Shown: positions 1-64,000 of the stretch, piece after piece
How positions within the stretch are numbered: the stretch's first letter is position 1
Layout: every line of letters starts with the position of its first letter
DNA from: Allobosea sp. CRIB-10
GTDB lineage: Bacteria; Pseudomonadota; Alphaproteobacteria; Rhizobiales; Beijerinckiaceae
Assembly: GCF_900112185.1 (NCBI RefSeq)
Contig: NZ_FOKP01000006.1
Coordinates: 62,001-126,000 of the forward strand
DNA: 64,000 nt
Direction of reading: 5' to 3'
Notes under the pieces: model-generated
Databases searched by the model: none
The model's input: the letters and a program-made list of their open reading frames with translations, nothing else
What the model was told of the DNA's origin: nothing
Translations under genes and position numbers: made by a program

Positions 1-235
1 TGGAAAACAGCTCCGAGATATCGGCGTCGAGCCCCTCCTGCTTGCCGGCGGAATTGACGAAGCCCCAGGGCGGGTTGTCGCCCTGAATGCCGATGATGAC
101 CTTGCCGCGGCTCTTGATCTCGGCCGGCGTCACCGCGAGCGCCGGTCTGGTGATCAGCATCGGCATGGCCAGCGTCGCGGCGCCGGTGGCGATGAGCTGG
201 CGGCGGCTGAGGCCGGTCCGGGTGGTATGGGTCAT
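1..235 (-). CDS. Amino-acid ABC transporter substrate-binding protein, N-terminal part (gene runs off the window)
   Basis: About 78 residues are visible. The start has a twin-arginine-type signal (SRRQL followed by a hydrophobic Ala/Leu/Met stretch ending near ALA). The mature part begins with features of family-3 periplasmic binding proteins: VIIGIQGDNPPWGF and then a GLDADISE-type segment, which in this family contacts the ligand amino group. It would capture the solute in the periplasm for the two permeases encoded just upstream in the same orientation. The 3' part lies outside the window, so the ligand cannot be inferred from the full protein. Confidence 0.85.
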   Translation of the reverse strand, partial: MTHTTRTGLSRRQLIATGAATLAMPMLITRPALAVTPAEIKSRGKVIIGIQGDNPPWGFVNSAGKQEGLDADISELFS

Positions 236-272
236 CGTTCCCTCCTTGTTGGTCTTGGTGATGCCGCCGATA

Positions 273-914
273 TCAGTGCGAGGCTGCGGCAAGCCTGCGC
301 TCCAGCCGTGCCCCGTAGAGCGAGAGCGGCCAGCAGATCAGGAAGTAGAGAGCGCCCACCGCGCCGAAGACGAGCAGGGGCTTGAAGATCTGGTTGGAGA
401 CGATGGTCCCGGCCCGGGCGAGCTCGGTGAAGCCGACGATGGCGGCGAGCGACGTGCCCTTGATCAATTGGACGAGGAAGCCGATCGTCGCCGGCAGCGA
501 GATCTTAATCGCCTGCGGCAGGATCACGTCGCGCATGCGCGAGACATAGCCGAGGCTGAGCGCTTTGGCCGCCTCGGTCTGTCCCTTCGGCACGGCCTCG
601 ATCGAGCCGCGCCAGATCTCGCCGAGGAAGGCGCTGGCATGCAGCGTGAAGCCGATGGCGACGGAGAGCCAGGCGTCGAGCTTCAGGCCGACCAAGGCAA
701 GGCCGTAATAGACCACGAAGAGCTGCATCAGGAGCGGCGTGCCCTGGAACAGCGCGATGTAGCCGGCCGTGCCGCGTTCGAGCGGGCGGATGCCGGAGGT
801 GCGGGCCAGCGCGATGCCGAGGCCGCTGATGGAGCCGCAGACGAAGCCGATCGCGGACAGGAAGATCGTCCACTTCAATCCGACCAGCAGGAAGAGGAAT
901 TCGCTCCGGTTCAT
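273..914 (-). CDS. Amino-acid-type ABC transporter permease (HisM/GlnP family)
   Basis: 213-residue integral membrane protein with several hydrophobic helices. It carries the EAA-loop signature of polar amino-acid permeases (EAAKALSLGY, followed by ILPQAIKISLPA). It would pair with the adjacent permease to form the translocation channel for the binding protein downstream. I use the ATG at 914, which follows a GTGAGG purine run. A GTG at 926 in the same frame would overlap the previous stop by four bases (GTGA) and is a fair alternative, so translation is probably coupled either way. No ATPase gene lies between these genes; it is presumably beyond the left edge. Confidence 0.9.
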   Translation of the reverse strand: MNRSEFLFLLVGLKWTIFLSAIGFVCGSISGLGIALARTSGIRPLERGTAGYIALFQGTPLLMQLFVVYYGLALVGLKLDAWLSVAIGFTLHASAFLGEIWRGSIEAVPKGQTEAAKALSLGYVSRMRDVILPQAIKISLPATIGFLVQLIKGTSLAAIVGFTELARAGTIVSNQIFKPLLVFGAVGALYFLICWPLSLYGARLERRLAAASH

Positions 915-922
915 GGCGCGCC

Positions 923-1591
923 TCACTTCACCGGGTAGCTGAAATGGCGCGCCGTGATCTGCGCGAACATCCGCATCATCAGCCAGGACATGGCGAGGTA
1001 GAGCAGCGTGACGACGCCGTAGACCTCGAAGCTGCGGAAGGTGTTGTTCTCGATGTTCTGCGCGACCGAGGTCAGCTCATAGGCCGAGATCGCCGAGGCG
1101 ATGCTGGTCGTCAGCGTCAGCAGGATGAACTGGCTGGTCAGCGACGGGAAGATCGCGCGCAGCGCCGGCTTCAGCACGACGAGACGGAAGACCTGGCCCT
1201 TGTGCAGGCCGAGCGCCAGCCCGGCCTCGATCTGGCCCTTGCTGATCGACTGCACGCCGCCGCGGATGATCTCGATCGCATAGGCGCCGCCATTGACGCC
1301 GAGTGCGATGATCGCCGTCGGCGTCGGATCGAGCCTGATGCCGGCGAGCGGCAGCGCGAAGAAGATGAAGTAGATCTGGACCAGGAACGGCGTGTTGCGG
1401 ATCAGCTCGACGAAGCTGATCACCAGCCAGCGCAAACCGCGATAGGGCGAGTCGCGCAGCACGACGCCGCCGATGCCGATGACGAGCGCGAGCACCATGC
1501 CCGCCAGCGCCAGGCCGAGCGTGCCGAGGCAGCCCCACAACAGGTCCGGAAGCCCGTCGATGACGGGAGCGAAATCGAACTTGTAGTTCAA
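923..1591 (-). CDS. Amino-acid-type ABC transporter permease (HisQ/GlnP family)
   Basis: 222-residue inner-membrane permease with the conserved FLVQIYFIFF helix and the EAA-type cytoplasmic loop (EAGLALGLHKGQVF, then VLKPALRAIFPS). The start is the TTG at 1591: an excellent AAGGAGG lies seven to eight bases upstream and the protein then begins LNYKFDF. An upstream extension of this frame has no family similarity and is not used. It is the upstream partner of the second permease, with overlapping or near-overlapping ends, in an operon with the Gfo/Idh oxidoreductase and TIM-barrel genes. Confidence 0.9.
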   Translation of the reverse strand: MNYKFDFAPVIDGLPDLLWGCLGTLGLALAGMVLALVIGIGGVVLRDSPYRGLRWLVISFVELIRNTPFLVQIYFIFFALPLAGIRLDPTPTAIIALGVNGGAYAIEIIRGGVQSISKGQIEAGLALGLHKGQVFRLVVLKPALRAIFPSLTSQFILLTLTTSIASAISAYELTSVAQNIENNTFRSFEVYGVVTLLYLAMSWLMMRMFAQITARHFSYPVK

Positions 1592-1725
1592 GACGTTTCT
1601 CCCCTCCTTGCCGGACCTTCTTGCGGGTCCGGGATCTTGGCTGCGTTTCGTCTCTCCCTCGGCGCCGTGCAGGCCGGCGCCGTTTTTCCTGGTCTTGCCT
1701 TGGCCGGTGCCCGGCGCTGCCCGGC

Positions 1726-2811
1726 TTACGAGGCCTTTCGCTCCGGCTGGGGCGGAAGCAGGGTCGCGCAGCGCTCGCGCAGGTCGATCCGCTGGCCGGT
1801 CGCGGCGGCCTCGGCCACGGCGAGCGTCGCGATCAGCGTGCGCGCCCCGTCCTCGACCGGCTGCAGCGAGGCGGCCTTGCCGAGGATCAGGTCGCGGAAA
1901 TGGTCGAGCTGGGCGATGTAGGGGTCGAGCGTCGGCGCATGGATCCGCCGCGCCTGGATCGGCTCGTTCCAGCTGGGAGCGTCGCCGGCCTGCGTCCACT
2001 GCACCAGATTGGGGAATTCGAGCGCGCCGCGGCTGCCCATGAAGCGGTAGCTGCTCTCGCCGCTGAACGGGAATTCCGGCGCCTCGCCGACGCCCTGCTC
2101 GGTGGTCCAGGGCGAGACGGCGCTGTCGCTGGCGAAGAAGGTTCCGATTGCCCCGTTCTCGAACTCGATCAGCACGCCGGCCGTGTCTTCGACGGCAAAG
2201 CCGCGCTGGCGGTTCGAGACGACGGCGCCGACCGTAGCGATCTCGCCAACCGAGAAGCGCAGGAAGTCGATCTCATGGATCAGGTTGATCAGGACGGGAC
2301 CGCCGCCGGCCTGGGTCCGCCAGGGCGCGATCTTGAAATAGGGATCGGGCTTGTACACCGACCAGATGGCGGAGACGCCGACGAGATCGCCGATCTGGCG
2401 CTCGTTCAGCAGCGAGCGCAGGGTCGCGACCTGGCGATGATGGCGGCGGTGATGGCCGACCAGCGACTGGATGCCGGCAGCCTTGACCGCCGAGATCAGC
2501 GCGTTCGCCGACGCCAGTGTGTCGGTGACCGGCTTCTCGATCAGGATATGGATACCGCGGCGGGCGCATTCGATGCCGTTCTCGGCATGGAGCTGGTTGG
2601 GCGAGGCGATGATGACGGCATCCGGGCGGGTCTCGTCGAGCATGGCGCGATAATCGGCGAAGACGCGCGCAGCGGGGTTCTGGGCTGCGACCTGCTCGGC
2701 ATTGACGTCGGCGATCCCCGCGAGATCGAAGTCGGGATGCTCGGCGATCTTCGCCAGGTGCTTGCGTCCGATCAGCCCTGCGCCGATCACGCCGATTGCG
2801 ATGTTGGTCAT
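1726..2811 (-). CDS. Gfo/Idh/MocA family NAD(P)-dependent oxidoreductase
   Basis: 361 residues, the usual size for this family. An N-terminal Rossmann fold starts at once (IGVIGAGLIGRKH). The family signature HILIEKPVTDTLA supplies the EKP lysine that binds nicotinamide and substrate, and the C-terminal half is the alpha/beta oxidoreductase domain (HEIDFLRFSVGEI and following). These enzymes oxidise or reduce a hydroxyl or imine on sugars, inositols and opine-like compounds. The start overlaps the stop of the TIM-barrel gene by four bases, so the two are coupled. The exact substrate is unknown. Confidence 0.88.
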   Translation of the reverse strand: MTNIAIGVIGAGLIGRKHLAKIAEHPDFDLAGIADVNAEQVAAQNPAARVFADYRAMLDETRPDAVIIASPNQLHAENGIECARRGIHILIEKPVTDTLASANALISAVKAAGIQSLVGHHRRHHRQVATLRSLLNERQIGDLVGVSAIWSVYKPDPYFKIAPWRTQAGGGPVLINLIHEIDFLRFSVGEIATVGAVVSNRQRGFAVEDTAGVLIEFENGAIGTFFASDSAVSPWTTEQGVGEAPEFPFSGESSYRFMGSRGALEFPNLVQWTQAGDAPSWNEPIQARRIHAPTLDPYIAQLDHFRDLILGKAASLQPVEDGARTLIATLAVAEAAATGQRIDLRERCATLLPPQPERKAS

Positions 2812-3671
2812 GCTCTCACAGGTCCCTGTGTCGTCGGGCGGCTCATTGAGCGGCTGGTTGCGGGCGCTTCGCGCGGCGGCAGGCTGTCGAGCAGTCGGCG
2901 CGTCGCGCTGTAGGCGGTCGCGATGCGCGCGCGGGCATCGAGCCCGCGCATCGGCAGCTCGACGCTGAGCGCCGCATCGGACGGCAGCGCCCGCAGCAGC
3001 GCGGCGAGCGGCAGCGCGCCTTCTCCCGACGGCAGACGTCCCTCACGCGCTTCGGTGATCGCATCGGTGTCGGTCTGCGGCTGGGTCGCGGCTGCATCGC
3101 AGAGCTGGGCCGCGCGCAGAAGCTCGCCTGGCACGGCGGCAAGATCGCCGGGAGCTCCGCCCGAGCGGCTGAGATGCAGGGCGTCCACCAGCATGGCGCC
3201 GTTCGGCCTGCCGGCCTGGCGCACGATCGCCTCGGCCTGCGCCAGGGTCCCGACCACGCGCCAGCGCATGAACTCCAGATCGACCCGCAGGTCGAACTCG
3301 CCGGCAAGATCGCACAATGCGGCGAACGTGGCAGTCAGGCGGACATGATCGCTGTCATCCCCCGATACGGTCACCGCGCTTGCACCCAGTTCGGCGCCGG
3401 CTTCGAGCAGCGGAGCGAAGGCGGCGATGTCGAGCCCGGGCGTCAGCTGGATGAACTCGATCTCGTTCAGGCGCACGCCTTCCGACGCCAGGATCGTCCG
3501 CAACTCCCGTTGCGCCCATGAACCGGTCCGGATCGGATAGGCGACGCCGCCGGCCATCGCCGGATGGACGCGCAAGCCAATGGCGCCGAAGCCGGCGCTC
3601 GCCGCCTCCCGCGCCAGCTCCGGCGGGGAGAGTTCCAAGGCCGTCAAATGGGCGAGTCCGAGTGCGCTCAT
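2808..3671 (-). CDS. Sugar phosphate isomerase/epimerase-like TIM-barrel protein
   Basis: 287 residues resembling the AP-endonuclease-2-like TIM-barrel isomerases (IolE/IolI/Hyi type). Strand-end acidic and His residues expected of a metal site are visible (EIEFIQ, VDLEFM, LVDALHLSRSGG, SVELPMRG). First gene of the minus-strand operon that continues through the oxidoreductase to the ABC transporter. In such operons the isomerase acts on the keto product of the oxidoreductase. The Ala/Arg-rich C-terminal tail (about 30 residues) is poorly conserved-looking. The family is fairly sure; the reaction is not. Confidence 0.78.
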   Translation of the reverse strand: MSALGLAHLTALELSPPELAREAASAGFGAIGLRVHPAMAGGVAYPIRTGSWAQRELRTILASEGVRLNEIEFIQLTPGLDIAAFAPLLEAGAELGASAVTVSGDDSDHVRLTATFAALCDLAGEFDLRVDLEFMRWRVVGTLAQAEAIVRQAGRPNGAMLVDALHLSRSGGAPGDLAAVPGELLRAAQLCDAAATQPQTDTDAITEAREGRLPSGEGALPLAALLRALPSDAALSVELPMRGLDARARIATAYSATRRLLDSLPPREAPATSRSMSRPTTQGPVRA

Positions 3672-3811
3672 CGGCCGGCAGCCTCCCCATGGGCGAGCGA
3701 CGGGTCGCCCTGCCGGCCGGGATGCCGTGCCGCAGCCGAAACGGATGGGAGAATCCGAGCGGATCGACTGGATGCCGCGGTCGTCATGCGTCTCCCCGTA
3801 ATTAACCCATT

Positions 3812-3847
3812 GGATAATTACAGCCTAATTATCCTTGCGGATAATTG
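3812..3847. promoter_or_regulatory. Palindromic operator candidate between the TIM-barrel operon and tetR
   Basis: A perfect inverted repeat, GGATAATTA and TAATTATCC separated by CAGCC (3812-3834), is followed by a third half-site GGATAATTG at 3839-3847. It sits in the 244-base divergent intergenic region, which is much more AT-rich than its surroundings. TetR dimers bind palindromes of this size, usually next to their own gene, so the adjacent TetR protein is the likely ligand. That it controls both directions is inference. Confidence 0.6.
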
Positions 3848-3915
3848 CTGTCAAGCGCCGTCAAATCGGTTAAGGAGGAGGCGCAATCGCCAGGACGGGC
3901 AGTCGAGACCGCGAG

Positions 3916-4611
3916 ATGAAAACTGTGAGCGCGCGCAGGCCGGTGGAGAATAAGCCAGCCAAGGTCCGCCGGCGGGACCGCGAAAAGACGAAGGCCGAGA
4001 TTCTGCAGATCGCTTTCGAGGAGTTCGCCGAGAGTGGGCTGCTCGGCGCCAATGCCGACGCGATCGCGGCCAAGGCTGGGATCACCAAGCGGTTGATCTT
4101 CTACTACTTCAACTCAAAGGAAGAGCTCTTCATCGCGGTGCTGGAGATGGCCTATGGCAAGATGCGCCTGGCCGAGGAGGACCTGCATCTCGCGACACTC
4201 GAGCCGGAAGCGGCGATCCGCCGGCTCGCCGAATTCACCTTCGACTTCCACCAGGCCAATCCGGAGTTCGTCCGGCTCGTCGCGATCGAGAACATCCATC
4301 GCGGCCGGCACATCCAGCGCAGCGAGAAGCTGACGCAGATGACTCGGCCGATCATCGGCCAGATCGAACGCGTGCTGGCCAAGGGCAAGAGCCTCGGCGC
4401 GATTAGGCCGGAGATCGATGCGCACGAGTTGCACGTGACGCTGAACGCCCTGTCGATCTTCTCGGTGGCGAACCGGCACACTTTCGAGGCGCAGTTCCGC
4501 TGGGACATGAGCTCGCCGGAAGCGAAGGCCCGCCGGCGAAGGGAGATCGCGGAGGTATTGTGGCGTTATGTCCGCAGCGACGAGTGTTCCTCTGCGGCAG
4601 ATCGGAGCTAG
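3916..4611 (+). CDS. TetR/AcrR family transcriptional regulator
   Basis: 231 residues. The N-terminal helix-turn-helix is typical: KAEILQIAFEEFAESGL, then ADAIAAKAGITKRLIFYYF at about residues 45-65. The C-terminal ligand domain continues with LVAIENIHRG and resembles the TetR_C_29-like group. The Arg/Lys-rich first 30 residues are slightly longer than usual. It is divergent from the transport/oxidoreductase operon and is the natural candidate to repress it through the palindrome at 3812. Its last codons overlap the end of an IS3 remnant, so the natural C-terminus may have been altered. Confidence 0.9.
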   Translation: MKTVSARRPVENKPAKVRRRDREKTKAEILQIAFEEFAESGLLGANADAIAAKAGITKRLIFYYFNSKEELFIAVLEMAYGKMRLAEEDLHLATLEPEAAIRRLAEFTFDFHQANPEFVRLVAIENIHRGRHIQRSEKLTQMTRPIIGQIERVLAKGKSLGAIRPEIDAHELHVTLNALSIFSVANRHTFEAQFRWDMSSPEAKARRRREIAEVLWRYVRSDECSSAADRS

Positions 4612-4922
4612 TGCGCCGCCGGATTGGCGCGCGCCTCGCGGCCGAGGGCTGGCGGCTGCGGGTCGAGCTCGCGGCGGCAGAGGAGCCGCCGAACATCGCC
4701 GCCCTTCACTCTGCGACGGTGAGCCGCCCCGGCATGGATGCGCGGGGCGCCATAGGTCTTGTGCGAGGCGCCATGGATCGTGCGCATCTTCCGGGTGAGA
4801 TCAATGTCCCGGGCCGCCCGCAGCGACGCGGGCCTGCCGCGCCAGGCATAATAGCCTGACGCGGAGACCTTGAAGACACGGGCCATGGTCTTGATCGGGA
4901 ACACGGCCTGATGCGCGCTCAT
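4608..4922 (-). pseudogene. Truncated IS3 transposase OrfB fragment
   Basis: The first 60 or so residues match the N-terminus of IS3 OrfB proteins (MSAHQAVFPIKTMARVFKVS, then GYYAWRGRPAS and HKTYGAPRIHA). After RIHA the family similarity ends, and the remaining Arg-rich stretch appears to be chance reading frame. The whole DDE catalytic domain is absent. It overlaps OrfA by four bases, which preserves the original IS organisation. Confidence 0.75.
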
Positions 4923-5233
4923 GAACCGGAAAACCCGTTCGGGTTCGCCTTGCTCTCCCGCGCGAACCAGGCCGCCGCCTTTGACAGGATATCGCGCTCC
5001 TGGCGCAACCGATGGTTCTCACGGCGAAGACGGATCAGCTCTTCGCGCTCGGCCGTCGTCGCACCGTCACTACGCTTGCCGGCGTCGCGATCAGCCTGAC
5101 GAACCCAGTTGGCGATCGACTGCGCCGTTGGCTCGAACTCTCGCGACAGCTCTTCAGGCGTTCGCCCGGATCGGACCAACTCGACCATCTGCCGTCGGAA
5201 CTCCGGCGGATATGCAGCTCGAAAACGCGGCAT
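4919..5233 (-). CDS. IS3-family transposase OrfA
   Basis: 104-residue helix-turn-helix protein: EFRRQMVELVRSGRTPEELS, then the recognition region TAQSIANWVRQ, and a C-terminal leucine-zipper-like segment (EELIRLRRENHRLRQERDIL). These are standard OrfA features that bind the IS ends and give multimerisation. The gene looks intact, but its partner OrfB is truncated, so the product is probably without function. It lies just downstream of htpG. Confidence 0.85.
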   Translation of the reverse strand: MPRFRAAYPPEFRRQMVELVRSGRTPEELSREFEPTAQSIANWVRQADRDAGKRSDGATTAEREELIRLRRENHRLRQERDILSKAAAWFARESKANPNGFSGS

Positions 5234-5296
5234 CGGACACTCCAGAAAATGACTTCAAGCGTGTCCACAAAACCGCGGCAACTCCAGCATCGCCGT

Positions 5297-7177
5297 TTAG
5301 CCATCGCCGAAGCTCCGCGTCACCAGCCGGTTCAGCCTTTCGGCGAATGCATTGGCGTCTGTCGGGCGCTCGCCGTCCAGGACGCGGGCGGTATCCAGGA
5401 GGAGGTGTGCGATGTCACTGCGTAGCGCGCCGTCCTCGACACCGGCGAGAGCCGTGACCACCGCATGACGCGGGTTGACCTCCAGGATCGGCTTGGCGGC
5501 ACTGTCGAGGCGGCCGGCAGCGTTGAGCAGGCGCTCAAACTGGCGATCCGGCCCCTTGTCCGACGCGACGAGGCAGACCGCACTATCAGTCAGCCGATCC
5601 GAGGCCCGAACATCCGCGACCTGATCAGCCAAGGCGTCCTTCATCGATAGGAGCAGGGTCTGGACCTCCTGGCTCGTCTCGGTTGACGGCGACGCCGCAC
5701 CATCGAGCAAGGGAATGAGACCGAGATCGGCCGCGCCTTGCGTCACCGACTTGAACGGCTTGCCCTCGAATTCCGGCATGCCCGAGACCCAGAAGCTGTC
5801 GACCGGATCGGACAGCAGCAGGACCTCGATGCCACGCGCCCGGAAGCCTTCGAGCTGTGGCGAGTTCGCGATCCGGCCCGCATCGTCGCCGGCGATGTAG
5901 TAGATCGCCGTCTGGTTCTCTTTCAGCGCGGCGACATACTCCTTCAGGCTCCGCCAGCCTTCGCCGGAAGCCGTGGTCCGGAAGCGGGAGAGATCGAGAA
6001 GCTGGGCGCGACGCTCGAAGTCCTCGTAGAGCCCTTCCTTGATCACCGCGCCGAAATTCTCCCAGACCAGGGAAAAAGTCGCGGCATCCTGCTCAGACAG
6101 CTTCGCAAGATCGGAGAGCACCCGGTTGGTGACGCCTTTCTTGATCGCGCCGAGCAGCGGGCTGTCCTGGATCATCTCGCGGGAGACGTTGAGGGGCAGG
6201 TCGGCCGTGTCGACGATGCCGCGGACGAAGCGCAAATAACGCGGCATCAATTCGGCTTCGTCGGTGATGAAGACGCGCTTCACATAGAGCTTGATCCGCC
6301 CCTTGCGCTCGGCGTCGAAGAGATCGAACGGGCGTGCGCCCGGCACGAAGGCGAGCGCGCTATACTCGTGCCGGCCCTCGGCATGGAAATGGATGGTCGC
6401 CGCCGGCTCGTCATATTGCCCGGCGACGCTGCGATAGAAATCGACATACTCATCCTTGGAGATATCGCTCTTCGGCCTGGTCCACAGCGCGGCGCCGTCG
6501 GCAAGCGTGGCTGGCTCTGCTCCGGGCTTCTCGACCAGAGCGATCGGCACCGGGACATGGCCGGATTGCTCCCTGACGATGCGCTCCAGCGTCCAACGCT
6601 CGGCATAGGTCTTGGCGTCGTCCATCAGATGGAGCGTCACCCGCGTGCCGCGCGCCGGCGCCTCCTCCAATGCAACAGGCGCCACGGTGAACTCGCCCTT
6701 GCCGTCCGAGGACCAGGCCCAGGCCTCGTCGCTACCGGCGCGGCGGCTGACGACCTCGACCTCGCCGGCGACCATGAAGGCAGAGTAAAAGCCGACGCCG
6801 AACTGGCCGATGAGCTGGGCGCCTTCCTTGCCCTCAGCGGTAGCGACACGTTCCATGAAGCTGCGTGTGCCGGAACGGGCGATGGTGCCGAGCGCCTCGA
6901 TCATCTCGTCGCGGCTCATGCCGATGCCGTTATCGGCGATGACGAGCCGGCCCGCCTCGGCGTCCACCTCGATGGTGATGGCGAGCTTGGGCTCTTTGCC
7001 GAGCAGCGCGGGATGGGCGATCGCTTCGTAGCGCAGCTTCTCGCAGGCGTCGGCGGCGTTCGAGATCAGCTCGCGCAGAAAAACGTCCCGGTCGGAATAG
7101 ACCGAGTGCACCATCATGTGCAGCAGGCGGGAGACGTCGGCTTCGAAGCTGCGATGTTCGGCTGTGGCGGTCGTCAT
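5297..7177 (-). CDS. htpG: Molecular chaperone HtpG (Hsp90 family)
   Basis: 626 residues, the normal bacterial length. The N-terminal GHKL ATPase domain shows all motifs: RELISNAADACEKLR (catalytic Glu and Mg-binding Asn), VIADNGIGM, GQFGVGFYSAF and GTRVTLHL. The middle domain contains the conserved VKRVFITDEAELMPRYLRF and the arginine-containing LNVSREMIQ. The C-terminal dimerisation domain ends at FGDG. Cytosolic ATP-dependent chaperone. A start-less open frame ends inside its ATG (see 7174). It is the first of several heat-shock genes in the region. Confidence 0.97.
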   Translation of the reverse strand: MTTATAEHRSFEADVSRLLHMMVHSVYSDRDVFLRELISNAADACEKLRYEAIAHPALLGKEPKLAITIEVDAEAGRLVIADNGIGMSRDEMIEALGTIARSGTRSFMERVATAEGKEGAQLIGQFGVGFYSAFMVAGEVEVVSRRAGSDEAWAWSSDGKGEFTVAPVALEEAPARGTRVTLHLMDDAKTYAERWTLERIVREQSGHVPVPIALVEKPGAEPATLADGAALWTRPKSDISKDEYVDFYRSVAGQYDEPAATIHFHAEGRHEYSALAFVPGARPFDLFDAERKGRIKLYVKRVFITDEAELMPRYLRFVRGIVDTADLPLNVSREMIQDSPLLGAIKKGVTNRVLSDLAKLSEQDAATFSLVWENFGAVIKEGLYEDFERRAQLLDLSRFRTTASGEGWRSLKEYVAALKENQTAIYYIAGDDAGRIANSPQLEGFRARGIEVLLLSDPVDSFWVSGMPEFEGKPFKSVTQGAADLGLIPLLDGAASPSTETSQEVQTLLLSMKDALADQVADVRASDRLTDSAVCLVASDKGPDRQFERLLNAAGRLDSAAKPILEVNPRHAVVTALAGVEDGALRSDIAHLLLDTARVLDGERPTDANAFAERLNRLVTRSFGDG

Positions 7178-7461
7178 CGTTCGGATTTTCCAGATAAGGT
7201 CCTGATCAAGGCGAGTATGGCGTTCAACCGCGCGGTTGCGAACTCTCCCGCGCCGGACAATCGGGCTTCGATGTGAGCGGCGACCGTCTGCCAGGTTGCC
7301 GATCCATCCCGGGTCATGACGGCCAAGAGATTATCTTTAAGCCCATGTGTTGCGCTCTCGACGTTCGTGATGAGGGGCTTGAAACAGCCGGAGGTTGAGA
7401 TGTCCTTCGATTCCTGAAGAGCATCGGTCCATGTCGGCTGACTGAGATGATTGTGGCGAAT
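7174..7461 (-). other. Open reading frame without a canonical start, ending on the htpG start codon
   Basis: This otherwise empty 310-base gap between htpG and the small gene at 7488 holds an uninterrupted minus-strand frame whose TGA overlaps the htpG ATG (ATGA). The translation looks protein-like, with segments such as ITNVESATHGLKDN, WQTVAAHIEARLSG and FATARLNAILALIRTL. No ATG, GTG or TTG precedes the bulk of it; an ATT at 7461 with a GAGAGG upstream is the only near-start. It may be a gene that lost its start or uses ATT, or chance coding in GC-rich DNA. I do not recognise the family. Confidence 0.3.
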
Positions 7462-7487
7462 GGTGGGGCTTTCACGAGACCTCTCGC

Positions 7488-7703
7488 CTAGGCCTTCTCG
7501 CGAAAGCGATCGATCGCGCGCTGCGCGAGGTCATCCTCGTCCAGCGCCAGTGGAACCAGCGAAGCCACGATATAGGCGAGGTTGTTTCTCTCCTGTTCGT
7601 CGGAGCCCTCCGGACGCGACGGCTTGAGTTCCGCCCATGCCTTTTCAAGAGCGGCCTCGGCACGGGCCAGGTCGATGGGATCGGTCAGCGATGAAAAGGG
7701 CAT
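7488..7703 (-). CDS. Small conserved hypothetical protein (71 residues)
   Basis: Acidic alpha-helical protein: DLARAEAALEKAWAELKP, a charged linker (PSRPEGSDEQERNN), then LAYIVASLVPLALDEDDLAQRAIDRFREKA. No signal peptide or membrane helix. It lies between the groEL terminator and htpG in the same orientation. I do not recognise a named family; the composition and codon use look like a real gene. Confidence 0.55.
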   Translation of the reverse strand: MPFSSLTDPIDLARAEAALEKAWAELKPSRPEGSDEQERNNLAYIVASLVPLALDEDDLAQRAIDRFREKA

Positions 7704-7741
7704 GGCTTCCCTCGGGATGCCCAGGAGATCGCGGCATTGGA

Positions 7742-7770
7742 GAGGGCGCCACGGAAGCCGCGGCGCCCTC
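7742..7770 (-). terminator. Hairpin terminator after groEL
   Basis: Perfect 9-bp arms GAGGGCGCC and GGCGCCCTC around an 11-base loop that can pair further (CG/CG). It sits six bases beyond the groEL stop codon. There is no long T run, which is common in GC-rich alphaproteobacteria. Confidence 0.6.
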
Positions 7771-7775
7771 CATGC

Positions 7776-9407
<1,632 letters not shown>

Positions 9408-9460
9408 TCACTCCTTCAGACTTGAGGTTTCAGGTTGATGAGATGGGATGAAAGGCCCCG

Positions 9461-9775
9461 TCAGGCAGCCTTCTTGAGGGTCGCCGTCGCCTCGACGACG
9501 CCCATGATGTCGGACTCCTTCATGATCAGAAGATCCTGGCCATCGATCTTGACCTCGGTGCCGCTCCATTTGCCGAAGAGCACGCGGTCGCCGACCTTGA
9601 CGTCGAGCGGCACGAGCTTGCCGGTCTCGTCGCGGGCGCCGGGCCCGATGGCGACGACCTCGCCCTCCTGCGGTTTTTCCTTGGCGGTGTCGGGGATGAT
9701 GATCCCACCCTTGGTCTTCTCCTCGGCGTCGATGCGCTTCACGACGACGCGGTCATGCAGTGGCCGAAACTTCAT
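9461..9775 (-). CDS. groES: Co-chaperonin GroES (Hsp10)
   Basis: 104 residues with the GroES start [18 protein letters not shown]. The mobile loop that contacts GroEL is next ([21 protein letters not shown]), followed by the roof region and [29 protein letters not shown]. The C-terminus has a few extra residues ([10 protein letters not shown]) beyond the usual end. First gene of groESL; caps the GroEL ring in the cytosol. Confidence 0.97.
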
Positions 9776-9880
9776 GAGTTCCTCCAGTTTCCATGTCGGT
9801 CACATGTCAAAGCGGGCCGGCCCTATGCGGGTCTCGCGGCGAGGTTCCGCGCGCCCCTGAGGCGCCGTGCCCGCGCGATG

Positions 9881-9909
9881 ATCTAGGTTGCCCCATTTTC
9901 GCCTTCAAG
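9881..9909 (-). promoter_or_regulatory. Promoter of groESL (-35 CTTGAA, -10 CTAGAT, 17-base spacer)
   Basis: Read on the minus strand: CTTGAA, 17 bases, CTAGAT, about 106 bases before groES. The -35 matches the alphaproteobacterial heat-shock (sigma-32) CTTGAA; the -10 is less typical. The CIRCE-like element lies immediately upstream. The sigma class is inference. Confidence 0.45.
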
Positions 9910-9915
9910 AGGCTG

Positions 9916-9942
9916 GCAGCACTTTTTTCGAGCGAGTGCTAA
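9916..9942. promoter_or_regulatory. CIRCE element (HrcA operator) upstream of groESL
   Basis: Inverted repeat GCAGCACTT-N9-GAGTGCTAA. The right arm is a perfect match to the CIRCE consensus (TTAGCACTC-N9-GAGTGCTAA) and the left arm has three mismatches; the spacer is exactly 9. HrcA binds CIRCE to repress groESL in many alphaproteobacteria. No hrcA is in the window. Confidence 0.7.
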
Positions 9943-10037
9943 CATCTTGAATTTGTAGACCTAACCGGAACTTTTCGACTTGCGGGCGCATTGGATTTGC
10001 GCTGCCATGAGCAGCGCAACCACGGAGCTGAAAAGGA

Positions 10038-10307
10038 ATGGCTTCCACTGATTTTGCCCGTCAGATCGCGGGCTATGGCCTGACCACCGCCGGCATCCTC
10101 TATCGCCTGCCCGACCACCCATCGATCCTGCAGGAATATATCTGGCAGGACTACGACCTCGCCCCGCGCTTTCCCGAGCTCAACAAGTTCCTCGCCTTCT
10201 GGCAGGCCAAGCTCGACGGCAAGCTGTTCCGCATCACAGTGGCCCATAAGGACCTGATCGGCCCCGCCGACCTCAGCGCGGTGAGCGGCGAGTTCCGGCT
10301 GCAGTAA
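10038..10307 (+). CDS. usg: Usg family protein
   Basis: 89 residues matching the alphaproteobacterial Usg family, recognised from segments such as GYGLTTAGILYRLPDHPSIL, EYIWQDYDLAPRFPEL and FWQAKLDGKLFRITVAHK. Historically linked to tryptophan biosynthesis gene regions; the molecular role is unknown. Soluble, no signal peptide. It is divergent from groESL, sharing the intergenic region that contains CIRCE. Confidence 0.85.
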   Translation: MASTDFARQIAGYGLTTAGILYRLPDHPSILQEYIWQDYDLAPRFPELNKFLAFWQAKLDGKLFRITVAHKDLIGPADLSAVSGEFRLQ

Positions 10308-10407
10308 GGAGGCGCCGCTCGAACCTCTTGAAGCTTTCCCTACGGGACCCAAATTCATCTCGCGTGCCTCGCGCAGCAACTGAAAGGAGCTTTTTGGAGG
10401 ACAATCG

Positions 10408-10758
10408 ATGAGCCAGCCATTGACCGCGATCGTGCCGCCGGCTCGTCCGGACACGGACGACGCAGCGCTTGACCGGCTTTTGCACCCAAGTCGGTTCTAT
10501 GAGCGCCCGCATGATGTCCTGCTCGACGATACGCTTCCGAACTCGGAAAAGCGGGCGATCCTGTCGTCCTGGGCATCCGATGCCTGCGCCGTGGACTCAT
10601 GTCCCGCGCTGCGACACCCACCCTTCGCAGCCCAGCCGATCGGCTTCGACGAAGTGATGGACGCACTCACATCGCTCGATCACGGCGAGAGTGGCAGGCA
10701 GCTCGGCGCCGGGAGGACGAGCAGGCAGACGGCGCCCGGCGACCTCCTCTCCATGTGA
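10408..10758 (+). CDS. Conserved hypothetical protein of Hyphomicrobiales
   Basis: 116 residues. The conserved-looking core is LDRLLHPSRFYERPHDVLLD, then LPNSEKRAILSSWASDACAV and SCPALRHPP; similar small proteins occur in Bradyrhizobium and Methylobacterium relatives (from memory). A strong GGAGGA lies seven bases before the ATG. No membrane helix. The two Cys within ACAVDSC could pair or bind metal, which is a guess. Followed closely by a one-helix micro-protein, probably the same transcript. Confidence 0.7.
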   Translation: MSQPLTAIVPPARPDTDDAALDRLLHPSRFYERPHDVLLDDTLPNSEKRAILSSWASDACAVDSCPALRHPPFAAQPIGFDEVMDALTSLDHGESGRQLGAGRTSRQTAPGDLLSM

Positions 10759-10772
10759 GCATGGAGGTGCAG

Positions 10773-10895
10773 ATGTCCGCTGTCGAACTCATCCGGAGCA
10801 GGCGACCTTTGGACAAGGCCAGCCTGGCTCGGTTCGTTGCACTTGCGATGCTCGTCGTTGCGAGCGGATTCATCCTCGCGATCATCCTGACATGA
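10773..10895 (+). CDS. Single-span membrane micro-protein (40 residues)
   Basis: Short basic N-terminus (LIRSRRPLDKAS) followed by one hydrophobic helix (FVALAMLVVASGFILAIIL). GGAGG is spaced correctly before the ATG at 10773. It lies 14 bases after the preceding gene and just before a perfect hairpin terminator, which supports a two-gene operon. Function unknown. Confidence 0.6.
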   Translation: MSAVELIRSRRPLDKASLARFVALAMLVVASGFILAIILT

Positions 10896-10901
10896 TCCAG
10901 A

Positions 10902-10923
10902 CCCCGCCGAGCTTTCGGCGGGG
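10902..10923 (+). terminator. Perfect hairpin terminator
   Basis: 9-bp arms CCCCGCCGA and TCGGCGGGG around the tetraloop GCTT, seven bases after the micro-protein stop. No T tract follows. Confidence 0.65.
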
Positions 10924-11049
10924 CAGTTCCGGCTTCAAGGGTGCCAGCGCTCGGGGGGCCCTCGTGCGACGTCGTTGTCCGAGCCATCGAACGATGCGTC
11001 AAAAATGTCGCCGACCCTCTTGAACACCGGTTGATCTGATCCAAATCGA

Positions 11050-11151
11050 TAATTGCCGATCGCCTCTTATGGGATCGGCCGGTCAAGCCGGCGTCGGTGA
11101 GACCTCGGAATGGCCGACTTGTACCCATGTTGCTCAATGGAGGATGTGGCT
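11050..11151 (+). promoter_or_regulatory. ROSE-like RNA thermometer in the hsp20 leader
   Basis: The leader just before the start reads TTGCTCAATGGAGGA. This matches the ROSE signature: a UYGCU box three to four bases before an anti-SD-pairable GGAGG. A small helix CCAT/ATGG brackets this box, and stronger stems occur upstream (GGCCGGTCAAGCCGGC near 11079). ROSE elements control small heat-shock genes in rhizobia. The 5' limit is only approximate, and folding was not computed. Confidence 0.45.
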
Positions 11152-11628
11152 ATGAGAACCGTCTTCGATTTTTCTCCCCTGTATCGGTCAAGTATTGGCT
11201 TCGACCGCATATTCGGCGCGCTCGAAGCTGCGAGCCGGCTGGACCCGGCCGGTAACTGGCCGCCCTACGACATCGTCAAGACCGGTGACGACGACTATCG
11301 CATCACGATGGCCGTGGCCGGCTTCTCGCAGGACGAGCTCACGATCACGCATGAGCCGAACATGCTGATGGTGTTCGGGCAGAAGGCCGGCCAGGACAAT
11401 GGCCAATATCTGCATCACGGCATCGCCGAGCGCGCCTTCCAGCGCCGCTTCGAGCTTGCGGACCACGTCAAGGTCGTGGTCGCCAACCTCGAGAACGGTT
11501 TGCTGACGGTCGATCTGAAGCGCGAGCTGCCCGAGGAGATGAAGCCGCGCCGGATCGAGATCGCCACCGGCACCGCACTGCCGAAGGCCGATCGGCCGCA
11601 GATCGAAACCGGCAAGCGCGCAGCCTGA
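11152..11628 (+). CDS. Small heat-shock protein, Hsp20/alpha-crystallin family (IbpA type)
   Basis: 158 residues. N-terminal RTVFDFSPLYRSSIGFDRIF matches the IbpA/HspA class of rhizobial sHSPs. The alpha-crystallin domain follows (NWPPYDIVKTGDDDYRITMA, then FSQDELTI and GIAERAFQRRFELADHVKV). The C-terminal tail carries the expected RRIEIATG dimer/oligomer motif. ATP-independent holdase in the cytosol. Start chosen at the ATG with GGAGG eight bases upstream; a longer frame to 11110 would include the leader. Confidence 0.93.
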   Translation: MRTVFDFSPLYRSSIGFDRIFGALEAASRLDPAGNWPPYDIVKTGDDDYRITMAVAGFSQDELTITHEPNMLMVFGQKAGQDNGQYLHHGIAERAFQRRFELADHVKVVVANLENGLLTVDLKRELPEEMKPRRIEIATGTALPKADRPQIETGKRAA

Positions 11629-11716
11629 GCAGAGGCCGCTTGAAGGCTGACGTCGGGCGCTGGGCGAGAAGCCCGGCGCCAGGCGCTTCGTACTTTTGAA
11701 CGCAAGGAGGACTGCT

Positions 11717-11758
11717 ATGAGCGTTCGAGATCTGATCCCCCGGGGCCAAGAACGATGA
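11717..11758 (+). pseudogene. 14-codon hsp20 N-terminal remnant, translationally coupled to the DUF982 gene
   Basis: An excellent AAGGAGG precedes ATG at 11717, which reads MSVRDLIPRGQER and then TGA. MSVRDLIPWG-type starts are typical of a second class of alphaproteobacterial Hsp20 proteins, so this looks like a decayed second sHSP gene. Its stop overlaps the next ATG at 11755 (ATGA), so the remnant may now act as a short leader that delivers ribosomes to the DUF982 gene. Confidence 0.55.
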
Positions 11759-12048
11759 ATGCCGAACACTTTGAACGCCCGGTTGTAATACTCGTCGGGC
11801 TAGGTCATCCAGCGGCGATTTCGTCAGTCATGGAGGCCTACATGTTCCTGGTCGACTGGCCGCCGAGCAAGCGCGATCCAGCCCACAACTTCGCGATAAA
11901 ATCTTGTCTTGCCGCTATGCGCGGCGAAGTGGAAGCGGAGACCGTTCGCGGCATCTTCGCGACGCTGGCGGAGAAATACGGCATTCTGGCGCCGGACGTA
12001 GCGGCCTTTACCGCGGCCTACCGGGAAGGCTCGCAAGGCCGCGCCTGA
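11755..12048 (+). CDS. DUF982 domain protein
   Basis: 97 residues matching the DUF982 family found mainly in rhizobia: PVVILVGLGHPAAISSVMEA, FLVDWPP, and a central FAIKSCLAAMRGEVEAETVR. Soluble and mostly helical. Function unknown. The start codon overlaps the stop of the sHSP remnant, so it lacks a separate ribosome binding site of its own. Confidence 0.8.
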   Translation: MNAEHFERPVVILVGLGHPAAISSVMEAYMFLVDWPPSKRDPAHNFAIKSCLAAMRGEVEAETVRGIFATLAEKYGILAPDVAAFTAAYREGSQGRA

Positions 12049-12116
12049 AGAACTGCCCGGCGTCCTCTGGGCGCCGGGTACAGTGCTATTTTTGATGACG
12101 GCCATCGGAGGAGGCC

Positions 12117-12163
12117 ATGCCACGGAAGCCGGCCCTGCTACTTCACGTCACCGACGTGAAGTG
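12117..12163 (+). pseudogene. 5' fragment of a gene interrupted by the IS3 element
   Basis: GGAGGAGG precedes ATG at 12117, opening MPRKPALLLHVTDVK, and the frame then runs into the IS end at 12164. I see no convincing continuation to the right of the IS at 13385. The gene identity is unknown. Confidence 0.35.
12141..12161. repeat. Perfect palindrome abutting the IS3 end
   Basis: CTTCACGTC and GACGTGAAG separated by ACC, two bases outside the IS terminus. It may be a native hairpin that attracted the element, or a regulatory site of the broken gene. Confidence 0.6.
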
Positions 12164-12222
12164 TGACCTGAGACCCTTTTCTCCTCCGGTCTGAGGGAGA
12201 GTCCTGGGTTTCATTTCTGGCC

Positions 12223-13062
12223 TCAGGCGGCCTGTTCTTCCAGCGCGGATTTGAGGGCGAACTCGGCGGGCGTTATGTTGCCGAGGGCCGAGTGTGGTCT
12301 GTGGCGGTTGTAGTCCTCTTTCCATGCGGCGATGGCGCTGCGGGCCTCGACGAGCGTCGAGAACAGCGTGTCGTTGCGGCACTCGTCCCGGAAGCGTCCG
12401 TTGAAGCTCTCGACGAAGGCATTCTGCGTCGGCTTGCCGGGGGCGATGTAGTGCCACGCGACGCCGGTCTCCTGGCACCAGCGCAGGATCGCCATCGAGG
12501 TGAACTCGGTGCCGTTGTCGGACACGATCGTCCCCGGCCGGCCGCGCAGCCGAATGACGCCATCCAGTTCCCGGGCCACGCGCAGGCCCGAGAGTGAGGT
12601 GTCGGCGACGAGTGCCAGGCACTCGCGCGTGTAGTCGTCGACGATGGCGAGCACTCTGAAGCGGCGACCGTCCGAGATCGTGTCGGACAGAAAATCGAGG
12701 CTCCATCGCGCATTGGCCCGATCAGGCACGAGCATGGGCCTGCGCGAGCCCAATGCCCGTTTGCGGCCGCCACGCCGGCGCACCTGCAACTTCTCCTCGC
12801 GATAGAGCCGTCGCAGCTTCTTCTGGTTCATCACGATGCCCTGGCGGTCCAGCATGATGTGGATCCTGCGGTAGCCGAACCGCCGGCGCTCTCCTGCCAC
12901 GGCCTTCATCGCCTCGCGCAGCAGGGCATCGTCCGGCCGGGAGCTCGTGTAGCGCACCGTCGAGCGGTCGATCGTCAAGGCCAGGCACGCCCGACGCTGG
13001 CTCACCGCATGCACCGTGCAGGCATGAGACACCGCCTTCCGCTTCGCATCGGGCGTCACCAT
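12223..13062 (-). CDS. IS3-family transposase OrfB (DDE integrase domain)
   Basis: 279 residues. Starts with an HTH_21-type region ([17 protein letters not shown], then [15 protein letters not shown]) followed by the rve integrase core. The catalytic DDE triad is visible in [17 protein letters not shown] and [12 protein letters not shown]. The C-terminus [19 protein letters not shown] is family-typical. Intact, so the element could still be active with OrfA. Confidence 0.93.
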
Positions 13063-13322
13063 TTTTTTGCGGCGACATCCTTCAGGATCGCGTTGTCGAG
13101 CATCTGTTCGGCCAGCAGCTTCTTGAGGCGGGCGTTCTCGTCCTCGAGGGTCTTCAGTCGACGCGCATCCGACACGTCCATCCCGCCATACTTCGCCTTG
13201 AACTTGTAGAAGGTTGCCGAAGAGAGGCCGTGCTTGCGGCAGACATCCGCTGTCGCAGCTCCAGCCTCCTGCTCCTTCAGCATCCCGATAATCTGCTCTT
13301 CCGTGAATCGTGAGGGGCGCAT
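13056..13322 (-). CDS. IS3-family transposase OrfA
   Basis: 88 residues from the ATG at 13322: [20 protein letters not shown], then the [24 protein letters not shown] and a leucine-zipper segment ([20 protein letters not shown]). OrfB overlaps it in another frame near VAAKKW, where the A-rich stretch could support frameshifting. An upstream extension to 13355 lacks similarity. Confidence 0.92.
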
Positions 13323-13444
13323 CGTCCGTCTCCGTGAGGGACGGACTCTACTCAAATCTGGAGGAAGATCAGGATCTCAGGTCATCGCGGCTCACTCATT
13401 CGGCGCAGCCGAACCCCACGACGTCAACGTCCAAAGACAGAACG

Positions 13445-13471
13445 GCCCGGCCCTGCGAAGCGAGACCGGGC
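13445..13471 (-). terminator. Hairpin downstream of the PRC-barrel pseudogene
   Basis: GCCCGG and CCGGGC arms with a further internal stem around GCGAAGCG, about 25 bases beyond the pseudogene stop. Confidence 0.4.
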
Positions 13472-13496
13472 GGATCACTACGAACTTTGGATTCCG

Positions 13497-13785
13497 CTAC
13501 GGATCGATCTGCTCAGGCATCGCCTTCAGCTGGTCCTTGGTCCAGCTGGTGAGCGCGTGAACCTCGCCGTCCTCGTCACGCATGAAGTCGAGCTCGCTCA
13601 CCGAAACGGCCACGGGCCTCGCGCCGATGCCGCCGACATCGATCACGACCTGGGCGCTCATCCGTGCACCGTGGATATGCGAGACCGATCCGATCTTCGT
13701 CGCCTGGGCCATAGATCGTCGCGCCGTCAAGAGTGTCGGCGGTGAGCTCGCTGGCGGATAGGCGCACGTGCTTGGAATGGTCCGT
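13497..13785 (-). pseudogene. PRC-barrel domain protein, frameshifted and without an ATG start
   Basis: The frame after 13785 gives DHSKHVRLSASELTADTLDG and then GPGDE. To continue the family sequence one must change frame near 13712 to KIGSVSHIHG, then VVIDVGGIGARPVAVSVSEL and FMRDEDGEVHALTSWTKDQL. The join looks like a 2-base loss (or 1-base gain) within GACGAAGATC. The expected start codon is ACG, although a good GAGGAGG is correctly spaced before it. PRC-barrel proteins of this kind are stress-linked in rhizobia. A perfect EcfG-type promoter lies upstream. Confidence 0.75.
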
Positions 13786-13814
13786 GGTTTCCTCCTCGAC
13801 TCTGGAAACGAAGG

Positions 13815-13839
13815 AACGACTGGGACACCGCGCTGTTCC
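13815..13839 (-). promoter_or_regulatory. EcfG-type general stress promoter (GGAAC-N16-CGTT)
   Basis: Exact match to the alphaproteobacterial sigma-EcfG consensus, read on the minus strand, 30 bases before the PRC-barrel start. It is one of three exact matches in this 22-kb block. Confidence 0.7.
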
Positions 13840-13879
13840 GTGCCGCAAATGAGCCCTCGGGGCGTGGGCCGAGAGAGTA

Positions 13880-14083
13880 CTATGGACAGCTGCCATTCAA
13901 GGACCAGTAGCTGGCGCTTCCTGCGAAAACACCCACAACCGTGCCAGTCAGAAACCAGAGCCGCCTTATGCGAGTGCGGGCACCGGATAGGTAGATCACT
14001 TCCCCGACCCAGCCGCCGAGCAGCACGCCGATGATAAGGAACGCGTTCGCGTCGCCGCAGCGGAAGATCCTGATCGCCTCCAT
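13880..14083 (-). CDS. Small putative membrane protein (67 residues)
   Basis: Two hydrophobic segments, NAFLIIGVLLGGWVGEVIYL and RRLWFLTGTVVGVFAGSASYW, separated by a basic loop (SGARTRIRR), suggest a two-span membrane protein. The ribosome binding site is poor and I know no family. It may be real or a chance frame in the 386-base gap between the PRC pseudogene and the next gene; nothing else is evident there besides the promoter and terminator. Confidence 0.35.
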   Translation of the reverse strand: MEAIRIFRCGDANAFLIIGVLLGGWVGEVIYLSGARTRIRRLWFLTGTVVGVFAGSASYWSLNGSCP

Positions 14084-14120
14084 GCGCCAAGGTAGCGGCG
14101 GCCGCGGTCTAGACAGATAG

Positions 14121-14147
14121 AAACCCCGCCGGCGCGAGCCGACGGGG
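14121..14147 (-). terminator. Rho-independent terminator after the stress membrane protein gene
   Basis: On the minus strand, CCCCGTCGGC, loop TCGC, GCCGGCGGGG, followed by TTTC. The arms are 10 bp with one G-T pair. Ends the 15.0-14.2 kb transcript. Confidence 0.7.
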
Positions 14148-14171
14148 CTGTCAATTTGCTCCGAAGGTCGC

Positions 14172-14702
14172 TCAGATCAGAGGCCGATAGGGTTCTCCGC
14201 GCTCGTCGAAGCGCGTCCAGCCCTCATTCCGATAATCAGTGAGCCGCGCATCGCGATCGATCGGCGTGGCACCGTCCATAATCGCTTCGGCAGCCGGTGC
14301 CTGGTCCTCATGCGCCTTGACGGACACCACGGTTCCGCCACGCCGCACTGTTTCGGCGTAATAGTTGGCGCTGTCCTCGTCCTCGCCGGCGGTGGTGAAC
14401 GCACCGATGAGGCCTCCGGTGACGCCACCTGCTGCGGCAACGGCGGCCGTTGACGCCAGCCAACCCGCCGCGACGACTGGACCAATGCCAGGTATCGCGA
14501 GCAAGCCGAGCCCCGCCAGGAGGCCTGCCGCACCGCCAAGCGCAGCGCCGATACCTGCACCCTCACCGGCGTTGCTGTTGTCTGCGCTCTCATGCCGGCC
14601 GATCAGACTGATGTCGGCCGCTGGAACCCCGGCCGATTGCAATTCTTCGACGACCCGTCGGGCGATGTCGTAACTCTCATAGGAACGGGTGACTGTACGC
14701 AT
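14172..14702 (-). CDS. General-stress-type membrane protein (DUF1269/YflT-like)
   Basis: 176 residues. The N-terminal TVTRSYESYDIARRVVEELQ, then GVPAADISLIGR, resembles the heat-induced YflT fold. A long Gly/Ala-rich hydrophobic segment follows (GAALGGAAGLLAGLGLLAIP to VTGGLIGAF), likely two membrane helices. The C-terminal GGTVVSVKAHEDQAPAAEAI repeats the YflT-like theme before a charged tail. GAGGAGG precedes the ATG at 14702. It follows the secreted protein gene by 35 bases and probably shares its EcfG-type promoter. Confidence 0.7.
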   Translation of the reverse strand: MRTVTRSYESYDIARRVVEELQSAGVPAADISLIGRHESADNSNAGEGAGIGAALGGAAGLLAGLGLLAIPGIGPVVAAGWLASTAAVAAAGGVTGGLIGAFTTAGEDEDSANYYAETVRRGGTVVSVKAHEDQAPAAEAIMDGATPIDRDARLTDYRNEGWTRFDERGEPYRPLI

Positions 14703-14737
14703 GAGAATTCTCCTCCTCTTAACTCGAAAGGCTAAAG

Positions 14738-15037
14738 TCAGTTGCGGGTGATGTTGCCGCGGTAGTCGACCGAGACGGTCACTTGGGCGCCGGAATGCGT
14801 CGCAGTCCCCTTCCAAACGCCGTTGTCGTCCCTCTTCAGTTCACTGACGCTCGTGTAGCCATTCGCCTCGAGACGGCTCTTGGCCTGGCCTTCGGTGAAA
14901 CTGTTGGCGCCGGGAAGCGGGGCGTTGGCGTCGGCCGGGGCGTTGGGTGATGGTGTCGGCGCTGTCGTCGACGTTTGGGCGGTGGCGGCTGCCGACATGC
15001 AGGCGCACAAAAGCGACGCGAGAACCACGTTGCGCAT
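14738..15037 (-). CDS. Secreted/periplasmic hypothetical protein with PepSY-like fold
   Basis: 99 residues with a Sec signal peptide (VVLASLLCACMSAAATAQ), a Thr/Pro/Ala-rich linker, then a single small domain: TEGQAKSRLEANGYTSVSEL, DNGVWKGTATHSGAQVTVSV and DYRGNITRN. This is the pattern of PepSY-like periplasmic proteins. Start at the ATG at 15037 with TAAGGAG upstream. An exact EcfG promoter lies about 45 bases upstream, so it should be stress-induced. Confidence 0.7.
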   Translation of the reverse strand: MRNVVLASLLCACMSAAATAQTSTTAPTPSPNAPADANAPLPGANSFTEGQAKSRLEANGYTSVSELKRDDNGVWKGTATHSGAQVTVSVDYRGNITRN

Positions 15038-15081
15038 CGAAATCTCCTTATATGGCAGATAGTTAGCTAATTGCCCTGAAT

Positions 15082-15106
15082 AACGGCAGCAGGCAGCAGA
15101 AGTTCC
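15082..15106 (-). promoter_or_regulatory. EcfG-type general stress promoter (GGAAC-N16-CGTT)
   Basis: Exact consensus on the minus strand, 45 bases before the signal-peptide protein gene. Would drive that gene and the membrane stress protein after it. Confidence 0.7.
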
Positions 15107-15190
15107 ATCTGCGCCCGGGAAACTGGTCGCTAGAGGTGATTGAGGACGACCGTCGACGATCGCGGCCAAATGAAAGGACAGTGCAAGCGA

Positions 15191-15418
15191 TCAGTGCCCA
15201 TCAAGATTCAAGGTCACCGTATAAATTTTTGCGCCGGCCGAGTCTTTTACGACGACCGCAAGCTCCATGTGATCGCCATTGGGAAGCTTTTCGCGGTTCA
15301 GGCCGGAAAGCAGCTCCTTCGCAGCGTTCTTGGCGGCTTGATCATTGGGCAGCTCTGTGCCCTCGTCGTCCAATTCGATATGGTCGCCATCGCGCGTGTG
15401 AAAGAAGTACCGGGGCAT
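15191..15418 (-). CDS. DUF6894 family protein
   Basis: 75 residues beginning PRYFFHTRDGDHIELDDEGTEL, the hallmark of the small DUF6894 proteins abundant in rhizobia, and continuing DQAAKNAAKELLSGL and MELAVVVKDSAGAKIYTVTL. Soluble; function unknown. The ATG at 15418 is preferred over a TTG four codons upstream because the family begins with MPRYFF. Confidence 0.85.
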   Translation of the reverse strand: MPRYFFHTRDGDHIELDDEGTELPNDQAAKNAAKELLSGLNREKLPNGDHMELAVVVKDSAGAKIYTVTLNLDGH

Positions 15419-15460
15419 GCCTGTCAAATGCGGCTCGCCGTCCGGTGTTCCAGCCGCGCC

Positions 15461-16201
15461 TCACTTTTTGGAACTGGCTTCCCGTAGATGCAGATAATCC
15501 GGGTCGAATTCAGCCAGTTGGCACAGGCCTTTCCAGTCCAGGATGGTCAGCTTATTTGAGCGTACGCGCACAAGCCCCGCCTGCCGAATCTCGCGCAGCT
15601 TCTTGTTCATGTGGACGGTGGACAGACCAAGCGCGTCGGCGATTTCCGGCTGCGTCAACGGCAGCTCGCAGGTTTTTCCATCTGACAGGCCGATCGCAGT
15701 CATCTTGGTGATGAACTCACAGAACAAATGGGCGATCCGGCTCGGTGCCGAGCGCCGGCCGATACCGACCATCCATTCCCGGTAGATGGCGGCTTCCACA
15801 AGTGTCTCGCGCCAGAACGCTTCAGCAATCCGGTAGTAAGATCGGGTTAGGATGCGGACTGCCTCATGAGGAATGAAGCCAACGGTCGCGGCGGTGAGGG
15901 TTCCCAGATTGTGGTCCATCTGCTCAATGAGGAGCGAGTGGATATCGGGAATATCGCCTGGGAGATGCAGGGAGAGGATCTGGCGCTGCCCGTCGCCCAC
16001 GATCTTGTACCGGCAAACCAAGCCTTCGGCGACGAGGCAGCAGTTCTTGGTCCGCTCCCCTTCGCTGACGATGTCATGGCCAGCTTCGAACTGCTTGAGG
16101 ACCAGCGGCAGTCGAAGCAGTTGGTCTCGCTCCTCGGACTGCAAGGGCGAGTTCGTTTCGAGCTTCCGAACGAGCCTCTCCAGATAGTGGTCCTTGTCCA
16201 T
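15461..16201 (-). CDS. Crp/Fnr family transcriptional regulator
   Basis: 246 residues. The N-terminal cyclic-nucleotide-like beta-barrel includes FEAGHDIVSEGERTKNCCLV and GDGQRQILSLHLPGDIPD. A long dimer helix and the C-terminal winged HTH follow (LTQPEIADALGLSTVHMNKK, then LREIRQAGLVRVRSNKLTI). No Fnr-type Cys cluster is seen. This subgroup is common in rhizobia and has no known effector. It lies 12 bases downstream of a SemiSWEET gene. Confidence 0.9.
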   Translation of the reverse strand: MDKDHYLERLVRKLETNSPLQSEERDQLLRLPLVLKQFEAGHDIVSEGERTKNCCLVAEGLVCRYKIVGDGQRQILSLHLPGDIPDIHSLLIEQMDHNLGTLTAATVGFIPHEAVRILTRSYYRIAEAFWRETLVEAAIYREWMVGIGRRSAPSRIAHLFCEFITKMTAIGLSDGKTCELPLTQPEIADALGLSTVHMNKKLREIRQAGLVRVRSNKLTILDWKGLCQLAEFDPDYLHLREASSKK

Positions 16202-16213
16202 GGGCCCTCGATC

Positions 16214-16510
16214 TCACGCGTCAGGATCCACCGTATCAGCCATCGCGTCCTTTTTCGCCTGCGGCAGGAGAGTCATCAGCAGGATGAAGGATGCCAGCAG
16301 AAGGCAGACACTATTGGTCACGATCAAAGGCCACTCGCCCAGCCCGATCCCGTAGAGCGTCCAAAGCGCGAAACCAGACACTGTGAAGCTGTACATCACC
16401 GGAGAGATCGAGCCGGTGTCGCGGCTTTTGACGATACGCCAAGCTTGCGGCACGAAGCTGATCATCGAGCAAAGCGCGGCAACCGAACCCGCGATCGTTA
16501 TCCAGTTCAT
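16214..16510 (-). CDS. SemiSWEET-family (PQ-loop) transporter
   Basis: 98 residues, three membrane helices. The PQ-loop motif is in SMISFVPQAWRIVKSRDTGS, followed by SPVMYSFTVSGFALWTLYGI and the third helix. SemiSWEETs dimerise to move sugars. The ATG at 16510 gives the family start (NWITIAGSVAALCS). It may be co-transcribed with the Crp/Fnr gene. Confidence 0.85.
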   Translation of the reverse strand: MNWITIAGSVAALCSMISFVPQAWRIVKSRDTGSISPVMYSFTVSGFALWTLYGIGLGEWPLIVTNSVCLLLASFILLMTLLPQAKKDAMADTVDPDA

Positions 16511-16686
16511 GTTACGCCCGCCTGTCGCGTGCACGGCGACACGAGCTCAAGCATTCTGGCAGGTCCCATCGCGGGCAATGGCAACAAAACGTTCACCAAC
16601 ATTCCCGGCATTTGCATCAAATACCGGGGGACGCGGAACGATCGGATTGATGCGGAATTTCTTCGCGACCAGTGAGGGACGATCCG

Positions 16687-16770
16687 ATGCGGTTTGGCGT
16701 TTCGTTGGAGTTCTGGATCTACCTGGCCTTGGCGCTCAACTTGGCGCTGGCGCTCGCGATCAATCTCTAG
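16687..16770 (+). CDS. Putative 27-residue membrane micro-protein
   Basis: Reads MRFGVSLEFWIYLALALNL and then ALALAINL before a TAG: one amphipathic-to-hydrophobic helix. GAGGGA precedes the ATG with acceptable spacing. It sits in the 303-base gap between the SemiSWEET gene and the hybrid kinase, which otherwise shows no gene. Confidence 0.35.
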   Translation: MRFGVSLEFWIYLALALNLALALAINL

Positions 16771-16813
16771 AACGATGCTGACGGTCATTCGTTCGCCGTG
16801 CATTGTCCCATCC

Positions 16814-17857
16814 CTATCCCAGCTTTTCGTCGAACGTGATGGATGCCAGCGTGCCGATCGGCTGGCTGCGATATTCGAGGGTCGAGCCGAGGCTTTTCGA
16901 CATCGCGGCGATGATCTTGGCACCGAGCCCGCTCCCCTTTGCCGTCCCGTCACCGGTCCAGCCGACGCCATCGTCCGCGACGCTGAGCATGATCTGATTG
17001 GACGGCGTTCGCGAAACGCTGACGCGAACCTCGCCCTCTCCAACCGGGTAGGCATATTTCAGGGCGTTGGTGACCAGTTCCGTCGCGATCATGCCGACCG
17101 AGACGGCCCGGTCCGTCTTGATCGACACGGGCTCGGCGTCGAGCTTGACGATGGGCGTCCTGCCTGAGGCCGTGATCGAGTTGCCCAATTCGCCGACGAG
17201 TGTGTCTAGGTAGGCCGCTAGGTCGACCTGCTGGACGTCTGTCGAGGTGTAAAGACTGCGATGCAGGTTCGCGATGGCGGTGATGCGCGCCTGCGTTTCC
17301 GCCAGCGCTGCCTTGGCTCCAGGCTCCTTCACGGCGCCGGCCTGCATCCGGACTAGCGAGCCGACCAGCGCCAAGCTGTTGGCTACGCGATGATTGACCT
17401 CAGCCAGCAGCATCTCGGCCCGGTCCTTGGCCTGGCGAACCTCCAGCTCGGCCTCTTCCTTTGCCCGCATCAGCCGGGCGCGTTCGACAGCCTGTTCCAG
17501 CGCAGCCACCAGCAGCACTTCAAAGTCGTCGCCGATCGCCTTCACGACATAGTCGACGGCGCCAGCCTTGAGCGCCTGGACCGCGATGGAAAGCTCGGTC
17601 GAGGCCGTGACGTAGACCACCGGAGGCGCCTGCTCGCGTGCTCTCAGACCCTCGAGGACGGTGAGGCCCGAGGTCGTGCCGAGATCATGGTCGAGAATGA
17701 CAACGTCGATGTCGCCGTCTGCCAGACGCACAAGCCCAGCTTCCGCGGTTGTGACGTGATCGACCTGATAGCCGCGGCGGCCAAGAATGCGTTGCACGAG
17801 CCGCCCCAGGGCAGCGTCGTCGTCGATATAGAGAGCCTTGATGATGCGGTTGGGCAT
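16814..17857 (-). CDS. Response-regulator/histidine-kinase hybrid (receiver domain followed by HisKA_2/HWE-type kinase)
   Basis: 347 residues. The N-terminal receiver domain has the DDD acidic pocket (ALYIDDDAALG), the phospho-acceptor Asp in VVILDHDLGTTSG and the Lys in VDYVVKA. The kinase half has the His box EVNHRVANSLALVGSLVRMQ, followed by the ATPase (ELVTNALKYAYPVGEGEV, VADDGVGW, GSGLGAKII). It lacks any sensor domain, so it takes its signal through the receiver. Last gene of a three-gene two-component cluster. HWE/HisKA_2 kinases often feed the PhyR general stress pathway, though no phyR is in the window. Confidence 0.9.
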   Translation of the reverse strand: MPNRIIKALYIDDDAALGRLVQRILGRRGYQVDHVTTAEAGLVRLADGDIDVVILDHDLGTTSGLTVLEGLRAREQAPPVVYVTASTELSIAVQALKAGAVDYVVKAIGDDFEVLLVAALEQAVERARLMRAKEEAELEVRQAKDRAEMLLAEVNHRVANSLALVGSLVRMQAGAVKEPGAKAALAETQARITAIANLHRSLYTSTDVQQVDLAAYLDTLVGELGNSITASGRTPIVKLDAEPVSIKTDRAVSVGMIATELVTNALKYAYPVGEGEVRVSVSRTPSNQIMLSVADDGVGWTGDGTAKGSGLGAKIIAAMSKSLGSTLEYRSQPIGTLASITFDEKLG

Positions 17858-17879
17858 TACCGCGTCGCCACTGACTGGA

Positions 17880-18323
17880 TCATTCGGTTTCCGGAACCTG
17901 CATCACCGAGAAGAACAACCCCAACTGCTTGATGGCGTTGGCGAAGCCTTCGTAGTCGACGGGCTTGGTGATGTAGACGTTCGCACCCAGATCGTAGCAG
18001 CGCTGGATCTCACGGCTGTCATCGGTCGTGGTCAAAACGATGACCGGCGAGCGGCGCGTATGCTGGTTCGCCTTGACCTTCTCCAGGATGTCGACGCCGG
18101 CCATGTCCGGCAGGTTCAGATCGAGCAGGATGAGCAACTGCCGGCGCGAGCTGGCTTCGCCGGCCCCATCCGCTCCGAACAGGAACGCCAGGGCGTCCGT
18201 GCCGTTCTGGAATGGGATGATCTCATTGTTCACACCCGCACGGCGGATGTTTTTCTCGATAAGGCGAGCATGACCCTCGTCATCCTCGATCATGACGATC
18301 GAAACCGGCTTTGCATTGCTCAT
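17880..18323 (-). CDS. Single-domain response regulator
   Basis: 147 residues, receiver only: IVMIEDDEGHARLIEKNIRR, phosphorylation site in LLILLDLNLPDMAG, then VLTTTDDSREIQRCYDLGAN and the conserved Lys in YITKPVDYEGF. Similar to the small receivers paired with phytochrome-type or CHASE3 kinases (Rcp1-like). Its start overlaps the upstream kinase stop by four bases. It probably relays phosphate between the two kinases. Confidence 0.93.
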   Translation of the reverse strand: MSNAKPVSIVMIEDDEGHARLIEKNIRRAGVNNEIIPFQNGTDALAFLFGADGAGEASSRRQLLILLDLNLPDMAGVDILEKVKANQHTRRSPVIVLTTTDDSREIQRCYDLGANVYITKPVDYEGFANAIKQLGLFFSVMQVPETE

Positions 18324-19819
18324 GTGGCGGTACTCCGCTGAACCGCGCTGAGATCAGGCGGCAACAAGATCGAAAAGGTCGTGCCAGCGTCCAGTTCGGA
18401 GCTGACGGTGATGTCGCCGCCGAGATTGCGAACGATAGTCCGGACATGCGCCAGGCCGATGCCTTCGCCCGGCTTGTCCTGCGCACCCGATCGACGAAAG
18501 AGCTCAAAGATCCGTTCGTGATCGGTCGGTGCGATGCCGCGGCCATTGTCTTCGACCTCGATGACGACCCAGCCCGATTTCTCCCGCTTCGCGCGCATGA
18601 CCACTTTGAGCTCGCGCTTCGGTGACCGGTACTTTATCGCATTGTCTAGGAGGTTACCGAAGATCTGTTCGATCGACAGCCGATCGCTGCGAATCTTCAG
18701 CGGCGGAGATTCGACGGTGATGCCGTCGCCATTCTCGCTCGCCTGATGGTGCACGGCTGCCGCAGCGGCCTGCAGCGCGGCAGGAAGGTCGATCGCTTCG
18801 GCGCGCAGAACGCGCTTGCCTTCGCGCGAGATCTTCAAGATGGCGTTGATCAGCCCATCCATCTTTCGCGTCGAGGAGCGGATGAAGCTGATCGCTTCCG
18901 GCAGGTCCGCATCGACAGCGATGCGGGCTTCCTCAAGCGCTGCCGGGGTCGCCGCTTCGCCGGCATCAAAATAGGCTTTGATCGGCGCCGCAGTCGCTTC
19001 GAGCTCGCTCGTGAAACCCATGATGTTGACGAGCGGCGCCCGCAGATCGTGCGTCACGATATAGGCGAAGCGCTGGATTTCTTCATTGGCCCGGGTGAGC
19101 GCTTCGGTACGCTGCTGCACGCGCTGTTCGAGCCCGATGTTGAGGGCCGTGACCTCGGATCGAGCGGCGATGATCTCGCGCGTATAGCGCACGATAGTCC
19201 AGAATGCAGCGGCCGCGAACAAAATGATGACGAGCGCGCCGAGCGTGATGGTCCAGCGCAGCCGCGTCGATGCCGTTTCTTGGCCGGCGATCGCCCGTTG
19301 AAGCCGTTGCTCGGATTGCGCGATAATGCTGCCAAGTCCGACACGAACGTCATCCATCAGGTTGCGGCCCGAGCCCTGCCTGACCGTGGCGAGCGCATCG
19401 TCCCAGGCGCCACGCTCCGCTACGGCAATTGTTTGTGCCAGTTCCGTCAGCTTGCCACGCAGCGCGCCCTCCAGCCGGGAGACCTCGGCCTGCGCCAGCT
19501 CGGCCGCTCCAGCCGATGCCTTGAGGCGCTGCAGTGTCGGCTCGAACCGGGCAATCGCATCGGTGTAGGGGCGAAGATAAGCAGCGTCGCGCGACAGCAG
19601 ATAGCCGCGCTGGCCGGTCTCGGCGTCCTGCGCAAGCGAGAGAAGGTCAGCCGTTGCGCTGCGCGTCTCGCGGAAGGCGACCACCTCGTCAAACTGGCGT
19701 TCCGAAGCCCGGGTCAGCCAGAAGGCTGCGATGACGATGACCAGCAGCGCAATCCCCGCACCGGCGAGCAGAATGAGGTTAGATCTGAGAAACTGCGCTT
19801 GGGAAATAGGCATCAACAC
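18320..19819 (-). CDS. Membrane sensor histidine kinase with CHASE3 domain
   Basis: 499 residues. A first membrane helix (LILLAGAGIALLVIVIAAFW), a periplasmic CHASE3 sensor (EVVAFRETRSATADLLSLAQ, then DAETGQRGYLLSRD) and a second helix (TLGALVIILFAAAAFWTIV) lead into a coiled linker. The HisKA His box is YIVTHDLRAPLVNIMGF. The HATPase domain shows NLLDNAIKYRSP, VEDNGRGIAP and GEGIGLAHVR. First gene of the three-gene signalling operon; its ligand is unknown. Confidence 0.93.
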   Translation of the reverse strand: MLMPISQAQFLRSNLILLAGAGIALLVIVIAAFWLTRASERQFDEVVAFRETRSATADLLSLAQDAETGQRGYLLSRDAAYLRPYTDAIARFEPTLQRLKASAGAAELAQAEVSRLEGALRGKLTELAQTIAVAERGAWDDALATVRQGSGRNLMDDVRVGLGSIIAQSEQRLQRAIAGQETASTRLRWTITLGALVIILFAAAAFWTIVRYTREIIAARSEVTALNIGLEQRVQQRTEALTRANEEIQRFAYIVTHDLRAPLVNIMGFTSELEATAAPIKAYFDAGEAATPAALEEARIAVDADLPEAISFIRSSTRKMDGLINAILKISREGKRVLRAEAIDLPAALQAAAAAVHHQASENGDGITVESPPLKIRSDRLSIEQIFGNLLDNAIKYRSPKRELKVVMRAKREKSGWVVIEVEDNGRGIAPTDHERIFELFRRSGAQDKPGEGIGLAHVRTIVRNLGGDITVSSELDAGTTFSILLPPDLSAVQRSTAT

Positions 19820-19965
19820 GTCTCTGCGGGCCGGCCTCCATGGCCGGGATGCGTGAAGCGCGCAATAGCAAATGACAGAGTTTTAAGAACATAAAAAACG
19901 GTGGCCGGGCGATTGCCCTCCGCGACCATGGCGGTCATGCTGGCGCTCCCGATGAGGAGGCAGGA

Positions 19966-20175
19966 ATGGCGACCGGCACGGTAAAATGGTTCAACACGAC
20001 GAAGGGTTTCGGCTTCATTCAGCCCGATGATGGTGGGCAGGACGTGTTCGTGCATATCAGCGCGGTGCAGCGGGCTGGCCTTCGCGAGCTGCTCGAAGGC
20101 CAGAAGATTTCTTATGAGGTCGTAGCGGACAAGCGGTCCGGCAAGTCATCTGCAGAGAATCTCAAGGCCGAGTAG
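19966..20175 (+). CDS. Cold-shock protein (CspA family)
   Basis: 69 residues with both RNA-binding motifs, [10 protein letters not shown] (RNP1) and DVFVHISAV (RNP2), after the standard [10 protein letters not shown] start. GAGGAGG precedes the ATG. RNA chaperone in the cytosol. It is divergent from the sensor kinase gene, with a 146-base intergenic region. Confidence 0.95.
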
Positions 20176-20229
20176 GCCGCCTCTACCGCTTGTATCCCCA
20201 GCCGACGGTTGGTGGCCGTCCCAAGACGA

Positions 20230-20254
20230 GGAACAACCAGCTTGCCCTCCGGTT
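20230..20254 (+). promoter_or_regulatory. EcfG-like promoter (GGAAC-N16-GGTT, one mismatch)
   Basis: Lies 25 bases before the ATG at 20279, with the same N16 spacing as the exact matches nearby. The -10 element has one mismatch (GGTT for CGTT). Confidence 0.45.
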
Positions 20255-20278
20255 GCAATCACAATCGGAGGAAATGCC

Positions 20279-20515
20279 ATGGCCAAGCAACCGGAAGCCC
20301 TCGCCACCTTTGCCGCCAGCGCCAAGAATGCTGGCAAAAAGCCCAAGGACATCGGCCTTGAGGCGACGCCGCAGACAACGCCCATCCGGACCGACCCCAA
20401 AAGGAAGGACGAGGCCGCGCGGAAGGTCTTACGCGAAGGTGTGTTCCACAAGGATCAGGGAGCGGACGAAGCAATCGACGCTTTGCCTGATCGGACGCGC
20501 ACCCAAAAGAGCTGA
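20279..20515 (+). CDS. Small hydrophilic hypothetical protein (78 residues)
   Basis: Lys/Ala-rich, without hydrophobic segments: FAASAKNAGKKPKDIGLEAT, TDPKRKDEAARKVLREGVFH, ALPDRTRTQKS. Strong GGAGGAA before the ATG. It looks like the disordered small stress proteins common near EcfG promoters. No named family recognised. Confidence 0.6.
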   Translation: MAKQPEALATFAASAKNAGKKPKDIGLEATPQTTPIRTDPKRKDEAARKVLREGVFHKDQGADEAIDALPDRTRTQKS

Positions 20516-20539
20516 GGTGCCAGTGGCTGTGGCGGCTCG

Positions 20540-20821
20540 TCAGCTGCGAGGTTTGTCGCGGCTGCCTCGCCGATCTCGGCCTGAAGGTTTCCGCGGGGCT
20601 GTAGGCCGACGTTTCGGCGTGACATCCTTGGCCCGGCGCGCCCGCGTCTCCATGTTCAGCTGATAGAGACCGTAGCCGATCGCTCCAACAACGAGGATCG
20701 GCGCTGGCAGCCTCGCCGCGAGCAGCGTCAATGGAACCGACATCCCCTCAGGGAGATCGCCGCGCTCCGCATCGCGCGCCATCCATGCAGTCGCGACGCT
20801 ATTGAGTATGGTCTTGATCAT
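20540..20821 (-). CDS. Hypothetical protein with one membrane helix (93 residues)
   Basis: N-terminal helix region (KTILNSVATAWMARDAERGD), a hydrophobic segment (LPAPILVVGAIGYGLYQL) and a strongly basic, Arg/Lys/Pro-rich C-terminal tail. Probably membrane-anchored with a cytoplasmic basic tail. Function unknown; lies between two stress genes. Confidence 0.5.
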   Translation of the reverse strand: MIKTILNSVATAWMARDAERGDLPEGMSVPLTLLAARLPAPILVVGAIGYGLYQLNMETRARRAKDVTPKRRPTAPRKPSGRDRRGSRDKPRS

Positions 20822-20862
20822 GTCTCGCGCTCAGCATTGCGACGGTGAGTGCACATGGCTGG

Positions 20863-21354
20863 TCAGTCGAGCCGCACATTGGCGGTCTTGTCGGCGTAGT
20901 CCTTCTTGGGATCGGAGCCGAACAAGAGCTTGATGCCCGCGATTAAGCTCCATTCGTTCTCCCAGATCTCCGCCTGGTGCGGATCGAATCGCAGTAGCGC
21001 GAGCTTGGGATCTTCCTTACCGTGCTCATACCAGGCCGCAACGAAGCGATTCCACAGCCGATCAATGACTGCGCGATCATTGTCGAGCGCCAGGGTGCCG
21101 TTGATCTTGGCGAAGAGGTTATGCCCTTTGTCGGCAAATGATATGAAGGCGTTCTCGCCTCCCGCCAGCGCCTTCACCAATTCGGTATCGTTAGCAGAGA
21201 AGATCCAAAGCGGCCCGTGATCGGCATCGCCATCGATCTGCACCGTCATCGGTCGCATCAGATTGTCTGTTGCTCTTTCGAGCCCAAGCATGACGGTCAT
21301 GTCGGAACGAAGAGCCTTCCAGAGTTTGGCTTCGAGGTCGTTTGGTGTCGGCAT
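20863..21354 (-). CDS. General stress protein of the pyridoxamine-phosphate-oxidase-like flavin-binding family
   Basis: 163 residues: LEAKLWKALRSDMTVMLGLE, MRPMTVQIDGDADHGPLWIF, KALAGGENAFISFADKGHNL and WENEWSLIAGIKLLFG match the split-barrel GSP26-like proteins that bind FMN or FAD. Expected cytosolic; enzymatic role undefined. Has an EcfG-like promoter just upstream. Confidence 0.85.
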   Translation of the reverse strand: MPTPNDLEAKLWKALRSDMTVMLGLERATDNLMRPMTVQIDGDADHGPLWIFSANDTELVKALAGGENAFISFADKGHNLFAKINGTLALDNDRAVIDRLWNRFVAAWYEHGKEDPKLALLRFDPHQAEIWENEWSLIAGIKLLFGSDPKKDYADKTANVRLD

Positions 21355-21383
21355 GACGGCTCCCGCGATGGCGTTTCGCGGAC

Positions 21384-21409
21384 AACACTTGAGCCGCGCG
21401 CGAAGTTCC
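21384..21409 (-). promoter_or_regulatory. EcfG-like promoter (GGAAC-N17-TGTT, one mismatch)
   Basis: Minus-strand site 29 bases before the general stress protein start; N17 spacing is also accepted by EcfG-type sigma factors. One mismatch in the -10. Confidence 0.4.
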
Positions 21410-21523
21410 GCAGCCGCGATCGCTATTCGCTAAAGCTCCTATTCGCGTCTGTAAGCGAGAATTTGGAACGACGAGGCCTCGCGCAAGTTCTTGTCGAAAG
21501 TCAATTTTTTGGGGATGAAGGTG

Positions 21524-21742
21524 ATGGCTGACAATCCTCGTCCGCCTCGGCGGGCCGGGAATGCCGCGGCGATTGCTGTGTCGATATTGGCGACAATGGT
21601 GGTGGCGCTGTTCATCGGCTTCAATCTTCATCATGCTGAGACGCTGCGAGAGCGCCAGTCGGGACAGGTCGATCCCAGAGACGCGCCCAAGAGCCCGACC
21701 GACCTCCAGGTCGCGCCGGTCAAGCCGAACCCGCCCAATTGA
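21524..21742 (+). CDS. Small single-span membrane protein (72 residues)
   Basis: Basic start (ADNPRPPRRAGNAAAI), one hydrophobic helix (AIAVSILATMVVALFIGF), then a hydrophilic Pro-rich tail (SPTDLQVAPVKPNPPN), consistent with an N-in anchor and periplasmic tail. A GGAAC-N16-AGTT site lies about 35 bases upstream at 21464-21488. The start is uncertain: ATG at 21515 is also possible. Confidence 0.5.
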   Translation: MADNPRPPRRAGNAAAIAVSILATMVVALFIGFNLHHAETLRERQSGQVDPRDAPKSPTDLQVAPVKPNPPN

Positions 21743-21765
21743 GCCGGATAAAGCGGCAAATCGGC

Positions 21766-21790
21766 GGAACCCTCGTCGCGGCTGCTCGTT
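21766..21790 (+). promoter_or_regulatory. EcfG-type general stress promoter (GGAAC-N16-CGTT)
   Basis: Exact consensus, 24 bases before the ATG at 21814. Would drive the small basic protein and the dehalogenase-like pseudogene overlapping it. Confidence 0.7.
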
Positions 21791-21813
21791 GCCCTTGAAG
21801 ATATGAGGTCATC

Positions 21814-22059
21814 ATGAGCAAACAGCCCCGATCCCACCGGCGAACCGAAGTGATAAAGGACCTGGCGAGCCGGGGCATCAAAGCAAGGATCCCCACAGGG
21901 CCGAGCCGAGCGATCGGCCGTCAAACGCCACTTCGCAAGGCCAGCAAGGAAACACCAAAATCAACGCGACCCATCAGGGTCACCAGCAGGACCGCTAACT
22001 GGCGCCGAGCTGGCGCAGAATTTCGGAATCGATTTGAACGAACGGATGTGAATGTTTGA
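21814..22059 (+). CDS. Small basic hypothetical protein (81 residues)
   Basis: Very rich in Arg, Lys, Thr and Ser (SHRRTEVIKDLASRGIKARI, RQTPLRKASKETPKSTRP); no hydrophobic segment. A nucleic-acid-binding or disordered protein is possible. An exact EcfG promoter supports expression. Its 3' end overlaps the next gene's start by eight bases. Confidence 0.5.
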   Translation: MSKQPRSHRRTEVIKDLASRGIKARIPTGPSRAIGRQTPLRKASKETPKSTRPIRVTSRTANWRRAGAEFRNRFERTDVNV

Positions 22060-22913
22060 AGGCTTCGCCATTGAGGTCATAGAGCTGAGCGAGGCCACAT
22101 TGCGTGTGCGGCACCGCGGCAAGGGCGAGCCCTTGCTGCTCCTGCACGGGCATCCGCGTACACATGCGACCTGGCATCGGGTCGCTCCTTTGCTGGCCAC
22201 TGATTTCCACGTCGTTTGTCCCGACCTGCGAGGCTTCGGGAAATCCTCACATCCCCCTGAAATGCCGCGCCATGCCGGCTCGTCGAAGCGCGCGAAGGCG
22301 CGGGACTGCCTGGAGTTAATGGCGCGGTTAGGTTTCGGGCGTTTCCATATCGCTGGCCATGATCGGGGCTCGTACACGGCTTTTCGACTGGCGATGGATC
22401 ACCCCGACGCGGTGCAGCGACTGGCCGTGATGGACGGCGTACCGGATCCTCGAGGCCCTGGAACGCTGCACTGAAAAGTTCGCCCGGCTCTGGTGGCACT
22501 GGTTCTTCTTCTGCCAGCCAGACAAGCCCGAGCGAGCGATCCTCGCCGACGCAGTAGCATGGTATGGCGGTGATCCCGCGTCCATGGGGTCAGAGAACTA
22601 CGCAGATTTCCTAGCAGCCATTAAGGATCCAGATACAGTCCACGGCATGCTCGAAGACTATCGCGCGGGACCCGCGATCGATCGCTTTCACGACGAAGCT
22701 GACCGCAAGCAGGGTCGAACTTTGCGATGCCCGCTGCTCTGTCTCTGGTCCGAGCGCGATGATCTGCCCGAACTCTATGGGGATGTGCTCGATGTCTGGC
22801 GCCCCTGGGCGCCCGATCGCCGAGGGCATGCCATCGCCAGCGGCCACCACATGGCAGAAGAGGCGCCAGAGGCTGTTGCGCGAGCACTGCGGAATTTTTT
22901 CGCCGAACGGTGA
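22052..22913 (+). pseudogene. Fluoroacetate/haloacetate-dehalogenase-like alpha/beta hydrolase, frameshifted
   Basis: Frame 1 (22052-22474) has the oxyanion-hole HGHP, PDLRGFGKSS with the halide/carboxylate-site Arg region, and the nucleophile elbow GHDRGS, with Asp as in dehalogenases. At about 22441 a single extra G in GTACCGGATC shifts the frame. The other frame then continues ILEALERCTEKFARLWWHWF, YRAGPAIDRF, LWSERDD and the catalytic His in ASGHHMAEEAP. Corrected, the protein has a complete Asp-His-Asp triad and family length. Either a recent pseudogene or a sequencing error in a short G run. Confidence 0.8.
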
Positions 22914-22930
22914 GAAGCGGCGGCAAATAG

Positions 22931-22955
22931 AGAACCAGTCGGCCTCTGCTGCGTT
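22931..22955 (+). promoter_or_regulatory. EcfG-like promoter (AGAAC-N16-CGTT, one mismatch)
   Basis: Lies 25 bases before the ATG at 22980; -10 element exact, -35 with one mismatch. Confidence 0.45.
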
Positions 22956-22979
22956 ATCCGCCTGCTTTAGGAGGGCGCG

Positions 22980-23291
22980 ATGAGCCATCATTCTACGGAA
23001 CTGGTCAATCACGTCGCTTTGCTGAACACCCGTGCTCCTCCGAGCGGCAAAGCGTTGAAGGAACGTTTCCTTCTACAGATGAGTGAAGGCGACATGCTGA
23101 ATGCGCTCGCAAGCTTGTCGGGCCGGAGCGTCGATTGCGTAGCCTGGCTGCTCCTGCAGGATATGATCGTGCCTGGCGGCTTGCTCCGGGCCGCGATCCA
23201 GCTGGACCGACAAAACCAGGCGGAGCGCCGTCGTGAACCGGGTGTCATCTCGATCGCGCCTGATCAGCTTTTTGGTCCGGGTCGGACGTGA
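22980..23291 (+). CDS. Hypothetical protein (103 residues)
   Basis: Helical, soluble: NHVALLNTRAPPSGKALKER, LLQMSEGDMLNALASLSGRS, VDCVAWLLLQDMIVPGGLLR. An ideal AGGAGGG lies before the ATG, with an EcfG-like promoter further upstream. I do not recognise the family. Confidence 0.6.
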   Translation: MSHHSTELVNHVALLNTRAPPSGKALKERFLLQMSEGDMLNALASLSGRSVDCVAWLLLQDMIVPGGLLRAAIQLDRQNQAERRREPGVISIAPDQLFGPGRT

Positions 23292-23309
23292 GCAGCTTTG
23301 ACGCTGTTC

Positions 23310-23825
23310 TTAGAGCCCGTCGCTCCAGTGCTGGACCATTGGCCCGTCGCGACCGGACACAGGATCAGTCGGAGGCCTTGCCAATCGGCTGATCGCAGTC
23401 CGGGCCTCCACCGTCGGCGGATCGCGGAGAATGTCCCCGCTTTGCCCTGGAGGATAGGCGCCGACGACGAGGAAGTCGCTGCTAGCGCTGAGCCGGCGAT
23501 GACCCGTGCCGGAGGGCAGCAGAAGCACATCTCCGGCGCGGACGTTAAGCTCCCGGCCGCCTTCGCCGCCTAAGGCCAGCTCGGCTGAGCCTCTCGCAAT
23601 GCCGAGGACCTCATGGCCTTTCGAGTGATAGTGATGGAAGTCGAAGATGCCGTTGCGCCAGGCCGGAGGCCAGCCATTTGCCTCAAAGCGCTGTTCCATC
23701 GTGGCGGCGAGATCGGCCTGATCAGGCCGGAAAGCCTGCTGGTAGACGAGAGCCGGGAAGCGCGGATTGTTCGGGATCAACCCGCGCTCCTCGAAGGGTA
23801 GGACGAGTATCGTCGGCACCGCCAT
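23310..23825 (-). CDS. YjlB-like cupin protein
   Basis: 171 residues forming one cupin barrel. The metal-site motif is seen in FDFHHYHSKGHEVLGIARGS (His-His and Glu ligands), and the second motif in VLLLPSGTGHRRL. The N-terminus ERGLIPNNPRFPALVYQQAF matches YjlB-like cupins. Metal-dependent enzyme or sugar/organic acid binding protein of unknown role. ATG at 23825 chosen; a TTG six codons upstream is possible. Confidence 0.78.
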   Translation of the reverse strand: MAVPTILVLPFEERGLIPNNPRFPALVYQQAFRPDQADLAATMEQRFEANGWPPAWRNGIFDFHHYHSKGHEVLGIARGSAELALGGEGGRELNVRAGDVLLLPSGTGHRRLSASSDFLVVGAYPPGQSGDILRDPPTVEARTAISRLARPPTDPVSGRDGPMVQHWSDGL

Positions 23826-23839
23826 CGATCGCTCGCCGA

Positions 23840-24067
23840 TCAACCTGAGCGCGGTTTGCTCTGGTCCCGATCACGGCCATGACCGTTTCCGGGCGTCGCG
23901 TCGCCATCCCCGGAGAGGACGACTGGGTTGGCGCTGACCAGCCCATCTGGATTGGGTTTCGCCTGGGAGGGCGCAAACTGACCCTTCGCATCCTGCTGTG
24001 CCGGTTGGCGGGATTTCACCGTCGCTTCCTGTTCGGGGCTGAGTGGATTGCCGTGTCCATCACGCAT
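23840..24067 (-). CDS. Small hydrophilic hypothetical protein (75 residues)
   Basis: Disordered-looking, Gly/Pro/Gln/Asp-rich (MRDGHGNPLSPEQEATVKSR, KGQFAPSQAKPNPDGL, GNGHGRDRDQSKPRSG). AAAAGGAGC precedes the ATG. It resembles small general-stress peptides. Co-oriented with the membrane protein gene upstream and the cupin downstream. Confidence 0.55.
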   Translation of the reverse strand: MRDGHGNPLSPEQEATVKSRQPAQQDAKGQFAPSQAKPNPDGLVSANPVVLSGDGDATPGNGHGRDRDQSKPRSG

Positions 24068-24089
24068 GATGAGCTCCTTTTGTTCTGCT

Positions 24090-24968
24090 TCAGCGCGGCC
24101 CCCAGAGGGCCGTGAGATCGAGTTCTTCGTCACGGTGCTTGCCGCCGAGCTGGGCCGCCATCCAGGCTGCCGCCGCCCCCACCAACAAGGCCGCCGCCGT
24201 CAGGAACGCGGAGAGAACGCCGATCTTGCGGGCGCGTTCGGCAGCCTGCTTGGCGGTCTCCTTCGCCTGATTGAGGCGAGCAAAGGCGTCGTCGATGCGC
24301 TTCTCAGCCTCGGGCTGGGCGATGTTCATCCGGGTCGCCATCCGGCTCGCAATATAGGAGCGATCTGCTTGATCGAGCTGGCCATTCGCGAGACTGCGCA
24401 CCAGAATGCGCGAGGCTTCGTCGCGCTCTGCCTGTGATACGGGTTCGGCGCCCGTCGAACGGGTCAACGTGTCGGCCGCGGTTGCGAGGGGATCCGGCTG
24501 TTGGCTGAGCGCCGCGCCGGCGGCCGTCGTAGCGGCGGCAACTCCCGTAGCAGCCGTTCTCGCGAGACCGGCGACGGACGACGCCGCAAGGCCAGCGATG
24601 AGCAGCGCTCCCACGGCCCAGACGACGAGGCCGTGCGAACCGTCACGCACATGCCGCTCGTGCAGGCTGGCATCGGCGGCTGGACGCCGCATCCGGCCGG
24701 CGAGATAGCCACCGGCCGCCGAGGCTGTGACGCTCACCCAAAGCGCCCATAGGGCTCCGGCAATGGCCAGCGCGGTGACTCCAGCCGATCGCGAAGGTTC
24801 GAACGATACGAGCGAGAGGCCGATCGCCGAGCCGAATGTCGTGAAAAGGGTGGTGATGGCCGCAGCAAGGGCTGCACCACCGAAGATCGCGCTCCATTCA
24901 AGATAGGAGCCGGAGCGCGAGGCAGATTGGGTCGGAGCAACGACGACGACGTCAGTTTCGGTTGCCAT
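24090..24968 (-). CDS. Membrane protein of unknown function (292 residues)
   Basis: About four hydrophobic segments: IFGGAALAAAITTLFTTFGS, TALAIAGALWALWVSVTASA, GLVVWAVGALLIAGLAASSV and, near the C-terminus, FLTAAALLVGAAAAWMAAQL. The middle part (YIASRMATRMNIAQPEAEKR, then DDAFARLNQAKETAKQAAER) is a soluble helical or coiled-coil stretch. Similar proteins are widespread in rhizobia without assigned function. It follows a 24-residue micro-protein by nine bases. Confidence 0.7.
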   Translation of the reverse strand: MATETDVVVVAPTQSASRSGSYLEWSAIFGGAALAAAITTLFTTFGSAIGLSLVSFEPSRSAGVTALAIAGALWALWVSVTASAAGGYLAGRMRRPAADASLHERHVRDGSHGLVVWAVGALLIAGLAASSVAGLARTAATGVAAATTAAGAALSQQPDPLATAADTLTRSTGAEPVSQAERDEASRILVRSLANGQLDQADRSYIASRMATRMNIAQPEAEKRIDDAFARLNQAKETAKQAAERARKIGVLSAFLTAAALLVGAAAAWMAAQLGGKHRDEELDLTALWGPR

Positions 24969-24977
24969 GGCACGCTC

Positions 24978-25052
24978 CTATCGCAGGCCGAAGAAGGAGA
25001 GGATCGCCATGACCACGACCACGAGGCCGACCAGATAGATGATGTCGTCCAT
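24978..25052 (-). CDS. 24-residue membrane micro-protein
   Basis: Translates as MDDIIYLVGLVVVVMAILSF followed by FGLR: a single helix with an acidic start. CGGAGAA precedes the ATG. I recall near-identical micro-proteins in other rhizobia, which makes it likely real. An EcfG-like promoter lies 42 bases upstream. It is the first gene of a unit with the larger membrane protein. Confidence 0.65.
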   Translation of the reverse strand: MDDIIYLVGLVVVVMAILSFFGLR

Positions 25053-25351
25053 AGCTGTTCTCCGGGTGGCGCGACTGGCGGGACTGCCGGGAGAACTGTG
25101 GAGAGGTCAGTGAGTTCCGTAATGTTGCCTGAGGCTGTTGCCTGGCAGTGCACAATCAAGGTTTCCAGGCGGTATCCGCGAGCGCTTTTGGTCACCGCGG
25201 ACATCTGGCCTGTCGCAAGCTTCAGCCATGAAGCACCATGATGCGGGTCACGCTGACACGTCGGCGAGCTCGGTAGTTTCGCTAGATCAATCGTCCCAGC
25301 GGCGGGTGTCGGGGAGCAAAAAAAGTCCATTTGCCGGAGCCGATGCCAGAC
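25053..25351. other. Intergenic region before the IS630 element
   Basis: No gene recognised. A minus-strand EcfG-like promoter (GGAAC-N16-AGTT, one mismatch) occupies 25094-25118 and points at the 24-residue micro-protein. The rest shows no coding signal that I trust. Confidence 0.5.
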
Positions 25352-26404
25352 CTAGACCATCGGACCTGAAATCGGACTCGTTGGGATTCCGTTTGGTGCT
25401 GCTTTGTGATTCACCGTTTTCGGAGGTGGATCATGGGTCGCAGCTATTCGAACGATCTTCGTGAACGGGTTGCGGGCTTCGTCGAGGCGGGTCATTCGCG
25501 TCGTGCGGCGGCGCGCCATTTCGGCGTGAGCGAGAGTTTTGCGGTCAAGCTGCTTCAGCGGGCGAGCAAGCTGAAGACGCTGCATCCCGCACGCCAGGGC
25601 CGCCCGACCGGCAGCCGATTGGATACGCATGGTGCCTTCCTGGTGGCGCAGGCCGAGGCGACGCCCGACATCACGATGCCCGAGCTGGCGGCCCGGCTGG
25701 TCGCGGCGACGGGTGTCGGCGCGGCGCCGGCGGTTCTGTCGGCGCTTCCTGTGCCGGCTGGGCTTCACATATAAAAAAAGCGCTGATGGCATCGGAACGC
25801 GCACGCGCGGACATTGCTGAGCAGCGCCATCTCTGGATCACACGCCGCCAGCCGCTGATGCGGCTCGAACCTCATCGGCTCGTCTTCATCGACAAGACCG
25901 CGGTTACCACCAAGATGGTCCGGCTGCGCGGCCGCAGCCTCCGCGGCGAGAGGTTGCCGGCGTCGGCCCCCTTCGGACACTGGCGCACACAGAGCTTCAT
26001 CGCAGGCCTGCGCTGCCACGGCCTGACCGCGCCGTGGATCGTCGACAAGGCGATGGATCGCATCCCCTTCGACCTCTATGTCGAAATCCAGCTCGCACCC
26101 ACGCTGTCGAAGGGCGATATCGTCATCCTCGACAATCTCGCCGTCCACAAGAGCGCCCGCGCGGCCAAATGCCTCGCCGAAAGGGGCGCTTGGTTCCTCT
26201 TCCTGCCGCCCTATAGTCCCGGTCTCAATCCGATCGAGATGGCCTTCGCAAAACTCAAGGCCCATCTGCGGACCAAAGCCGCCCGAACATTCGACACCCT
26301 CTGGAAAGCCGTCGGAGACATCTGCGCCATCTTCACAGCAGTCGAATGCAGATAACTCTTCATCCACGCAGAATATGCGTCCGATTAAGCGTCCGATACT
26401 CTAG
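25352..26404 (+). mobile_element. IS630-family insertion sequence, degenerate
   Basis: Terminal inverted repeats start CTAGACCATCGGAC at 25352 and, on the other strand, CTAGAGTATCGGAC ending at 26404; inner parts share AATCGGAC. The TA dinucleotides at 25353 and 26402 fit the TA target duplication of IS630. It encodes one transposase, now in three frames. Its right end coincides with the edge of a dispersed TAGAGC repeat. Confidence 0.85.
25433..26355 (+). pseudogene. IS630-family transposase, frameshifted
   Basis: The first frame gives the paired/HTH region GRSYSNDLRERVAGFVEAGH to ITMPELAARLVAATGV. An extra G near 25740 throws it out of frame; the neighbouring frame then reads RFLCRLGFTYKK. 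At the run of seven A's near 25775 a further shift, probably the normal programmed slip, leads to LMASERARADIAEQRH, LVFIDKTAVTTKM, DIVILDNLAVHKS and FLPPYSPGLNPIEMAFAKLK, which hold the DDE residues. The usual ETAV is KTAV here: the first conserved acidic Asp stays, but the next Glu is Lys. The element is likely dead. Confidence 0.82.
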
Positions 26405-26506
26405 AGCATTTTCGAGCGAAGTGGACACCGGTTCGCGTGAAGAAAATGCGATAAAACAAGGACCTAGAGCCATTCCGCGATTGGAAGAATTGCGGAAATG
26501 CTCTAA
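26403..26506 (+). repeat. Dispersed palindromic-type repeat, copy 1
   Basis: Starts TAGAGCATTTTCGAGCGAAG and ends GCGGAAATGCTCTAA; the ends are inverted copies of one another (AGAGCATTT and AAATGCTCT). About 95 percent identical to the inverted copy at 54662. This is a RIME-like short intergenic repeat typical of rhizobial genomes. The IS630 copy is inserted exactly at its left border. Confidence 0.8.
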
Positions 26507-26628
26507 GCGGCTGGATGAACAAGGCGTAAGCGGTCTCAGTCGTATTTGAAGATAATAGCGGCCGCCTTCACGGCGGGAGAGATGGGAGGAGCGGGCTACG
26601 CGAAGCCTCGGAAACGAGAGAAATCGGT

Positions 26629-26655
26629 GTGAGACATCCCTGTGAGATGTCTCAC
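26629..26655. repeat. Perfect inverted repeat downstream of tRNA-Met
   Basis: GTGAGACATC and GATGTCTCAC with a 7-base loop. Located about 80 bases past the tRNA 3' end on the minus strand; could be a terminator without T tract or a protein-binding site. The rest of 26507-26734 shows no gene. Confidence 0.5.
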
Positions 26656-26734
26656 AATCCGCAGGCGTGCGACGCTTTCCAAAAATCGCTTGATGTCAAA
26701 GCCTCGAACATGATCGGAGGTTCAAGACAAGAGA

Positions 26735-26811
26735 TGGTAGCGGGAGAGGGACTCGAACCCCCGACACGCGGATTATGATTCCGCTGCTCTAACCAGCTGA
26801 GCTACCCCGCC
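26735..26811 (-). tRNA. tRNA-Met (anticodon CAT)
   Basis: 77 nt. Acceptor GGCGGGG pairs with TCCCGCT, D arm GCTC/GAGC, anticodon stem GCGGA/TCCGC with loop ATCATAA, T arm GGGGG-TTCGAGT-CCCTC, encoded CCA end. The anticodon is CAT; the sequence resembles the elongator tRNA-Met of alphaproteobacteria. The 3' end points left, toward the accessory stress region. Confidence 0.95.
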
Positions 26812-26901
26812 CCGATGGCGACGCGCCGTGAACGGCGGTCAATCGCGACGGCGCGGATATAGGGGGCGGCAGGCATCGGCGTCAAGCCTTGATGGTGCCG
26901 A

Positions 26902-27531
26902 TCAGCTCAGCTTCCTCAGCCTGACCACCTTGAAATAGCCCTGGCCGACATGGACGGTCTCGTAACGGCCGGTGCTAGCGGCCCAGTCGGTCAGGCGCGA
27001 GACCTTGAAATCGCTGCTCCAGCCGATCGCCTTCGCCAGCGGTGCGACCGCCTTCCAGAACGGCGCGGCGAAGCCGCCATCGTCGATGAGGCGGCTGGAG
27101 ATCACGATCTCGCCGCCCGGGCGCAGCACCCGGTCCATTTCGGCGAGCGCCTGCTCGGGATCGGGCACGAGCGTGATGACGAACTGGGCGGTGACCGCGT
27201 CGAAGGAGCGATCGGCGAAGCCGAGCCGGCAGGCGTCCATCACCATCAGTCCGCGGACATGGGTCAGGCCCTGGCTCAGCACCTTGCCTCGGGCGACGCG
27301 CAGCATGTCGAGCGAGAGGTCGGCGCCGACGACCTGCTTGTCGCGCTCGAAATAGGGCAGGGTCAGGCCGGTGCCGACGCCGATCTCAAGGATGTCGCGG
27401 CCGCTGGCGCAGGCCGCCGCCACCGCCTCGCGCTGGGCGCGGGCGAGCAGGCCCTGATAGATCCGGTCGTAGAATTTCGCCCAGACCGCATAGACGCGCC
27501 TCTGCGCGTCGAGACCGTTCGTCGTCGTCAT
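26902..27531 (-). CDS. Class I SAM-dependent methyltransferase (PmtA/UbiE-like)
   Basis: 209 residues. SAM-binding motif I is [15 protein letters not shown], motif [15 protein letters not shown], post-motifs [20 protein letters not shown] and [13 protein letters not shown]. The N-terminus ([15 protein letters not shown]) resembles phosphatidylethanolamine N-methyltransferases of rhizobia. Substrate not certain. Start overlaps the mnmA stop by four bases. Confidence 0.85.
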
Positions 27532-28712
27532 GAGATGGCGTAGGCGGGCTCGGGCTGCGGCGCTGGGCGGGGCGCCCGGTTGGCCATGATGACGCCGCCG
27601 CCGAGCACGCGGGCTCCGCTGCCGGCATGGTCGTAGATTACACAGGCCTGGCCGGGCGAGACGCCCTCCTCGCCCTGCGCCAACAGGACATGCACGCCCT
27701 TGTCGTCGGCGAGCAGGCGGGCCTCGCGCGGCGCGCGGGTCGAGCGGACGCGGACGGCGACCTCGATGCCCTCGGGCGGCAGATCGGTGAGGGCGATATC
27801 GCCGATCCAGTTGAGATCGCGCAGGTCGACGCGGGCAACGCTCAAGGCCTCGCGCGGGCCGACGATGACGCGGGCGTTCTGCGCATCGAGGGCGACGACA
27901 TAGAGCGGCTCGGCGCTGCTGATGCCGAGGCCCTTGCGCTGGCCGACAGTGTAGCGCAGCACGCCCTCGTGCTCGCCGAGGACGCGGCCGTCGAGATGGA
28001 CGATGGCGCCGGGGCGGGCAGCGCCCGGCTTCAGGCGCTCGATCACCTCGGCATAGCGACCGTTCGGCACGAAGCAGATGTCCTGGCTGTCGGGCTTGTC
28101 GGCGATGGCGAGGCCGAACTCCGCGGCGAGCGCCCGGGTCTGGGCCTTGTCGAGGCCCCCCAACGGAAAGCGCAGCAGATCGAGCTGCTCCTGCGTCGTC
28201 GCATAGAGGAAATAGCTCTGGTCGCGGCTCTCATCGGCGGCACGGAACAGGCCGCGATGGCCGGTGCCGAGATCGCGGCTGGCGACGTAGTGGCCGGTGG
28301 CGAGCGCATCGGCGCCGAGCTCGCGGGCGAGGCCGAGCAGGTCGCGGAACTTCACGGTGCGGTTGCACTCGACGCAGGGGATCGGCGTCTCGCCGGCGAG
28401 ATAGCTCTCGGCGAAGCGCTCGATCACCGCGTCGCGGAAGCGGCTCTCATAGTCGAGCACGTAATGCGGGATGCCGATCGCCTCGGCGACGCGGCGGGCG
28501 TCGTGGATGTCCTGGCCGGCGCAGCAGGCCCCAGCGCGGTGCACGGCGGCGCCATGGTCGTAGAGCTGCAGCGTGACGCCGACGACGTCGTAGCCCTGGC
28601 GCTTCAGCAGCGCCGCCACGACCGAGGAATCAACCCCGCCCGACATGGCCGCGACGACGCGCGTCGCCGATGGCGGCTTGGCGATGTCGAGCGAGTTGAG
28701 GGAGGCGGTCAT
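27528..28712 (-). CDS. mnmA: tRNA 2-thiouridine(34) synthase MnmA
   Basis: 394 residues, slightly longer than the E. coli enzyme because of an Ala/Pro-rich C-terminal end. PP-loop [13 protein letters not shown] binds ATP. The two catalytic cysteines are in [13 protein letters not shown] and [10 protein letters not shown]. Central GHYVASRD and the C-terminal beta-barrel ([11 protein letters not shown]) are present. It thiolates U34 of Glu, Gln and Lys tRNAs. Translationally coupled to the downstream methyltransferase. Confidence 0.96.
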
Positions 28713-28896
28713 CAGGGTTCCGGTCGGGTTCGGGCTGGAGAGCCCGAGGATTTGGGCGTTCTATAGCGGTTTTGACAGGTGCGGGCCAGCGCAAGGCCGG
28801 CAATTCCTGCCGGGTCGGCCCGTCCATGAAGCGATTCCTGCCGGGCCGGAAACCATGACGATTCACTCAATCTGTTGAATTAAAAGCACTTTCCGG

Positions 28897-28913
28897 TTGG
28901 CCTGCCGCTTGCT
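28897..28913 (+). promoter_or_regulatory. Sigma-54 promoter upstream of fliK
   Basis: TTGGCCTGCCGCTTGCT matches the -24/-12 consensus TTGGCACG-N4-TTGCT closely: GG and GC are exactly 10 bases apart. It sits 48 bases before the fliK start. The window also encodes FlbD, the sigma-54 activator of flagellar genes. Confidence 0.65.
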
Positions 28914-28961
28914 GGCATGGCTGCGGCCACTTCGTCACGGTTCTGTTCCGGAGAGTACCCC

Positions 28962-30572
28962 ATGTCCGCCGCGCCGGTCTCGCGTTCGTCCGCGCTGCCC
29001 GAGATCCCGCTTCCCAACCGCCGCGCGCCGGAGCGGAGCGAGCCGGAGCAGGCTTTTTCCCTACCGGAGGAGCCGGTTGAGCAGCCGCGTGCGCGCCGCG
29101 ACGATGATCGCGCTGCGCGCGAGAGCGCGGAGACGGGCGGGCCTTCGAAACCGGAAGACGGCGCCCGCAAGACCGCGGCCGAAGGCAATTCGCCAGCCCG
29201 CGCCAGCGAGCCCGGCAAGGAGAGCAGGACGGCAGACGCGAAAGAGCAGCCCGGCAAGCCAAAGGACGGTGCCGGCGCAGAACTGGCTACGCCGAAGGCT
29301 GCTCCCGTCGAGACCGAGCAAGCGAAGGCCGCCGCGAGCAGCAAGCCTGCGGAAGGCAAGATCGGCGACGAGAACCAGCCTGCACTCGCGGCTCCGCTCG
29401 AAAGCACGCCCGTGATCGACAAGGTCGGGCCCGACGAGCAGTTGGTGGCGGGAGCGGTGACACAGCCCGTGCCCGTGCCGGTCCTCAATGTCGCTGCGGA
29501 GTTCCTGGTGCTGGCGGCGCTGACGCTTCAGGGCGCACAGCCGGCCAAGCCGGAGGGCGCCGCCACGCCCGAGGGTAAGCCTGAGGGACAGACGGTTGCG
29601 GCAAGCGTTGTCGCGGTTGCCCCCGCACAAGCCGTGCCGGGCGGTCTCGCAGTGCCGATGCCGGCCGCGCCAGTGAAGGCCGATGGTCAGGCCAGCACGG
29701 GTGGCGAGGTCGCCGTGGCCGGAGGCAAAGCCGGACTAACGCCGCAACTCCTAGCGGCGGGGATCAAGACCAAGGCCGGCCTGGCGTCCGGAGAGGCGCC
29801 GCCAAGCGACGCCAAGACGGCCGATGCTCAGACCATGCCGCAGGACGGGGGCGAAGCCGGGAAGGGTGCTCCGATCGCCTTGGCTGGCGAGGTGAAGGTC
29901 AGTGAGGCGGCGACCGCAAGCCAGCCGGCCCCGGCGGGCGCCCCGGACGCCGCTGCGTCGGCTGCCAACGCCCAGCCGACCAGCGCTCCGTTGAGCCCGC
30001 AGGCCATTCTTGCCGCGGGACCACAGAGCCTGATCCAGCCGCAGGTGCCCTTGACCGAGCTCGACGCGGCCGCCCAGGCGACGGCCCATGCGCAGGCGGA
30101 GGCCGCCCACAAGATGCCGTCGGGCGACAGCGGCCGGGCGACGCCGCTGCATGTCGTGCCGGTCGAGATCGGCGCCCAGGCGCTCGCCGGCAACAAGCGC
30201 TTCGACATCAGGCTGGATCCGGCCGAGCTCGGCCGGATCGATGTTCGCCTGGAAATCTCCGACAAGGGCGAGGTCAGCGCCAAGTTGACCGTGGATCGGG
30301 TCGAGACGCTGCATATGCTCCAGCGCGATGCGCGCACGCTCGAGCGTGCCTTCGAGCAGGCCGGGCTGAAGCCGTCCGAGGGCGGCATCGATATGAGCCT
30401 GCGCGACCAATCCGACCAGTCGGGTGCGCGCCAGCAGCAGCGGCATGAAAACGAGTCGCAGCACGGTCGCCGTGCCTGGGTCCAGATTTCCGACGACAGC
30501 GCGCTTGTCACCGAGGTGGCGAACCTGCCGCGCAACGCCAGCCGCCTCGGCGGCGTCGATCTCAGCATCTGA
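28962..30572 (+). CDS. fliK: Flagellar hook-length control protein FliK
   Basis: 536 residues from the ATG at 28962. The long N-terminal and central part is Ala/Pro/Lys/Glu-rich and low-complexity, as expected of the molecular-ruler region. The conserved C-terminal domain includes FDIRLDPAELGRIDVRLEIS, GEVSAKLTVDRVETLHMLQ, and the sequence up to LKPSEGGIDMSLRDQ, followed by a Gln-rich stretch. It measures hook length and switches export specificity. Sigma-54 promoter upstream; flgD follows by 14 bases. Confidence 0.9.
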   Translation: MSAAPVSRSSALPEIPLPNRRAPERSEPEQAFSLPEEPVEQPRARRDDDRAARESAETGGPSKPEDGARKTAAEGNSPARASEPGKESRTADAKEQPGKPKDGAGAELATPKAAPVETEQAKAAASSKPAEGKIGDENQPALAAPLESTPVIDKVGPDEQLVAGAVTQPVPVPVLNVAAEFLVLAALTLQGAQPAKPEGAATPEGKPEGQTVAASVVAVAPAQAVPGGLAVPMPAAPVKADGQASTGGEVAVAGGKAGLTPQLLAAGIKTKAGLASGEAPPSDAKTADAQTMPQDGGEAGKGAPIALAGEVKVSEAATASQPAPAGAPDAAASAANAQPTSAPLSPQAILAAGPQSLIQPQVPLTELDAAAQATAHAQAEAAHKMPSGDSGRATPLHVVPVEIGAQALAGNKRFDIRLDPAELGRIDVRLEISDKGEVSAKLTVDRVETLHMLQRDARTLERAFEQAGLKPSEGGIDMSLRDQSDQSGARQQQRHENESQHGRRAWVQISDDSALVTEVANLPRNASRLGGVDLSI

Positions 30573-30586
30573 AGGAGGGACGGGAT

Positions 30587-31261
30587 ATGGCCGTTTCCAA
30601 CACTGGCACCTGGAGCCCCCAGCAGATCGCCGCCGCTCAGAACAACACCGCGACCGGCGGCACCTCGATCGCCAACAACTTCGATCAGTTCCTGACCCTC
30701 CTGACGACGCAGCTCCGCAACCAGAACCCGCTCGACCCGCTCGACACCAACCAGTTCACTCAACAGCTCGTGCAGTTCGCCGGCGTCGAGCAGCAGCTCA
30801 AGCAGAACGAGACGCTGACCGCGCTGCTCGCCGTCAGCAAGGCGACGACGGGCGCGAGCGCGATCGGCTTCGTCGGGCAGACCGTCACCGCCGACGGCGC
30901 GGCGACGCAGTTCAAGGACGGCAAGGCCGAGTGGAAGCTCAACGCTTCCAAGGGCGGCACCGGCACGATCACGATCAAAGATGCGAAAGGGAACGTGGTC
31001 TTCAGCGGTACGAAGACGCTGACCGCCGGTGACCAGACCTATAGCTGGGACGGCAAGACCTCGACTGGCGCCACGGCTGCGGAGGGAGAATATACCATCA
31101 CGGTCGACGGTAAGGACCTTTCCGGCGCGGCGATCACGGTCAAGACCGAGATCACCGGCAAGGTCGACGGCATCGATTTCTCGAGCGCCGTGCCGACACT
31201 GCTGATCGGTGCGATCAGGGTCTCGCTGGACAAGGTCAAATCGGTGAAGAGCACCCCCTGA
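30587..31261 (+). CDS. flgD: Flagellar hook capping protein FlgD
   Basis: 224 residues. The conserved N-terminal capping region includes NNFDQFLTLLTTQLRNQNPL followed by DPLDTNQFTQQLVQFAGVEQ. The middle and C-terminal FlgD Ig-like/Tudor domains follow (GKAEWKLNASKGGTGTITIK, YSWDGKTSTGATAAEGEYTI). Exported scaffold for hook polymerisation. Forms an operon with fliK. Confidence 0.95.
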   Translation: MAVSNTGTWSPQQIAAAQNNTATGGTSIANNFDQFLTLLTTQLRNQNPLDPLDTNQFTQQLVQFAGVEQQLKQNETLTALLAVSKATTGASAIGFVGQTVTADGAATQFKDGKAEWKLNASKGGTGTITIKDAKGNVVFSGTKTLTAGDQTYSWDGKTSTGATAAEGEYTITVDGKDLSGAAITVKTEITGKVDGIDFSSAVPTLLIGAIRVSLDKVKSVKSTP

Positions 31262-31373
31262 CGGGGCGCGCCATGAGCCATGCCGAAAGCCTGTGTGATT
31301 GCTTTAGGCAAAATTTAAGCCCGCCGGGGCTAGGCTCTCTGGCAGTAGGTCTGTTGAGTTGTGTGAGAGTACC

Positions 31374-31649
31374 ATGACCGAGCCGCTGCGACCGCGCGTC
31401 AAATATGTCATCGGGCCCGATGGCAGCCCGTTGACGATCGCCGATCTGCCGCCGATGAACACGCGTCGCTGGGTGATCCGGCGCAAGGCCGAGGTCGTCG
31501 CCGCCGTGCGCGGTGGCCTGCTCAGCCTGGAGGAGGCCTGCCAGCGCTATACGCTGACGGTCGACGAATTTCTGAGCTGGCAGTCCTCGATCGACCAGCA
31601 TGGCCTTGCCGGCCTGCGCACCACCCGCATCCAGCATTATCGCCAGTAA
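31374..31649 (+). CDS. sciP: CtrA inhibitor SciP (DUF1153)
   Basis: 91 residues with the DUF1153 helix-turn-helix: VIGPDGSPLTIADLPPMNTR, RWVIRRKAEVVAAVRGGLLS, LEEACQRYTLTVDEFLSWQ. In Caulobacter SciP binds CtrA and nearby DNA to block CtrA-activated promoters. Its place between flgD and fliF, whose promoter carries a CtrA box, fits local control of flagellar gene timing. A hairpin terminator follows. Confidence 0.92.
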   Translation: MTEPLRPRVKYVIGPDGSPLTIADLPPMNTRRWVIRRKAEVVAAVRGGLLSLEEACQRYTLTVDEFLSWQSSIDQHGLAGLRTTRIQHYRQ

Positions 31650-31677
31650 GTCCTTCTGGTATCTAAGAGAATTCACG

Positions 31678-31703
31678 GGGCGTCGGCCAATCGGCCGGCG
31701 CCC
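31678..31703 (+). terminator. Hairpin terminator after sciP
   Basis: Arms GGGCGTCGGCC and GGCCGGCGCCC (one G-T pair) with loop AATC, 28 bases past the sciP stop. No T run. Confidence 0.6.
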
Positions 31704-31760
31704 TTCGCGTTCTGGCGACGGGGCCGGGCCCGAACGAACTGTGCCGTTTCCTAACCGTCG

Positions 31761-31777
31761 TTAACCGGGCGCTAACC
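31761..31777 (+). promoter_or_regulatory. CtrA-type box upstream of fliF
   Basis: TTAA-N7-CTAACC, one mismatch from TTAA-N7-TTAA, about 75 bases before fliF. The following bases resemble those after the similar box before flhA (CCATG, then TTGCC at the same distance), suggesting the same promoter class. A GTCG, the reported SciP-contacted tetramer, lies just upstream. Confidence 0.6.
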
Positions 31778-31851
31778 ATGCACCGGGAAAAACTTGCCTA
31801 GTGGTGCGTCTGCGCGTTGGTCTCGCAGGCACCGGGCGACGGAAGAACGGC

Positions 31852-33531
31852 GTGAACGGGCTACTCGATCAGTTCCGGAGATTCGGCGCGGCGCGGCTGG
31901 CGGCGATGCTGGCGGTGACGCTGGCGCTGATCGGCTTCTTCGCCTTCGTCATGCTGCGCATGTCGCAGCCGGCGATGGGCGTGCTCTTCGCCGATCTGTC
32001 GAGCCAGGACGTCAGCGCTATCACCAAGGATCTCGACACGCGCGGGATCAAGTACGAATTGCGCGGCGACGGTCAGACCATCCTGGCGTCGCGGGCCGAC
32101 GTGCCGAAGCTCAGGCTCGAGCTCGCCGGAAAGGGCATCCCATCCGGCGGCGGCGTCGGCTACGAGATCTTCGACAAGGGCGACGCCTTCTCCTCGACCA
32201 GCTTCGTCCAGAACATCAACCATCTGCGCGCGCTCGAAGGCGAGCTGTCGCGCACCATCCGCTCGATCGGCCGCGTCCAGGCGGCGCGCGTCCATCTGGT
32301 CATTCCCGAGCGGCGCCTGTTCGAGCGCGATCGCGAGCCGCCGCGCGCCTCGATCGCTCTCAAGCTCGCCGGCGATCTCGACAACGCCCAGGTCCGGGCG
32401 ATCCGCCATCTCGTCTCCTCGGCCGTCGACGGGCTGAAGCCGGAGCGCGTCTCGATCGTCGATGAGCGCGGCCGGCTCCTCGCCGACGGCGCCCAGGGTG
32501 AGCAGGGCATGATCGGCGTGGCGCTGGACGAGCGCCAGGGCGCGATAGAGCGGCGGATCAAGGCGCAGGTCGACGACATCGTCGCCAGCATCGTCGGTCC
32601 CGGGCGCGCCCGCGTGCAGGTCTCGGCCCTGCTCGATTCGAACCGGATCGAGAGCCGCTCCGAGACCTTCGATCCCGAGAGCAAGGTCATCCGCTCCAGC
32701 CAGAACCGGACCGAAACCTCCGCCAGCAGCGAACAGCGCGAAGGCGTCACCGTCGGCAACGAATTACCGGGTGCGCAGCAGAACCAGGGCCAGCAGCAGG
32801 GCCAGCAGCGCGACACCAGCTCGAAGAACGACGAACTCGTCAACTACGAGATCTCGCGCACCACCCGCACCGAGGTGCAGGAGGGCGGGCGCGTGCGCAA
32901 GCTCTCGGTCGCGGTGCTCGTCGACGGCGTCTACAGCCGGCAGGGCACCGAGACGACCTATCAGCCGCGCTCGCAAGAGGAATTGGAGCGCATCGGGCAA
33001 TTGGTGCGGACCGCAATCGGCTTCGACCGTCAGCGCGGCGATCAGGTCGAGGTCGTGAATCTGCGTTTTGCCGAAGCCCCGCAGGCCCCGACGGACCTGA
33101 CCGAGCAGACGCTGATGCAGCAACTCACCTCCTTCACCAAGGAGGACATCGTCCGCTTCGCCGAGATGGGCGTGATCGCGCTGCTCGTCCTGATCGTGCT
33201 GATGGTTGTGGTACGTCCGCTGCTCAAACAGGTCCTGGCGCCCGATCGCGAGATCCGCGGCATCCCGAGCTTCATGCGCAATGGCGCGGTCATCGTCGAC
33301 CAGGGCACCGGCGATCCCTCGACGTTCTCGTCTGGCGCTGGCGCGAGCGCCGGCGGCGAGCCCGGCCAGATCGATGTCGATGCGCCGTCCGAGCGCATGC
33401 TCGCGATCGCGCAGATCAAGGGCCAGCTCAAGGCCCAGTCGGTCGAGAAGATCGGCGCCATGGTTGCGCAGAATCCCGCGGATTCCGTCGCCGTGCTACG
33501 CGGCTGGATCCACGAGAAAGCACCGGCGTGA
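31852..33531 (+). CDS. fliF: Flagellar MS-ring protein FliF
   Basis: 559 residues. First membrane helix (LAAMLAVTLALIGFFAFVML), periplasmic ring-building domains (MGVLFADLSSQDVSAITKDL, EGELSRTIRSIGRVQAARVH with LVIPERRLFER), and second membrane helix (MGVIALLVLIVLMVVVRPLL). The C-terminal FliG-binding segment ends the protein (VEKIGAMVAQNPADSVAVLR, GWIHEKAPA). The start is GTG at 31852 after GGAAG; the frame stays open upstream, but the extension is not family-like. First gene of the fliF-fliG-fliH-fliN-flbD run. Confidence 0.95.
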   Translation: MNGLLDQFRRFGAARLAAMLAVTLALIGFFAFVMLRMSQPAMGVLFADLSSQDVSAITKDLDTRGIKYELRGDGQTILASRADVPKLRLELAGKGIPSGGGVGYEIFDKGDAFSSTSFVQNINHLRALEGELSRTIRSIGRVQAARVHLVIPERRLFERDREPPRASIALKLAGDLDNAQVRAIRHLVSSAVDGLKPERVSIVDERGRLLADGAQGEQGMIGVALDERQGAIERRIKAQVDDIVASIVGPGRARVQVSALLDSNRIESRSETFDPESKVIRSSQNRTETSASSEQREGVTVGNELPGAQQNQGQQQGQQRDTSSKNDELVNYEISRTTRTEVQEGGRVRKLSVAVLVDGVYSRQGTETTYQPRSQEELERIGQLVRTAIGFDRQRGDQVEVVNLRFAEAPQAPTDLTEQTLMQQLTSFTKEDIVRFAEMGVIALLVLIVLMVVVRPLLKQVLAPDREIRGIPSFMRNGAVIVDQGTGDPSTFSSGAGASAGGEPGQIDVDAPSERMLAIAQIKGQLKAQSVEKIGAMVAQNPADSVAVLRGWIHEKAPA

Positions 33532-33545
33532 CGGGAGCCTGAACC

Positions 33546-34619
33546 ATGGCGACACGCTCCATCGCAACCCGCAGCGCCGATTCGGACGAGGAGTCCAGCT
33601 ATTCGGGTGGCCCGACGACGCTCGATGCCATGACCGGGCCGCAGCGCGCCGCCGTCATCCTGCTCATCCTCGGCGAAGAGCATGGACGGGTGATCTGGCA
33701 GGAGTTCGACGACGAGGAGATCCGCATCATCACCCGGGCGATGGCGGAACTCGGCACGGTCGATTCCGACCAGGTCGAGAAGCTGATGCTCGATTTCGTC
33801 GGCCGGCTCTCCAGCGCCGGCGCGATCACCGGCTCCTTCGACCGGACGATCTCGCTGCTTGAGAAGATCCTGCCGAGCGATCAGGTCGCGCTGATCATGG
33901 AGGAGATCCGTGGTCCCGCTGGCCGCAACATGTGGCAGAAGCTCGGCAATATCGACGCCGTCGTGCTCGCCAACTTCCTCAAGAACGAATACCCGCAGAC
34001 CATCGCCGTGATCCTGTCGCGCATCCGGCCGGATCACTCGGCCAATGTGCTGCGCAACCTGCCGAACGAGCTCTCGATCGAGGTGGTCAGCCGGATGCTG
34101 CGCATGGAATCGGTGCAGAAGGAGGCGCTTGACCATATCGAGAACACGCTGCGCACCGAGTTCGTCTCGACGCTGACGCAGACGCGCCGGCGCGACCCGC
34201 ACGAGATGATGGCCGAGATCTTCAATGGCTTCGACCGCCAGACCGAGATGCGCTTCCTCGCCGCGCTCGACGCGACGAACCAGGAATCGGCCGAGCGCAT
34301 CCGCGCCCTGATGTTCACCTTCGAAGATCTCGGCAAGCTCGACTCCGCCGGCCTGCAGACGCTGATGCGCCAGGTCGACAAGGACATGCTGGCGCGCGCC
34401 CTCAAGGGCGCGAACGAAGAGATGCGCACCTTCTTCCTCGGGGCGATGTCGCAGCGTGCTGCCAAGAACCTGCAGGACGACATGCAGGGTCTCGGCCCCT
34501 TGCGTCTCAAGGAGGTCGACGAGGCTCAGATGAAGATGGTGACGCTGGCCAAGGACCTAGCCGAGAAGGGCGAGATCGTCATCTCCAAGGGCAATTCCGA
34601 AGACGAGCTGGTGTACTGA
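33546..34619 (+). CDS. fliG: Flagellar motor switch protein FliG
   Basis: 357 residues. FliG N domain (GPQRAAVILLILGEEHGRVI), middle domain (LANFLKNEYPQTIAVILSRI, EHPQ/EYPQ motif) and C domain with the charged torque helix (LMRQVDKDMLARALKGANEE). FliG couples stator rotation to the rotor and is bound to FliF. It lies 14 bases after fliF; fliH begins one base after its stop. Confidence 0.96.
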   Translation: MATRSIATRSADSDEESSYSGGPTTLDAMTGPQRAAVILLILGEEHGRVIWQEFDDEEIRIITRAMAELGTVDSDQVEKLMLDFVGRLSSAGAITGSFDRTISLLEKILPSDQVALIMEEIRGPAGRNMWQKLGNIDAVVLANFLKNEYPQTIAVILSRIRPDHSANVLRNLPNELSIEVVSRMLRMESVQKEALDHIENTLRTEFVSTLTQTRRRDPHEMMAEIFNGFDRQTEMRFLAALDATNQESAERIRALMFTFEDLGKLDSAGLQTLMRQVDKDMLARALKGANEEMRTFFLGAMSQRAAKNLQDDMQGLGPLRLKEVDEAQMKMVTLAKDLAEKGEIVISKGNSEDELVY

Positions 34620-34620
34620 G

Positions 34621-35229
34621 ATGGCAGCAGCGAAAAAGTTCATGTTCGCCACCGACTTCAGCGGTAACAGCCGCAAGGCGGTCGACGAGGCGGCGCTGGA
34701 GGCGGCCAAGGCCGAGGCCTTCCGCAGCGGCCTCGACCAGGCCCGGCGCGAGGCCGAGCAGCAGCTGGGCGCGCTGCTGTCGCAATTGGTGCGCCAGAGC
34801 GAGCGGCTGCTGGCGCAGCAGGACGAGCGACTGGCGCAGATCGAGGCACAGGCCGCGCAGCTCGCGGTCGCGACCGCGCGCAGTCTCGCGGGTGCAGCCC
34901 TCGCCGACAAGCCGCTGGCGCAATTGCTCGCTGCGGCGCGCGAATGCCTGGCCCATGCCCGGCACGCGCCGCATCTGGCGATCCGGGTGCATGAAAGCCT
35001 GGTCGAGACCGTCGAAGGCAAGCTCGCCGGTCTCGCGCGCGAGACCGGCTTCGCGGGCCGGATCGTCGTGCTCGGCGAACCCGACATCGCGCTCGGTGAC
35101 GGCAAGCTCGAATGGGCCGATGGCGGCATCGCGATCGAAAGCGCGGCGCTTGACGAAGCGGTCGACAAGGCCGTCAGGGCCGTTTTCGGCCAGCTGGACC
35201 ATCACGCGTCCGAACGGACGCGGTCATGA
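34621..35229 (+). CDS. fliH: Flagellar assembly protein FliH
   Basis: 202 residues, Ala/Gln/Glu-rich. A long N-terminal coiled coil (EAAKAEAFRSGLDQARREAE onward) contains the FliH/YscL-type repeats, and the C-terminal domain includes HLAIRVHESLVETVEGKL and LEWADGGIAIESAALDEAVD. It regulates the FliI ATPase of the export apparatus; fliI is not in the window. Identification rests on position, length and the C-terminal GG-type motif. Confidence 0.82.
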   Translation: MAAAKKFMFATDFSGNSRKAVDEAALEAAKAEAFRSGLDQARREAEQQLGALLSQLVRQSERLLAQQDERLAQIEAQAAQLAVATARSLAGAALADKPLAQLLAAARECLAHARHAPHLAIRVHESLVETVEGKLAGLARETGFAGRIVVLGEPDIALGDGKLEWADGGIAIESAALDEAVDKAVRAVFGQLDHHASERTRS

Positions 35230-35313
35230 TGATCTATCACATTGTTATCGCCTCGGATTATTCCGGAAAGTGGAGTCCACTCTTCGGTCCGATGCCATAG
35301 CGGGGTAAGACAG

Positions 35314-35667
35314 ATGCCAAACGAAAACGACCTCAACCTGCCGCCGCTCAACCCGGCCGATCTCTCCTTCGACCATAATGCCGCGGACTCGGTGGCGCGC
35401 TCGGGGCCGGTTCCGGTCAAGACGGCGGAGGATCTCGAACAGGTTTTCGACGTGCCGGTCACGGTCTCCGCCGTGCTCGGCTCGTCGCGGATCGCGGTCG
35501 GCGATCTCCTGCGCGTCACGCCCGGCACGGTGCTGGAGCTCGACCGGCGTGTCGGCGAGGCGATCGACATCTTCGTCAATGAGCGCCTGGTGGCGCGCGG
35601 CGAGGTCGTGGTGGTCGAGGAGCGTCTCGGCGTGACCATGACGGAAATCATCAAGACCGACCGGTGA
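35314..35667 (+). CDS. fliN: Flagellar motor switch protein FliN
   Basis: 117 residues. The acidic/Pro-rich N-terminus precedes the SpoA domain: EQVFDVPVTVSAVLGSSRIA, VGDLLRVTPGTVLELDRRVG and EAIDIFVNERLVARGEVVVV. C-ring component that binds CheY-P-dependent switch signals. Next gene is the regulator flbD. Confidence 0.95.
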   Translation: MPNENDLNLPPLNPADLSFDHNAADSVARSGPVPVKTAEDLEQVFDVPVTVSAVLGSSRIAVGDLLRVTPGTVLELDRRVGEAIDIFVNERLVARGEVVVVEERLGVTMTEIIKTDR

Positions 35668-35711
35668 CGAACCGGCCGGAGCGACTGCATTTTTCAAGGA
35701 AGGCCTGAGCC

Positions 35712-37076
<1,365 letters not shown>

Positions 37077-37104
37077 CACGCGACGACAAGCGCCGAAAGA
37101 GAAG

Positions 37105-37129
37105 CGGGCCGGAGCAGAGCTCCGGCCCG
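37105..37129 (+). terminator. Perfect hairpin terminator after flbD
   Basis: 11-bp arms CGGGCCGGAGC and GCTCCGGCCCG with loop AGA, between the convergent flbD and Tyr/Arg-rich protein genes; can serve both strands. Confidence 0.75.
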
Positions 37130-37140
37130 TCGCAAACCGC

Positions 37141-37422
37141 TCAGTAGTAGCGGCGACGATAGTAGTAGCGCCGCGGGCGGTAATAGTAGCGCGGGCGGTA
37201 ATAATAGCGCCGGACATAGCGCGGGCGGCGATAATAATAGTACTGGCTGAAGTCGGCGTCGGTCTTGTCGAGGCCTTCCTTCATCTCCTCAGGCAGCTCT
37301 TCCGGCTTCCTGGCCGGCAGCGGGGCGAGCTTGGGCTGCGCGGCTTCCGAAGCGGCGATGCCGCCGACGCTGGCCGCGGCGAGACCGCCGAAGAGCGCCA
37401 TCACGAATGAACGTCGATCCAT
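37141..37422 (-). CDS. Exported protein with Tyr/Arg-rich repetitive tail (93 residues)
   Basis: Starts MDRRSFVMALFGGLAAASVG, a twin-arginine-like or Sec signal. A short acidic helix follows (PEELPEEMKEGLDKTDADFS), then about 35 residues made almost only of Tyr, Arg and Pro (YYYRRPRYVRRYYYRPRYYY). The ATG at 37422 has TGGAGGC correctly spaced. It is a paralogue of the protein at 39126. Function unknown; a positively charged, aromatic surface or matrix protein is possible. Confidence 0.7.
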   Translation of the reverse strand: MDRRSFVMALFGGLAAASVGGIAASEAAQPKLAPLPARKPEELPEEMKEGLDKTDADFSQYYYYRRPRYVRRYYYRPRYYYRPRRYYYRRRYY

Positions 37423-37610
37423 GTTCATGCCTCCAGTTGGTTCGATCCAGGCGCCGCGTTCCCACGAGCCTCACTCTATTCCCTTTGCTGACCTTTCGTC
37501 ACGTTCGCATTGCGACGATGGTTCACAAAGGGCCGACGGCGCGGGAGTCCGGCCGCTAGCTTGTTGTGACGGTTTGAGGCGCAATCGCTCCATCAAGGTC
37601 CGCCTCATTC

Positions 37611-39041
37611 TCAAACCGCTCCCAGCGGCTTGCTGATGTCCTCGAGCGAGCGGCGTTCCGCCTTCACCGCGAAGAACCAGGCGATCAGGCCGGCTGCGAT
37701 CATCAGCACGGCGCCGAACAGATAGCCGCCGAACACGCTCATGCGCGAGCCGCTGTCGATCAGGATGCCGAACAGCCAGGGGCCGGCGACGCCGCCGAGC
37801 CCGGTGCCGAGCGAATAGAACACCGCGATCGCCAGCGCCCGGATCTCGAGCGGATAGGTTTCGCTCACGGTCAGATACGCCGAACTCGCCGCCGCGGATG
37901 CGAAGAAGAAGACGACGCTCCAGCAGATGGTCAGTTGACTGGCGCTGACCAGTTCGTGCGCGAAGAGATAGCCCGTGCCGGCGAGAAGCAGACCGGAGAG
38001 GATATAGGTCGCGGCGATCATCGGGCGACGGCCGAGCGTGTCGAAGAGCCGGCCAATCAGGACCGGGCCGAGGAAGTTGCCGGCGGCGAAGGGCAGGATG
38101 AACCAGCCGATCAGATTGGACGGGACGGCGTAGAAGTCGGTCAGGACCAGGGCGTAGGTGAAGAAGATCGCGTTGTAGAAGAAGGCCTGCGAGGACATCA
38201 GCGCCAGTGCCACCAGCGTGCGTGGCCGATGGGTGACGAAGAGCGTATGGGCGACCTCGCGCATCGGCGTGCGGGATCGCGGACGCAAGGTCAGGGTCGG
38301 CAGCTTGGCGGCAGGCTGCGGCGGCGAGAAGGATTCGATGTGGGCGACGATGCGTTCGGCGTCGGCGATGCGGCCATGGCTCATCAGCCAGCGCGGGCTC
38401 TCCGGAATCCATTGCCTGAGGAACATGATGATCAGCCCGAGCACGGCGCCGATGAAGAAGGCGAGGCGCCAACCCATGTCCGGCGATACAAAGGCCGGAT
38501 CGAGCACGATGATCGCGGCGACGCCACCAATCGCGGCACCGACCCAGAAAGAGCCGTTGATGACGAGATCGGTCCAGCCGCGCACGCGCGCCGGCACGAG
38601 CTCCTGGATGGCCGAGTTGATCGCTGTGTATTCGCCGCCGATGCCCATGCCGGTCAGGAAACGGAAGAGCAGGAAGCTCCACAGGTTCCAGGAAAAGGCG
38701 GTGGCGGCGGTGGCTGAGAGATAGACCAGCACGGTGATGGTGAAGAGCTTCTTGCGGCCGAGCCGGTCGGTGAGCCAGCCGAAGAAGACGGCGCCGATGA
38801 CCGCGCCGGCGAGATAGGCGGCGCCGGCCATGCCGACCTCGGTATTGGTGAACCGCAGGACCGGGCTTTCCTTGAGCGCGCCGGAGACGGCTCCGGCGAG
38901 CGTCACTTCGAGCCCGTCGAGAATCCAGGTGACGCCGAGCGCGACGACCACGAGCGTGTGGAATCGCGACCAGGGCAACCGGTCCAGCCGGGCCGGAATG
39001 TCGGTGACGATCTCGCCTGGGCGTTCGCGTCCTTCGTTCAA
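37611..39041 (-). CDS. MFS transporter (sugar/aromatic acid:H+ symporter type)
   Basis: 476 residues, 12 predicted helices. The loop 2-3 signature is GWLTDRLGRKKLF and the second-half copy GRLFDTLGRRPMI. FRFLTGMGIGGEYTAINSAI and IPESPRWLMSHGR are typical of the sugar-porter/AAHS branch. Imports a small organic compound with protons; substrate not deducible. Start at TTG 39041, after AGGGAAAG; no ATG fits. It lies between the two paralogous exported protein genes. Confidence 0.88.
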   Translation of the reverse strand: MNEGRERPGEIVTDIPARLDRLPWSRFHTLVVVALGVTWILDGLEVTLAGAVSGALKESPVLRFTNTEVGMAGAAYLAGAVIGAVFFGWLTDRLGRKKLFTITVLVYLSATAATAFSWNLWSFLLFRFLTGMGIGGEYTAINSAIQELVPARVRGWTDLVINGSFWVGAAIGGVAAIIVLDPAFVSPDMGWRLAFFIGAVLGLIIMFLRQWIPESPRWLMSHGRIADAERIVAHIESFSPPQPAAKLPTLTLRPRSRTPMREVAHTLFVTHRPRTLVALALMSSQAFFYNAIFFTYALVLTDFYAVPSNLIGWFILPFAAGNFLGPVLIGRLFDTLGRRPMIAATYILSGLLLAGTGYLFAHELVSASQLTICWSVVFFFASAAASSAYLTVSETYPLEIRALAIAVFYSLGTGLGGVAGPWLFGILIDSGSRMSVFGGYLFGAVLMIAAGLIAWFFAVKAERRSLEDISKPLGAV

Positions 39042-39086
39042 AAGGCTTTCCCTTCGACAGACGGTCTTGGCGCCGCTTCAAAGGCA

Positions 39087-39110
39087 ACAGGCGGCACGCA
39101 GGCCGCCTGT
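39087..39110 (-). terminator. Hairpin after the Val/Arg-rich protein gene
   Basis: Arms ACAGGCGGC and GCCGCCTGT with a 6-base loop, 16 bases past the stop at 39126. Confidence 0.6.
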
Positions 39111-39125
39111 CGATTGTGCTTGTTC

Positions 39126-39449
39126 TCAGCGGTAGATCACGCGACGGCGCACGACGACGGGCCGGCGGTAAGGCCTGGGCCGGCGTACCACGACGGTGCG
39201 GCGAACGACGACCGGGCGGCGATAGGGACGGGGCCGGCGGACGACGACACGGTCGCGGACGACGACCTGGCTGAAATCGGCATCGGCCTTGTCGAGACCG
39301 GCCTTCAGCTCCGGAGCGAGGTCTTCCGCGCTCGGCAGCGGGGCGGCCGCAGGAGCGGCCGTCGCGGCCTGCGCGATGCCCATGCCACCGACGCTGGCGG
39401 CGGCGAGACCGCCGAAAAGGCTCAGCATGAATGAACGTCTATCCAACAT
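39126..39449 (-). CDS. Exported protein with Val/Arg/Pro repeat tail (107 residues)
   Basis: MLDRRSFMLSLFGGLAAASV gives the same leader as the 37141 protein, followed by an Ala-rich stretch and a matching acidic helix (EDLAPELKAGLDKADADFSQ). The tail repeats RPRPYRRPVVVRR twice, with VVVRR units between. TGGAGGAT precedes the ATG. The two genes clearly share an origin but have diverged in tail composition (Tyr/Arg against Val/Arg). Function unknown. Confidence 0.7.
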   Translation of the reverse strand: MLDRRSFMLSLFGGLAAASVGGMGIAQAATAAPAAAPLPSAEDLAPELKAGLDKADADFSQVVVRDRVVVRRPRPYRRPVVVRRTVVVRRPRPYRRPVVVRRRVIYR

Positions 39450-39585
39450 ATCCTCCAGAATGCTTCGGCCAGGCGGCCAATGTCGTCGGCCCACCTGAAA
39501 TTGGACGGCCGAATGCGGCCAGAAGGCGGCCATTCGATAACAGCCCGTTCAGGGAAAGGTTCCGAAAGGGATTTTTTGAGGGTTC

Positions 39586-39602
39586 CTAACCACTCGTTAA
39601 CC
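39586..39602 (+). promoter_or_regulatory. CtrA-type box upstream of flhA
   Basis: CTAA-N7-TTAACC, one mismatch from the CtrA consensus, 71 bases before the flhA start. In Caulobacter flhA and the fliF operon are CtrA-controlled class II genes. Confidence 0.6.
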
Positions 39603-39672
39603 ATGTGCTCGGCAAGAATTGCCGGGTACGGCAGCCGTCCGGCGACGGGTGACGCGTGGGAGCGGTTCTTCG

Positions 39673-41799
39673 ATGAGCGATGTGACAGCGGGCAGCGGCG
39701 GGGGCATGCAGATGCCGACGCGCGGCCAGATGGGCGCGCTGCTCAACCGGCCGGACCTGTTCCTCGCCATCGGCGTGATGGGCATCCTCGTGGTGCTGAT
39801 CTTTCCGCTGCCGGCGATGCTGCTGGACATGCTGCTGGCGCTCTCGATCATCCTGTCGGTGCTCGTCCTGATGACGGCGCTGTTCATCGAGGAGCCGCTG
39901 GAGTTCTCGGCCTTCCCGACCGTGCTGCTGATCGTGACGATGCTGCGGCTGGCGCTGAATCTCGCCTCGACGCGCCTCATCCTCGCCCATGGCCATGAAG
40001 GCACGGCTGCCGCCGGCCATGTCATCGAGGCCTTCGGCAATTTCGTGATGAGCGGCAATTTCGTGATCGGGGTGATCGTCTTCACCATCCTGATCATCGT
40101 CAACTTCGTCGTCATCACCAAGGGTTCGGGCCGCATCGCCGAGGTGGCGGCGCGCTTTGCCCTCGACGCCCTGCCGGGCAAGCAGATGGCGATCGACGCC
40201 GACCTCTCGGCCGGGCTGATCGACCAGGACGTGGCCAAGGTCAGGCGCAAGGCGCTGGAGGACGAAGCCAACTTCTTCGGCTCGATGGACGGTGCCTCCA
40301 AGTTCGTGCGCGGCGACGCGATCGCCGGCCTCCTGATCACCTTCATCAACGTGATCGGCGGCATCATCATCGGCGTCGCGCAGCAAGGCATGAGCTTCGG
40401 CGCCGCGGCGCACAGCTACACCCTGCTCACCGTCGGCGACGGTCTCGTCAGCCAGATCCCGGCGCTGATCGTCTCGACCGCGGCCGGCCTGCTCGTCTCG
40501 AAATCGGGCGTGCGCGGCGCCGCCGACAAGGCGCTCGGCCGGCAGCTCTCGGGCTATCCCAAGGCGCTCGGCATGTCGGCGGCGGTGATGCTGCTGATCG
40601 CCATCCTGCCGGGCATCCCGATGCTGCCCTTCCTCGTGCTCGCCGCTGGCGCGGGCTGGCTGGCGCGGCATTTCGGCAAGCTCGCCAAGGCGCGCGAGGC
40701 GGAGGCGGCGGTGCAGGGCGTACCGGGCGCCACGCCGCTCGCGGCCGACGGCACGGCGAAGGAAGAGACGCTGAACGACCTGCTCAAGCTCGACGAGCTC
40801 AAGATCGAGATCGGCTACGGCCTGCTGCCGCTGGTCAACGCGCCGGGCGGCGCCGACCGCCTCACCGACCAGGTCAGGGCGCTGCGGCGCCAGCTCGCCG
40901 CCGAGCTCGGCTTCGTCATGCCGGCGGTGCGCATCGTCGACAACGTCCAGCTCGAGGCGAACCACTACTTCATCAAGATCAAGGAAATCGATGCCGGCCA
41001 CGGCATGGTCTATCCCGGCCAGTACATGGCGATGGACCCGATGGGCGGCAGCGTGACGCTGCCCGGCCACAATGTGCTTGAGCCGACCTTCGGCCTGCCG
41101 GCGACCTGGATCGACGGGGCGCTGCAGGACGAGGCGCAATTGCGCGGCTACACCGTGGTCGACGCGGCGACGGTGATCTCGACCCATCTTACCGAGGTGC
41201 TGAAGTCGCATATGCCGGAGCTGCTCTCGCATGGCGAGGTGCAAAAGCTCCTGCGCGAGCTGCCCAAGGACCATGCCGACCTCGTCAAGGAGATCGTGCC
41301 GCAGCAGATCTCGACCACCGGCATCCAGCGCGTGCTGCAATTGCTGCTGTCCGAGCGCATCTCGATCCGCGATCTCGGCACGATCGTGGAGGGCATCGCT
41401 GAGGTCGCCGGCAGCATCCGCAATCCGCGCGATATCGCCGAGCATGTCCGCGTCCGCCTCGCCCGCCAGATCTGCGCGCAGTTCTCCAATCAGCACGGCC
41501 AATTGCCGATCATCACGATGTCGCCGGCCTGGGAGAGCGTCTTCGCCGAATCGATCGTCGGCCAGGGCGAGGACCGGCACCTGGCCATGCAGCCCTCGCG
41601 GCTGCAGGACTTCGTCCATCAGGTGCGCGAGAAGTTCGAGGATGCGGCCCGGCTCGGCGAGATGCCGGCTCTGGTCACCTCCGGCATGGCGCGGCCCTTC
41701 GTGCGCCAGATCATCGAGCGCTTCCGCCGCGAGACGCCGGTGCTCTCGCAAAGCGAGATCCACCCGCGGGCGAAGCTCAGGACGGTGGGGAGCGTCTGA
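39673..41799 (+). CDS. flhA: Flagellar biosynthesis protein FlhA
   Basis: 708 residues from the ATG at 39673. N-terminal membrane domain: RPDLFLAIGVMGILVVLIFP, the FHIPEP signature region RLALNLASTRLIL, and the conserved cytoplasmic FHIPEP loop (LDALPGKQMAIDADLSAGLI). The C-terminal cytosolic domain forms the nonameric ring that docks export substrates. Inner-membrane core of the flagellar type III export gate. Confidence 0.96.
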   Translation: MSDVTAGSGGGMQMPTRGQMGALLNRPDLFLAIGVMGILVVLIFPLPAMLLDMLLALSIILSVLVLMTALFIEEPLEFSAFPTVLLIVTMLRLALNLASTRLILAHGHEGTAAAGHVIEAFGNFVMSGNFVIGVIVFTILIIVNFVVITKGSGRIAEVAARFALDALPGKQMAIDADLSAGLIDQDVAKVRRKALEDEANFFGSMDGASKFVRGDAIAGLLITFINVIGGIIIGVAQQGMSFGAAAHSYTLLTVGDGLVSQIPALIVSTAAGLLVSKSGVRGAADKALGRQLSGYPKALGMSAAVMLLIAILPGIPMLPFLVLAAGAGWLARHFGKLAKAREAEAAVQGVPGATPLAADGTAKEETLNDLLKLDELKIEIGYGLLPLVNAPGGADRLTDQVRALRRQLAAELGFVMPAVRIVDNVQLEANHYFIKIKEIDAGHGMVYPGQYMAMDPMGGSVTLPGHNVLEPTFGLPATWIDGALQDEAQLRGYTVVDAATVISTHLTEVLKSHMPELLSHGEVQKLLRELPKDHADLVKEIVPQQISTTGIQRVLQLLLSERISIRDLGTIVEGIAEVAGSIRNPRDIAEHVRVRLARQICAQFSNQHGQLPIITMSPAWESVFAESIVGQGEDRHLAMQPSRLQDFVHQVREKFEDAARLGEMPALVTSGMARPFVRQIIERFRRETPVLSQSEIHPRAKLRTVGSV

Positions 41800-41805
41800 C
41801 GGCGC

Positions 41806-42360
41806 TCAGCGCCGGCTCACCACCACGAGATAGCGCGCCGGCTCGGTGCCGGGATTGCTAAAGCGGCAATCGCTGGGCGGGCCTAGCTCCATGCAGTCGC
41901 CTACCTGAAGCCGGGTGATGATGCCGCCCTCGTCGAAATCGAGCTCTCCCGACTGCATCCAGATCTGCTGGCGGATGAAGGCGTAGGAGCTGGCGGGATA
42001 GGCGATCGCCGCGCCGGGCGGCAGCTCCCCTGCGACCAGTTCGAGATCGCCATTGCCGGCTGGCGAGATCGCGCGGCGGATGAAGCCGGTCTCCGGATCG
42101 CGCCAGAGCGGCTGGTCCTTGGCGCGGCGCACGCGCTCGCCCGCATTCTCGATCCGCGCCAGCAGGTTCGACAGGGTCAGGCCGAAGGCGCCGGAGAGCC
42201 GGCCGAGCAGCACCGCGGTCGGGCTCGCCTCGCCGCGCTCGATCCGGCTGATCATGGCGCGCGAGACGCCGGAGCGCTCGGCGAGATCGTTCAGGCTCCA
42301 GCCGCGACCCTCGCGCTCGCCGCGCAGCCGCTCCGCTAATCTTGACCCGAGATCGTCCAT
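41806..42360 (-). CDS. XRE-family regulator with C-terminal cupin sensor
   Basis: 184 residues. HTH at 1-60: LAERLRGEREGRGWSLNDLA, then RSGVSRAMISRIERGEASPT. Cupin domain in the second half: AYPASSYAFIRQQIWMQSGE, LDFDEGGIITRLQVGDCMEL. Regulators of this form sense small metabolites. Three consecutive in-frame ATGs occur; the third, at 42360, has the best-spaced AAGGG. It is divergent from the EamA exporter, probably its target. Confidence 0.9.
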   Translation of the reverse strand: MDDLGSRLAERLRGEREGRGWSLNDLAERSGVSRAMISRIERGEASPTAVLLGRLSGAFGLTLSNLLARIENAGERVRRAKDQPLWRDPETGFIRRAISPAGNGDLELVAGELPPGAAIAYPASSYAFIRQQIWMQSGELDFDEGGIITRLQVGDCMELGPPSDCRFSNPGTEPARYLVVVSRR

Positions 42361-42501
42361 CATCATACCCTTGATTCTCTTATAATAGAGTGCGGCACGG
42401 GCGTTGGCCAGAGGATGGGGGCAGGTGCCCTCCATCGACGCCATGGCCGCATGCCGGGCCAGCATTGGTCCTTCCCTGCCACCCTCGCTAATCGCAAGCT
42501 C

Positions 42502-43389
42502 ATGTCCCGCAACGCCGTCCTCTTCGCGCTGATGTGCCTCGTCTGGGGCCTGACCTGGCTGCCGATCAAGGTCGGTTCGCAGCATGTGCCGCCGGTCTTC
42601 CTGGCGGCGTCGCGCTTCGTCATCGCCGGCACGTTGATGCTGGCCTGGGCCGGGCGGGACGTGCTGAAGGTGCCGGCCGCAGCCTGGCCGCGCGTCGTCA
42701 TGACAGCGCTGCTGCTCAACACCGGCAACTACACCCTGCTGTTCTGGGGCACGGCCCAGGCACCGACCGGGCTCGCGGCGATCGTCAATTTCGCGACCAT
42801 CCCGATCTTCACCATCATCGCGAGCTACCTGATCGAAGGGCATACGATCGGCGGGCGCAAGCTCGCGGCGATCGGGCTCGGCGCGGTCGGGCTTGGCTTC
42901 CTGTTCTCGACGCGGGCGCTGGGCGGGCTCGCGGCGGCCAAGGGCGGGCCGCTCGAGCTCTGGGGGCTGGCGGCGGTCGCCGTCGGCACGCTGCTCTACT
43001 GCTTCGGCGCGGTCTGGTCGCGGCCGGTGATGGGGCGCATCCCGACGCTGACGCTTGCCGGCTGGCAGACGCTGATCGGCGGCTTCGGCCTCTGCCTGAT
43101 GTCGGCGCTGCTGGAGACTGTGACGCCGGCCCATTTCAGCGCGCTGGTCTCGTGGCCGGTGCTGCCGGCTGTGGCGATGCTGGTGATCGGCGGCTCGCTG
43201 ATCGGCTTCACCATCTATCTCAGGCTGGTGCGCGACTGGGGCGCCTTCCGGGCCGGGCTCTACGCCTTCATCAGCCCGGCGGTCGCGGTCGGGGCTGGCG
43301 TCTTCGCGCTCGGCGAGCCGTTCGGACCGGCCGAGGCGATCGGCAGCCTCTTGATGTTCGGGGCGGCGGCGATCGCGCTCAAGCGCTGA
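42502..43389 (+). CDS. EamA/DMT family transporter
   Basis: 295 residues with ten hydrophobic segments in two EamA repeats (LFALMCLVWGLTWLPIKVGS and, in the second half, WGLAAVAVGTLLYCFGAVWS). Usually exports amino acids or related metabolites. Start at ATG 42502; the upstream extension to 42415 looks non-coding. Divergent from the XRE-cupin regulator. Confidence 0.88.
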   Translation: MSRNAVLFALMCLVWGLTWLPIKVGSQHVPPVFLAASRFVIAGTLMLAWAGRDVLKVPAAAWPRVVMTALLLNTGNYTLLFWGTAQAPTGLAAIVNFATIPIFTIIASYLIEGHTIGGRKLAAIGLGAVGLGFLFSTRALGGLAAAKGGPLELWGLAAVAVGTLLYCFGAVWSRPVMGRIPTLTLAGWQTLIGGFGLCLMSALLETVTPAHFSALVSWPVLPAVAMLVIGGSLIGFTIYLRLVRDWGAFRAGLYAFISPAVAVGAGVFALGEPFGPAEAIGSLLMFGAAAIALKR

Positions 43390-43393
43390 ACCG

Positions 43394-44488
43394 TCACTCC
43401 GGCTTGTCGATGTGCAGGGCCGCGGCCTTGGCCGCCGCCTGTTCCTGCGCCTTCAGCTGCGTCTCGTGCGCCAGGGCCTTGCGTAGCTGCGCGCGTTCGA
43501 AGGCGAGCACGATCGGCAGCGAGATCACCAGCGGGATGATCAGGTAGAACATCCGCCAGACCAGCAATGCCGCGAAGACGGCGGGAGCCGGCACGCCCGG
43601 CATCACCGCCAGGAACACCGCCTCCATCACGCCGACCCCGCCTGGAACCTGGCTGAGCAGGCCGGCCGAGAACGAGATCAGGAAGGCGCCGAGCACGATG
43701 AAGAAGCCGGGATTGCCCTGCTCTGGCAGGGCGAAATAGATGATGCCGGCGGCGCCCATCAGCTCCAGCGGCGCGGCGAGATATTGCCGGGCGACGATCG
43801 GCAGGCGCGGATAGACCAGCTCGAACGAGCCGATCTTGAGCGGCTTGAAGCGCAGCCAGGCGCCGATGGTGTAGAGCACGCAGAAGGCGAGCAAGCCGAA
43901 GCCGATCAGGCGGGCCTGCTTGTCGCCGATGCCGAACCAGGTCGAGAGCCGGTGCAATGGCCGCAGGATCTGCGGCTCGCCGACGAGCACCAGCCCCATC
44001 AGCATGATCGTGCCGAAGGCGAATGTGAAGGAGCAGAGCGCGACCAGGATCGCGATCTCGGCGGCGCTCAGTCCCTTCGCGTGATAGGCGCGGTAGCGCA
44101 CCATGCCGCCGGAGAAGACCGAGGCGCCGATATTATGCGAGAGCGCGTAGGTGACGAAGGAGCAGAGCGAGATATAGGCCCAGGAGATGCCCTTCTCGCG
44201 ATGCAGGTGCAGAAGCGCGATCCGGTCGTACCAGGCGAGCGCGGCATAGGCGACGAGCGTCGCCAGGCCGGCATGGAAGAAGGCTGCGGGTGGGATCAGC
44301 GCGATCTTCTGGCCGATGCCGGTGGCGACGATCTTGACCGCGTCCCAGAGGCCGGCCTGTTCGAGCTGGGCCGCGACGGCCTCGTTGGTCAGGGCCTCGG
44401 TCTTGAGCTTGTCCCAGAGCAGGTCGACCGACCAGACGACGGCGACGAGGCCGATCAGGGGCCAGAGATAGTCGAGGTATTTTTTCAT
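43394..44488 (-). CDS. UPF0104 family membrane protein (LPG synthase-like flippase domain)
   Basis: 364 residues with about eight membrane helices. The conserved GGMVRYRAYHAKGLSAAEIA and QVPGGVGVMEAVFLAVMPGV motifs match the lysylphosphatidylglycerol synthase/flippase N-terminal domain (YbhN-like). No aminoacyl-transfer domain follows, so it is only the membrane part. The function of stand-alone members is unknown. Ends five bases from eamA in convergent orientation. Confidence 0.82.
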   Translation of the reverse strand: MKKYLDYLWPLIGLVAVVWSVDLLWDKLKTEALTNEAVAAQLEQAGLWDAVKIVATGIGQKIALIPPAAFFHAGLATLVAYAALAWYDRIALLHLHREKGISWAYISLCSFVTYALSHNIGASVFSGGMVRYRAYHAKGLSAAEIAILVALCSFTFAFGTIMLMGLVLVGEPQILRPLHRLSTWFGIGDKQARLIGFGLLAFCVLYTIGAWLRFKPLKIGSFELVYPRLPIVARQYLAAPLELMGAAGIIYFALPEQGNPGFFIVLGAFLISFSAGLLSQVPGGVGVMEAVFLAVMPGVPAPAVFAALLVWRMFYLIIPLVISLPIVLAFERAQLRKALAHETQLKAQEQAAAKAAALHIDKPE

Positions 44489-44540
44489 CGAACCCGCGAG
44501 CAGCCGGAGGCGAGAAAGACCGTTCGCCAAGTCTCCCGAA

Positions 44541-44656
44541 CCCTCATCCTGAGGAGCCATGTCGCAGACATGGCGTCTCGAAGGATGTTTCAGGAGGCTC
44601 CGGAACCATCTGGAGCATCCTTCGAGACGCCGCTGCGCGGCTCCTCGGGATGAGGG
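44541..44656. repeat. Palindromic intergenic repeat
   Basis: Long imperfect inverted repeat. The left arm begins CCCTCATCCTGAGGAGCC and includes GGCGTCTCGAAGGATG; the right arm, read in reverse, begins CCCTCATCCCGAGGAGCC and contains the same GGCGTCTCGAAGGATG. The inner segments GTCGCAGAC and GCGCAGC differ between arms. This class of repeat is common between genes in Bradyrhizobium and Methylobacterium relatives. It lies upstream of the UPF0104 gene. Confidence 0.75.
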
Positions 44657-44771
44657 CTGAGGTGTCAAACAGACTCTGAAGCGTCTCTCTGCCAGTGCCT
44701 GCCTTGCAGGGCAAGCGGCGGCGCGAAGCCTGCCTCTCGATCGTCACCAATCCGGAGGCAGGCGACAGGCA

Positions 44772-45149
44772 TCACTTGCCGCGCTTCTTCAGCCAGTCGC
44801 GCAGGAAGGCGATCTCCTTCTCCTGCTCGGCGATCACGCTTTCGGCGAGCTTGCGCAATTCGGGATCCTTGCCGTGGGCGAGCACGACCTTGGCCATGTC
44901 GACCGCGCCCTGATGATGCGGGATCATGCCGCGGGCGAAATCGACGTCGGGATCGCCGCTGAAGCTGATGTTCATCTCCTTGTGCATCTTGTCGTTGGCG
45001 GCCTTGTAGTCTTTCGTCGCGGCCGTATCGGCAGGCGTCGCGGCGCCATGACTGCCATGGCCCTGATGGCCCTGGGCGAGAGCGGTGCCGGCCAGGCCGA
45101 GGCTGGCGAAAAGGGCGGCGCCCGCCAGGAGGTTGCGGGTGGTGATCAT
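44772..45149 (-). CDS. DUF305 family periplasmic protein
   Basis: 125 residues. Signal peptide (NLLAGAALFASLGLAGTALA), a His/Gly linker (QGHQGHGSHG), then the DUF305 four-helix domain: FSGDPDVDFARGMIPHHQGA, VDMAKVVLAHGKDPELRKLA. The MIPHH motif and Met/His content suggest metal, often copper, binding. Monocistronic in appearance. Confidence 0.88.
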   Translation of the reverse strand: MITTRNLLAGAALFASLGLAGTALAQGHQGHGSHGAATPADTAATKDYKAANDKMHKEMNISFSGDPDVDFARGMIPHHQGAVDMAKVVLAHGKDPELRKLAESVIAEQEKEIAFLRDWLKKRGK

Positions 45150-45229
45150 GCTGATGTCCTCTCGGGAAGCCGGTCTTGCATGCCCGGACCCTCCGCGCCG
45201 ATCATGTCAGCAACGCGGCCAAGGTCGCC

Positions 45230-47020
45230 TCAGGCAGCCCCGGCCTGCGCCGAGCGCATCCGCGCGAGCGTCTCCAGCTCGGCGACGAGGCCTTCCGGCG
45301 TGGGGCAGGGGATGATGCCGAGCCGGGCGAGATCGTCGGTGACGTCGACCGGCAAGCCGGAATTCGAATCCTCCGGGATCTGGTTGAGGCGGCCGCCGAT
45401 GCAGACCGGCAGGTTCGTGCCGGCGCGCTCCAATGCTGCGAGCACCTCGGTCGCGAAGCGCAAGGCGATGCCGTTATAGGTGCTGATCGCGATGACGTCG
45501 CAGCCATTGGCCAGGGCAATGGCGACGAGATCGTCGGGATCGGCCGAGGTGCCGCCGTCGACCGCCTCTGCGTCCAATCGCGTGAGCAGGTGCTCGATCA
45601 GGCTCTTGCCGTGCTCGTGCACGTCGCTGCTGGCGATGCAGACCTTGAGGCCGGCCTGCCCGATGCCGATGCGGGCGGGCATTGCTACCTTGTCGAGCCA
45701 GCCTTCCGTCTCGTGCCGGAGCTCCTCGACCCATTCTGCCTCGACCACGGCGCGGCGCCCGCCCCAGGCGGCACGGTCGGACGCGCCGGAGCCGTAGAGC
45801 GCCTCCAGCCGCCGCGGGCCGATGCGGCGCAGCGCCAGCATGATCGCGGCGGCGTCGGCGATGTCGACGCCGAGATCGGCAAGGCCGGTGAGGACCCGGC
45901 AGCGGAATTTGTGTGCGCCGGCGACGAGGCTGTCCGCCATCGCATCGACAGGGGCGAGGTCGATCAGGCCGAGGCTGCCGGAGGCGTGCTCGACCAGCCG
46001 GCCGGCGAAGGTCTGGGCGTCGATGATCTCGTCGGTGTCGGGAATGCGCTCGTTCTCGGTGACCGGCACGGGGTTGATCGCGTGACCGCTGTGCTGGCGG
46101 CGCAGCGACCAGATATCGGCCTGCAGATAGCTGGCGAGGCTGGCGAAATTGCCGGCCGGCGTCGACTTGTAGCTGACCGTATTGCCGAAGATCATGCTGC
46201 CGGGGGTGTCGGTCACCTGCATCAGCGCATGATGGAAGGCGAGCCGCACCAGCGGCGCGGTGAAATGGTGGCCGTAGCAATGCGAGGCGCGGGCGCCGAT
46301 CAGCTCCTCGACGATGTATTTCTCGATCAAGACCATGCCGAGCGCCGAACTCATGTCGGAGAACAGGCCGGCGAAGCCGTCGTCGAGATTGGAATGGACG
46401 AGCACCTCGACCGGCTGGGCCGCGATCAGGCCGAGCGCCGTCACGGTCGCCTCGGTCGTGGCGACGTCGTCGTCCCAGTCCGGCAGGCGGAAGGTGAAAT
46501 ACTGGCCGAGATTGCCGACGGTGGTGACGCCGGCCGCCAGCGCGGCCCGAGTGTTTTCGACCGCGCCGGGCAGGCCGAGCATGAAGTCGCCGAAATGCGC
46601 CGCGGCCGGGACGACGCCGGTGATGCGGGAAAAATCCTCGGGGCCGGAGAGCACGATGCCGGTGCCGCGCGGGCGCTTGTCGCGCTCGGCAAGCGGATAG
46701 CCCATCGACCAGTCGAGCGTGATGCCGAAGCGGTCGACCCCGAAGCCGAGCTTCGCGCAGCTCTCGTGCACCGTCCGGATCGCCTCCAGCGTGCGTTCGA
46801 CGCTGCGGAAGCCGATATGGGCGTGCTGCATGATGCGGCCTTCGCCCGCCATGCGCCGCTTGTAGTCAGCCTCGCAGGCGACGCCAGCCGTATCGAGGAA
46901 GAGGTTGCGGCCGACCTGCCAGTCGCGCGCCATGGCGGCGCCCTGCGCCAGCAGCTCGGCGCCCGGCCGCAAATCCGGCGGGACGAGGTCGGCGAGCTTC
47001 GGCAGCGCGGGCGCGGTCAT
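45230..47020 (-). CDS. Cobalamin-dependent mutase-like protein, single chain (GlmE-like barrel plus B12-binding domain)
   Basis: 596 residues. The N-terminal about 450 residues look like a glutamate-mutase-type TIM barrel (GEGRIMQHAHIGFRSVERTL, AALAAGVTTVGNLGQYFTFR, YKSTPAGNFASLASYLQADI). The C-terminal 130 residues are a B12-binding Rossmann fold with DVHEHG (the DxHxxG base-off histidine), ISTYNG in place of the usual SxL, and CIGGRL. In clostridial glutamate mutase the two parts are separate subunits; here they are fused. Last gene of the importer/AspDH operon, 12 bases after AspDH. Substrate unknown; catalytic activity is unproven. Confidence 0.75.
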   Translation of the reverse strand: MTAPALPKLADLVPPDLRPGAELLAQGAAMARDWQVGRNLFLDTAGVACEADYKRRMAGEGRIMQHAHIGFRSVERTLEAIRTVHESCAKLGFGVDRFGITLDWSMGYPLAERDKRPRGTGIVLSGPEDFSRITGVVPAAAHFGDFMLGLPGAVENTRAALAAGVTTVGNLGQYFTFRLPDWDDDVATTEATVTALGLIAAQPVEVLVHSNLDDGFAGLFSDMSSALGMVLIEKYIVEELIGARASHCYGHHFTAPLVRLAFHHALMQVTDTPGSMIFGNTVSYKSTPAGNFASLASYLQADIWSLRRQHSGHAINPVPVTENERIPDTDEIIDAQTFAGRLVEHASGSLGLIDLAPVDAMADSLVAGAHKFRCRVLTGLADLGVDIADAAAIMLALRRIGPRRLEALYGSGASDRAAWGGRRAVVEAEWVEELRHETEGWLDKVAMPARIGIGQAGLKVCIASSDVHEHGKSLIEHLLTRLDAEAVDGGTSADPDDLVAIALANGCDVIAISTYNGIALRFATEVLAALERAGTNLPVCIGGRLNQIPEDSNSGLPVDVTDDLARLGIIPCPTPEGLVAELETLARMRSAQAGAA

Positions 47021-47032
47021 CGATGTCCTCTC

Positions 47033-47827
47033 CTAGACCGCGATGCGATCGAATTGCCGGCGGATCGCCGCGGTGAGGCTGGCGGCCGTCAGGGCCGAGG
47101 TCTTGGGGTTGGCGGGGGCGGGCAGGTTGACGAAGCTCAGCCGCGCCGTGCCGAGCGCACTCTCCGCCTCGATCTCATGGGTGTTTCCGGCTGCCTTCGG
47201 GTCGGAGACGATGCGGACCGAGAGGCGGTCGTGCCCGACCGCCAGCGCGATGGTCAGCCCGACATTGAGGTTCTTCGGATAGAGCCTGGCGGCTTCGCGC
47301 GCCGTGCCCTCATAGAGTGCGATCTCGATCTGTGCGGCCTTCTCGGCGAGGCCAAGCGCAGCGAGTTCCGGACCCCAGGCAGCCGGCGGCTTGCGCGAGG
47401 TGTAGCGGACGCGGGCGTCTGCCGTCTCGCGCAATGCGGCGAGATAATCGAGGCCGCCGACCGCGCCGGAGGGCACGATCAGCCGCGTCCCGCCCTGCTC
47501 GGCGGCTTCGGTGAGGCGGGCGAGGAGATCGTCGTCGGCGAGCGCTCCGGTCGAGGCCGGCAGCACCGGAATGCCGGCGGCGAGAACCGCGGGAAGGGTC
47601 TGGGCGACCGCAGCCTGTCCGGCGACCTCGACGACCAAAGCAGGACCCCAGGCAAGGAGCTCATCGATGCTGGCGACGAGGGCGATGCCCTCCGGAACGC
47701 TCGCGCGGCTCGGCGAATCCGGCCGCAGCAGGCAGGCGAAGGAGAAGCCCTCGCTCCCGAGCCGGGCATGGATGTCCCGGGCGATCGTGCCGAAGCCGAT
47801 CAGGCCGATCCGTCGTTCGCTCGCCAT
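47033..47827 (-). CDS. Aspartate-dehydrogenase-like protein (NadX family)
   Basis: 264 residues. Rossmann start RIGLIGFGTIARDIHARLGS. The AspDH hallmark GAVGGLDYLAAL is present, as are the catalytic His in AAGNTHEIEAES and PKNLNVGLTIALA. The family oxidatively deaminates L-aspartate to iminosuccinate; some members serve catabolism. Placed between a cupin and the B12 mutase, it may act on the mutase product or its precursor. Start at ATG 47827 with GAGGGA upstream; a TTG five codons earlier is possible. Confidence 0.82.
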   Translation of the reverse strand: MASERRIGLIGFGTIARDIHARLGSEGFSFACLLRPDSPSRASVPEGIALVASIDELLAWGPALVVEVAGQAAVAQTLPAVLAAGIPVLPASTGALADDDLLARLTEAAEQGGTRLIVPSGAVGGLDYLAALRETADARVRYTSRKPPAAWGPELAALGLAEKAAQIEIALYEGTAREAARLYPKNLNVGLTIALAVGHDRLSVRIVSDPKAAGNTHEIEAESALGTARLSFVNLPAPANPKTSALTAASLTAAIRRQFDRIAV

Positions 47828-47838
47828 CACCGATTCCC

Positions 47839-48351
47839 TCAAGGTTGACGCTGGTCCTTCGGCTGGGCCGCGAAGACCGTCTGGCGCTCGATCTCAAGCA
47901 CGTTCTCCGGCCGCGGGAAATTCTCCGGGGCCGGCTCGCCTGCCATACGCGGGCGGCCGATCAGGCGGAAGAAGTCTTCGAGGCCGTTCGGCACGATCAG
48001 CCAGACCCAGTGCAGATCCTCGGTGCCGTCGTTGATGAACATGTGGCGGCGGCTCTTGCCGACGAAGATCGCGGTGCCCGGCACGGCCGGCACGTCCTGG
48101 CCGTCGAGCACGGCGCGGCCCTTGCCCTTGAGGAAGTAGATGACCTCCTCATGGCGGTCATGGCTGTGCTCGCGGACATGGCCGCCGGGCGGTACGGTCT
48201 GGGTGCCGAAGGCGAGCGGATTGTCCATCCTGACCTTGGACGGGTCGAGCGCGACCTCGATATGGCCGTTGGCCGGGACGGGCTGCCAATAGCTCGTCGC
48301 GCTGCCGGGCTGGACGACGAAGGTCTCGCCGGGTTCGTGGATCTCGCTCAT
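47839..48351 (-). CDS. Cupin domain protein
   Basis: 170 residues with a full cupin: GGHVREHSHDRHEEVIYFLK (HxHxxxEE-type metal site), GRAVLDGQDVPAVPGTAIFV, and second-motif His in SRRHMFINDGTEDLHWVWLI. Could be a small metal enzyme (isomerase, decarboxylase or dioxygenase) in the same pathway. Lies between the ABC ATPase and AspDH with 11-12 base gaps, so firmly in the operon. Confidence 0.85.
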   Translation of the reverse strand: MSEIHEPGETFVVQPGSATSYWQPVPANGHIEVALDPSKVRMDNPLAFGTQTVPPGGHVREHSHDRHEEVIYFLKGKGRAVLDGQDVPAVPGTAIFVGKSRRHMFINDGTEDLHWVWLIVPNGLEDFFRLIGRPRMAGEPAPENFPRPENVLEIERQTVFAAQPKDQRQP

Positions 48352-48363
48352 GGTGAGGCTCCG

Positions 48364-49973
<1,610 letters not shown>

Positions 49974-49977
<4 letters not shown>

Positions 49978-50804
49978 CGGTTGCGCAGCCTCGGATTGAG
50001 CGCATCGTTCAGTCCCTGGCCGACCAGCGAGACCGAGAGAATGGTCAGCAGGATGGCGACGCCAGGAATCGCCGAGACATACCATTCGCTGCGCAGCACC
50101 TTGCGGCCCTGGCCGATCAGGTTGCCCCAGGAGGCGATGTTCGGGTCGGAGAGATCGAGGAAGGCGAGGGCGCTCTCCAGGAGGATCGCGGTCGCCATGA
50201 CGACGCTGCCATAGACGATGATCGGGGCGAGCGCGTTGGGCAGGACCTCGCGGAAGATGATCCAGCGATTGGTCAGGCCGAGCGTGCGGCAGGCCTGGAC
50301 GAATTCGCGGTTGCGCAGGGTCAGGAACTCCGCCCGCGTCAGGCGCGCCACAGCCGGCCAGGAGACGACGCCGATCGCGATCGTCACCGCCGTCATGTTC
50401 GAGCCGACGACCACGACCAGCACCAGCAGCAGGATGAAGTTCGGCAGGGTCTGGAAAGCTTCGGTGAGGCGCATCAGCACGTCGTCTGTGAGACCACCGT
50501 AGAAGCCGGCGAGCGCGCCGATGACGATGCCGATCGCGATCGCGATCAGGGTCGAGACGATGCCCATCAGCAGGGTGGTGCGGGCGCCATGGGCAATCTG
50601 GGCAGCGATGTCGCGCCCCGATGCGTCGGTGCCGAGCAGGAAGCGGCCGGCGGGATTGGGCCATTGCAGCGGCCGGCCGGCGAGGCCGAGCGGATCGCGC
50701 GGATAGAGCACGTCGGCGAACAGGGCGAGGCCGACGATGACGACGAGCAGGACGAGGCCGAGCATGGCGGCCGGGCTCATCAGGAAATGCTTGAGCGCCT
50801 TCAT
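49974..50804 (-). CDS. Dipeptide-type ABC transporter permease (DppC family)
   Basis: 276 residues, about six membrane helices, with GTDASGRDIAAQIAHGARTT and the EAA loop EFVQACRTLGLTNRWIIFRE characteristic of DppC/OppC. Pairs with the DppB-like permease, four bases upstream. Confidence 0.95.
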
Positions 50805-50807
50805 GGC

Positions 50808-51785
50808 TCAGGCTCCCGCGCTCATGCGGGGATCGAGCCGCGCATAGATCAGATCGACGACGAAATTCACGCAGATGACCATGACGGCGGAGACGAAGAC
50901 GATGCCGAGCAGGGTGTTGAGATCGCGCTGGACCACGGATTCATAGGCGAGGCGGCCGATGCCCGGCAGCGAGAACACGCTCTCGATCACCACAGAGCCG
51001 CCGAGCATGGTGCCGGCCTGCAGGCCGATCAGCGTCATCATCGGGAGGAGCGCGTTGCGCAGCACATGCCGACGGACGATCTCGCCGCGGGTCAGCCCCT
51101 TGGCGCGGGCGGTGCGGACGAAATCGAGCGTCGAGACCTCCAGCATCGAGGCGCGCATGATGCGCAGATAGATGGCGAGGAAGATCAGGGCGAGCGTGAT
51201 CGTCGGCTGGATCAAATGGCGGGCGATGTCGAGCACCAGCCAGATACCGGTCGCGCCCGAGCCGATCTCGTAGAGCCCGCCCGGCGGCAGCCAGGCCAGC
51301 CAGATCGAGAAGACGACGATGCTCATCAGGCCGAGCCAGAAGGACGGCGTCGCGTAGAAGAGCAGACCGAGCAGCGAGATCAGGGTGTCGGCCCAGCCGT
51401 TGACGCGCTGCGCCGAGACGATGCCGAGCAGCATGCCGGCGAAGAAGGCGAAGCTCAGCGCCGAGAGCATCAGCATCAGCGTCGCCGGCAGCCGCTCCAG
51501 GATCACGGTCGCGACCGGCTTGTTGTAGATGGCGGAGAAGCCGAGATCGAGCCGGACCAGCCGCCAGAGATAGTCGAGCAGGCGCACGGCCGTGCTGCCT
51601 TCCAGCCCGTAGAAGCGCCGCAGCTCGGCCGCCTGCGCCGGGTCGCCGCCGCCCATCTGCGCCATCAGCGCATCGACGGTGTCGCCGGGGGCGAACTGCA
51701 GGAGGATGAACAATCCGGCGAGCAGGATGAGCAGCGTCGGAATGCTGCTCAGCAGGCGTCGTCCGGCCAGTTTCAGAATGTGCAT
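50808..51785 (-). CDS. Dipeptide-type ABC transporter permease (DppB family)
   Basis: 325 residues: N-terminal LILLAGLFILLQFAPGDTVD, the long periplasmic loop, and the EAA loop DFVRTARAKGLTRGEIVRRH followed by VLRNALLPMMTLIGLQAGTM, diagnostic for DppB/OppB. The 133-base gap to the binding protein gene may hold an attenuator-type structure; I see no separate gene there. Confidence 0.95.
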   Translation of the reverse strand: MHILKLAGRRLLSSIPTLLILLAGLFILLQFAPGDTVDALMAQMGGGDPAQAAELRRFYGLEGSTAVRLLDYLWRLVRLDLGFSAIYNKPVATVILERLPATLMLMLSALSFAFFAGMLLGIVSAQRVNGWADTLISLLGLLFYATPSFWLGLMSIVVFSIWLAWLPPGGLYEIGSGATGIWLVLDIARHLIQPTITLALIFLAIYLRIMRASMLEVSTLDFVRTARAKGLTRGEIVRRHVLRNALLPMMTLIGLQAGTMLGGSVVIESVFSLPGIGRLAYESVVQRDLNTLLGIVFVSAVMVICVNFVVDLIYARLDPRMSAGA

Positions 51786-51918
51786 GAGCCGTGGTCTTCA
51801 AGCGCCGGACATGCCGGGATGGCCGGCATCCGAGAGCGTCGGGCGGGTCTTGTCAAAAGGCGATGGTCAGGCGAGGAGCGGCCACCCGTCGAGGGGCGGC
51901 CGCTCCGGCTCGGCCGGA

Positions 51919-53523
51919 TCAGGGCTCGAACCACAGATCCGCCCAATGGCTCGACGGCCAGCGCGGATTGTTGTGGTGGTTCTTCAGCTTCTTGCTGGTG
52001 ACCGAGATGAACTGGCGCTCGGTCGCCATCCACAGCGGCACTTCGGTGTTGAGCAGGTTGACGAGCTCCGGATAGGCGGCCTTGCGCTTGGCCGGATCGA
52101 TCTCGAAGGCGGCGTCGTCCATCATCTTGTCGGCCTTGGGGTCGACCCAGCCCCACTGGTTGGTGAAGGCGGTGCCCTTCGGGCTGCCCGAGCGGTACCA
52201 GACCATGGTGCTGATCGCCGGGTCGGCGCGGTAGATGTGCCAGCCGGTCGAGAGATCGTAGTCCCAGTCGCGATAGACCGCGGTGAGATAGGTCGCGGCG
52301 TCCGGACGCTGGAGCTCGACCTTGATGCCGACCTGCTGCAGCGACTGCTGGATGAAGGTCGACCAGAGCGGGATATCCTCGCCGAAGGGCGGGCTCAGCA
52401 TCTTCACCGAGAAGCGCACCCCGCCGGCGCCGCGCTTGAAGCCGGCCTCGTCGAGCAGCGCATTCGCCTTCTTGACGTCGAAGGCATAGTCCGGCGCGCC
52501 GGCCTTGTAGAAATTGGTCGAGACCGACGGGATCGGCCCATGGGCGCGCTTGCCGTTGCCGTACAGGAAGTTCTCGATGAAGAAGTCGGTGTCGACCGCG
52601 TGGATGATGGCGCGGCGCACGCGGACGTCCGAGAGCTCCTTGCGGCGCAGGTTGAACTCGATCGTGTTCTGGAAGGGCTGGCGCTCATTGCCGCGCGAGG
52701 AGACCTCGAAGCGGGCATCCTTGCCGAGCCGATCGATGTCGGCGAGCGGCAGCGAGGAATAGTTGCTCATATGGACCTGGCCGGCCTCGATCGCGGCGGT
52801 CGCGGCGGCCTTGTCGGTGATGAAGCGCCAGACGATCTTGTCGAGATAGGGAAAGCCCTTGCGCCAGTAGTCGGGGTTGCGCTCGGCGATGACGTATTGC
52901 CCGCGCTCATACTGGGCGAACTTGAACGGGCCGGTGCCGATCGGAGCGACATTGGCCGGGTTGTCGAGGATGTTGCTGCCCTCGTAGACATGCTTCGGCG
53001 CGATGTAGCCGAGGTCCGGCGCCGCGCCCATGAACAGGTCCATCGGCATCGGGCGGCTGTAGCGGAAGATCGCGGTGTGGGCGTCGGGCGTGTCGACCGC
53101 TTCCAGCGCCGAATGCAGCGCGGTGCCGTAGTTCAGGTGCTTCTTCCACAGTTCCATCGCCGTGTACTGCACGTCGGCCGAGGTGAAGGGCTTGCCGTCA
53201 TGCCATTTCACGCCCTCGCGCAGCTTGATGGTGATGGTCTTGCCGTCGGGCGAGCCTTGCCAGCTCGTCGCCAGCATCGGCTCCAGCTCGCCCTTCTCGT
53301 TGAGGTCGACCAGTGGCTCCATGATCTTGGAGGCGATGACGTAGACGCCGGTCGAGGCGCGCAGGGCCGGGTTCAGGATGCGCTGCTCCTGCGGCATGTG
53401 CACGGTGATGGTGCCGCCGCGCTTGGGTTCCTGGGCGAAGGTCGTGTTCGGCAGCGCGGCAGCCATTGCGAGCGCGCCGGCGCTGGCGAGCAGGCGGCGC
53501 CGTGTCGGATATGTCGTGGTCAT
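51919..53523 (-). CDS. Periplasmic dipeptide/oligopeptide-type substrate-binding protein (SBP family 5)
   Basis: 534 residues. Twin-arginine-like signal (TRRRLLASAGALAMAAALPN), then family-5 features: GGTITVHMPQEQRILNPALR, MLATSWQGSPDGKTITIKLR (the SBP_bac_5 core), EGVKWHDGKPFTSADVQYT. Family 5 binds peptides but also opines, nickel and glycosides. Strong GGAGGGG before the ATG. Begins the importer part of the operon. Confidence 0.94.
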   Translation of the reverse strand: MTTTYPTRRRLLASAGALAMAAALPNTTFAQEPKRGGTITVHMPQEQRILNPALRASTGVYVIASKIMEPLVDLNEKGELEPMLATSWQGSPDGKTITIKLREGVKWHDGKPFTSADVQYTAMELWKKHLNYGTALHSALEAVDTPDAHTAIFRYSRPMPMDLFMGAAPDLGYIAPKHVYEGSNILDNPANVAPIGTGPFKFAQYERGQYVIAERNPDYWRKGFPYLDKIVWRFITDKAAATAAIEAGQVHMSNYSSLPLADIDRLGKDARFEVSSRGNERQPFQNTIEFNLRRKELSDVRVRRAIIHAVDTDFFIENFLYGNGKRAHGPIPSVSTNFYKAGAPDYAFDVKKANALLDEAGFKRGAGGVRFSVKMLSPPFGEDIPLWSTFIQQSLQQVGIKVELQRPDAATYLTAVYRDWDYDLSTGWHIYRADPAISTMVWYRSGSPKGTAFTNQWGWVDPKADKMMDDAAFEIDPAKRKAAYPELVNLLNTEVPLWMATERQFISVTSKKLKNHHNNPRWPSSHWADLWFEP

Positions 53524-53570
53524 GGTCCCCTCCATTGTCGTGATTGCTTGTGATCGTCGTCGGCGAGCGG

Positions 53571-54425
53571 TCATTCCCGCCGGGCGGATGCCTCCCAGCC
53601 GATCAGCGCGCCGTCGACGCCTGCGCAGAGCAGGGCGTTCGGGCCGGTCCATTCGGCGAAGGGCGCCGCTGCCTCGATGTCCGCGATCGCCAGGACGATG
53701 CCGCAGCGCGGCAGCGGCTCACCGGCCTGCCGCCCCCAGCGTGTCGCGAAGTCCGTTTCATCGACGAAGACCAGATCGGCGCCGCGCGGGCGCATGGCGA
53801 CGGTATGGACGCCGGCAGTTGCGCCGACCGGCAGATTAAGCAGCTTGCCGCAGAGTTCGGCTTCGGCCCGTGGATCGGCGGCGACGATCTCGATCCGTTT
53901 CAAAGCCCGGGCGCCGTTGCGATGCGCAGTCAGGCTCGGCAGCCAGACGGTATCGCGAGTGAGATGCTGGCAGGCGAACAGGCGCACCCCGGCCGGCGCC
54001 GGCTCCAGCGGCCATTGAAAGATGCGGAAGCCTGCCTCGCCCATGCGCCCGCCATCGAGCTCGACGGGGCGGCGGAATTCGAACGGGCCGGTGCTGTCGG
54101 CAAAGCCGTCGCGTTTCAGGCCGGCGAGGCCGGCAGCGGCGTCGTCGGTGCGCATGGCCAGGCGCTCGAGCCCGGCGCCATCGGCCAGGAAGCTGCGGGT
54201 CGGGGCGTTGAACTCGGTGGCGGTGAGCACGCCGAGGAGTTCGAGATAGTCGTCCTCGAACATGATCGTGTGGTTGCCGGTGCCGAGATAGTCGCTGTGC
54301 AGACCGCGCGGCGAGACCGTGAAACCCAGCGCCTGCAAGCGCGCAGCCGACGCCGACAGCTCGCTCACGGCGACAACGATGTGGTCGAGCCCGAGGACGT
54401 GGTCGCGCATCCCTGGAGGTTCCAT
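53571..54425 (-). CDS. VOC/glyoxalase-like superfamily protein
   Basis: 284 residues. The N-terminus GLDHIVVAVSELSASAARLQ, then LQALGFTVSPRGLHSDYLGT and HTIMFEDDYLELLGVLTATE, is the glyoxalase-like (PF13468-type) start, and a second betaalpha-beta-beta-beta unit follows. A His and Glu ligand pair is visible (LDHIVV, DDYLELLG). Possibly a metal-dependent lyase, epimerase or dioxygenase of the pathway. First gene of the operon, with a regulator-site candidate about 50 bases upstream. Confidence 0.72.
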   Translation of the reverse strand: MEPPGMRDHVLGLDHIVVAVSELSASAARLQALGFTVSPRGLHSDYLGTGNHTIMFEDDYLELLGVLTATEFNAPTRSFLADGAGLERLAMRTDDAAAGLAGLKRDGFADSTGPFEFRRPVELDGGRMGEAGFRIFQWPLEPAPAGVRLFACQHLTRDTVWLPSLTAHRNGARALKRIEIVAADPRAEAELCGKLLNLPVGATAGVHTVAMRPRGADLVFVDETDFATRWGRQAGEPLPRCGIVLAIADIEAAAPFAEWTGPNALLCAGVDGALIGWEASARRE

Positions 54426-54462
54426 TCACAGCGGGATTTCCCCGATACACGGAACGTGTCAT

Positions 54463-54488
54463 AAGTGCATGCAGTTGTACAGGCACTT
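54463..54488. promoter_or_regulatory. Operator candidate upstream of the VOC/importer/mutase operon
   Basis: AAGTGC-N14-GCACTT inverted repeat. Its right half, TTGTACAGGCACTT (54475-54488), matches 11 of 14 bases of TTGTGTAGACACTT at 60347 before the E1/E2 operon. Likely the site of the adjacent GntR/FadR protein; inference only. Confidence 0.45.
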
Positions 54489-54661
54489 TTGGACATCGCG
54501 TGCGCAGCCCCTGCCCAAATCGCATAACCTTGCTGAGGAAAGCGCCGGTCGTGGCACGCGCAGCGTTGGCCCGCGAGGTGGACGGGCCGACAAAAAACGC
54601 TTCGAATTCAAGGTCGAACGACAGCCGCGCGACCGCATGCGGCGACGTAGAGGGCTCCGCG

Positions 54662-54766
54662 CTAGAGCATTTCCGCAATTCTTCGAATCGCGAAATTGCT
54701 CTAGGTCCTTGTTTTATCGTATTTTCTTCACGCGAACCGGCGTCCACTTCGCTCGAAAATGCTCTA
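54662..54766 (-). repeat. Dispersed palindromic-type repeat, copy 2
   Basis: Inverted copy of the 26403 repeat with only a few substitutions. Its terminal TAG (54764-54766) supplies the stop codon of the gntR gene, so the repeat abuts or truncated that gene. Confidence 0.8.
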
Positions 54767-55528
54767 TTTCCGCGCGGCGCGGCCCCGGCGGCGGGGCGGA
54801 GCGTCCTCGTCCGGCAAATAGCTCTTCAGGAGCGCTTCCTTGAGGGCGGCGCGGGCTTCGGCGAAGGTCAGCGAGATGTGCTGGCGCAGGATGCCGACGC
54901 CGCGCTCGCGGTCACGTGCGACCAGGGCTTCGACGATGCGCGTATGGTCGTCGACCAGGCTCCAGTGCTGCGGGGCGTTCTCGATCTGCGCCCGGCGCAC
55001 GAAGCGGATACGGGCATTCATGCCGGTGAGCTGGTGGACGATCTCGGGGTTGTTGGCGAGTTCGGCGAGGTGGACGTGGAAGGCCTCGTCCAGTTCGAGG
55101 ATCTCGTCCGGGTCGCGCTTGTCATAGCGCGGATGCGCATCAGCCCAGAAGGCCTGGAGCCGGGCGATGCCGGCTTCGTCGGCGCGCTCGCAGGCCAGCG
55201 CGAAGGCGCCGGTCTCGATGATCGAGCGCATCTCGAACAGGTCGAGCAAATCGTCGATGTCGAGCCCGCGGAAGCAGAAGCCGCGATTGGGCGTGAACAC
55301 CAGGAAGCCTTCCGAGGCGAGCCGGTTCAGCGCCTCGCGGACCGGGGTGCGCGAAAGGTCGAGCATCTCGGCGAGATGGACCTCGTTGATTCGCTCGGCC
55401 GGGCGCATCTTGAACTCGACGAGCTGCTGCCGGATCGCCTTGTAGGCGCGCTCGGCGCTATCGGCGGCACGGCGCGGCGCGATCTTGTCGGCCTTCTCTG
55501 CGGTCGTGGCCTTGGCGGTCTTCGGCAT
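54764..55528 (-). CDS. GntR family regulator, FadR/FCD subfamily
   Basis: 254 residues. Winged HTH: YKAIRQQLVEFKMRPAERIN, EVHLAEMLDLSRTPVREALN with RLASEGFLVFTPNRGFCFRG. The C-terminal FCD domain has likely metal ligands in ELDEAFHVHLAEL, VDDHTRIVEAL and LRQHISLTF. FCD regulators respond to carboxylic acids and are usually next to their target operon. The Arg/Lys-rich tail ends at a TAG supplied by a repeat. Divergent from the ProC-like gene. Confidence 0.92.
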   Translation of the reverse strand: MPKTAKATTAEKADKIAPRRAADSAERAYKAIRQQLVEFKMRPAERINEVHLAEMLDLSRTPVREALNRLASEGFLVFTPNRGFCFRGLDIDDLLDLFEMRSIIETGAFALACERADEAGIARLQAFWADAHPRYDKRDPDEILELDEAFHVHLAELANNPEIVHQLTGMNARIRFVRRAQIENAPQHWSLVDDHTRIVEALVARDRERGVGILRQHISLTFAEARAALKEALLKSYLPDEDAPPRRRGRAARK

Positions 55529-55660
55529 TCAGCCTCTCTGTCCGGCCGGTCTGCGGTCGCGTCCGGCCTCTCGACGCTTCATGCTTGAAAGCGCCTCGCC
55601 CGCAAAAATCAACCACCGATCGCCATTGCTGCAAGCAGTGTGCGCACTCATGGATGCAAC

Positions 55661-56440
55661 ATGACACGAATCGGCTTCCTCGGCGTCGGCCATCTCGCGG
55701 AAGAGATGATCACCGGGCTCCTGCGCAGTGATCTACCAGCGGGTGAGATCATCCTGTCGCCGCGCGGGCATGGGCCGAAGCTTGCAGAACGCCACGGCAT
55801 CGCGCTTGCCAGCGACAATGGCGCGCTCGTTGCCGCCGCCGACATCGTGCTGCTGGCGACGCGCCCGGGCGATGCGATCGTCGCGGTGACGGGGCTGGGC
55901 TGGCGGCCTGGCCAGATCCTGGTCTCGGCCTGCGCCGGGGTGTCCCTGGCGGAGTTGCGCGCGGCAGCCGGTCCTGCGGAGGTGGCGCGGATCATGCCGC
56001 TGACGGCGGCCTCGATCGGCGCGAGCCCGACGACGGTCTATCCCGACCTGCCGGCGCTGCGGCCGCTGCTGACGCGGCTCGGCGCGGTCATCCCGCTCGC
56101 CGACGAAGCCGGATTCGAGACCGCGTCGGTCAGCGCCGCGATCTATGGCTGGGCCCAGGTGCTGATCGGGCTCGGACGCGACTGGTCGCTCGCCCATGGC
56201 CTGGCACCGCAGACGGCGCGGCAGCTGGCGGCGGAGACCTTCGTCGCCGCCGGCCGGATGATCGCCGAGCGGCCGGAGGCGGTCGAGGCGCTGCTCACGA
56301 GCCTGGCGACGCCGGGCGGCATCACCGAATGCGGCCTGAAGGTGCTCGAAGCGGGGGACGTCGAGGCGAGCTGGATCGCCGCCTGCGACGCCGTGCTGGA
56401 GAGGCTGACGGGCGCACCGGCGAACACCCGCCGCGCCTGA
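55661..56440 (+). CDS. Pyrroline-5-carboxylate-reductase-like NAD(P)-binding protein
   Basis: 259 residues. IGFLGVGHLAEEMITGLLRS gives the Rossmann motif and LLATRPGD the second nucleotide-contact region. ARIMPLTAASIGASPTTVYP and TSLATPGGITECGLKVLE correspond to ProC motifs; the C-terminal signature in true ProC is similar (ATPGGTT). It probably reduces an imine or oxidises an amino acid in this pathway and is not the housekeeping ProC. Start at ATG 55661. Confidence 0.8.
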   Translation: MTRIGFLGVGHLAEEMITGLLRSDLPAGEIILSPRGHGPKLAERHGIALASDNGALVAAADIVLLATRPGDAIVAVTGLGWRPGQILVSACAGVSLAELRAAAGPAEVARIMPLTAASIGASPTTVYPDLPALRPLLTRLGAVIPLADEAGFETASVSAAIYGWAQVLIGLGRDWSLAHGLAPQTARQLAAETFVAAGRMIAERPEAVEALLTSLATPGGITECGLKVLEAGDVEASWIAACDAVLERLTGAPANTRRA

Positions 56441-56445
56441 ACGGC

Positions 56446-57198
56446 TCAGCCCTCCACCGATTTGAAGACGTGGCCGCCGACCGCCTGGTCGGTCGGCGAG
56501 ATCTCGATCTCGGTGACGTCGACATGCTCAGGCAAGGCGAGCACCGCCGCGATGGTCTCGGCGATGTCCTGCGGCTGCAGCGCGCGGACATGGCCGTACA
56601 TGGTCTCGTTGAGGCGCTCGCGGTCACCGCCGAAAGCGCGCAGATAGATCTCGGTCTCGACCCGCCCCGGCGCGAGATCGGTGACGCGGACATTGCTGCC
56701 GGCGAGATCGTAGCGCAGCGAGCGGCAGGCATGGGCGAGCCCGGCCTTGGCGCCGCCATAGGCCGAGGTCCCGGCGAGCACGCCGCGGGCTGCTGTCGTG
56801 GTGATGTTGACGACATGGCCGCGCCGGCGCGCCACCATGCCGCCGAGCAAGGCATGCATCAGCAGCATCGGCGCGGTCAGGTTGACGGCGATCGTCTCGG
56901 CGATCTCGTTGGCGCTTTGCTCGTAAAGCGGCTTCACCGTCGCGACCATGCCGGCATTGTTGACGAGCACGTCGATCTCGGCCCCGCCGAGCCCGGCGAC
57001 GATCGCGTCGGTGTCGCGGACATCGGCGACGACGGGCACGACGCCGAATGCGTCGACCACGCCGGCGAGCGCCTCGCGGCTGCGGGCGACGCCGTAGACG
57101 GTGAGGCCCATCCCGGTCAGGCGGGCGCAAATCGCGGCGCCGATGCCGCGCGAGGCGCCGGTGACCAGGGCGGTGCGATAGGGAAGGGGCGTTGCCAT
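56446..57198 (-). CDS. Short-chain dehydrogenase/reductase (SDR)
   Basis: 250 residues: TALVTGASRGIGAAICARLT (TGxxxGIG), VLVNNAGMVATV (NNAG), and active-site Ser/Tyr/Lys in ITTTAARGVLAGTSAYGGAK. The Tyr-x-x-x-Lys is present as YGGAK. Classical SDR oxidising or reducing an alcohol/ketone. Lies 22 bases after the 3-hydroxyacyl-CoA-dehydrogenase-like gene in the same unit. Confidence 0.9.
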   Translation of the reverse strand: MATPLPYRTALVTGASRGIGAAICARLTGMGLTVYGVARSREALAGVVDAFGVVPVVADVRDTDAIVAGLGGAEIDVLVNNAGMVATVKPLYEQSANEIAETIAVNLTAPMLLMHALLGGMVARRRGHVVNITTTAARGVLAGTSAYGGAKAGLAHACRSLRYDLAGSNVRVTDLAPGRVETEIYLRAFGGDRERLNETMYGHVRALQPQDIAETIAAVLALPEHVDVTEIEISPTDQAVGGHVFKSVEG

Positions 57199-57220
57199 GC
57201 GGATGCTCCCGTTGCGATCG

Positions 57221-58156
57221 TCAGAGGGCGGCGCGCTGCGTCATCACGCGCAGCAGGTCGACGAGGCCGGCATCGCGCTGGTCGCGCAGTTCGGCGTCGC
57301 TGCGATTGCGAATGGCCTCGCGAACCTCCTGGGAGACGCGCGCGATCGTCGCCGGCTCCAGCCTGGCATCGCCGAGATCGTCCCAGATGTCCTGATAGGT
57401 CTTGCCGTATTTGGTCAGGAAGGCCTCGATGCCCTCGGCGTTGAGGTGGTTCGAGATGAACGAACCCTGCAGCGTCCATTTCGGGCCGGGGCCGTAGCAG
57501 AAGGCGCGGTCGACATCCTCGGCGCTGGCGACGCCGCTCTCGACCAATGCGATCGCCTCGCGCCACATCGCGCCCATCAGCCGGAGCGCCAGATGCCCGG
57601 TGATCTCCCTGCGCAGCACGGCCGGCTTCTTGCCGAGCCCATCGTAGAAGGCGCGCGTCTGCTCGATCACCTCCGGCGCCGTGTCGCGGCCGCCGACGAT
57701 CTCCACCAGCGGCATCAGGTGGACCGGGTTGAACGGGTGGGCGAGCACGATGCGCTGCGGCCGGGCGCAGTTCGCCTGCATGTCCGAGACCAGCAGCGCG
57801 GAAGATGAGGAGGCGATCACGACGTCGTCGCCGACATGGCGCTCGATCGCCGCGAGCAGCTCCTGCTTGAGATCGAGGCGTTCGGGGCCCGATTCCTGAA
57901 CGAAGGCGACGCCGGCGAGCGCCTTGCCGAGATCATCCGAGAAGCGGACAGGGCCGCGCGCCGTGCGGGCCGGCGCCAGCCGTTCGAGATCGTCGATCAG
58001 CGCCGGATGCAGCGCCTGGAAGGCCTGCCAGCGCGCCGGGTCGGGGTCGTAGCAGGAGACCTCGTAGCCGTGATGGGCGAAGGTCGCCGCCCAGCGCTGG
58101 CCGATGGTGCCGAGCCCGACCACGCCGATCGGCCCGCGCATCGCGTTCACATCCAT
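57221..58156 (-). CDS. 3-hydroxyacyl-CoA dehydrogenase-like / carnitine 3-dehydrogenase-like enzyme
   Basis: 311 residues: Rossmann GVVGLGTIGQRWAATFAHHG, acidic VQESGPERLDLKQE and the catalytic-site LAHPFNPVHLMPLVEIVGG. The C-terminal helical domain continues LALRLMGAMWREAIALVESG. HPFNPVxxxPLVE is typical of L-carnitine or L-gulonate 3-dehydrogenases as well as short-chain 3-hydroxyacyl-CoA dehydrogenases, so the substrate may be a free beta-hydroxy acid. Ends two bases before the hydrolase gene on the same strand. Confidence 0.88.
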   Translation of the reverse strand: MDVNAMRGPIGVVGLGTIGQRWAATFAHHGYEVSCYDPDPARWQAFQALHPALIDDLERLAPARTARGPVRFSDDLGKALAGVAFVQESGPERLDLKQELLAAIERHVGDDVVIASSSSALLVSDMQANCARPQRIVLAHPFNPVHLMPLVEIVGGRDTAPEVIEQTRAFYDGLGKKPAVLRREITGHLALRLMGAMWREAIALVESGVASAEDVDRAFCYGPGPKWTLQGSFISNHLNAEGIEAFLTKYGKTYQDIWDDLGDARLEPATIARVSQEVREAIRNRSDAELRDQRDAGLVDLLRVMTQRAAL

Positions 58157-58158
58157 GA

Positions 58159-58989
58159 TCATGTCCTCGTCCCGGCGGCGGAAGACCTACCGCGCAAAAA
58201 GTCCAGCACCGCGTCGCGGTAGCGTTCGGGCTCGGCCCGCATGGCGTAGTGGCCGCCGCGCGGCAGCACAGCGAGCTCCGCCTGCGGGATGCCGTCGGCG
58301 AGGCGCTGCGAGAGATAGGCTGGGGTGACGATGTCGTCGGCCGCGACCACGACGCGAACAGGGCAAGCGATCTCTGCCAACCGATCCTGCGCATCATGAC
58401 CGAGCACGGCGAGCATGCGCTCGCGCACCACCGCGGCATCCGTCGGCTTCGAGCGGGCGGCTGCCGCCTGCAGCTCCGCCTCGACGACGGCGTCATTGGC
58501 GTCGAGCCAATAGGGTGCGTTGAGGAGCGTCACCGCATGGCGGCGATAGGCGTCGATGCCGAGCTTATCGAGCAACTCGATCCGCCCGGCGAAGAGCCGT
58601 CGCATATAGGCGCAGGGGCGGGCGAAGGTCGCCGACAGCACCAGCCGCGTGATACGCTCCGGCTGGGCGAGCGCCAGGTTCTGCGCGATGGCGCCGCCGG
58701 TGGAGTGGCCGAGGATGGCGGCGCTGGCGATGCCGAGATGGTCGAGCAGGCCGGTCAGGTCCGCGCGCATCGCGTCGATGCTGGTGGGGCCCTCCAAGAC
58801 CGAGGAACCGCCGACGCCGCGATGGTCGTAGGTGACGACCTGGAAATAGGGCGCACAGATTTCGGCGAAGGCGTTCCAGAACGACGCCAGCCCGCCCAGG
58901 CCCGAGATCAGCACGAGCGGCGGGCCGTCGCCGCGCAGCGTGTAGGCGAGGCTTCCGCCATCGGCGAGAGGAGCGAGCCCGGTTCTCAT
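58159..58989 (-). CDS. Alpha/beta hydrolase
   Basis: 276 residues. Oxyanion region LISGLGGLASFW, DHRGVGGSS, nucleophile Ser in AILGHSTGGAIAQNLALAQP, acid in VVAADDIVTPA and His in LPRGGHYAMRAEP. Resembles enol-lactonase/RutD-like hydrolases that open lactones or cleave carbamates. Overlaps the DUF3830-like gene by four bases. Confidence 0.9.
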   Translation of the reverse strand: MRTGLAPLADGGSLAYTLRGDGPPLVLISGLGGLASFWNAFAEICAPYFQVVTYDHRGVGGSSVLEGPTSIDAMRADLTGLLDHLGIASAAILGHSTGGAIAQNLALAQPERITRLVLSATFARPCAYMRRLFAGRIELLDKLGIDAYRRHAVTLLNAPYWLDANDAVVEAELQAAAARSKPTDAAVVRERMLAVLGHDAQDRLAEIACPVRVVVAADDIVTPAYLSQRLADGIPQAELAVLPRGGHYAMRAEPERYRDAVLDFLRGRSSAAGTRT

Positions 58990-59855
58990 GCGGCCTCGTC
59001 GAGGGCGGAGCGGGTGGCTGCGTTGACCGCCGACCACGGGATGCGCAGGTCGAGCCAGGCCGCCAATCGGCCGGCGCAGAGGATGGCTTCGTCGACCAGC
59101 GCCGCGAGCGGGACGTCGTCGCGGCCGAAGGCGGCCTCCAGCGCGAAGATCGCCGCGGCGCTCTCGCCGAGATGGCAGAAATCGCGCAGCCGGGTCGCGG
59201 CCTTGTTGGAGGCGACGGCGGCGATGCGGCGGGAGATGCGCGGCTCTTCCGTCGCAAGGCCGCCGCGGACCCACCAGAGCAGTTCGTGCAGGATGCGCGC
59301 CTCCGATTCCGCCAGGAAGAGCGGACCGGCTGGATGCATGGTCGCGCGGGAGGCCAGCAGAGCCTCGATATCGGCGGGCGCGGCGCTCCAGAGCTCTTGC
59401 CGGAGGACGAGGAGTTCGGCCGGAACCTGCGAGGGCCGCGGTTCCGGCGCCTGCACGCCTTCGACCGGCACGAGATTGCCGGCGAAGAGCCTGCGCCCGT
59501 GCTGCTCGCGCAAGCGAAGGCCGAGCGCCTGGAGTTCCGGCAACCCGCCCTCGATCCGGCCGAGCAGGGTGACCTGCGCCGTCTCGGCCTGGAGCGGCGC
59601 GAAGATCAGCTCGAGGAACTGCCGCGCCGGCCAGTACAGGAAGGCGCCGGGCTGCGCCTCCATGACGTCGACGCCGCCCTCGGCATCCTCGACGAAAGGC
59701 GCATGCCAGTAGATGTGCTGGCCGGCGATCTTCGGGGTGTGGAGCTGGAGTGCGGTGGGCAAGCTCGCGGCGAGCGTGGCAAGCGTGCGAGGCGCCCGCG
59801 CCGTATCGCAGGCGATGCGCCAGCGCTCGTCGCCGACGATCAGGTCGAGTTTCAT
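58986..59855 (-). CDS. DUF3830-like protein with extra C-terminal helical domain
   Basis: 289 residues. Residues 1-140 look like DUF3830, a cyclophilin-like barrel: QLHTPKIAGQHIYWHAPFVE, VMEAQPGAFLYWPARQFLEL, RLFAGNLVPVEG. About 130 further residues form an unassigned helical domain (LFLAESEARILHELLWWVRG, AAIFALEAAFGRDDVPLAAL). DUF3830 genes are often near amino-acid racemase, hydantoinase and peptide-transport genes. Its fused C-terminal part is unusual. Confidence 0.65.
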   Translation of the reverse strand: MKLDLIVGDERWRIACDTARAPRTLATLAASLPTALQLHTPKIAGQHIYWHAPFVEDAEGGVDVMEAQPGAFLYWPARQFLELIFAPLQAETAQVTLLGRIEGGLPELQALGLRLREQHGRRLFAGNLVPVEGVQAPEPRPSQVPAELLVLRQELWSAAPADIEALLASRATMHPAGPLFLAESEARILHELLWWVRGGLATEEPRISRRIAAVASNKAATRLRDFCHLGESAAAIFALEAAFGRDDVPLAALVDEAILCAGRLAAWLDLRIPWSAVNAATRSALDEAA

Positions 59856-59902
59856 GGGCTGGATGTCCGGCGCGGGATCGTCTTGGTTCAGGGCTTTCCG
59901 TC

Positions 59903-60226
59903 TCAGGGCTTGGGCTTGAAAAAGGAGACGGGCTTGAGGATCTGGTTGCGCATGTCGAGCAGCGGGTCGGCCTCGACGACCTGCCGGCGATAGGCCTGCC
60001 AGGCGTGATCGGCCTCCATCGCGTCGCGGCGCGTCTCGCGGTCGGCCAGGCTGTCGTACTGCCAGAGATGCACGACGCGGCTGAGATCGCCGATATGGGT
60101 CTGGAAGAAGCCGAAGGGCTCGCCGAGATACTGCCGCTGCATCGGCAGGCCGACATCCTCATAGAGCTTCAGGAAGTCGTTCAGGCGGTTCGGCCGAGCC
60201 GTATAGACGCGGTGGTCGAAGATCAT
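59903..60226 (-). CDS. NIPSNAP family protein
   Basis: 107 residues: IFDHRVYTARPNRLNDFLKL, then GEPFGFFQTHIGDLSRVVHL, WQYDSLADRETRRDAM. These are the ferredoxin-like NIPSNAP features, including the HLWxY motif. In catabolic clusters such proteins have undefined, sometimes isomerase-like roles. First gene of the minus-strand unit running to the SDR. Confidence 0.88.
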   Translation of the reverse strand: MIFDHRVYTARPNRLNDFLKLYEDVGLPMQRQYLGEPFGFFQTHIGDLSRVVHLWQYDSLADRETRRDAMEADHAWQAYRRQVVEADPLLDMRNQILKPVSFFKPKP

Positions 60227-60346
60227 CGTCCTTCTCCTCTGGTTCCGGCGGAAAGCCGGCCGTTCCTCCGGCGACGCCTCGTGATCGGAGCGCGCGTTCG
60301 CCGTCATGCGGCCGGTCCTGTCGCTTCGCTGCAAGACTGCATTATA

Positions 60347-60360
60347 TTGTGTAGACACTT
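60347..60360. promoter_or_regulatory. Operator candidate between the NIPSNAP and E1-alpha genes
   Basis: TTGTGTAGACACTT with GTGT-AG-ACAC symmetry, in the AT-rich centre of the divergent promoter region; 11 of 14 bases match the site at 54475. A weaker relative (GTGTGCGCACT) lies at 55638 before the ProC-like gene. Confidence 0.45.
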
Positions 60361-60477
60361 ATAGCGTCGCGCCGCGGACTGCGCTAGGGTCTCTCGCAGC
60401 GAAAGCTATGAGCGCCTCGATCTGCCTGCCCGGAGCCGGAGAGTCAGGCGCCGAAAGCAGGGGAGAACGCGGCGGCG

Positions 60478-61464
60478 ATGAGGAATTCACCGACGGTGGA
60501 CGAGCAGCTCGACATGCTCGGGCGGATGGTGGCGGTGCGCCATCTCGAGGAGCGGCTCGGCGAGCTGCACAAGGCCGGCAAGACGCGCGGGCCGATCCAT
60601 CGCTGCGACGGCCAGGAGGCGGTCGGCATCGGCGCGACCGCGATGCTGGGCGATGACGACCTGCTCACGAGCACGCATCGCGGCCATGCGCATTATGTCG
60701 GCAAGGGCGTCGGCCTGCACCCGATCGTCGCCGAAATCCTCGGCCGCGCCACCGGCGTCTGCGCCGGACGGGCCGGGCACATGCTGATCGCCGATGTGAA
60801 GAAGGGGCTGCTCGGCGGCAACGCCATCGTCGGCGGCGGCATTCCGGCGGCGACGGGCTTCGCCGTCTCGCTGCAGATGAGGAACCGCGCCGACGGCGGC
60901 CAGCGCGTCGCCATGTGCATCTTCGGCGACGGCGCGGCGCAGACCGGCATCTGCCATGAATCGATGAACATCGCGGCGCTGTGGACGCTGCCCGTCGTCT
61001 TCGTGCTGGAGCACAACCAGTACGGGCTGACCGCGCATCATTCGACGCAGTCCTCGGTGCCCGACCTCTCCGTCCGGGCGGCCGGCTATGGCATGCCGAG
61101 CGAGATCGTCGACGGCAACAACGTGATCGCCGTCCATCGCGCCGTCGGTGCCGCGGTCGAGCGTGCCAGGCGCGGCGAGGGGCCCTCGCTGATCGAGGCC
61201 AAGACCTATCGCATGGTCGGCTTCTCGACGAGCGATGTCGGCGGCTATCAGAAGGACGAAGACCTTTCCCTCTGGCGCAAGCGCGATCCGATCGTGCTCG
61301 CCCACGCCATGCTGGCCGACAGCGTTTCGGCCGAGCGGCTCGACGCGGTCATGGCGGCGGCGCGCGCCGAGGTCGATGCGGCGGTCGAGCAGGCGCTGAA
61401 CGACCCGCTGCCGAGCTTCGCCGACCATGCGCCGAGCGCGCCCTATACCGTTGCGGGAGCCTGA
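60478..61464 (+). CDS. TPP-dependent dehydrogenase E1 component alpha subunit (acetoin/2-oxoacid type)
   Basis: 328 residues: MVAVRHLEERLGELHKAGKT, GRAGHMLIADVKKGLLGGNA, and the TPP motif GDGAAQTGICHESMNIAALW through VFVLEHNQYG. The length and the GHMH/GHML region fit acetoin dehydrogenase alpha (AcoA) or a short branched-chain E1-alpha. Decarboxylates a 2-oxoacid or cleaves acetoin, transferring the acyl to lipoyl-E2. First gene of the plus-strand operon. Confidence 0.92.
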   Translation: MRNSPTVDEQLDMLGRMVAVRHLEERLGELHKAGKTRGPIHRCDGQEAVGIGATAMLGDDDLLTSTHRGHAHYVGKGVGLHPIVAEILGRATGVCAGRAGHMLIADVKKGLLGGNAIVGGGIPAATGFAVSLQMRNRADGGQRVAMCIFGDGAAQTGICHESMNIAALWTLPVVFVLEHNQYGLTAHHSTQSSVPDLSVRAAGYGMPSEIVDGNNVIAVHRAVGAAVERARRGEGPSLIEAKTYRMVGFSTSDVGGYQKDEDLSLWRKRDPIVLAHAMLADSVSAERLDAVMAAARAEVDAAVEQALNDPLPSFADHAPSAPYTVAGA

Positions 61465-61466
61465 CC

Positions 61467-62441
61467 ATGGCGATGATGCGTTATGCCGAGGCGCTGCGTT
61501 CGGCGCTGCGCGAGGAGATGCAGCGCGATCCATCCGTCTGGCTGATGGGCGAGGACATCGCCGTCTATGGCGGCGTCTTCAAGGTTTCCAAGGACCTGAT
61601 GGCGGAGTTCGGGCCGGAGCGGGTGCGCGACACGCCGATCTCCGAGCAGACCCTGACCGCGATGGCGGTGACAGCGGCGATGGCCGGCACCCGCCCGGTG
61701 CTGGAGATCATGTATGCCGATTTCCTGCCGCTCAGCGTCGACGCGCTGATGAACCAGGCCTCGATCTACAATTACATCTGGAACGGGCAGGTCACGATGC
61801 CCTTCGTGCTGCGCACGCAGGGCGGCGGCGGGGCCGGCGCCGGCGCGCAGCACTCCAAGAGCCTCGACGCGCTCGTTGCCCATATCCCCGGTCTCAAGGT
61901 GGTCGCGCCGGCAACGGCGGCGGATGCCAAGGGCCTGCTCAAGGCGGCGATCCGCGATGACCATCCGGTGGTCTTCCTGGAGCACAAGCTGCTCTACAAC
62001 ACGCGCGACGAGGTTCCGGACGGCGATCATCTCGTCGAGATCGGCAAGGCCCGCATCGCCCGTGCCGGCAGCGACGTCTCGATCATCGCCTCCTCGAAGA
62101 TGGTGGTCGACGCGCTGAAGGCGGCCGACGAGCTGGCCAAGGAAGGCATCTCCGCCGAGGTCGTCGACCTGCGCACGCTGCGCCCGCTCGACCGCGAGAC
62201 GATCAAGGCCTCGATCGCCCGCACGCACCATGCCGTGGTGGTCAACGAGGGCTGGCGCTTCTGCGGCTATGCCGCCGAGCTCAGCGCGACGATCATGGAG
62301 AGCTGCTTCGACGATCTCGACGCCCCGGTCGAGCGCGTCGCGACCCATGACATCCCGATCCCCTACAGCGAGCCGCTGGAAAGCGCCGTCCTGCCCGATG
62401 CCGCCAAGATCGCGGCGGCGGCGCGCCGGGCCCTGGCCTGA
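61467..62441 (+). CDS. TPP-dependent dehydrogenase E1 component beta subunit
   Basis: 324 residues: LRSALREEMQRDPSVWLMGE, DTPISEQTLTAMAVTAAMAG, LRTQGGGGAGAGAQHSKSLD and the C-terminal RTHHAVVVNEGWRFCGYAAE. Typical AcoB/PdhB. Begins two bases after the alpha subunit stop. Confidence 0.94.
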   Translation: MAMMRYAEALRSALREEMQRDPSVWLMGEDIAVYGGVFKVSKDLMAEFGPERVRDTPISEQTLTAMAVTAAMAGTRPVLEIMYADFLPLSVDALMNQASIYNYIWNGQVTMPFVLRTQGGGGAGAGAQHSKSLDALVAHIPGLKVVAPATAADAKGLLKAAIRDDHPVVFLEHKLLYNTRDEVPDGDHLVEIGKARIARAGSDVSIIASSKMVVDALKAADELAKEGISAEVVDLRTLRPLDRETIKASIARTHHAVVVNEGWRFCGYAAELSATIMESCFDDLDAPVERVATHDIPIPYSEPLESAVLPDAAKIAAAARRALA

Positions 62442-62452
62442 GGGAGGGTGGC

Positions 62453-63721
62453 ATGAGCCATGAGATCACGCTCGCCGGCGGAGCCGGCGAATATATGGAG
62501 AGCGCAACCGTCGTCTCCTGGGCGGCCAAGATCGGCGACCCCGTCAAGGCGGGTGACGTCGTCGTCGTGGTCGAGACCGCCAAGGCCGCGACCGAGATCG
62601 AGGCCGGGCGCGACGGCGTCCTCGCCGCGATCCTTGCGCCGGAGGGGGCGGAGGTCGGCATCGGTGCCGTGCTCGGGCGCATCGCCGACAGCACTTTTGC
62701 GGATGAAGCACCCGTCGCGGTGCCGCAGCCGGCAGTCGCGGGGCCTGAGGCAGTGGTTTCGGACGCATCGGCCAAGGCCGAGGCAGCCACTCGGCGCATC
62801 AGCATCTCGCCGCTAGCCCGGCGATTGGCGCGTCAGGCCGGTCTCGATATCTCCAGCATCGCCGGCACCGGCCCGGGCGGGCGGATCAAGAGCCGCGACA
62901 TCGAGCGGACCTTGCGAGAGCAGACGGACGCCGCGTCGGCGGCTGCCCCCGTCGCGGTCGTGCCTTCGCCTGCCGTCGCGAGGACAGGCTCGGCCGCTCC
63001 TCTAGCGCTGCTCCATGGCTTCGGCGCCAATGCCGCGGCCTGGAACATGGTGCGCCCGCATCTCGACGGGCGCCCGGTGCTGACGCCGGAGCTGCCGGGC
63101 CATGGCCGGGAGCCGGCGCTGACATCACCGTCGCTGGAGGCGCTCGCCGAGGCCGTGCTCGGCCAGATCGAGGCCAATGGTGCGCGCGAGTGCGATCTCG
63201 TCGGGCACTCGCTCGGCGGGGCCGTCGCCGCGGCGCTGACGGCGAACCTCTCGGTGCGCGTGCGCTCGCTGACGCTGATCGCGCCGGCGGGGCTGGGTCC
63301 GGAGATCGATAGCGGCTTCCTCGCCGGCTTCCTGTCGGCGCGGACGGTGGAGAGCCTGATGCCCTGGCTGGAGCGGCTCGCGGCCGATCCCGGCCGGCTG
63401 CCGCGCGGCTATGCCCAGGCGGTGCTGCGCGAGCGCGAGCGCTTCGGCGTCGGCGCGGCGCAGGCCGAGATCGCGCAAAGGCTGTTTCCGGACGGGACGC
63501 AGGCGATCAGGATCGGCGCCGATCTCGACCGCTTCACGGGGCCGCTCAAGGTGGTCTGGGGCAAGGGCGACCGCATCATTCCGCAGGCGCATCAGGACGA
63601 GTTGCCCGGCCATGCCGCCTGCCACCGGCTCGGCGGCGTCGGGCACATGCCTTCTATCGAAGCGCCGGCCCTCGTGGCGCAGCTGATCCTGCAGAACGCG
63701 CGCAGCGCCGAGGCGAGCTGA
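62453..63721 (+). CDS. E2 component: lipoyl domain fused to alpha/beta hydrolase (AcoC-like)
   Basis: 422 residues. Lipoyl domain 1-80, with the lipoylated Lys in VVVVETAKAATEI; E1/E3-binding domain RISISPLARRLARQAGLDIS to GRIKSRDIERTL; then an alpha/beta hydrolase fold (LALLHGFGANAAAWNMVRPH, nucleophile DLVGHSLGGAV, Asp in GKGDRIIP, His in GGVGHMPSI). It lacks the HxxxDG acyltransferase domain of normal E2. The same architecture occurs in acetoin dehydrogenase AcoC. No E3 gene in the window. Confidence 0.9.
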   Translation: MSHEITLAGGAGEYMESATVVSWAAKIGDPVKAGDVVVVVETAKAATEIEAGRDGVLAAILAPEGAEVGIGAVLGRIADSTFADEAPVAVPQPAVAGPEAVVSDASAKAEAATRRISISPLARRLARQAGLDISSIAGTGPGGRIKSRDIERTLREQTDAASAAAPVAVVPSPAVARTGSAAPLALLHGFGANAAAWNMVRPHLDGRPVLTPELPGHGREPALTSPSLEALAEAVLGQIEANGARECDLVGHSLGGAVAAALTANLSVRVRSLTLIAPAGLGPEIDSGFLAGFLSARTVESLMPWLERLAADPGRLPRGYAQAVLRERERFGVGAAQAEIAQRLFPDGTQAIRIGADLDRFTGPLKVVWGKGDRIIPQAHQDELPGHAACHRLGGVGHMPSIEAPALVAQLILQNARSAEAS

Positions 63722-63730
63722 CGCGCGCGC

Positions 63731-64000
63731 TCAGTGGCCATAGCGCGCGACGAGGCAGGCGAATTCGCTCTGCCGGTGCGTGTCGGTCTTGGCGAGGATG
63801 CGTTGCAGATGCGTGCGCACCGTCGTTGGCGCGACGCCGAGCCTGCGCGCGGCTTGGATCGTGTTCTCTCCCGTCAGGATGCGCTCGGCCACGCGCGTCT
63901 CCGCGTCGGTCAGTCCATGGTCGCGGGCGACATCGGCGAGCTTGCGGTCGATCGCGCCGGCCTGTTCCTGCATCACCACGACGAAGCGGGCGGGTTCGTG
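63731..64000 (-). CDS. LuxR-type regulator, C-terminal part (5' end outside the window)
   Basis: About 89 residues visible. The LuxR HTH is complete: HGLTDAETRVAERILTGENT, IQAARRLGVAPTTVRTHLQR, ILAKTDTHRQSEFACLVARY. The frame stays open to the window edge with HEPARFVVV upstream, so the protein has an N-terminal domain beyond the end. Convergent with the E2 gene. Confidence 0.88.
   Translation of the reverse strand, partial: HEPARFVVVMQEQAGAIDRKLADVARDHGLTDAETRVAERILTGENTIQAARRLGVAPTTVRTHLQRILAKTDTHRQSEFACLVARYGH

What the first reader, a model, noticed from the sequence alone, without database searches (positions are those of the whole stretch)
45230..54425. Operon joining a peptide-type importer, a cupin, an aspartate-dehydrogenase-like enzyme and a fused cobalamin mutase
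Seen: eight co-oriented genes with short gaps, ending in a 596-residue protein with a glutamate-mutase-like barrel and a C-terminal B12 domain (DVHEHG and IGGRL). Known: glutamate mutase normally has two separate subunits, and AspDH deaminates aspartate-like amino acids. Inferred: an imported amino acid or peptide-like compound is carbon-skeleton rearranged and oxidatively deaminated. One testable scheme is glutamate to 3-methylaspartate, deamination to a methyl-oxaloacetate, decarboxylation (cupin or VOC) to 2-oxobutyrate, then oxidation by the E1/E2 complex nearby. I know of no characterised pathway with this gene set.
Basis: partly seen in the sequence, partly recalled or inferred. Interest (0 to 1): 0.85.

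Follow-up and report, generated by a model that had tools for sequence, protein, structure and literature searches.

The report
Unstudied vitamin-B12 mutase in catabolic cluster
A Bosea gene cluster carries a one-piece vitamin-B12 enzyme of an uncharacterised family that shares only its predicted fold with glutamate mutase and nearly always occurs with a small imine-reductase-like protein, pointing to an undescribed way of breaking down a nitrogen-containing compound.

The parts
45230..47020 (-). MUT: 596-aa single-chain B12-dependent mutase-like protein; barrel (about 16-420) plus C-terminal B12-binding domain (about 455-590)
47033..47827 (-). AspDH-like NAD(P)-dependent dehydrogenase (264 aa; possible TTG start at 47842)
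   Evidence: PF01958, PF03447; NF009828 213.5 bits over its cut-off 177; aligns over most of its length with AspDH 2dc1 and over 56-263 with TM1643 1h2h
47839..48351 (-). single-domain cupin, 170 aa
   Evidence: PF07883; same cluster in 47 of 80 fetched loci, as is AspDH
48364..49977 (-). fused two-domain ABC importer ATPase (Opp/Dpp/Gsi type)
   Evidence: PF00005 x2, PF08352; start from gene
49974..50804 (-). ABC permease, OppC/DppC type
   Evidence: PF00528, PF12911
50808..51785 (-). ABC permease, OppB/DppB type
   Evidence: PF00528
51919..53535 (-). family-5 solute-binding protein
   Evidence: PF00496; start from gene
53571..54425 (-). VOC (Glyoxalase_3) protein
   Evidence: PF13468; relatives at 29-31% identity near MUT in L072 and L074
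54764..55528 (-). GntR/FCD transcriptional regulator
   Evidence: PF00392, PF07729; beside P5CR in the Rhizobium/Mesorhizobium clusters
55640..56440 (+). P5CR-like NAD(P)-dependent imine reductase/dehydrogenase, closest partner of MUT (my caller prefers a start at 55661)
   Evidence: PF14748, PF03807; 121.2 bits against the 254 cut-off of NF005063 and 115 against 196.75 of ProC TIGR00112; co-occurrence 19 of 19
56446..57198 (-). SDR oxidoreductase
   Evidence: PF00106; same cluster in 34 of 80 loci
57221..58162 (-). 3-hydroxyacyl-CoA/carnitine/gulonate-dehydrogenase-like protein
   Evidence: PF02737, PF00725; nearest solved: lambda-crystallin 3ado
58159..58989 (-). alpha/beta hydrolase, RutD/PcaD-like
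   Evidence: PF00561; RutD model 184 bits, cut-off 238.5; nearest solved RutD 3v48
58986..59855 (-). U289: cyclophilin-like plus helical domain with the fold of the Pictet-Spenglerase McbB
59903..60226 (-). NIPSNAP-domain protein (107 aa)
   Evidence: PF07978; start from gene
60478..61464 (+). E1 alpha, TPP-dependent (my caller prefers a start at 60496)
   Evidence: PF00676
61467..62441 (+). E1 beta
   Evidence: PF02779, PF02780 (read from 61464); start from gene
62453..63721 (+). E2: lipoyl + E3-binding + alpha/beta-hydrolase domains, acetoin-dehydrogenase type
   Evidence: PF00364, PF02817, PF12697; NF011457 321.7 bits over its cut-off 307

Best explanation
MUT (45230-47020) is most likely an adenosylcobalamin-dependent radical mutase of an uncharacterised family: one chain, GlmE-like barrel plus a GlmS-like B12 domain, with a substrate site that differs from that of glutamate mutase. 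It works with the neighbouring P5CR-like protein, which I take to reduce or oxidise a C=N bond just before or after the rearrangement. In Bosea both belong to a catabolic pathway at 45.2-63.7 kb for an imported nitrogen compound (amino/imino-acid-, betaine- or alkaloid-like). Proposed flow, inferred throughout: Opp-type uptake; SDR/3HCDH oxidation of hydroxyl groups; imine chemistry by the P5CR-like protein and the McbB-fold protein; 1,2-rearrangement of the carbon skeleton or amine by MUT; NAD-linked loss of nitrogen from an aspartate-like product by AspDH, with cupin and RutD-like hydrolase on the deaminated product; cleavage of the resulting 2-oxo compound or acyloin to acyl-CoA by the acetoin-type E1/E2. 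Shown by computation: predicted fold, B12 motif, gene content, synteny, co-occurrence. Inferred: every reaction, its order and the substrate.
For: Fold: confident model; GlmE is top by VIA Z and the B12 domain matches GlmS. D466 and H468 in 112 of 112 sequences (107 distinct; 47 of 48 clusters at 75% identity), G471 in 45 of 47 cluster majorities. The own genome has a cobalamin adenosyltransferase (PF02572). P5CR-like: 19 of 19 MUT genomes against 4 of 131 others, Fisher p 1.6e-20 with genomes counted as independent; two of those four do have a MUT by profile search. It is adjacent (<400 bp) in 27 of 48 MUT clusters, in 11 of them with a 4-nt overlap by my start calls. Twelve pathway genes occur together in 19 of 80 loci, and all are present, rearranged, in G227, whose MUT is 46% identical. 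Imine/amine chemistry: AspDH, P5CR-like, RidA in L063, McbB fold, amino-acid or Opp-type importers, ProRac/DAO/DHDPS near several MUTs.
Against: No substrate was identified and no reaction tested. hhalign with GlmE is not significant, so the mutase reading rests on a predicted fold plus DxHxxG. In several alphaproteobacterial genomes MUT and P5CR sit beside helicase and Fe-S-assembly-like genes with no pathway nearby (for example L076, L079-L081, L100-L102), so the pair may have a function of its own. No P5CR-like gene was found by tblastn (E 1e-15) within the fetched flank in 18 of 48 clusters; for some it is elsewhere in the genome (G145, G195, G232). AspDH is missing at E 1e-25 from 8 of 19 MUT genomes.
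Confidence: 0.6

Rival explanations
1. One reading: MUT is a fused glutamate mutase; glutamate to 3-methylaspartate, AspDH to methyl-oxaloacetate, cupin or VOC decarboxylation to 2-oxobutyrate, E1/E2 to propionyl-CoA.
For: Best VIA fold match is GlmE; a Glu aligned with GlmE E330, in a non-significant alignment, is in all 47 cluster majorities (E322); AspDH lies one to four genes upstream of MUT, co-directional, in 47 of 80 loci (immediately upstream in 6).
Against: 0 of 24 members match PF06368; profile comparison not significant; no arginine seen at my placed R66, R100, R149; the scheme needs no P5CR, SDR, 3HCDH, hydrolase or McbB-fold protein; AspDH absent at E 1e-25 from 8 of 19 MUT genomes; E2 is of the acetoin type.
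Confidence: 0.1
2. MUT and the P5CR-like protein form a stand-alone two-enzyme unit (salvage or repair of one common metabolite) that has been joined to different catabolic clusters in different lineages.
For: The pair is kept with no pathway nearby in several genomes; 4-nt overlaps in 11 clusters; partner clusters differ: AspDH/cupin/E1-E2; ProRac/DAO/DHDPS; PhyH; Opp importer with a sarcosine-oxidase-type protein.
Against: The same large gene set recurs in Rhizobium/Mesorhizobium, Bosea and the distant G227, which suggests one pathway.
Confidence: 0.2
3. The B12 domain serves something other than a mutase: corrinoid methyl transfer or light/redox sensing.
For: B12-binding domains of this fold occur in methionine synthase, MtaBC and CarH, which appear in the fold lists.
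Confidence: 0.06

Closest known systems
Glutamate mutase GlmES (methylaspartate mutase)
   Different: One chain, barrel first and B12 domain last; no PF06368; no significant sequence or profile similarity; expected arginine claw not seen; different gene context
2-methyleneglutarate mutase of Eubacterium barkeri (from memory, no call)
   Same: Recalled as a single chain of similar length with a C-terminal B12 domain
Lysine 5,6- and ornithine 4,5-aminomutases
   Different: Those use PLP bound to a lysine (recalled); the only lysine among the invariant columns of A3 is K54 in the barrel (46 of 47 cluster majorities), none in the B12 domain
Acetoin dehydrogenase complex AcoABC
   Same: E2 above the NF011457 cut-off; E1 alpha/beta adjacent
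   Different: Embedded in a cluster with MUT, P5CR-like, AspDH and cupin; substrate unknown
Pictet-Spenglerase McbB
   Same: Fold of U289 over 277 of 289 residues
   Different: McbB is not among the sequence matches of the U289 profile up to E 10; sits in a catabolic-looking cluster, not a biosynthetic one
Hydroxyproline catabolism (ProRac/DAO/DHDPS/ALDH)
   Same: Such genes stand near MUT in Ancylobacter/Brucella-type loci, L057 and a Phyllobacterium plasmid
   Different: That pathway as known (recalled) needs no B12 enzyme; these genes are not among those annotated in the Bosea cluster

Membership tests
Glutamate mutase epsilon subunit (PF06368) | match to the Met_asp_mut_E model | tested here: not met
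   0 of 24 diverse members at E 0.01; no match in the own genome at E 0.001
Glutamate mutase epsilon subunit (PF06368) | GlmE barrel fold | tested here: met
Glutamate mutase epsilon subunit (PF06368) | arginine claw R66/R100/R149 and E171 (residue roles recalled; numbering checked on the alignment) | tested here: inconclusive
   hhalign not significant; placed by strand order, the positions hold A67/H68 or Q68, G107, F143-G144 and N170 in most clusters
Glutamate mutase epsilon subunit (PF06368) | conversion of glutamate to 3-methylaspartate | not testable with these tools
   needs an enzyme assay
AdoCbl-dependent mutases with a DxHxxG B12 domain | D-x-H-x-x-G with the cobalt-ligating His | tested here: met
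   D466 and H468 in 112 of 112 full-length homologues (107 distinct); G471 in 45 of 47 cluster majorities, Ala in 2
AdoCbl-dependent mutases with a DxHxxG B12 domain | TIM barrel over a Rossmann-like B12 domain | tested here: met
   (predicted model)
AdoCbl-dependent mutases with a DxHxxG B12 domain | adenosylcobalamin dependence and radical rearrangement | not testable with these tools
   the own genome has a cobalamin adenosyltransferase, which is only permissive
PLP/AdoCbl aminomutases (KamDE, OraSE) | PLP-binding lysine in the B12-domain region (recalled) | tested here: inconclusive
   no invariant lysine in 456-596; K472 in 38 of 47 cluster majorities; PLP could be bound otherwise
Aspartate dehydrogenase (NadX type) | NAD-binding and Asp_DH_C domains; subfamily model cut-off | tested here: met
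   PF03447, PF01958; NF009828 (subfamily) 213.5 against 177, but below the cut-offs of the equivalog models shown
Pyrroline-5-carboxylate reductase ProC (TIGR00112) | equivalog score | tested here: not met
   115 bits against 196.75; PF14748 and PF03807 present
Acetoin dehydrogenase E2 (NF011457) | equivalog score | tested here: met
   321.7 against 307
McbB-type Pictet-Spenglerase | fold over both domains | tested here: met
McbB-type Pictet-Spenglerase | catalytic Glu97 and Pictet-Spengler activity | not tested
   Glu97 seen only in a passage of PMC9366743; no residue-level alignment to McbB was available

The most novel reading that the evidence does not exclude
MUT founds a new class of adenosylcobalamin enzyme that rearranges an imine- or ammonium-type substrate, coupled to a dedicated imine reductase, inside an undescribed aerobic degradation route that opens N-heterocycles with an McbB-fold enzyme run in the breaking direction (retro-Mannich or retro-Pictet-Spengler).
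Probability: 0.25. Interest if true: 0.9.

Novelty: new variant of a known kind. Interest (0 to 1): 0.68.

Why it matters
Few kinds of adenosylcobalamin-dependent rearrangement are known (general knowledge). This family is large: the 120 best of 1513 matches (E 1e-3) are full-length relatives at 61% identity or more (the other matches were not shown and may include proteins that share only the B12 domain), and a divergent branch carries source names from Chloroflexota and Deltaproteobacteria. Its barrel has no Pfam family, and sources call it 'methylmalonyl-CoA mutase cobalamin-binding subunit' or 'hypothetical protein', so it is probably mis-annotated widely. The tight pairing with a P5CR-like reductase gives an experimental handle, and the conserved cluster would let a substrate screen identify a new degradation pathway in soil-, plant- and algae-associated bacteria.

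Tried and rejected
Glutamate-mutase membership by sequence: hhalign with two GlmE rows and with six GlmE against 51 MUT rows gave nothing significant; the best local stretch pairs E322 with GlmE E330.

N-demethylation as the theme: demethylase-like families stand near many MUTs, but against 40 control regions they are not enriched (14 of 48 clusters against 6 of 40, p 0.09). Of the probes, DMGDH-like, MTTB, P450-Fer2, sarcosine-oxidase alpha and the flavin oxidoreductase were Pfam-checked; 'Rieske' (L152) is my reading of the sequence. A PhyH family is nominally enriched (9 of 48 against 1 of 40, p 0.016), DAO19 too (7 against 0, p 0.012), DHDPS weakly (5 against 0, p 0.044), ProRac not (4 against 1, p 0.24); three control probes were not (ALDH 4 against 0, p 0.083; SDR 11 against 6; LysR 1 against 1). 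16 probes and three pooled tests, no correction, probes chosen after seeing the loci, controls only from G-handle genomes: these are leads.

A missing desaturase: the 3-ketosteroid-dehydrogenase-like FAD protein found in 27 of 80 loci has only weak, partial matches (31-34% identity) in this genome.

Papers: 10 searches of PMC; nothing listed describes this family or cluster, but I saw listings only (20 of 10,792, 20 of 1,179), apart from a term search in PMC4113996 (no hit) and passages of PMC9366743. Most subscription papers are not held.

Rows dropped or thin: of 115 MUT sequences three under 540 aa were left out (L066, L089 and the interrupted L103); the 112 hold 107 distinct sequences, the window protein twice. 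L144, L145 and L148 were poorly gene-called. One search counts genomes at fixed E-value limits; the A3 profile was run on six of the 150 genomes. Only 80 of 188 confirmed genome loci were held. Foldseek ranks methylmalonyl-CoA mutase, not GlmE, first by E-value.
Full report
WHAT IS THERE. Eight minus-strand genes at 45230-54425 encode a VOC protein, a family-5 binding protein with two permeases and a fused ATPase, a cupin, an AspDH-like dehydrogenase and a 596-residue B12 protein, here called MUT. Upstream lie a GntR regulator and, divergent from it, a P5CR-like gene; then SDR, 3HCDH, an alpha/beta hydrolase, U289, NIPSNAP, and divergent E1 alpha, E1 beta and E2 up to 63721. The window lies in a Bosea-like genome: named Bosea proteins are among the best matches of MUT, at 94-97% identity.

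IS IT A GLUTAMATE MUTASE? By fold, yes in kind; by sequence, not demonstrably. PF06368 finds 3 of 142 class genomes at E 0.001 (two over the cut-off; the third hit lies in a methylmalonyl-CoA mutase, PF01642) and not this genome. Profile comparison with six GlmE sequences is not significant; its best local stretch pairs E322 (47 of 47 cluster majorities) with GlmE E330. GlmE numbering was checked on the PDB alignment; the roles of R66, R100, R149, E171 and E330 are recalled. Placed by strand order, the claw positions hold A67/H68 or Q68, G107, F143-G144 and N170 in most clusters; three clusters have Arg at 65. Residues in at least 45 of 47 cluster majorities include H66, R72, D103, R113, H142, D145, N170, Q173, R178, H209, D214, E322 and R325: a different, His/Asp-rich set. 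This placement is not a superposition.

PARTNERS. In the 150 genomes of the order (the same handles as far as the answers list them), MUT (E 1e-100) is in 19 and the P5CR-like protein (E 1e-25) in 23, including all 19; Fisher p 1.6e-20 with genomes counted as independent. Of the four others, G228 and G254 have a MUT by profile search, G261 and G275 show only B12-domain hits. AspDH: 11 of 19 against 21 of 131; U289: 8 of 19 against 3 of 131. In 48 clusters of MUT loci (single linkage at 75% identity), a P5CR-like gene is adjacent (<400 bp) in 27 and within the fetched flank in 30; 11 clusters show a 4-nt overlap by my start calls. The protein scores below the cut-off for ProC, so its substrate need not be pyrroline-5-carboxylate.

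NEIGHBOURHOODS. From 80 genome loci (188 confirmed, 80 held) and later fetches, several arrangements recur: A, Bosea, as in the window; B, Rhizobium/Mesorhizobium, cupin-AspDH-hydrolase-MUT-E1-E2-NIPSNAP-U289-3HCDH-SDR, P5CR, GntR and a Liv-type importer, with a 3-ketosteroid-dehydrogenase-like FAD protein; C, Ancylobacter/Brucella and others, cupin-SDR-AspDH-DAO-ProRac-NIPSNAP-MUT-DHDPS-ProRac-hydrolase; D, Rhodobacteraceae, P5CR/MUT with SDR, E1/E2, U289, RidA or a PhyH dioxygenase; E, other alphaproteobacterial genomes with MUT-P5CR beside a DEAD-box helicase and Fe-S-assembly-like genes (Pfam-checked in L076). All twelve genes of set A/B are together in 19 of 80 loci. In G227, whose MUT is 46% identical, the whole set is present but rearranged. 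On a Phyllobacterium plasmid GntR, P5CR and MUT stand within 10 kb of proline racemase, ALDH, FAD oxidoreductase and dapA genes. The common thread, as I read it, is amine/imine chemistry.

MECHANISM. I commit to the following, as inference: an imported amino/imino compound is oxidised by SDR/3HCDH; the P5CR-like and McbB-fold proteins handle a C=N intermediate; MUT performs an adenosylcobalamin radical rearrangement of the adjacent skeleton or amine; AspDH removes nitrogen from an aspartate-like product; cupin and RutD-like hydrolase process it; acetoin-type E1/E2 yields acyl-CoA. Only predicted fold, motif, gene content, synteny and co-occurrence are shown.

TESTED AND NOT HELD. Enrichment of N-demethylase genes near MUT is not significant (14 of 48 against 6 of 40, p 0.09). 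PhyH, DAO19 and DHDPS are nominally enriched, uncorrected, with probes chosen after seeing the loci. Ten literature searches listed nothing on this family or cluster (calls named under Tried and rejected); the library lacks most subscription papers.

VERDICT. The protein is a GlmE-fold B12 enzyme of an uncharacterised family with a near-obligatory P5CR-like partner in a conserved, apparently undescribed catabolic cluster. The substrate is open and glutamate is unlikely.

Noticed in passing
window 11056-11158 (+): ROSE heat-shock thermometer RNA above the gathering score (61.9 bits against 45).
   Followed up: no
window 26735-26811 (-): tRNA-Met (CAT), the only tRNA ARAGORN reports in the window.
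   Followed up: no
L083 1477-4080 (-), genome G028: A frame in which a part that looks to me like a B12 domain precedes a GlmE domain (PF06368 over the cut-off): apparently a natural S-E fusion in the opposite order to MUT; the same genome also has a MUT.
   Followed up: partly
L084 162-2817, genome G076: A GlmE gene 52 nt downstream of an ORF that looks to me like an aspartokinase.
   Followed up: no
G114 and G761 (L144, L145, L151, L152): Two MUT homologues in one genome; one G761 copy (L144) is only about 33% identical to the window protein.
   Followed up: no
L121 7705-9474 (-), genome G228: A divergent MUT (32% identical to the window protein) with P5CR, an Opp-type importer and a sarcosine-oxidase-type protein; some relatives carry source names from Chloroflexota, Deltaproteobacteria, Sulfitobacter and Maritalea.
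   Followed up: partly
L113, L115, L117: Sets of E1/E2-type subunits, a ProC-like gene, SDR, U289, RidA and an FAD amine oxidase without a MUT in the fetched stretch (L117 has E1 alpha/beta but no E2 called), so the U289-E1/E2 module may have a pathway of its own.
   Followed up: partly
L103 (genome G234): MUT is interrupted by a stop codon in this assembly; cause not examined.
   Followed up: no
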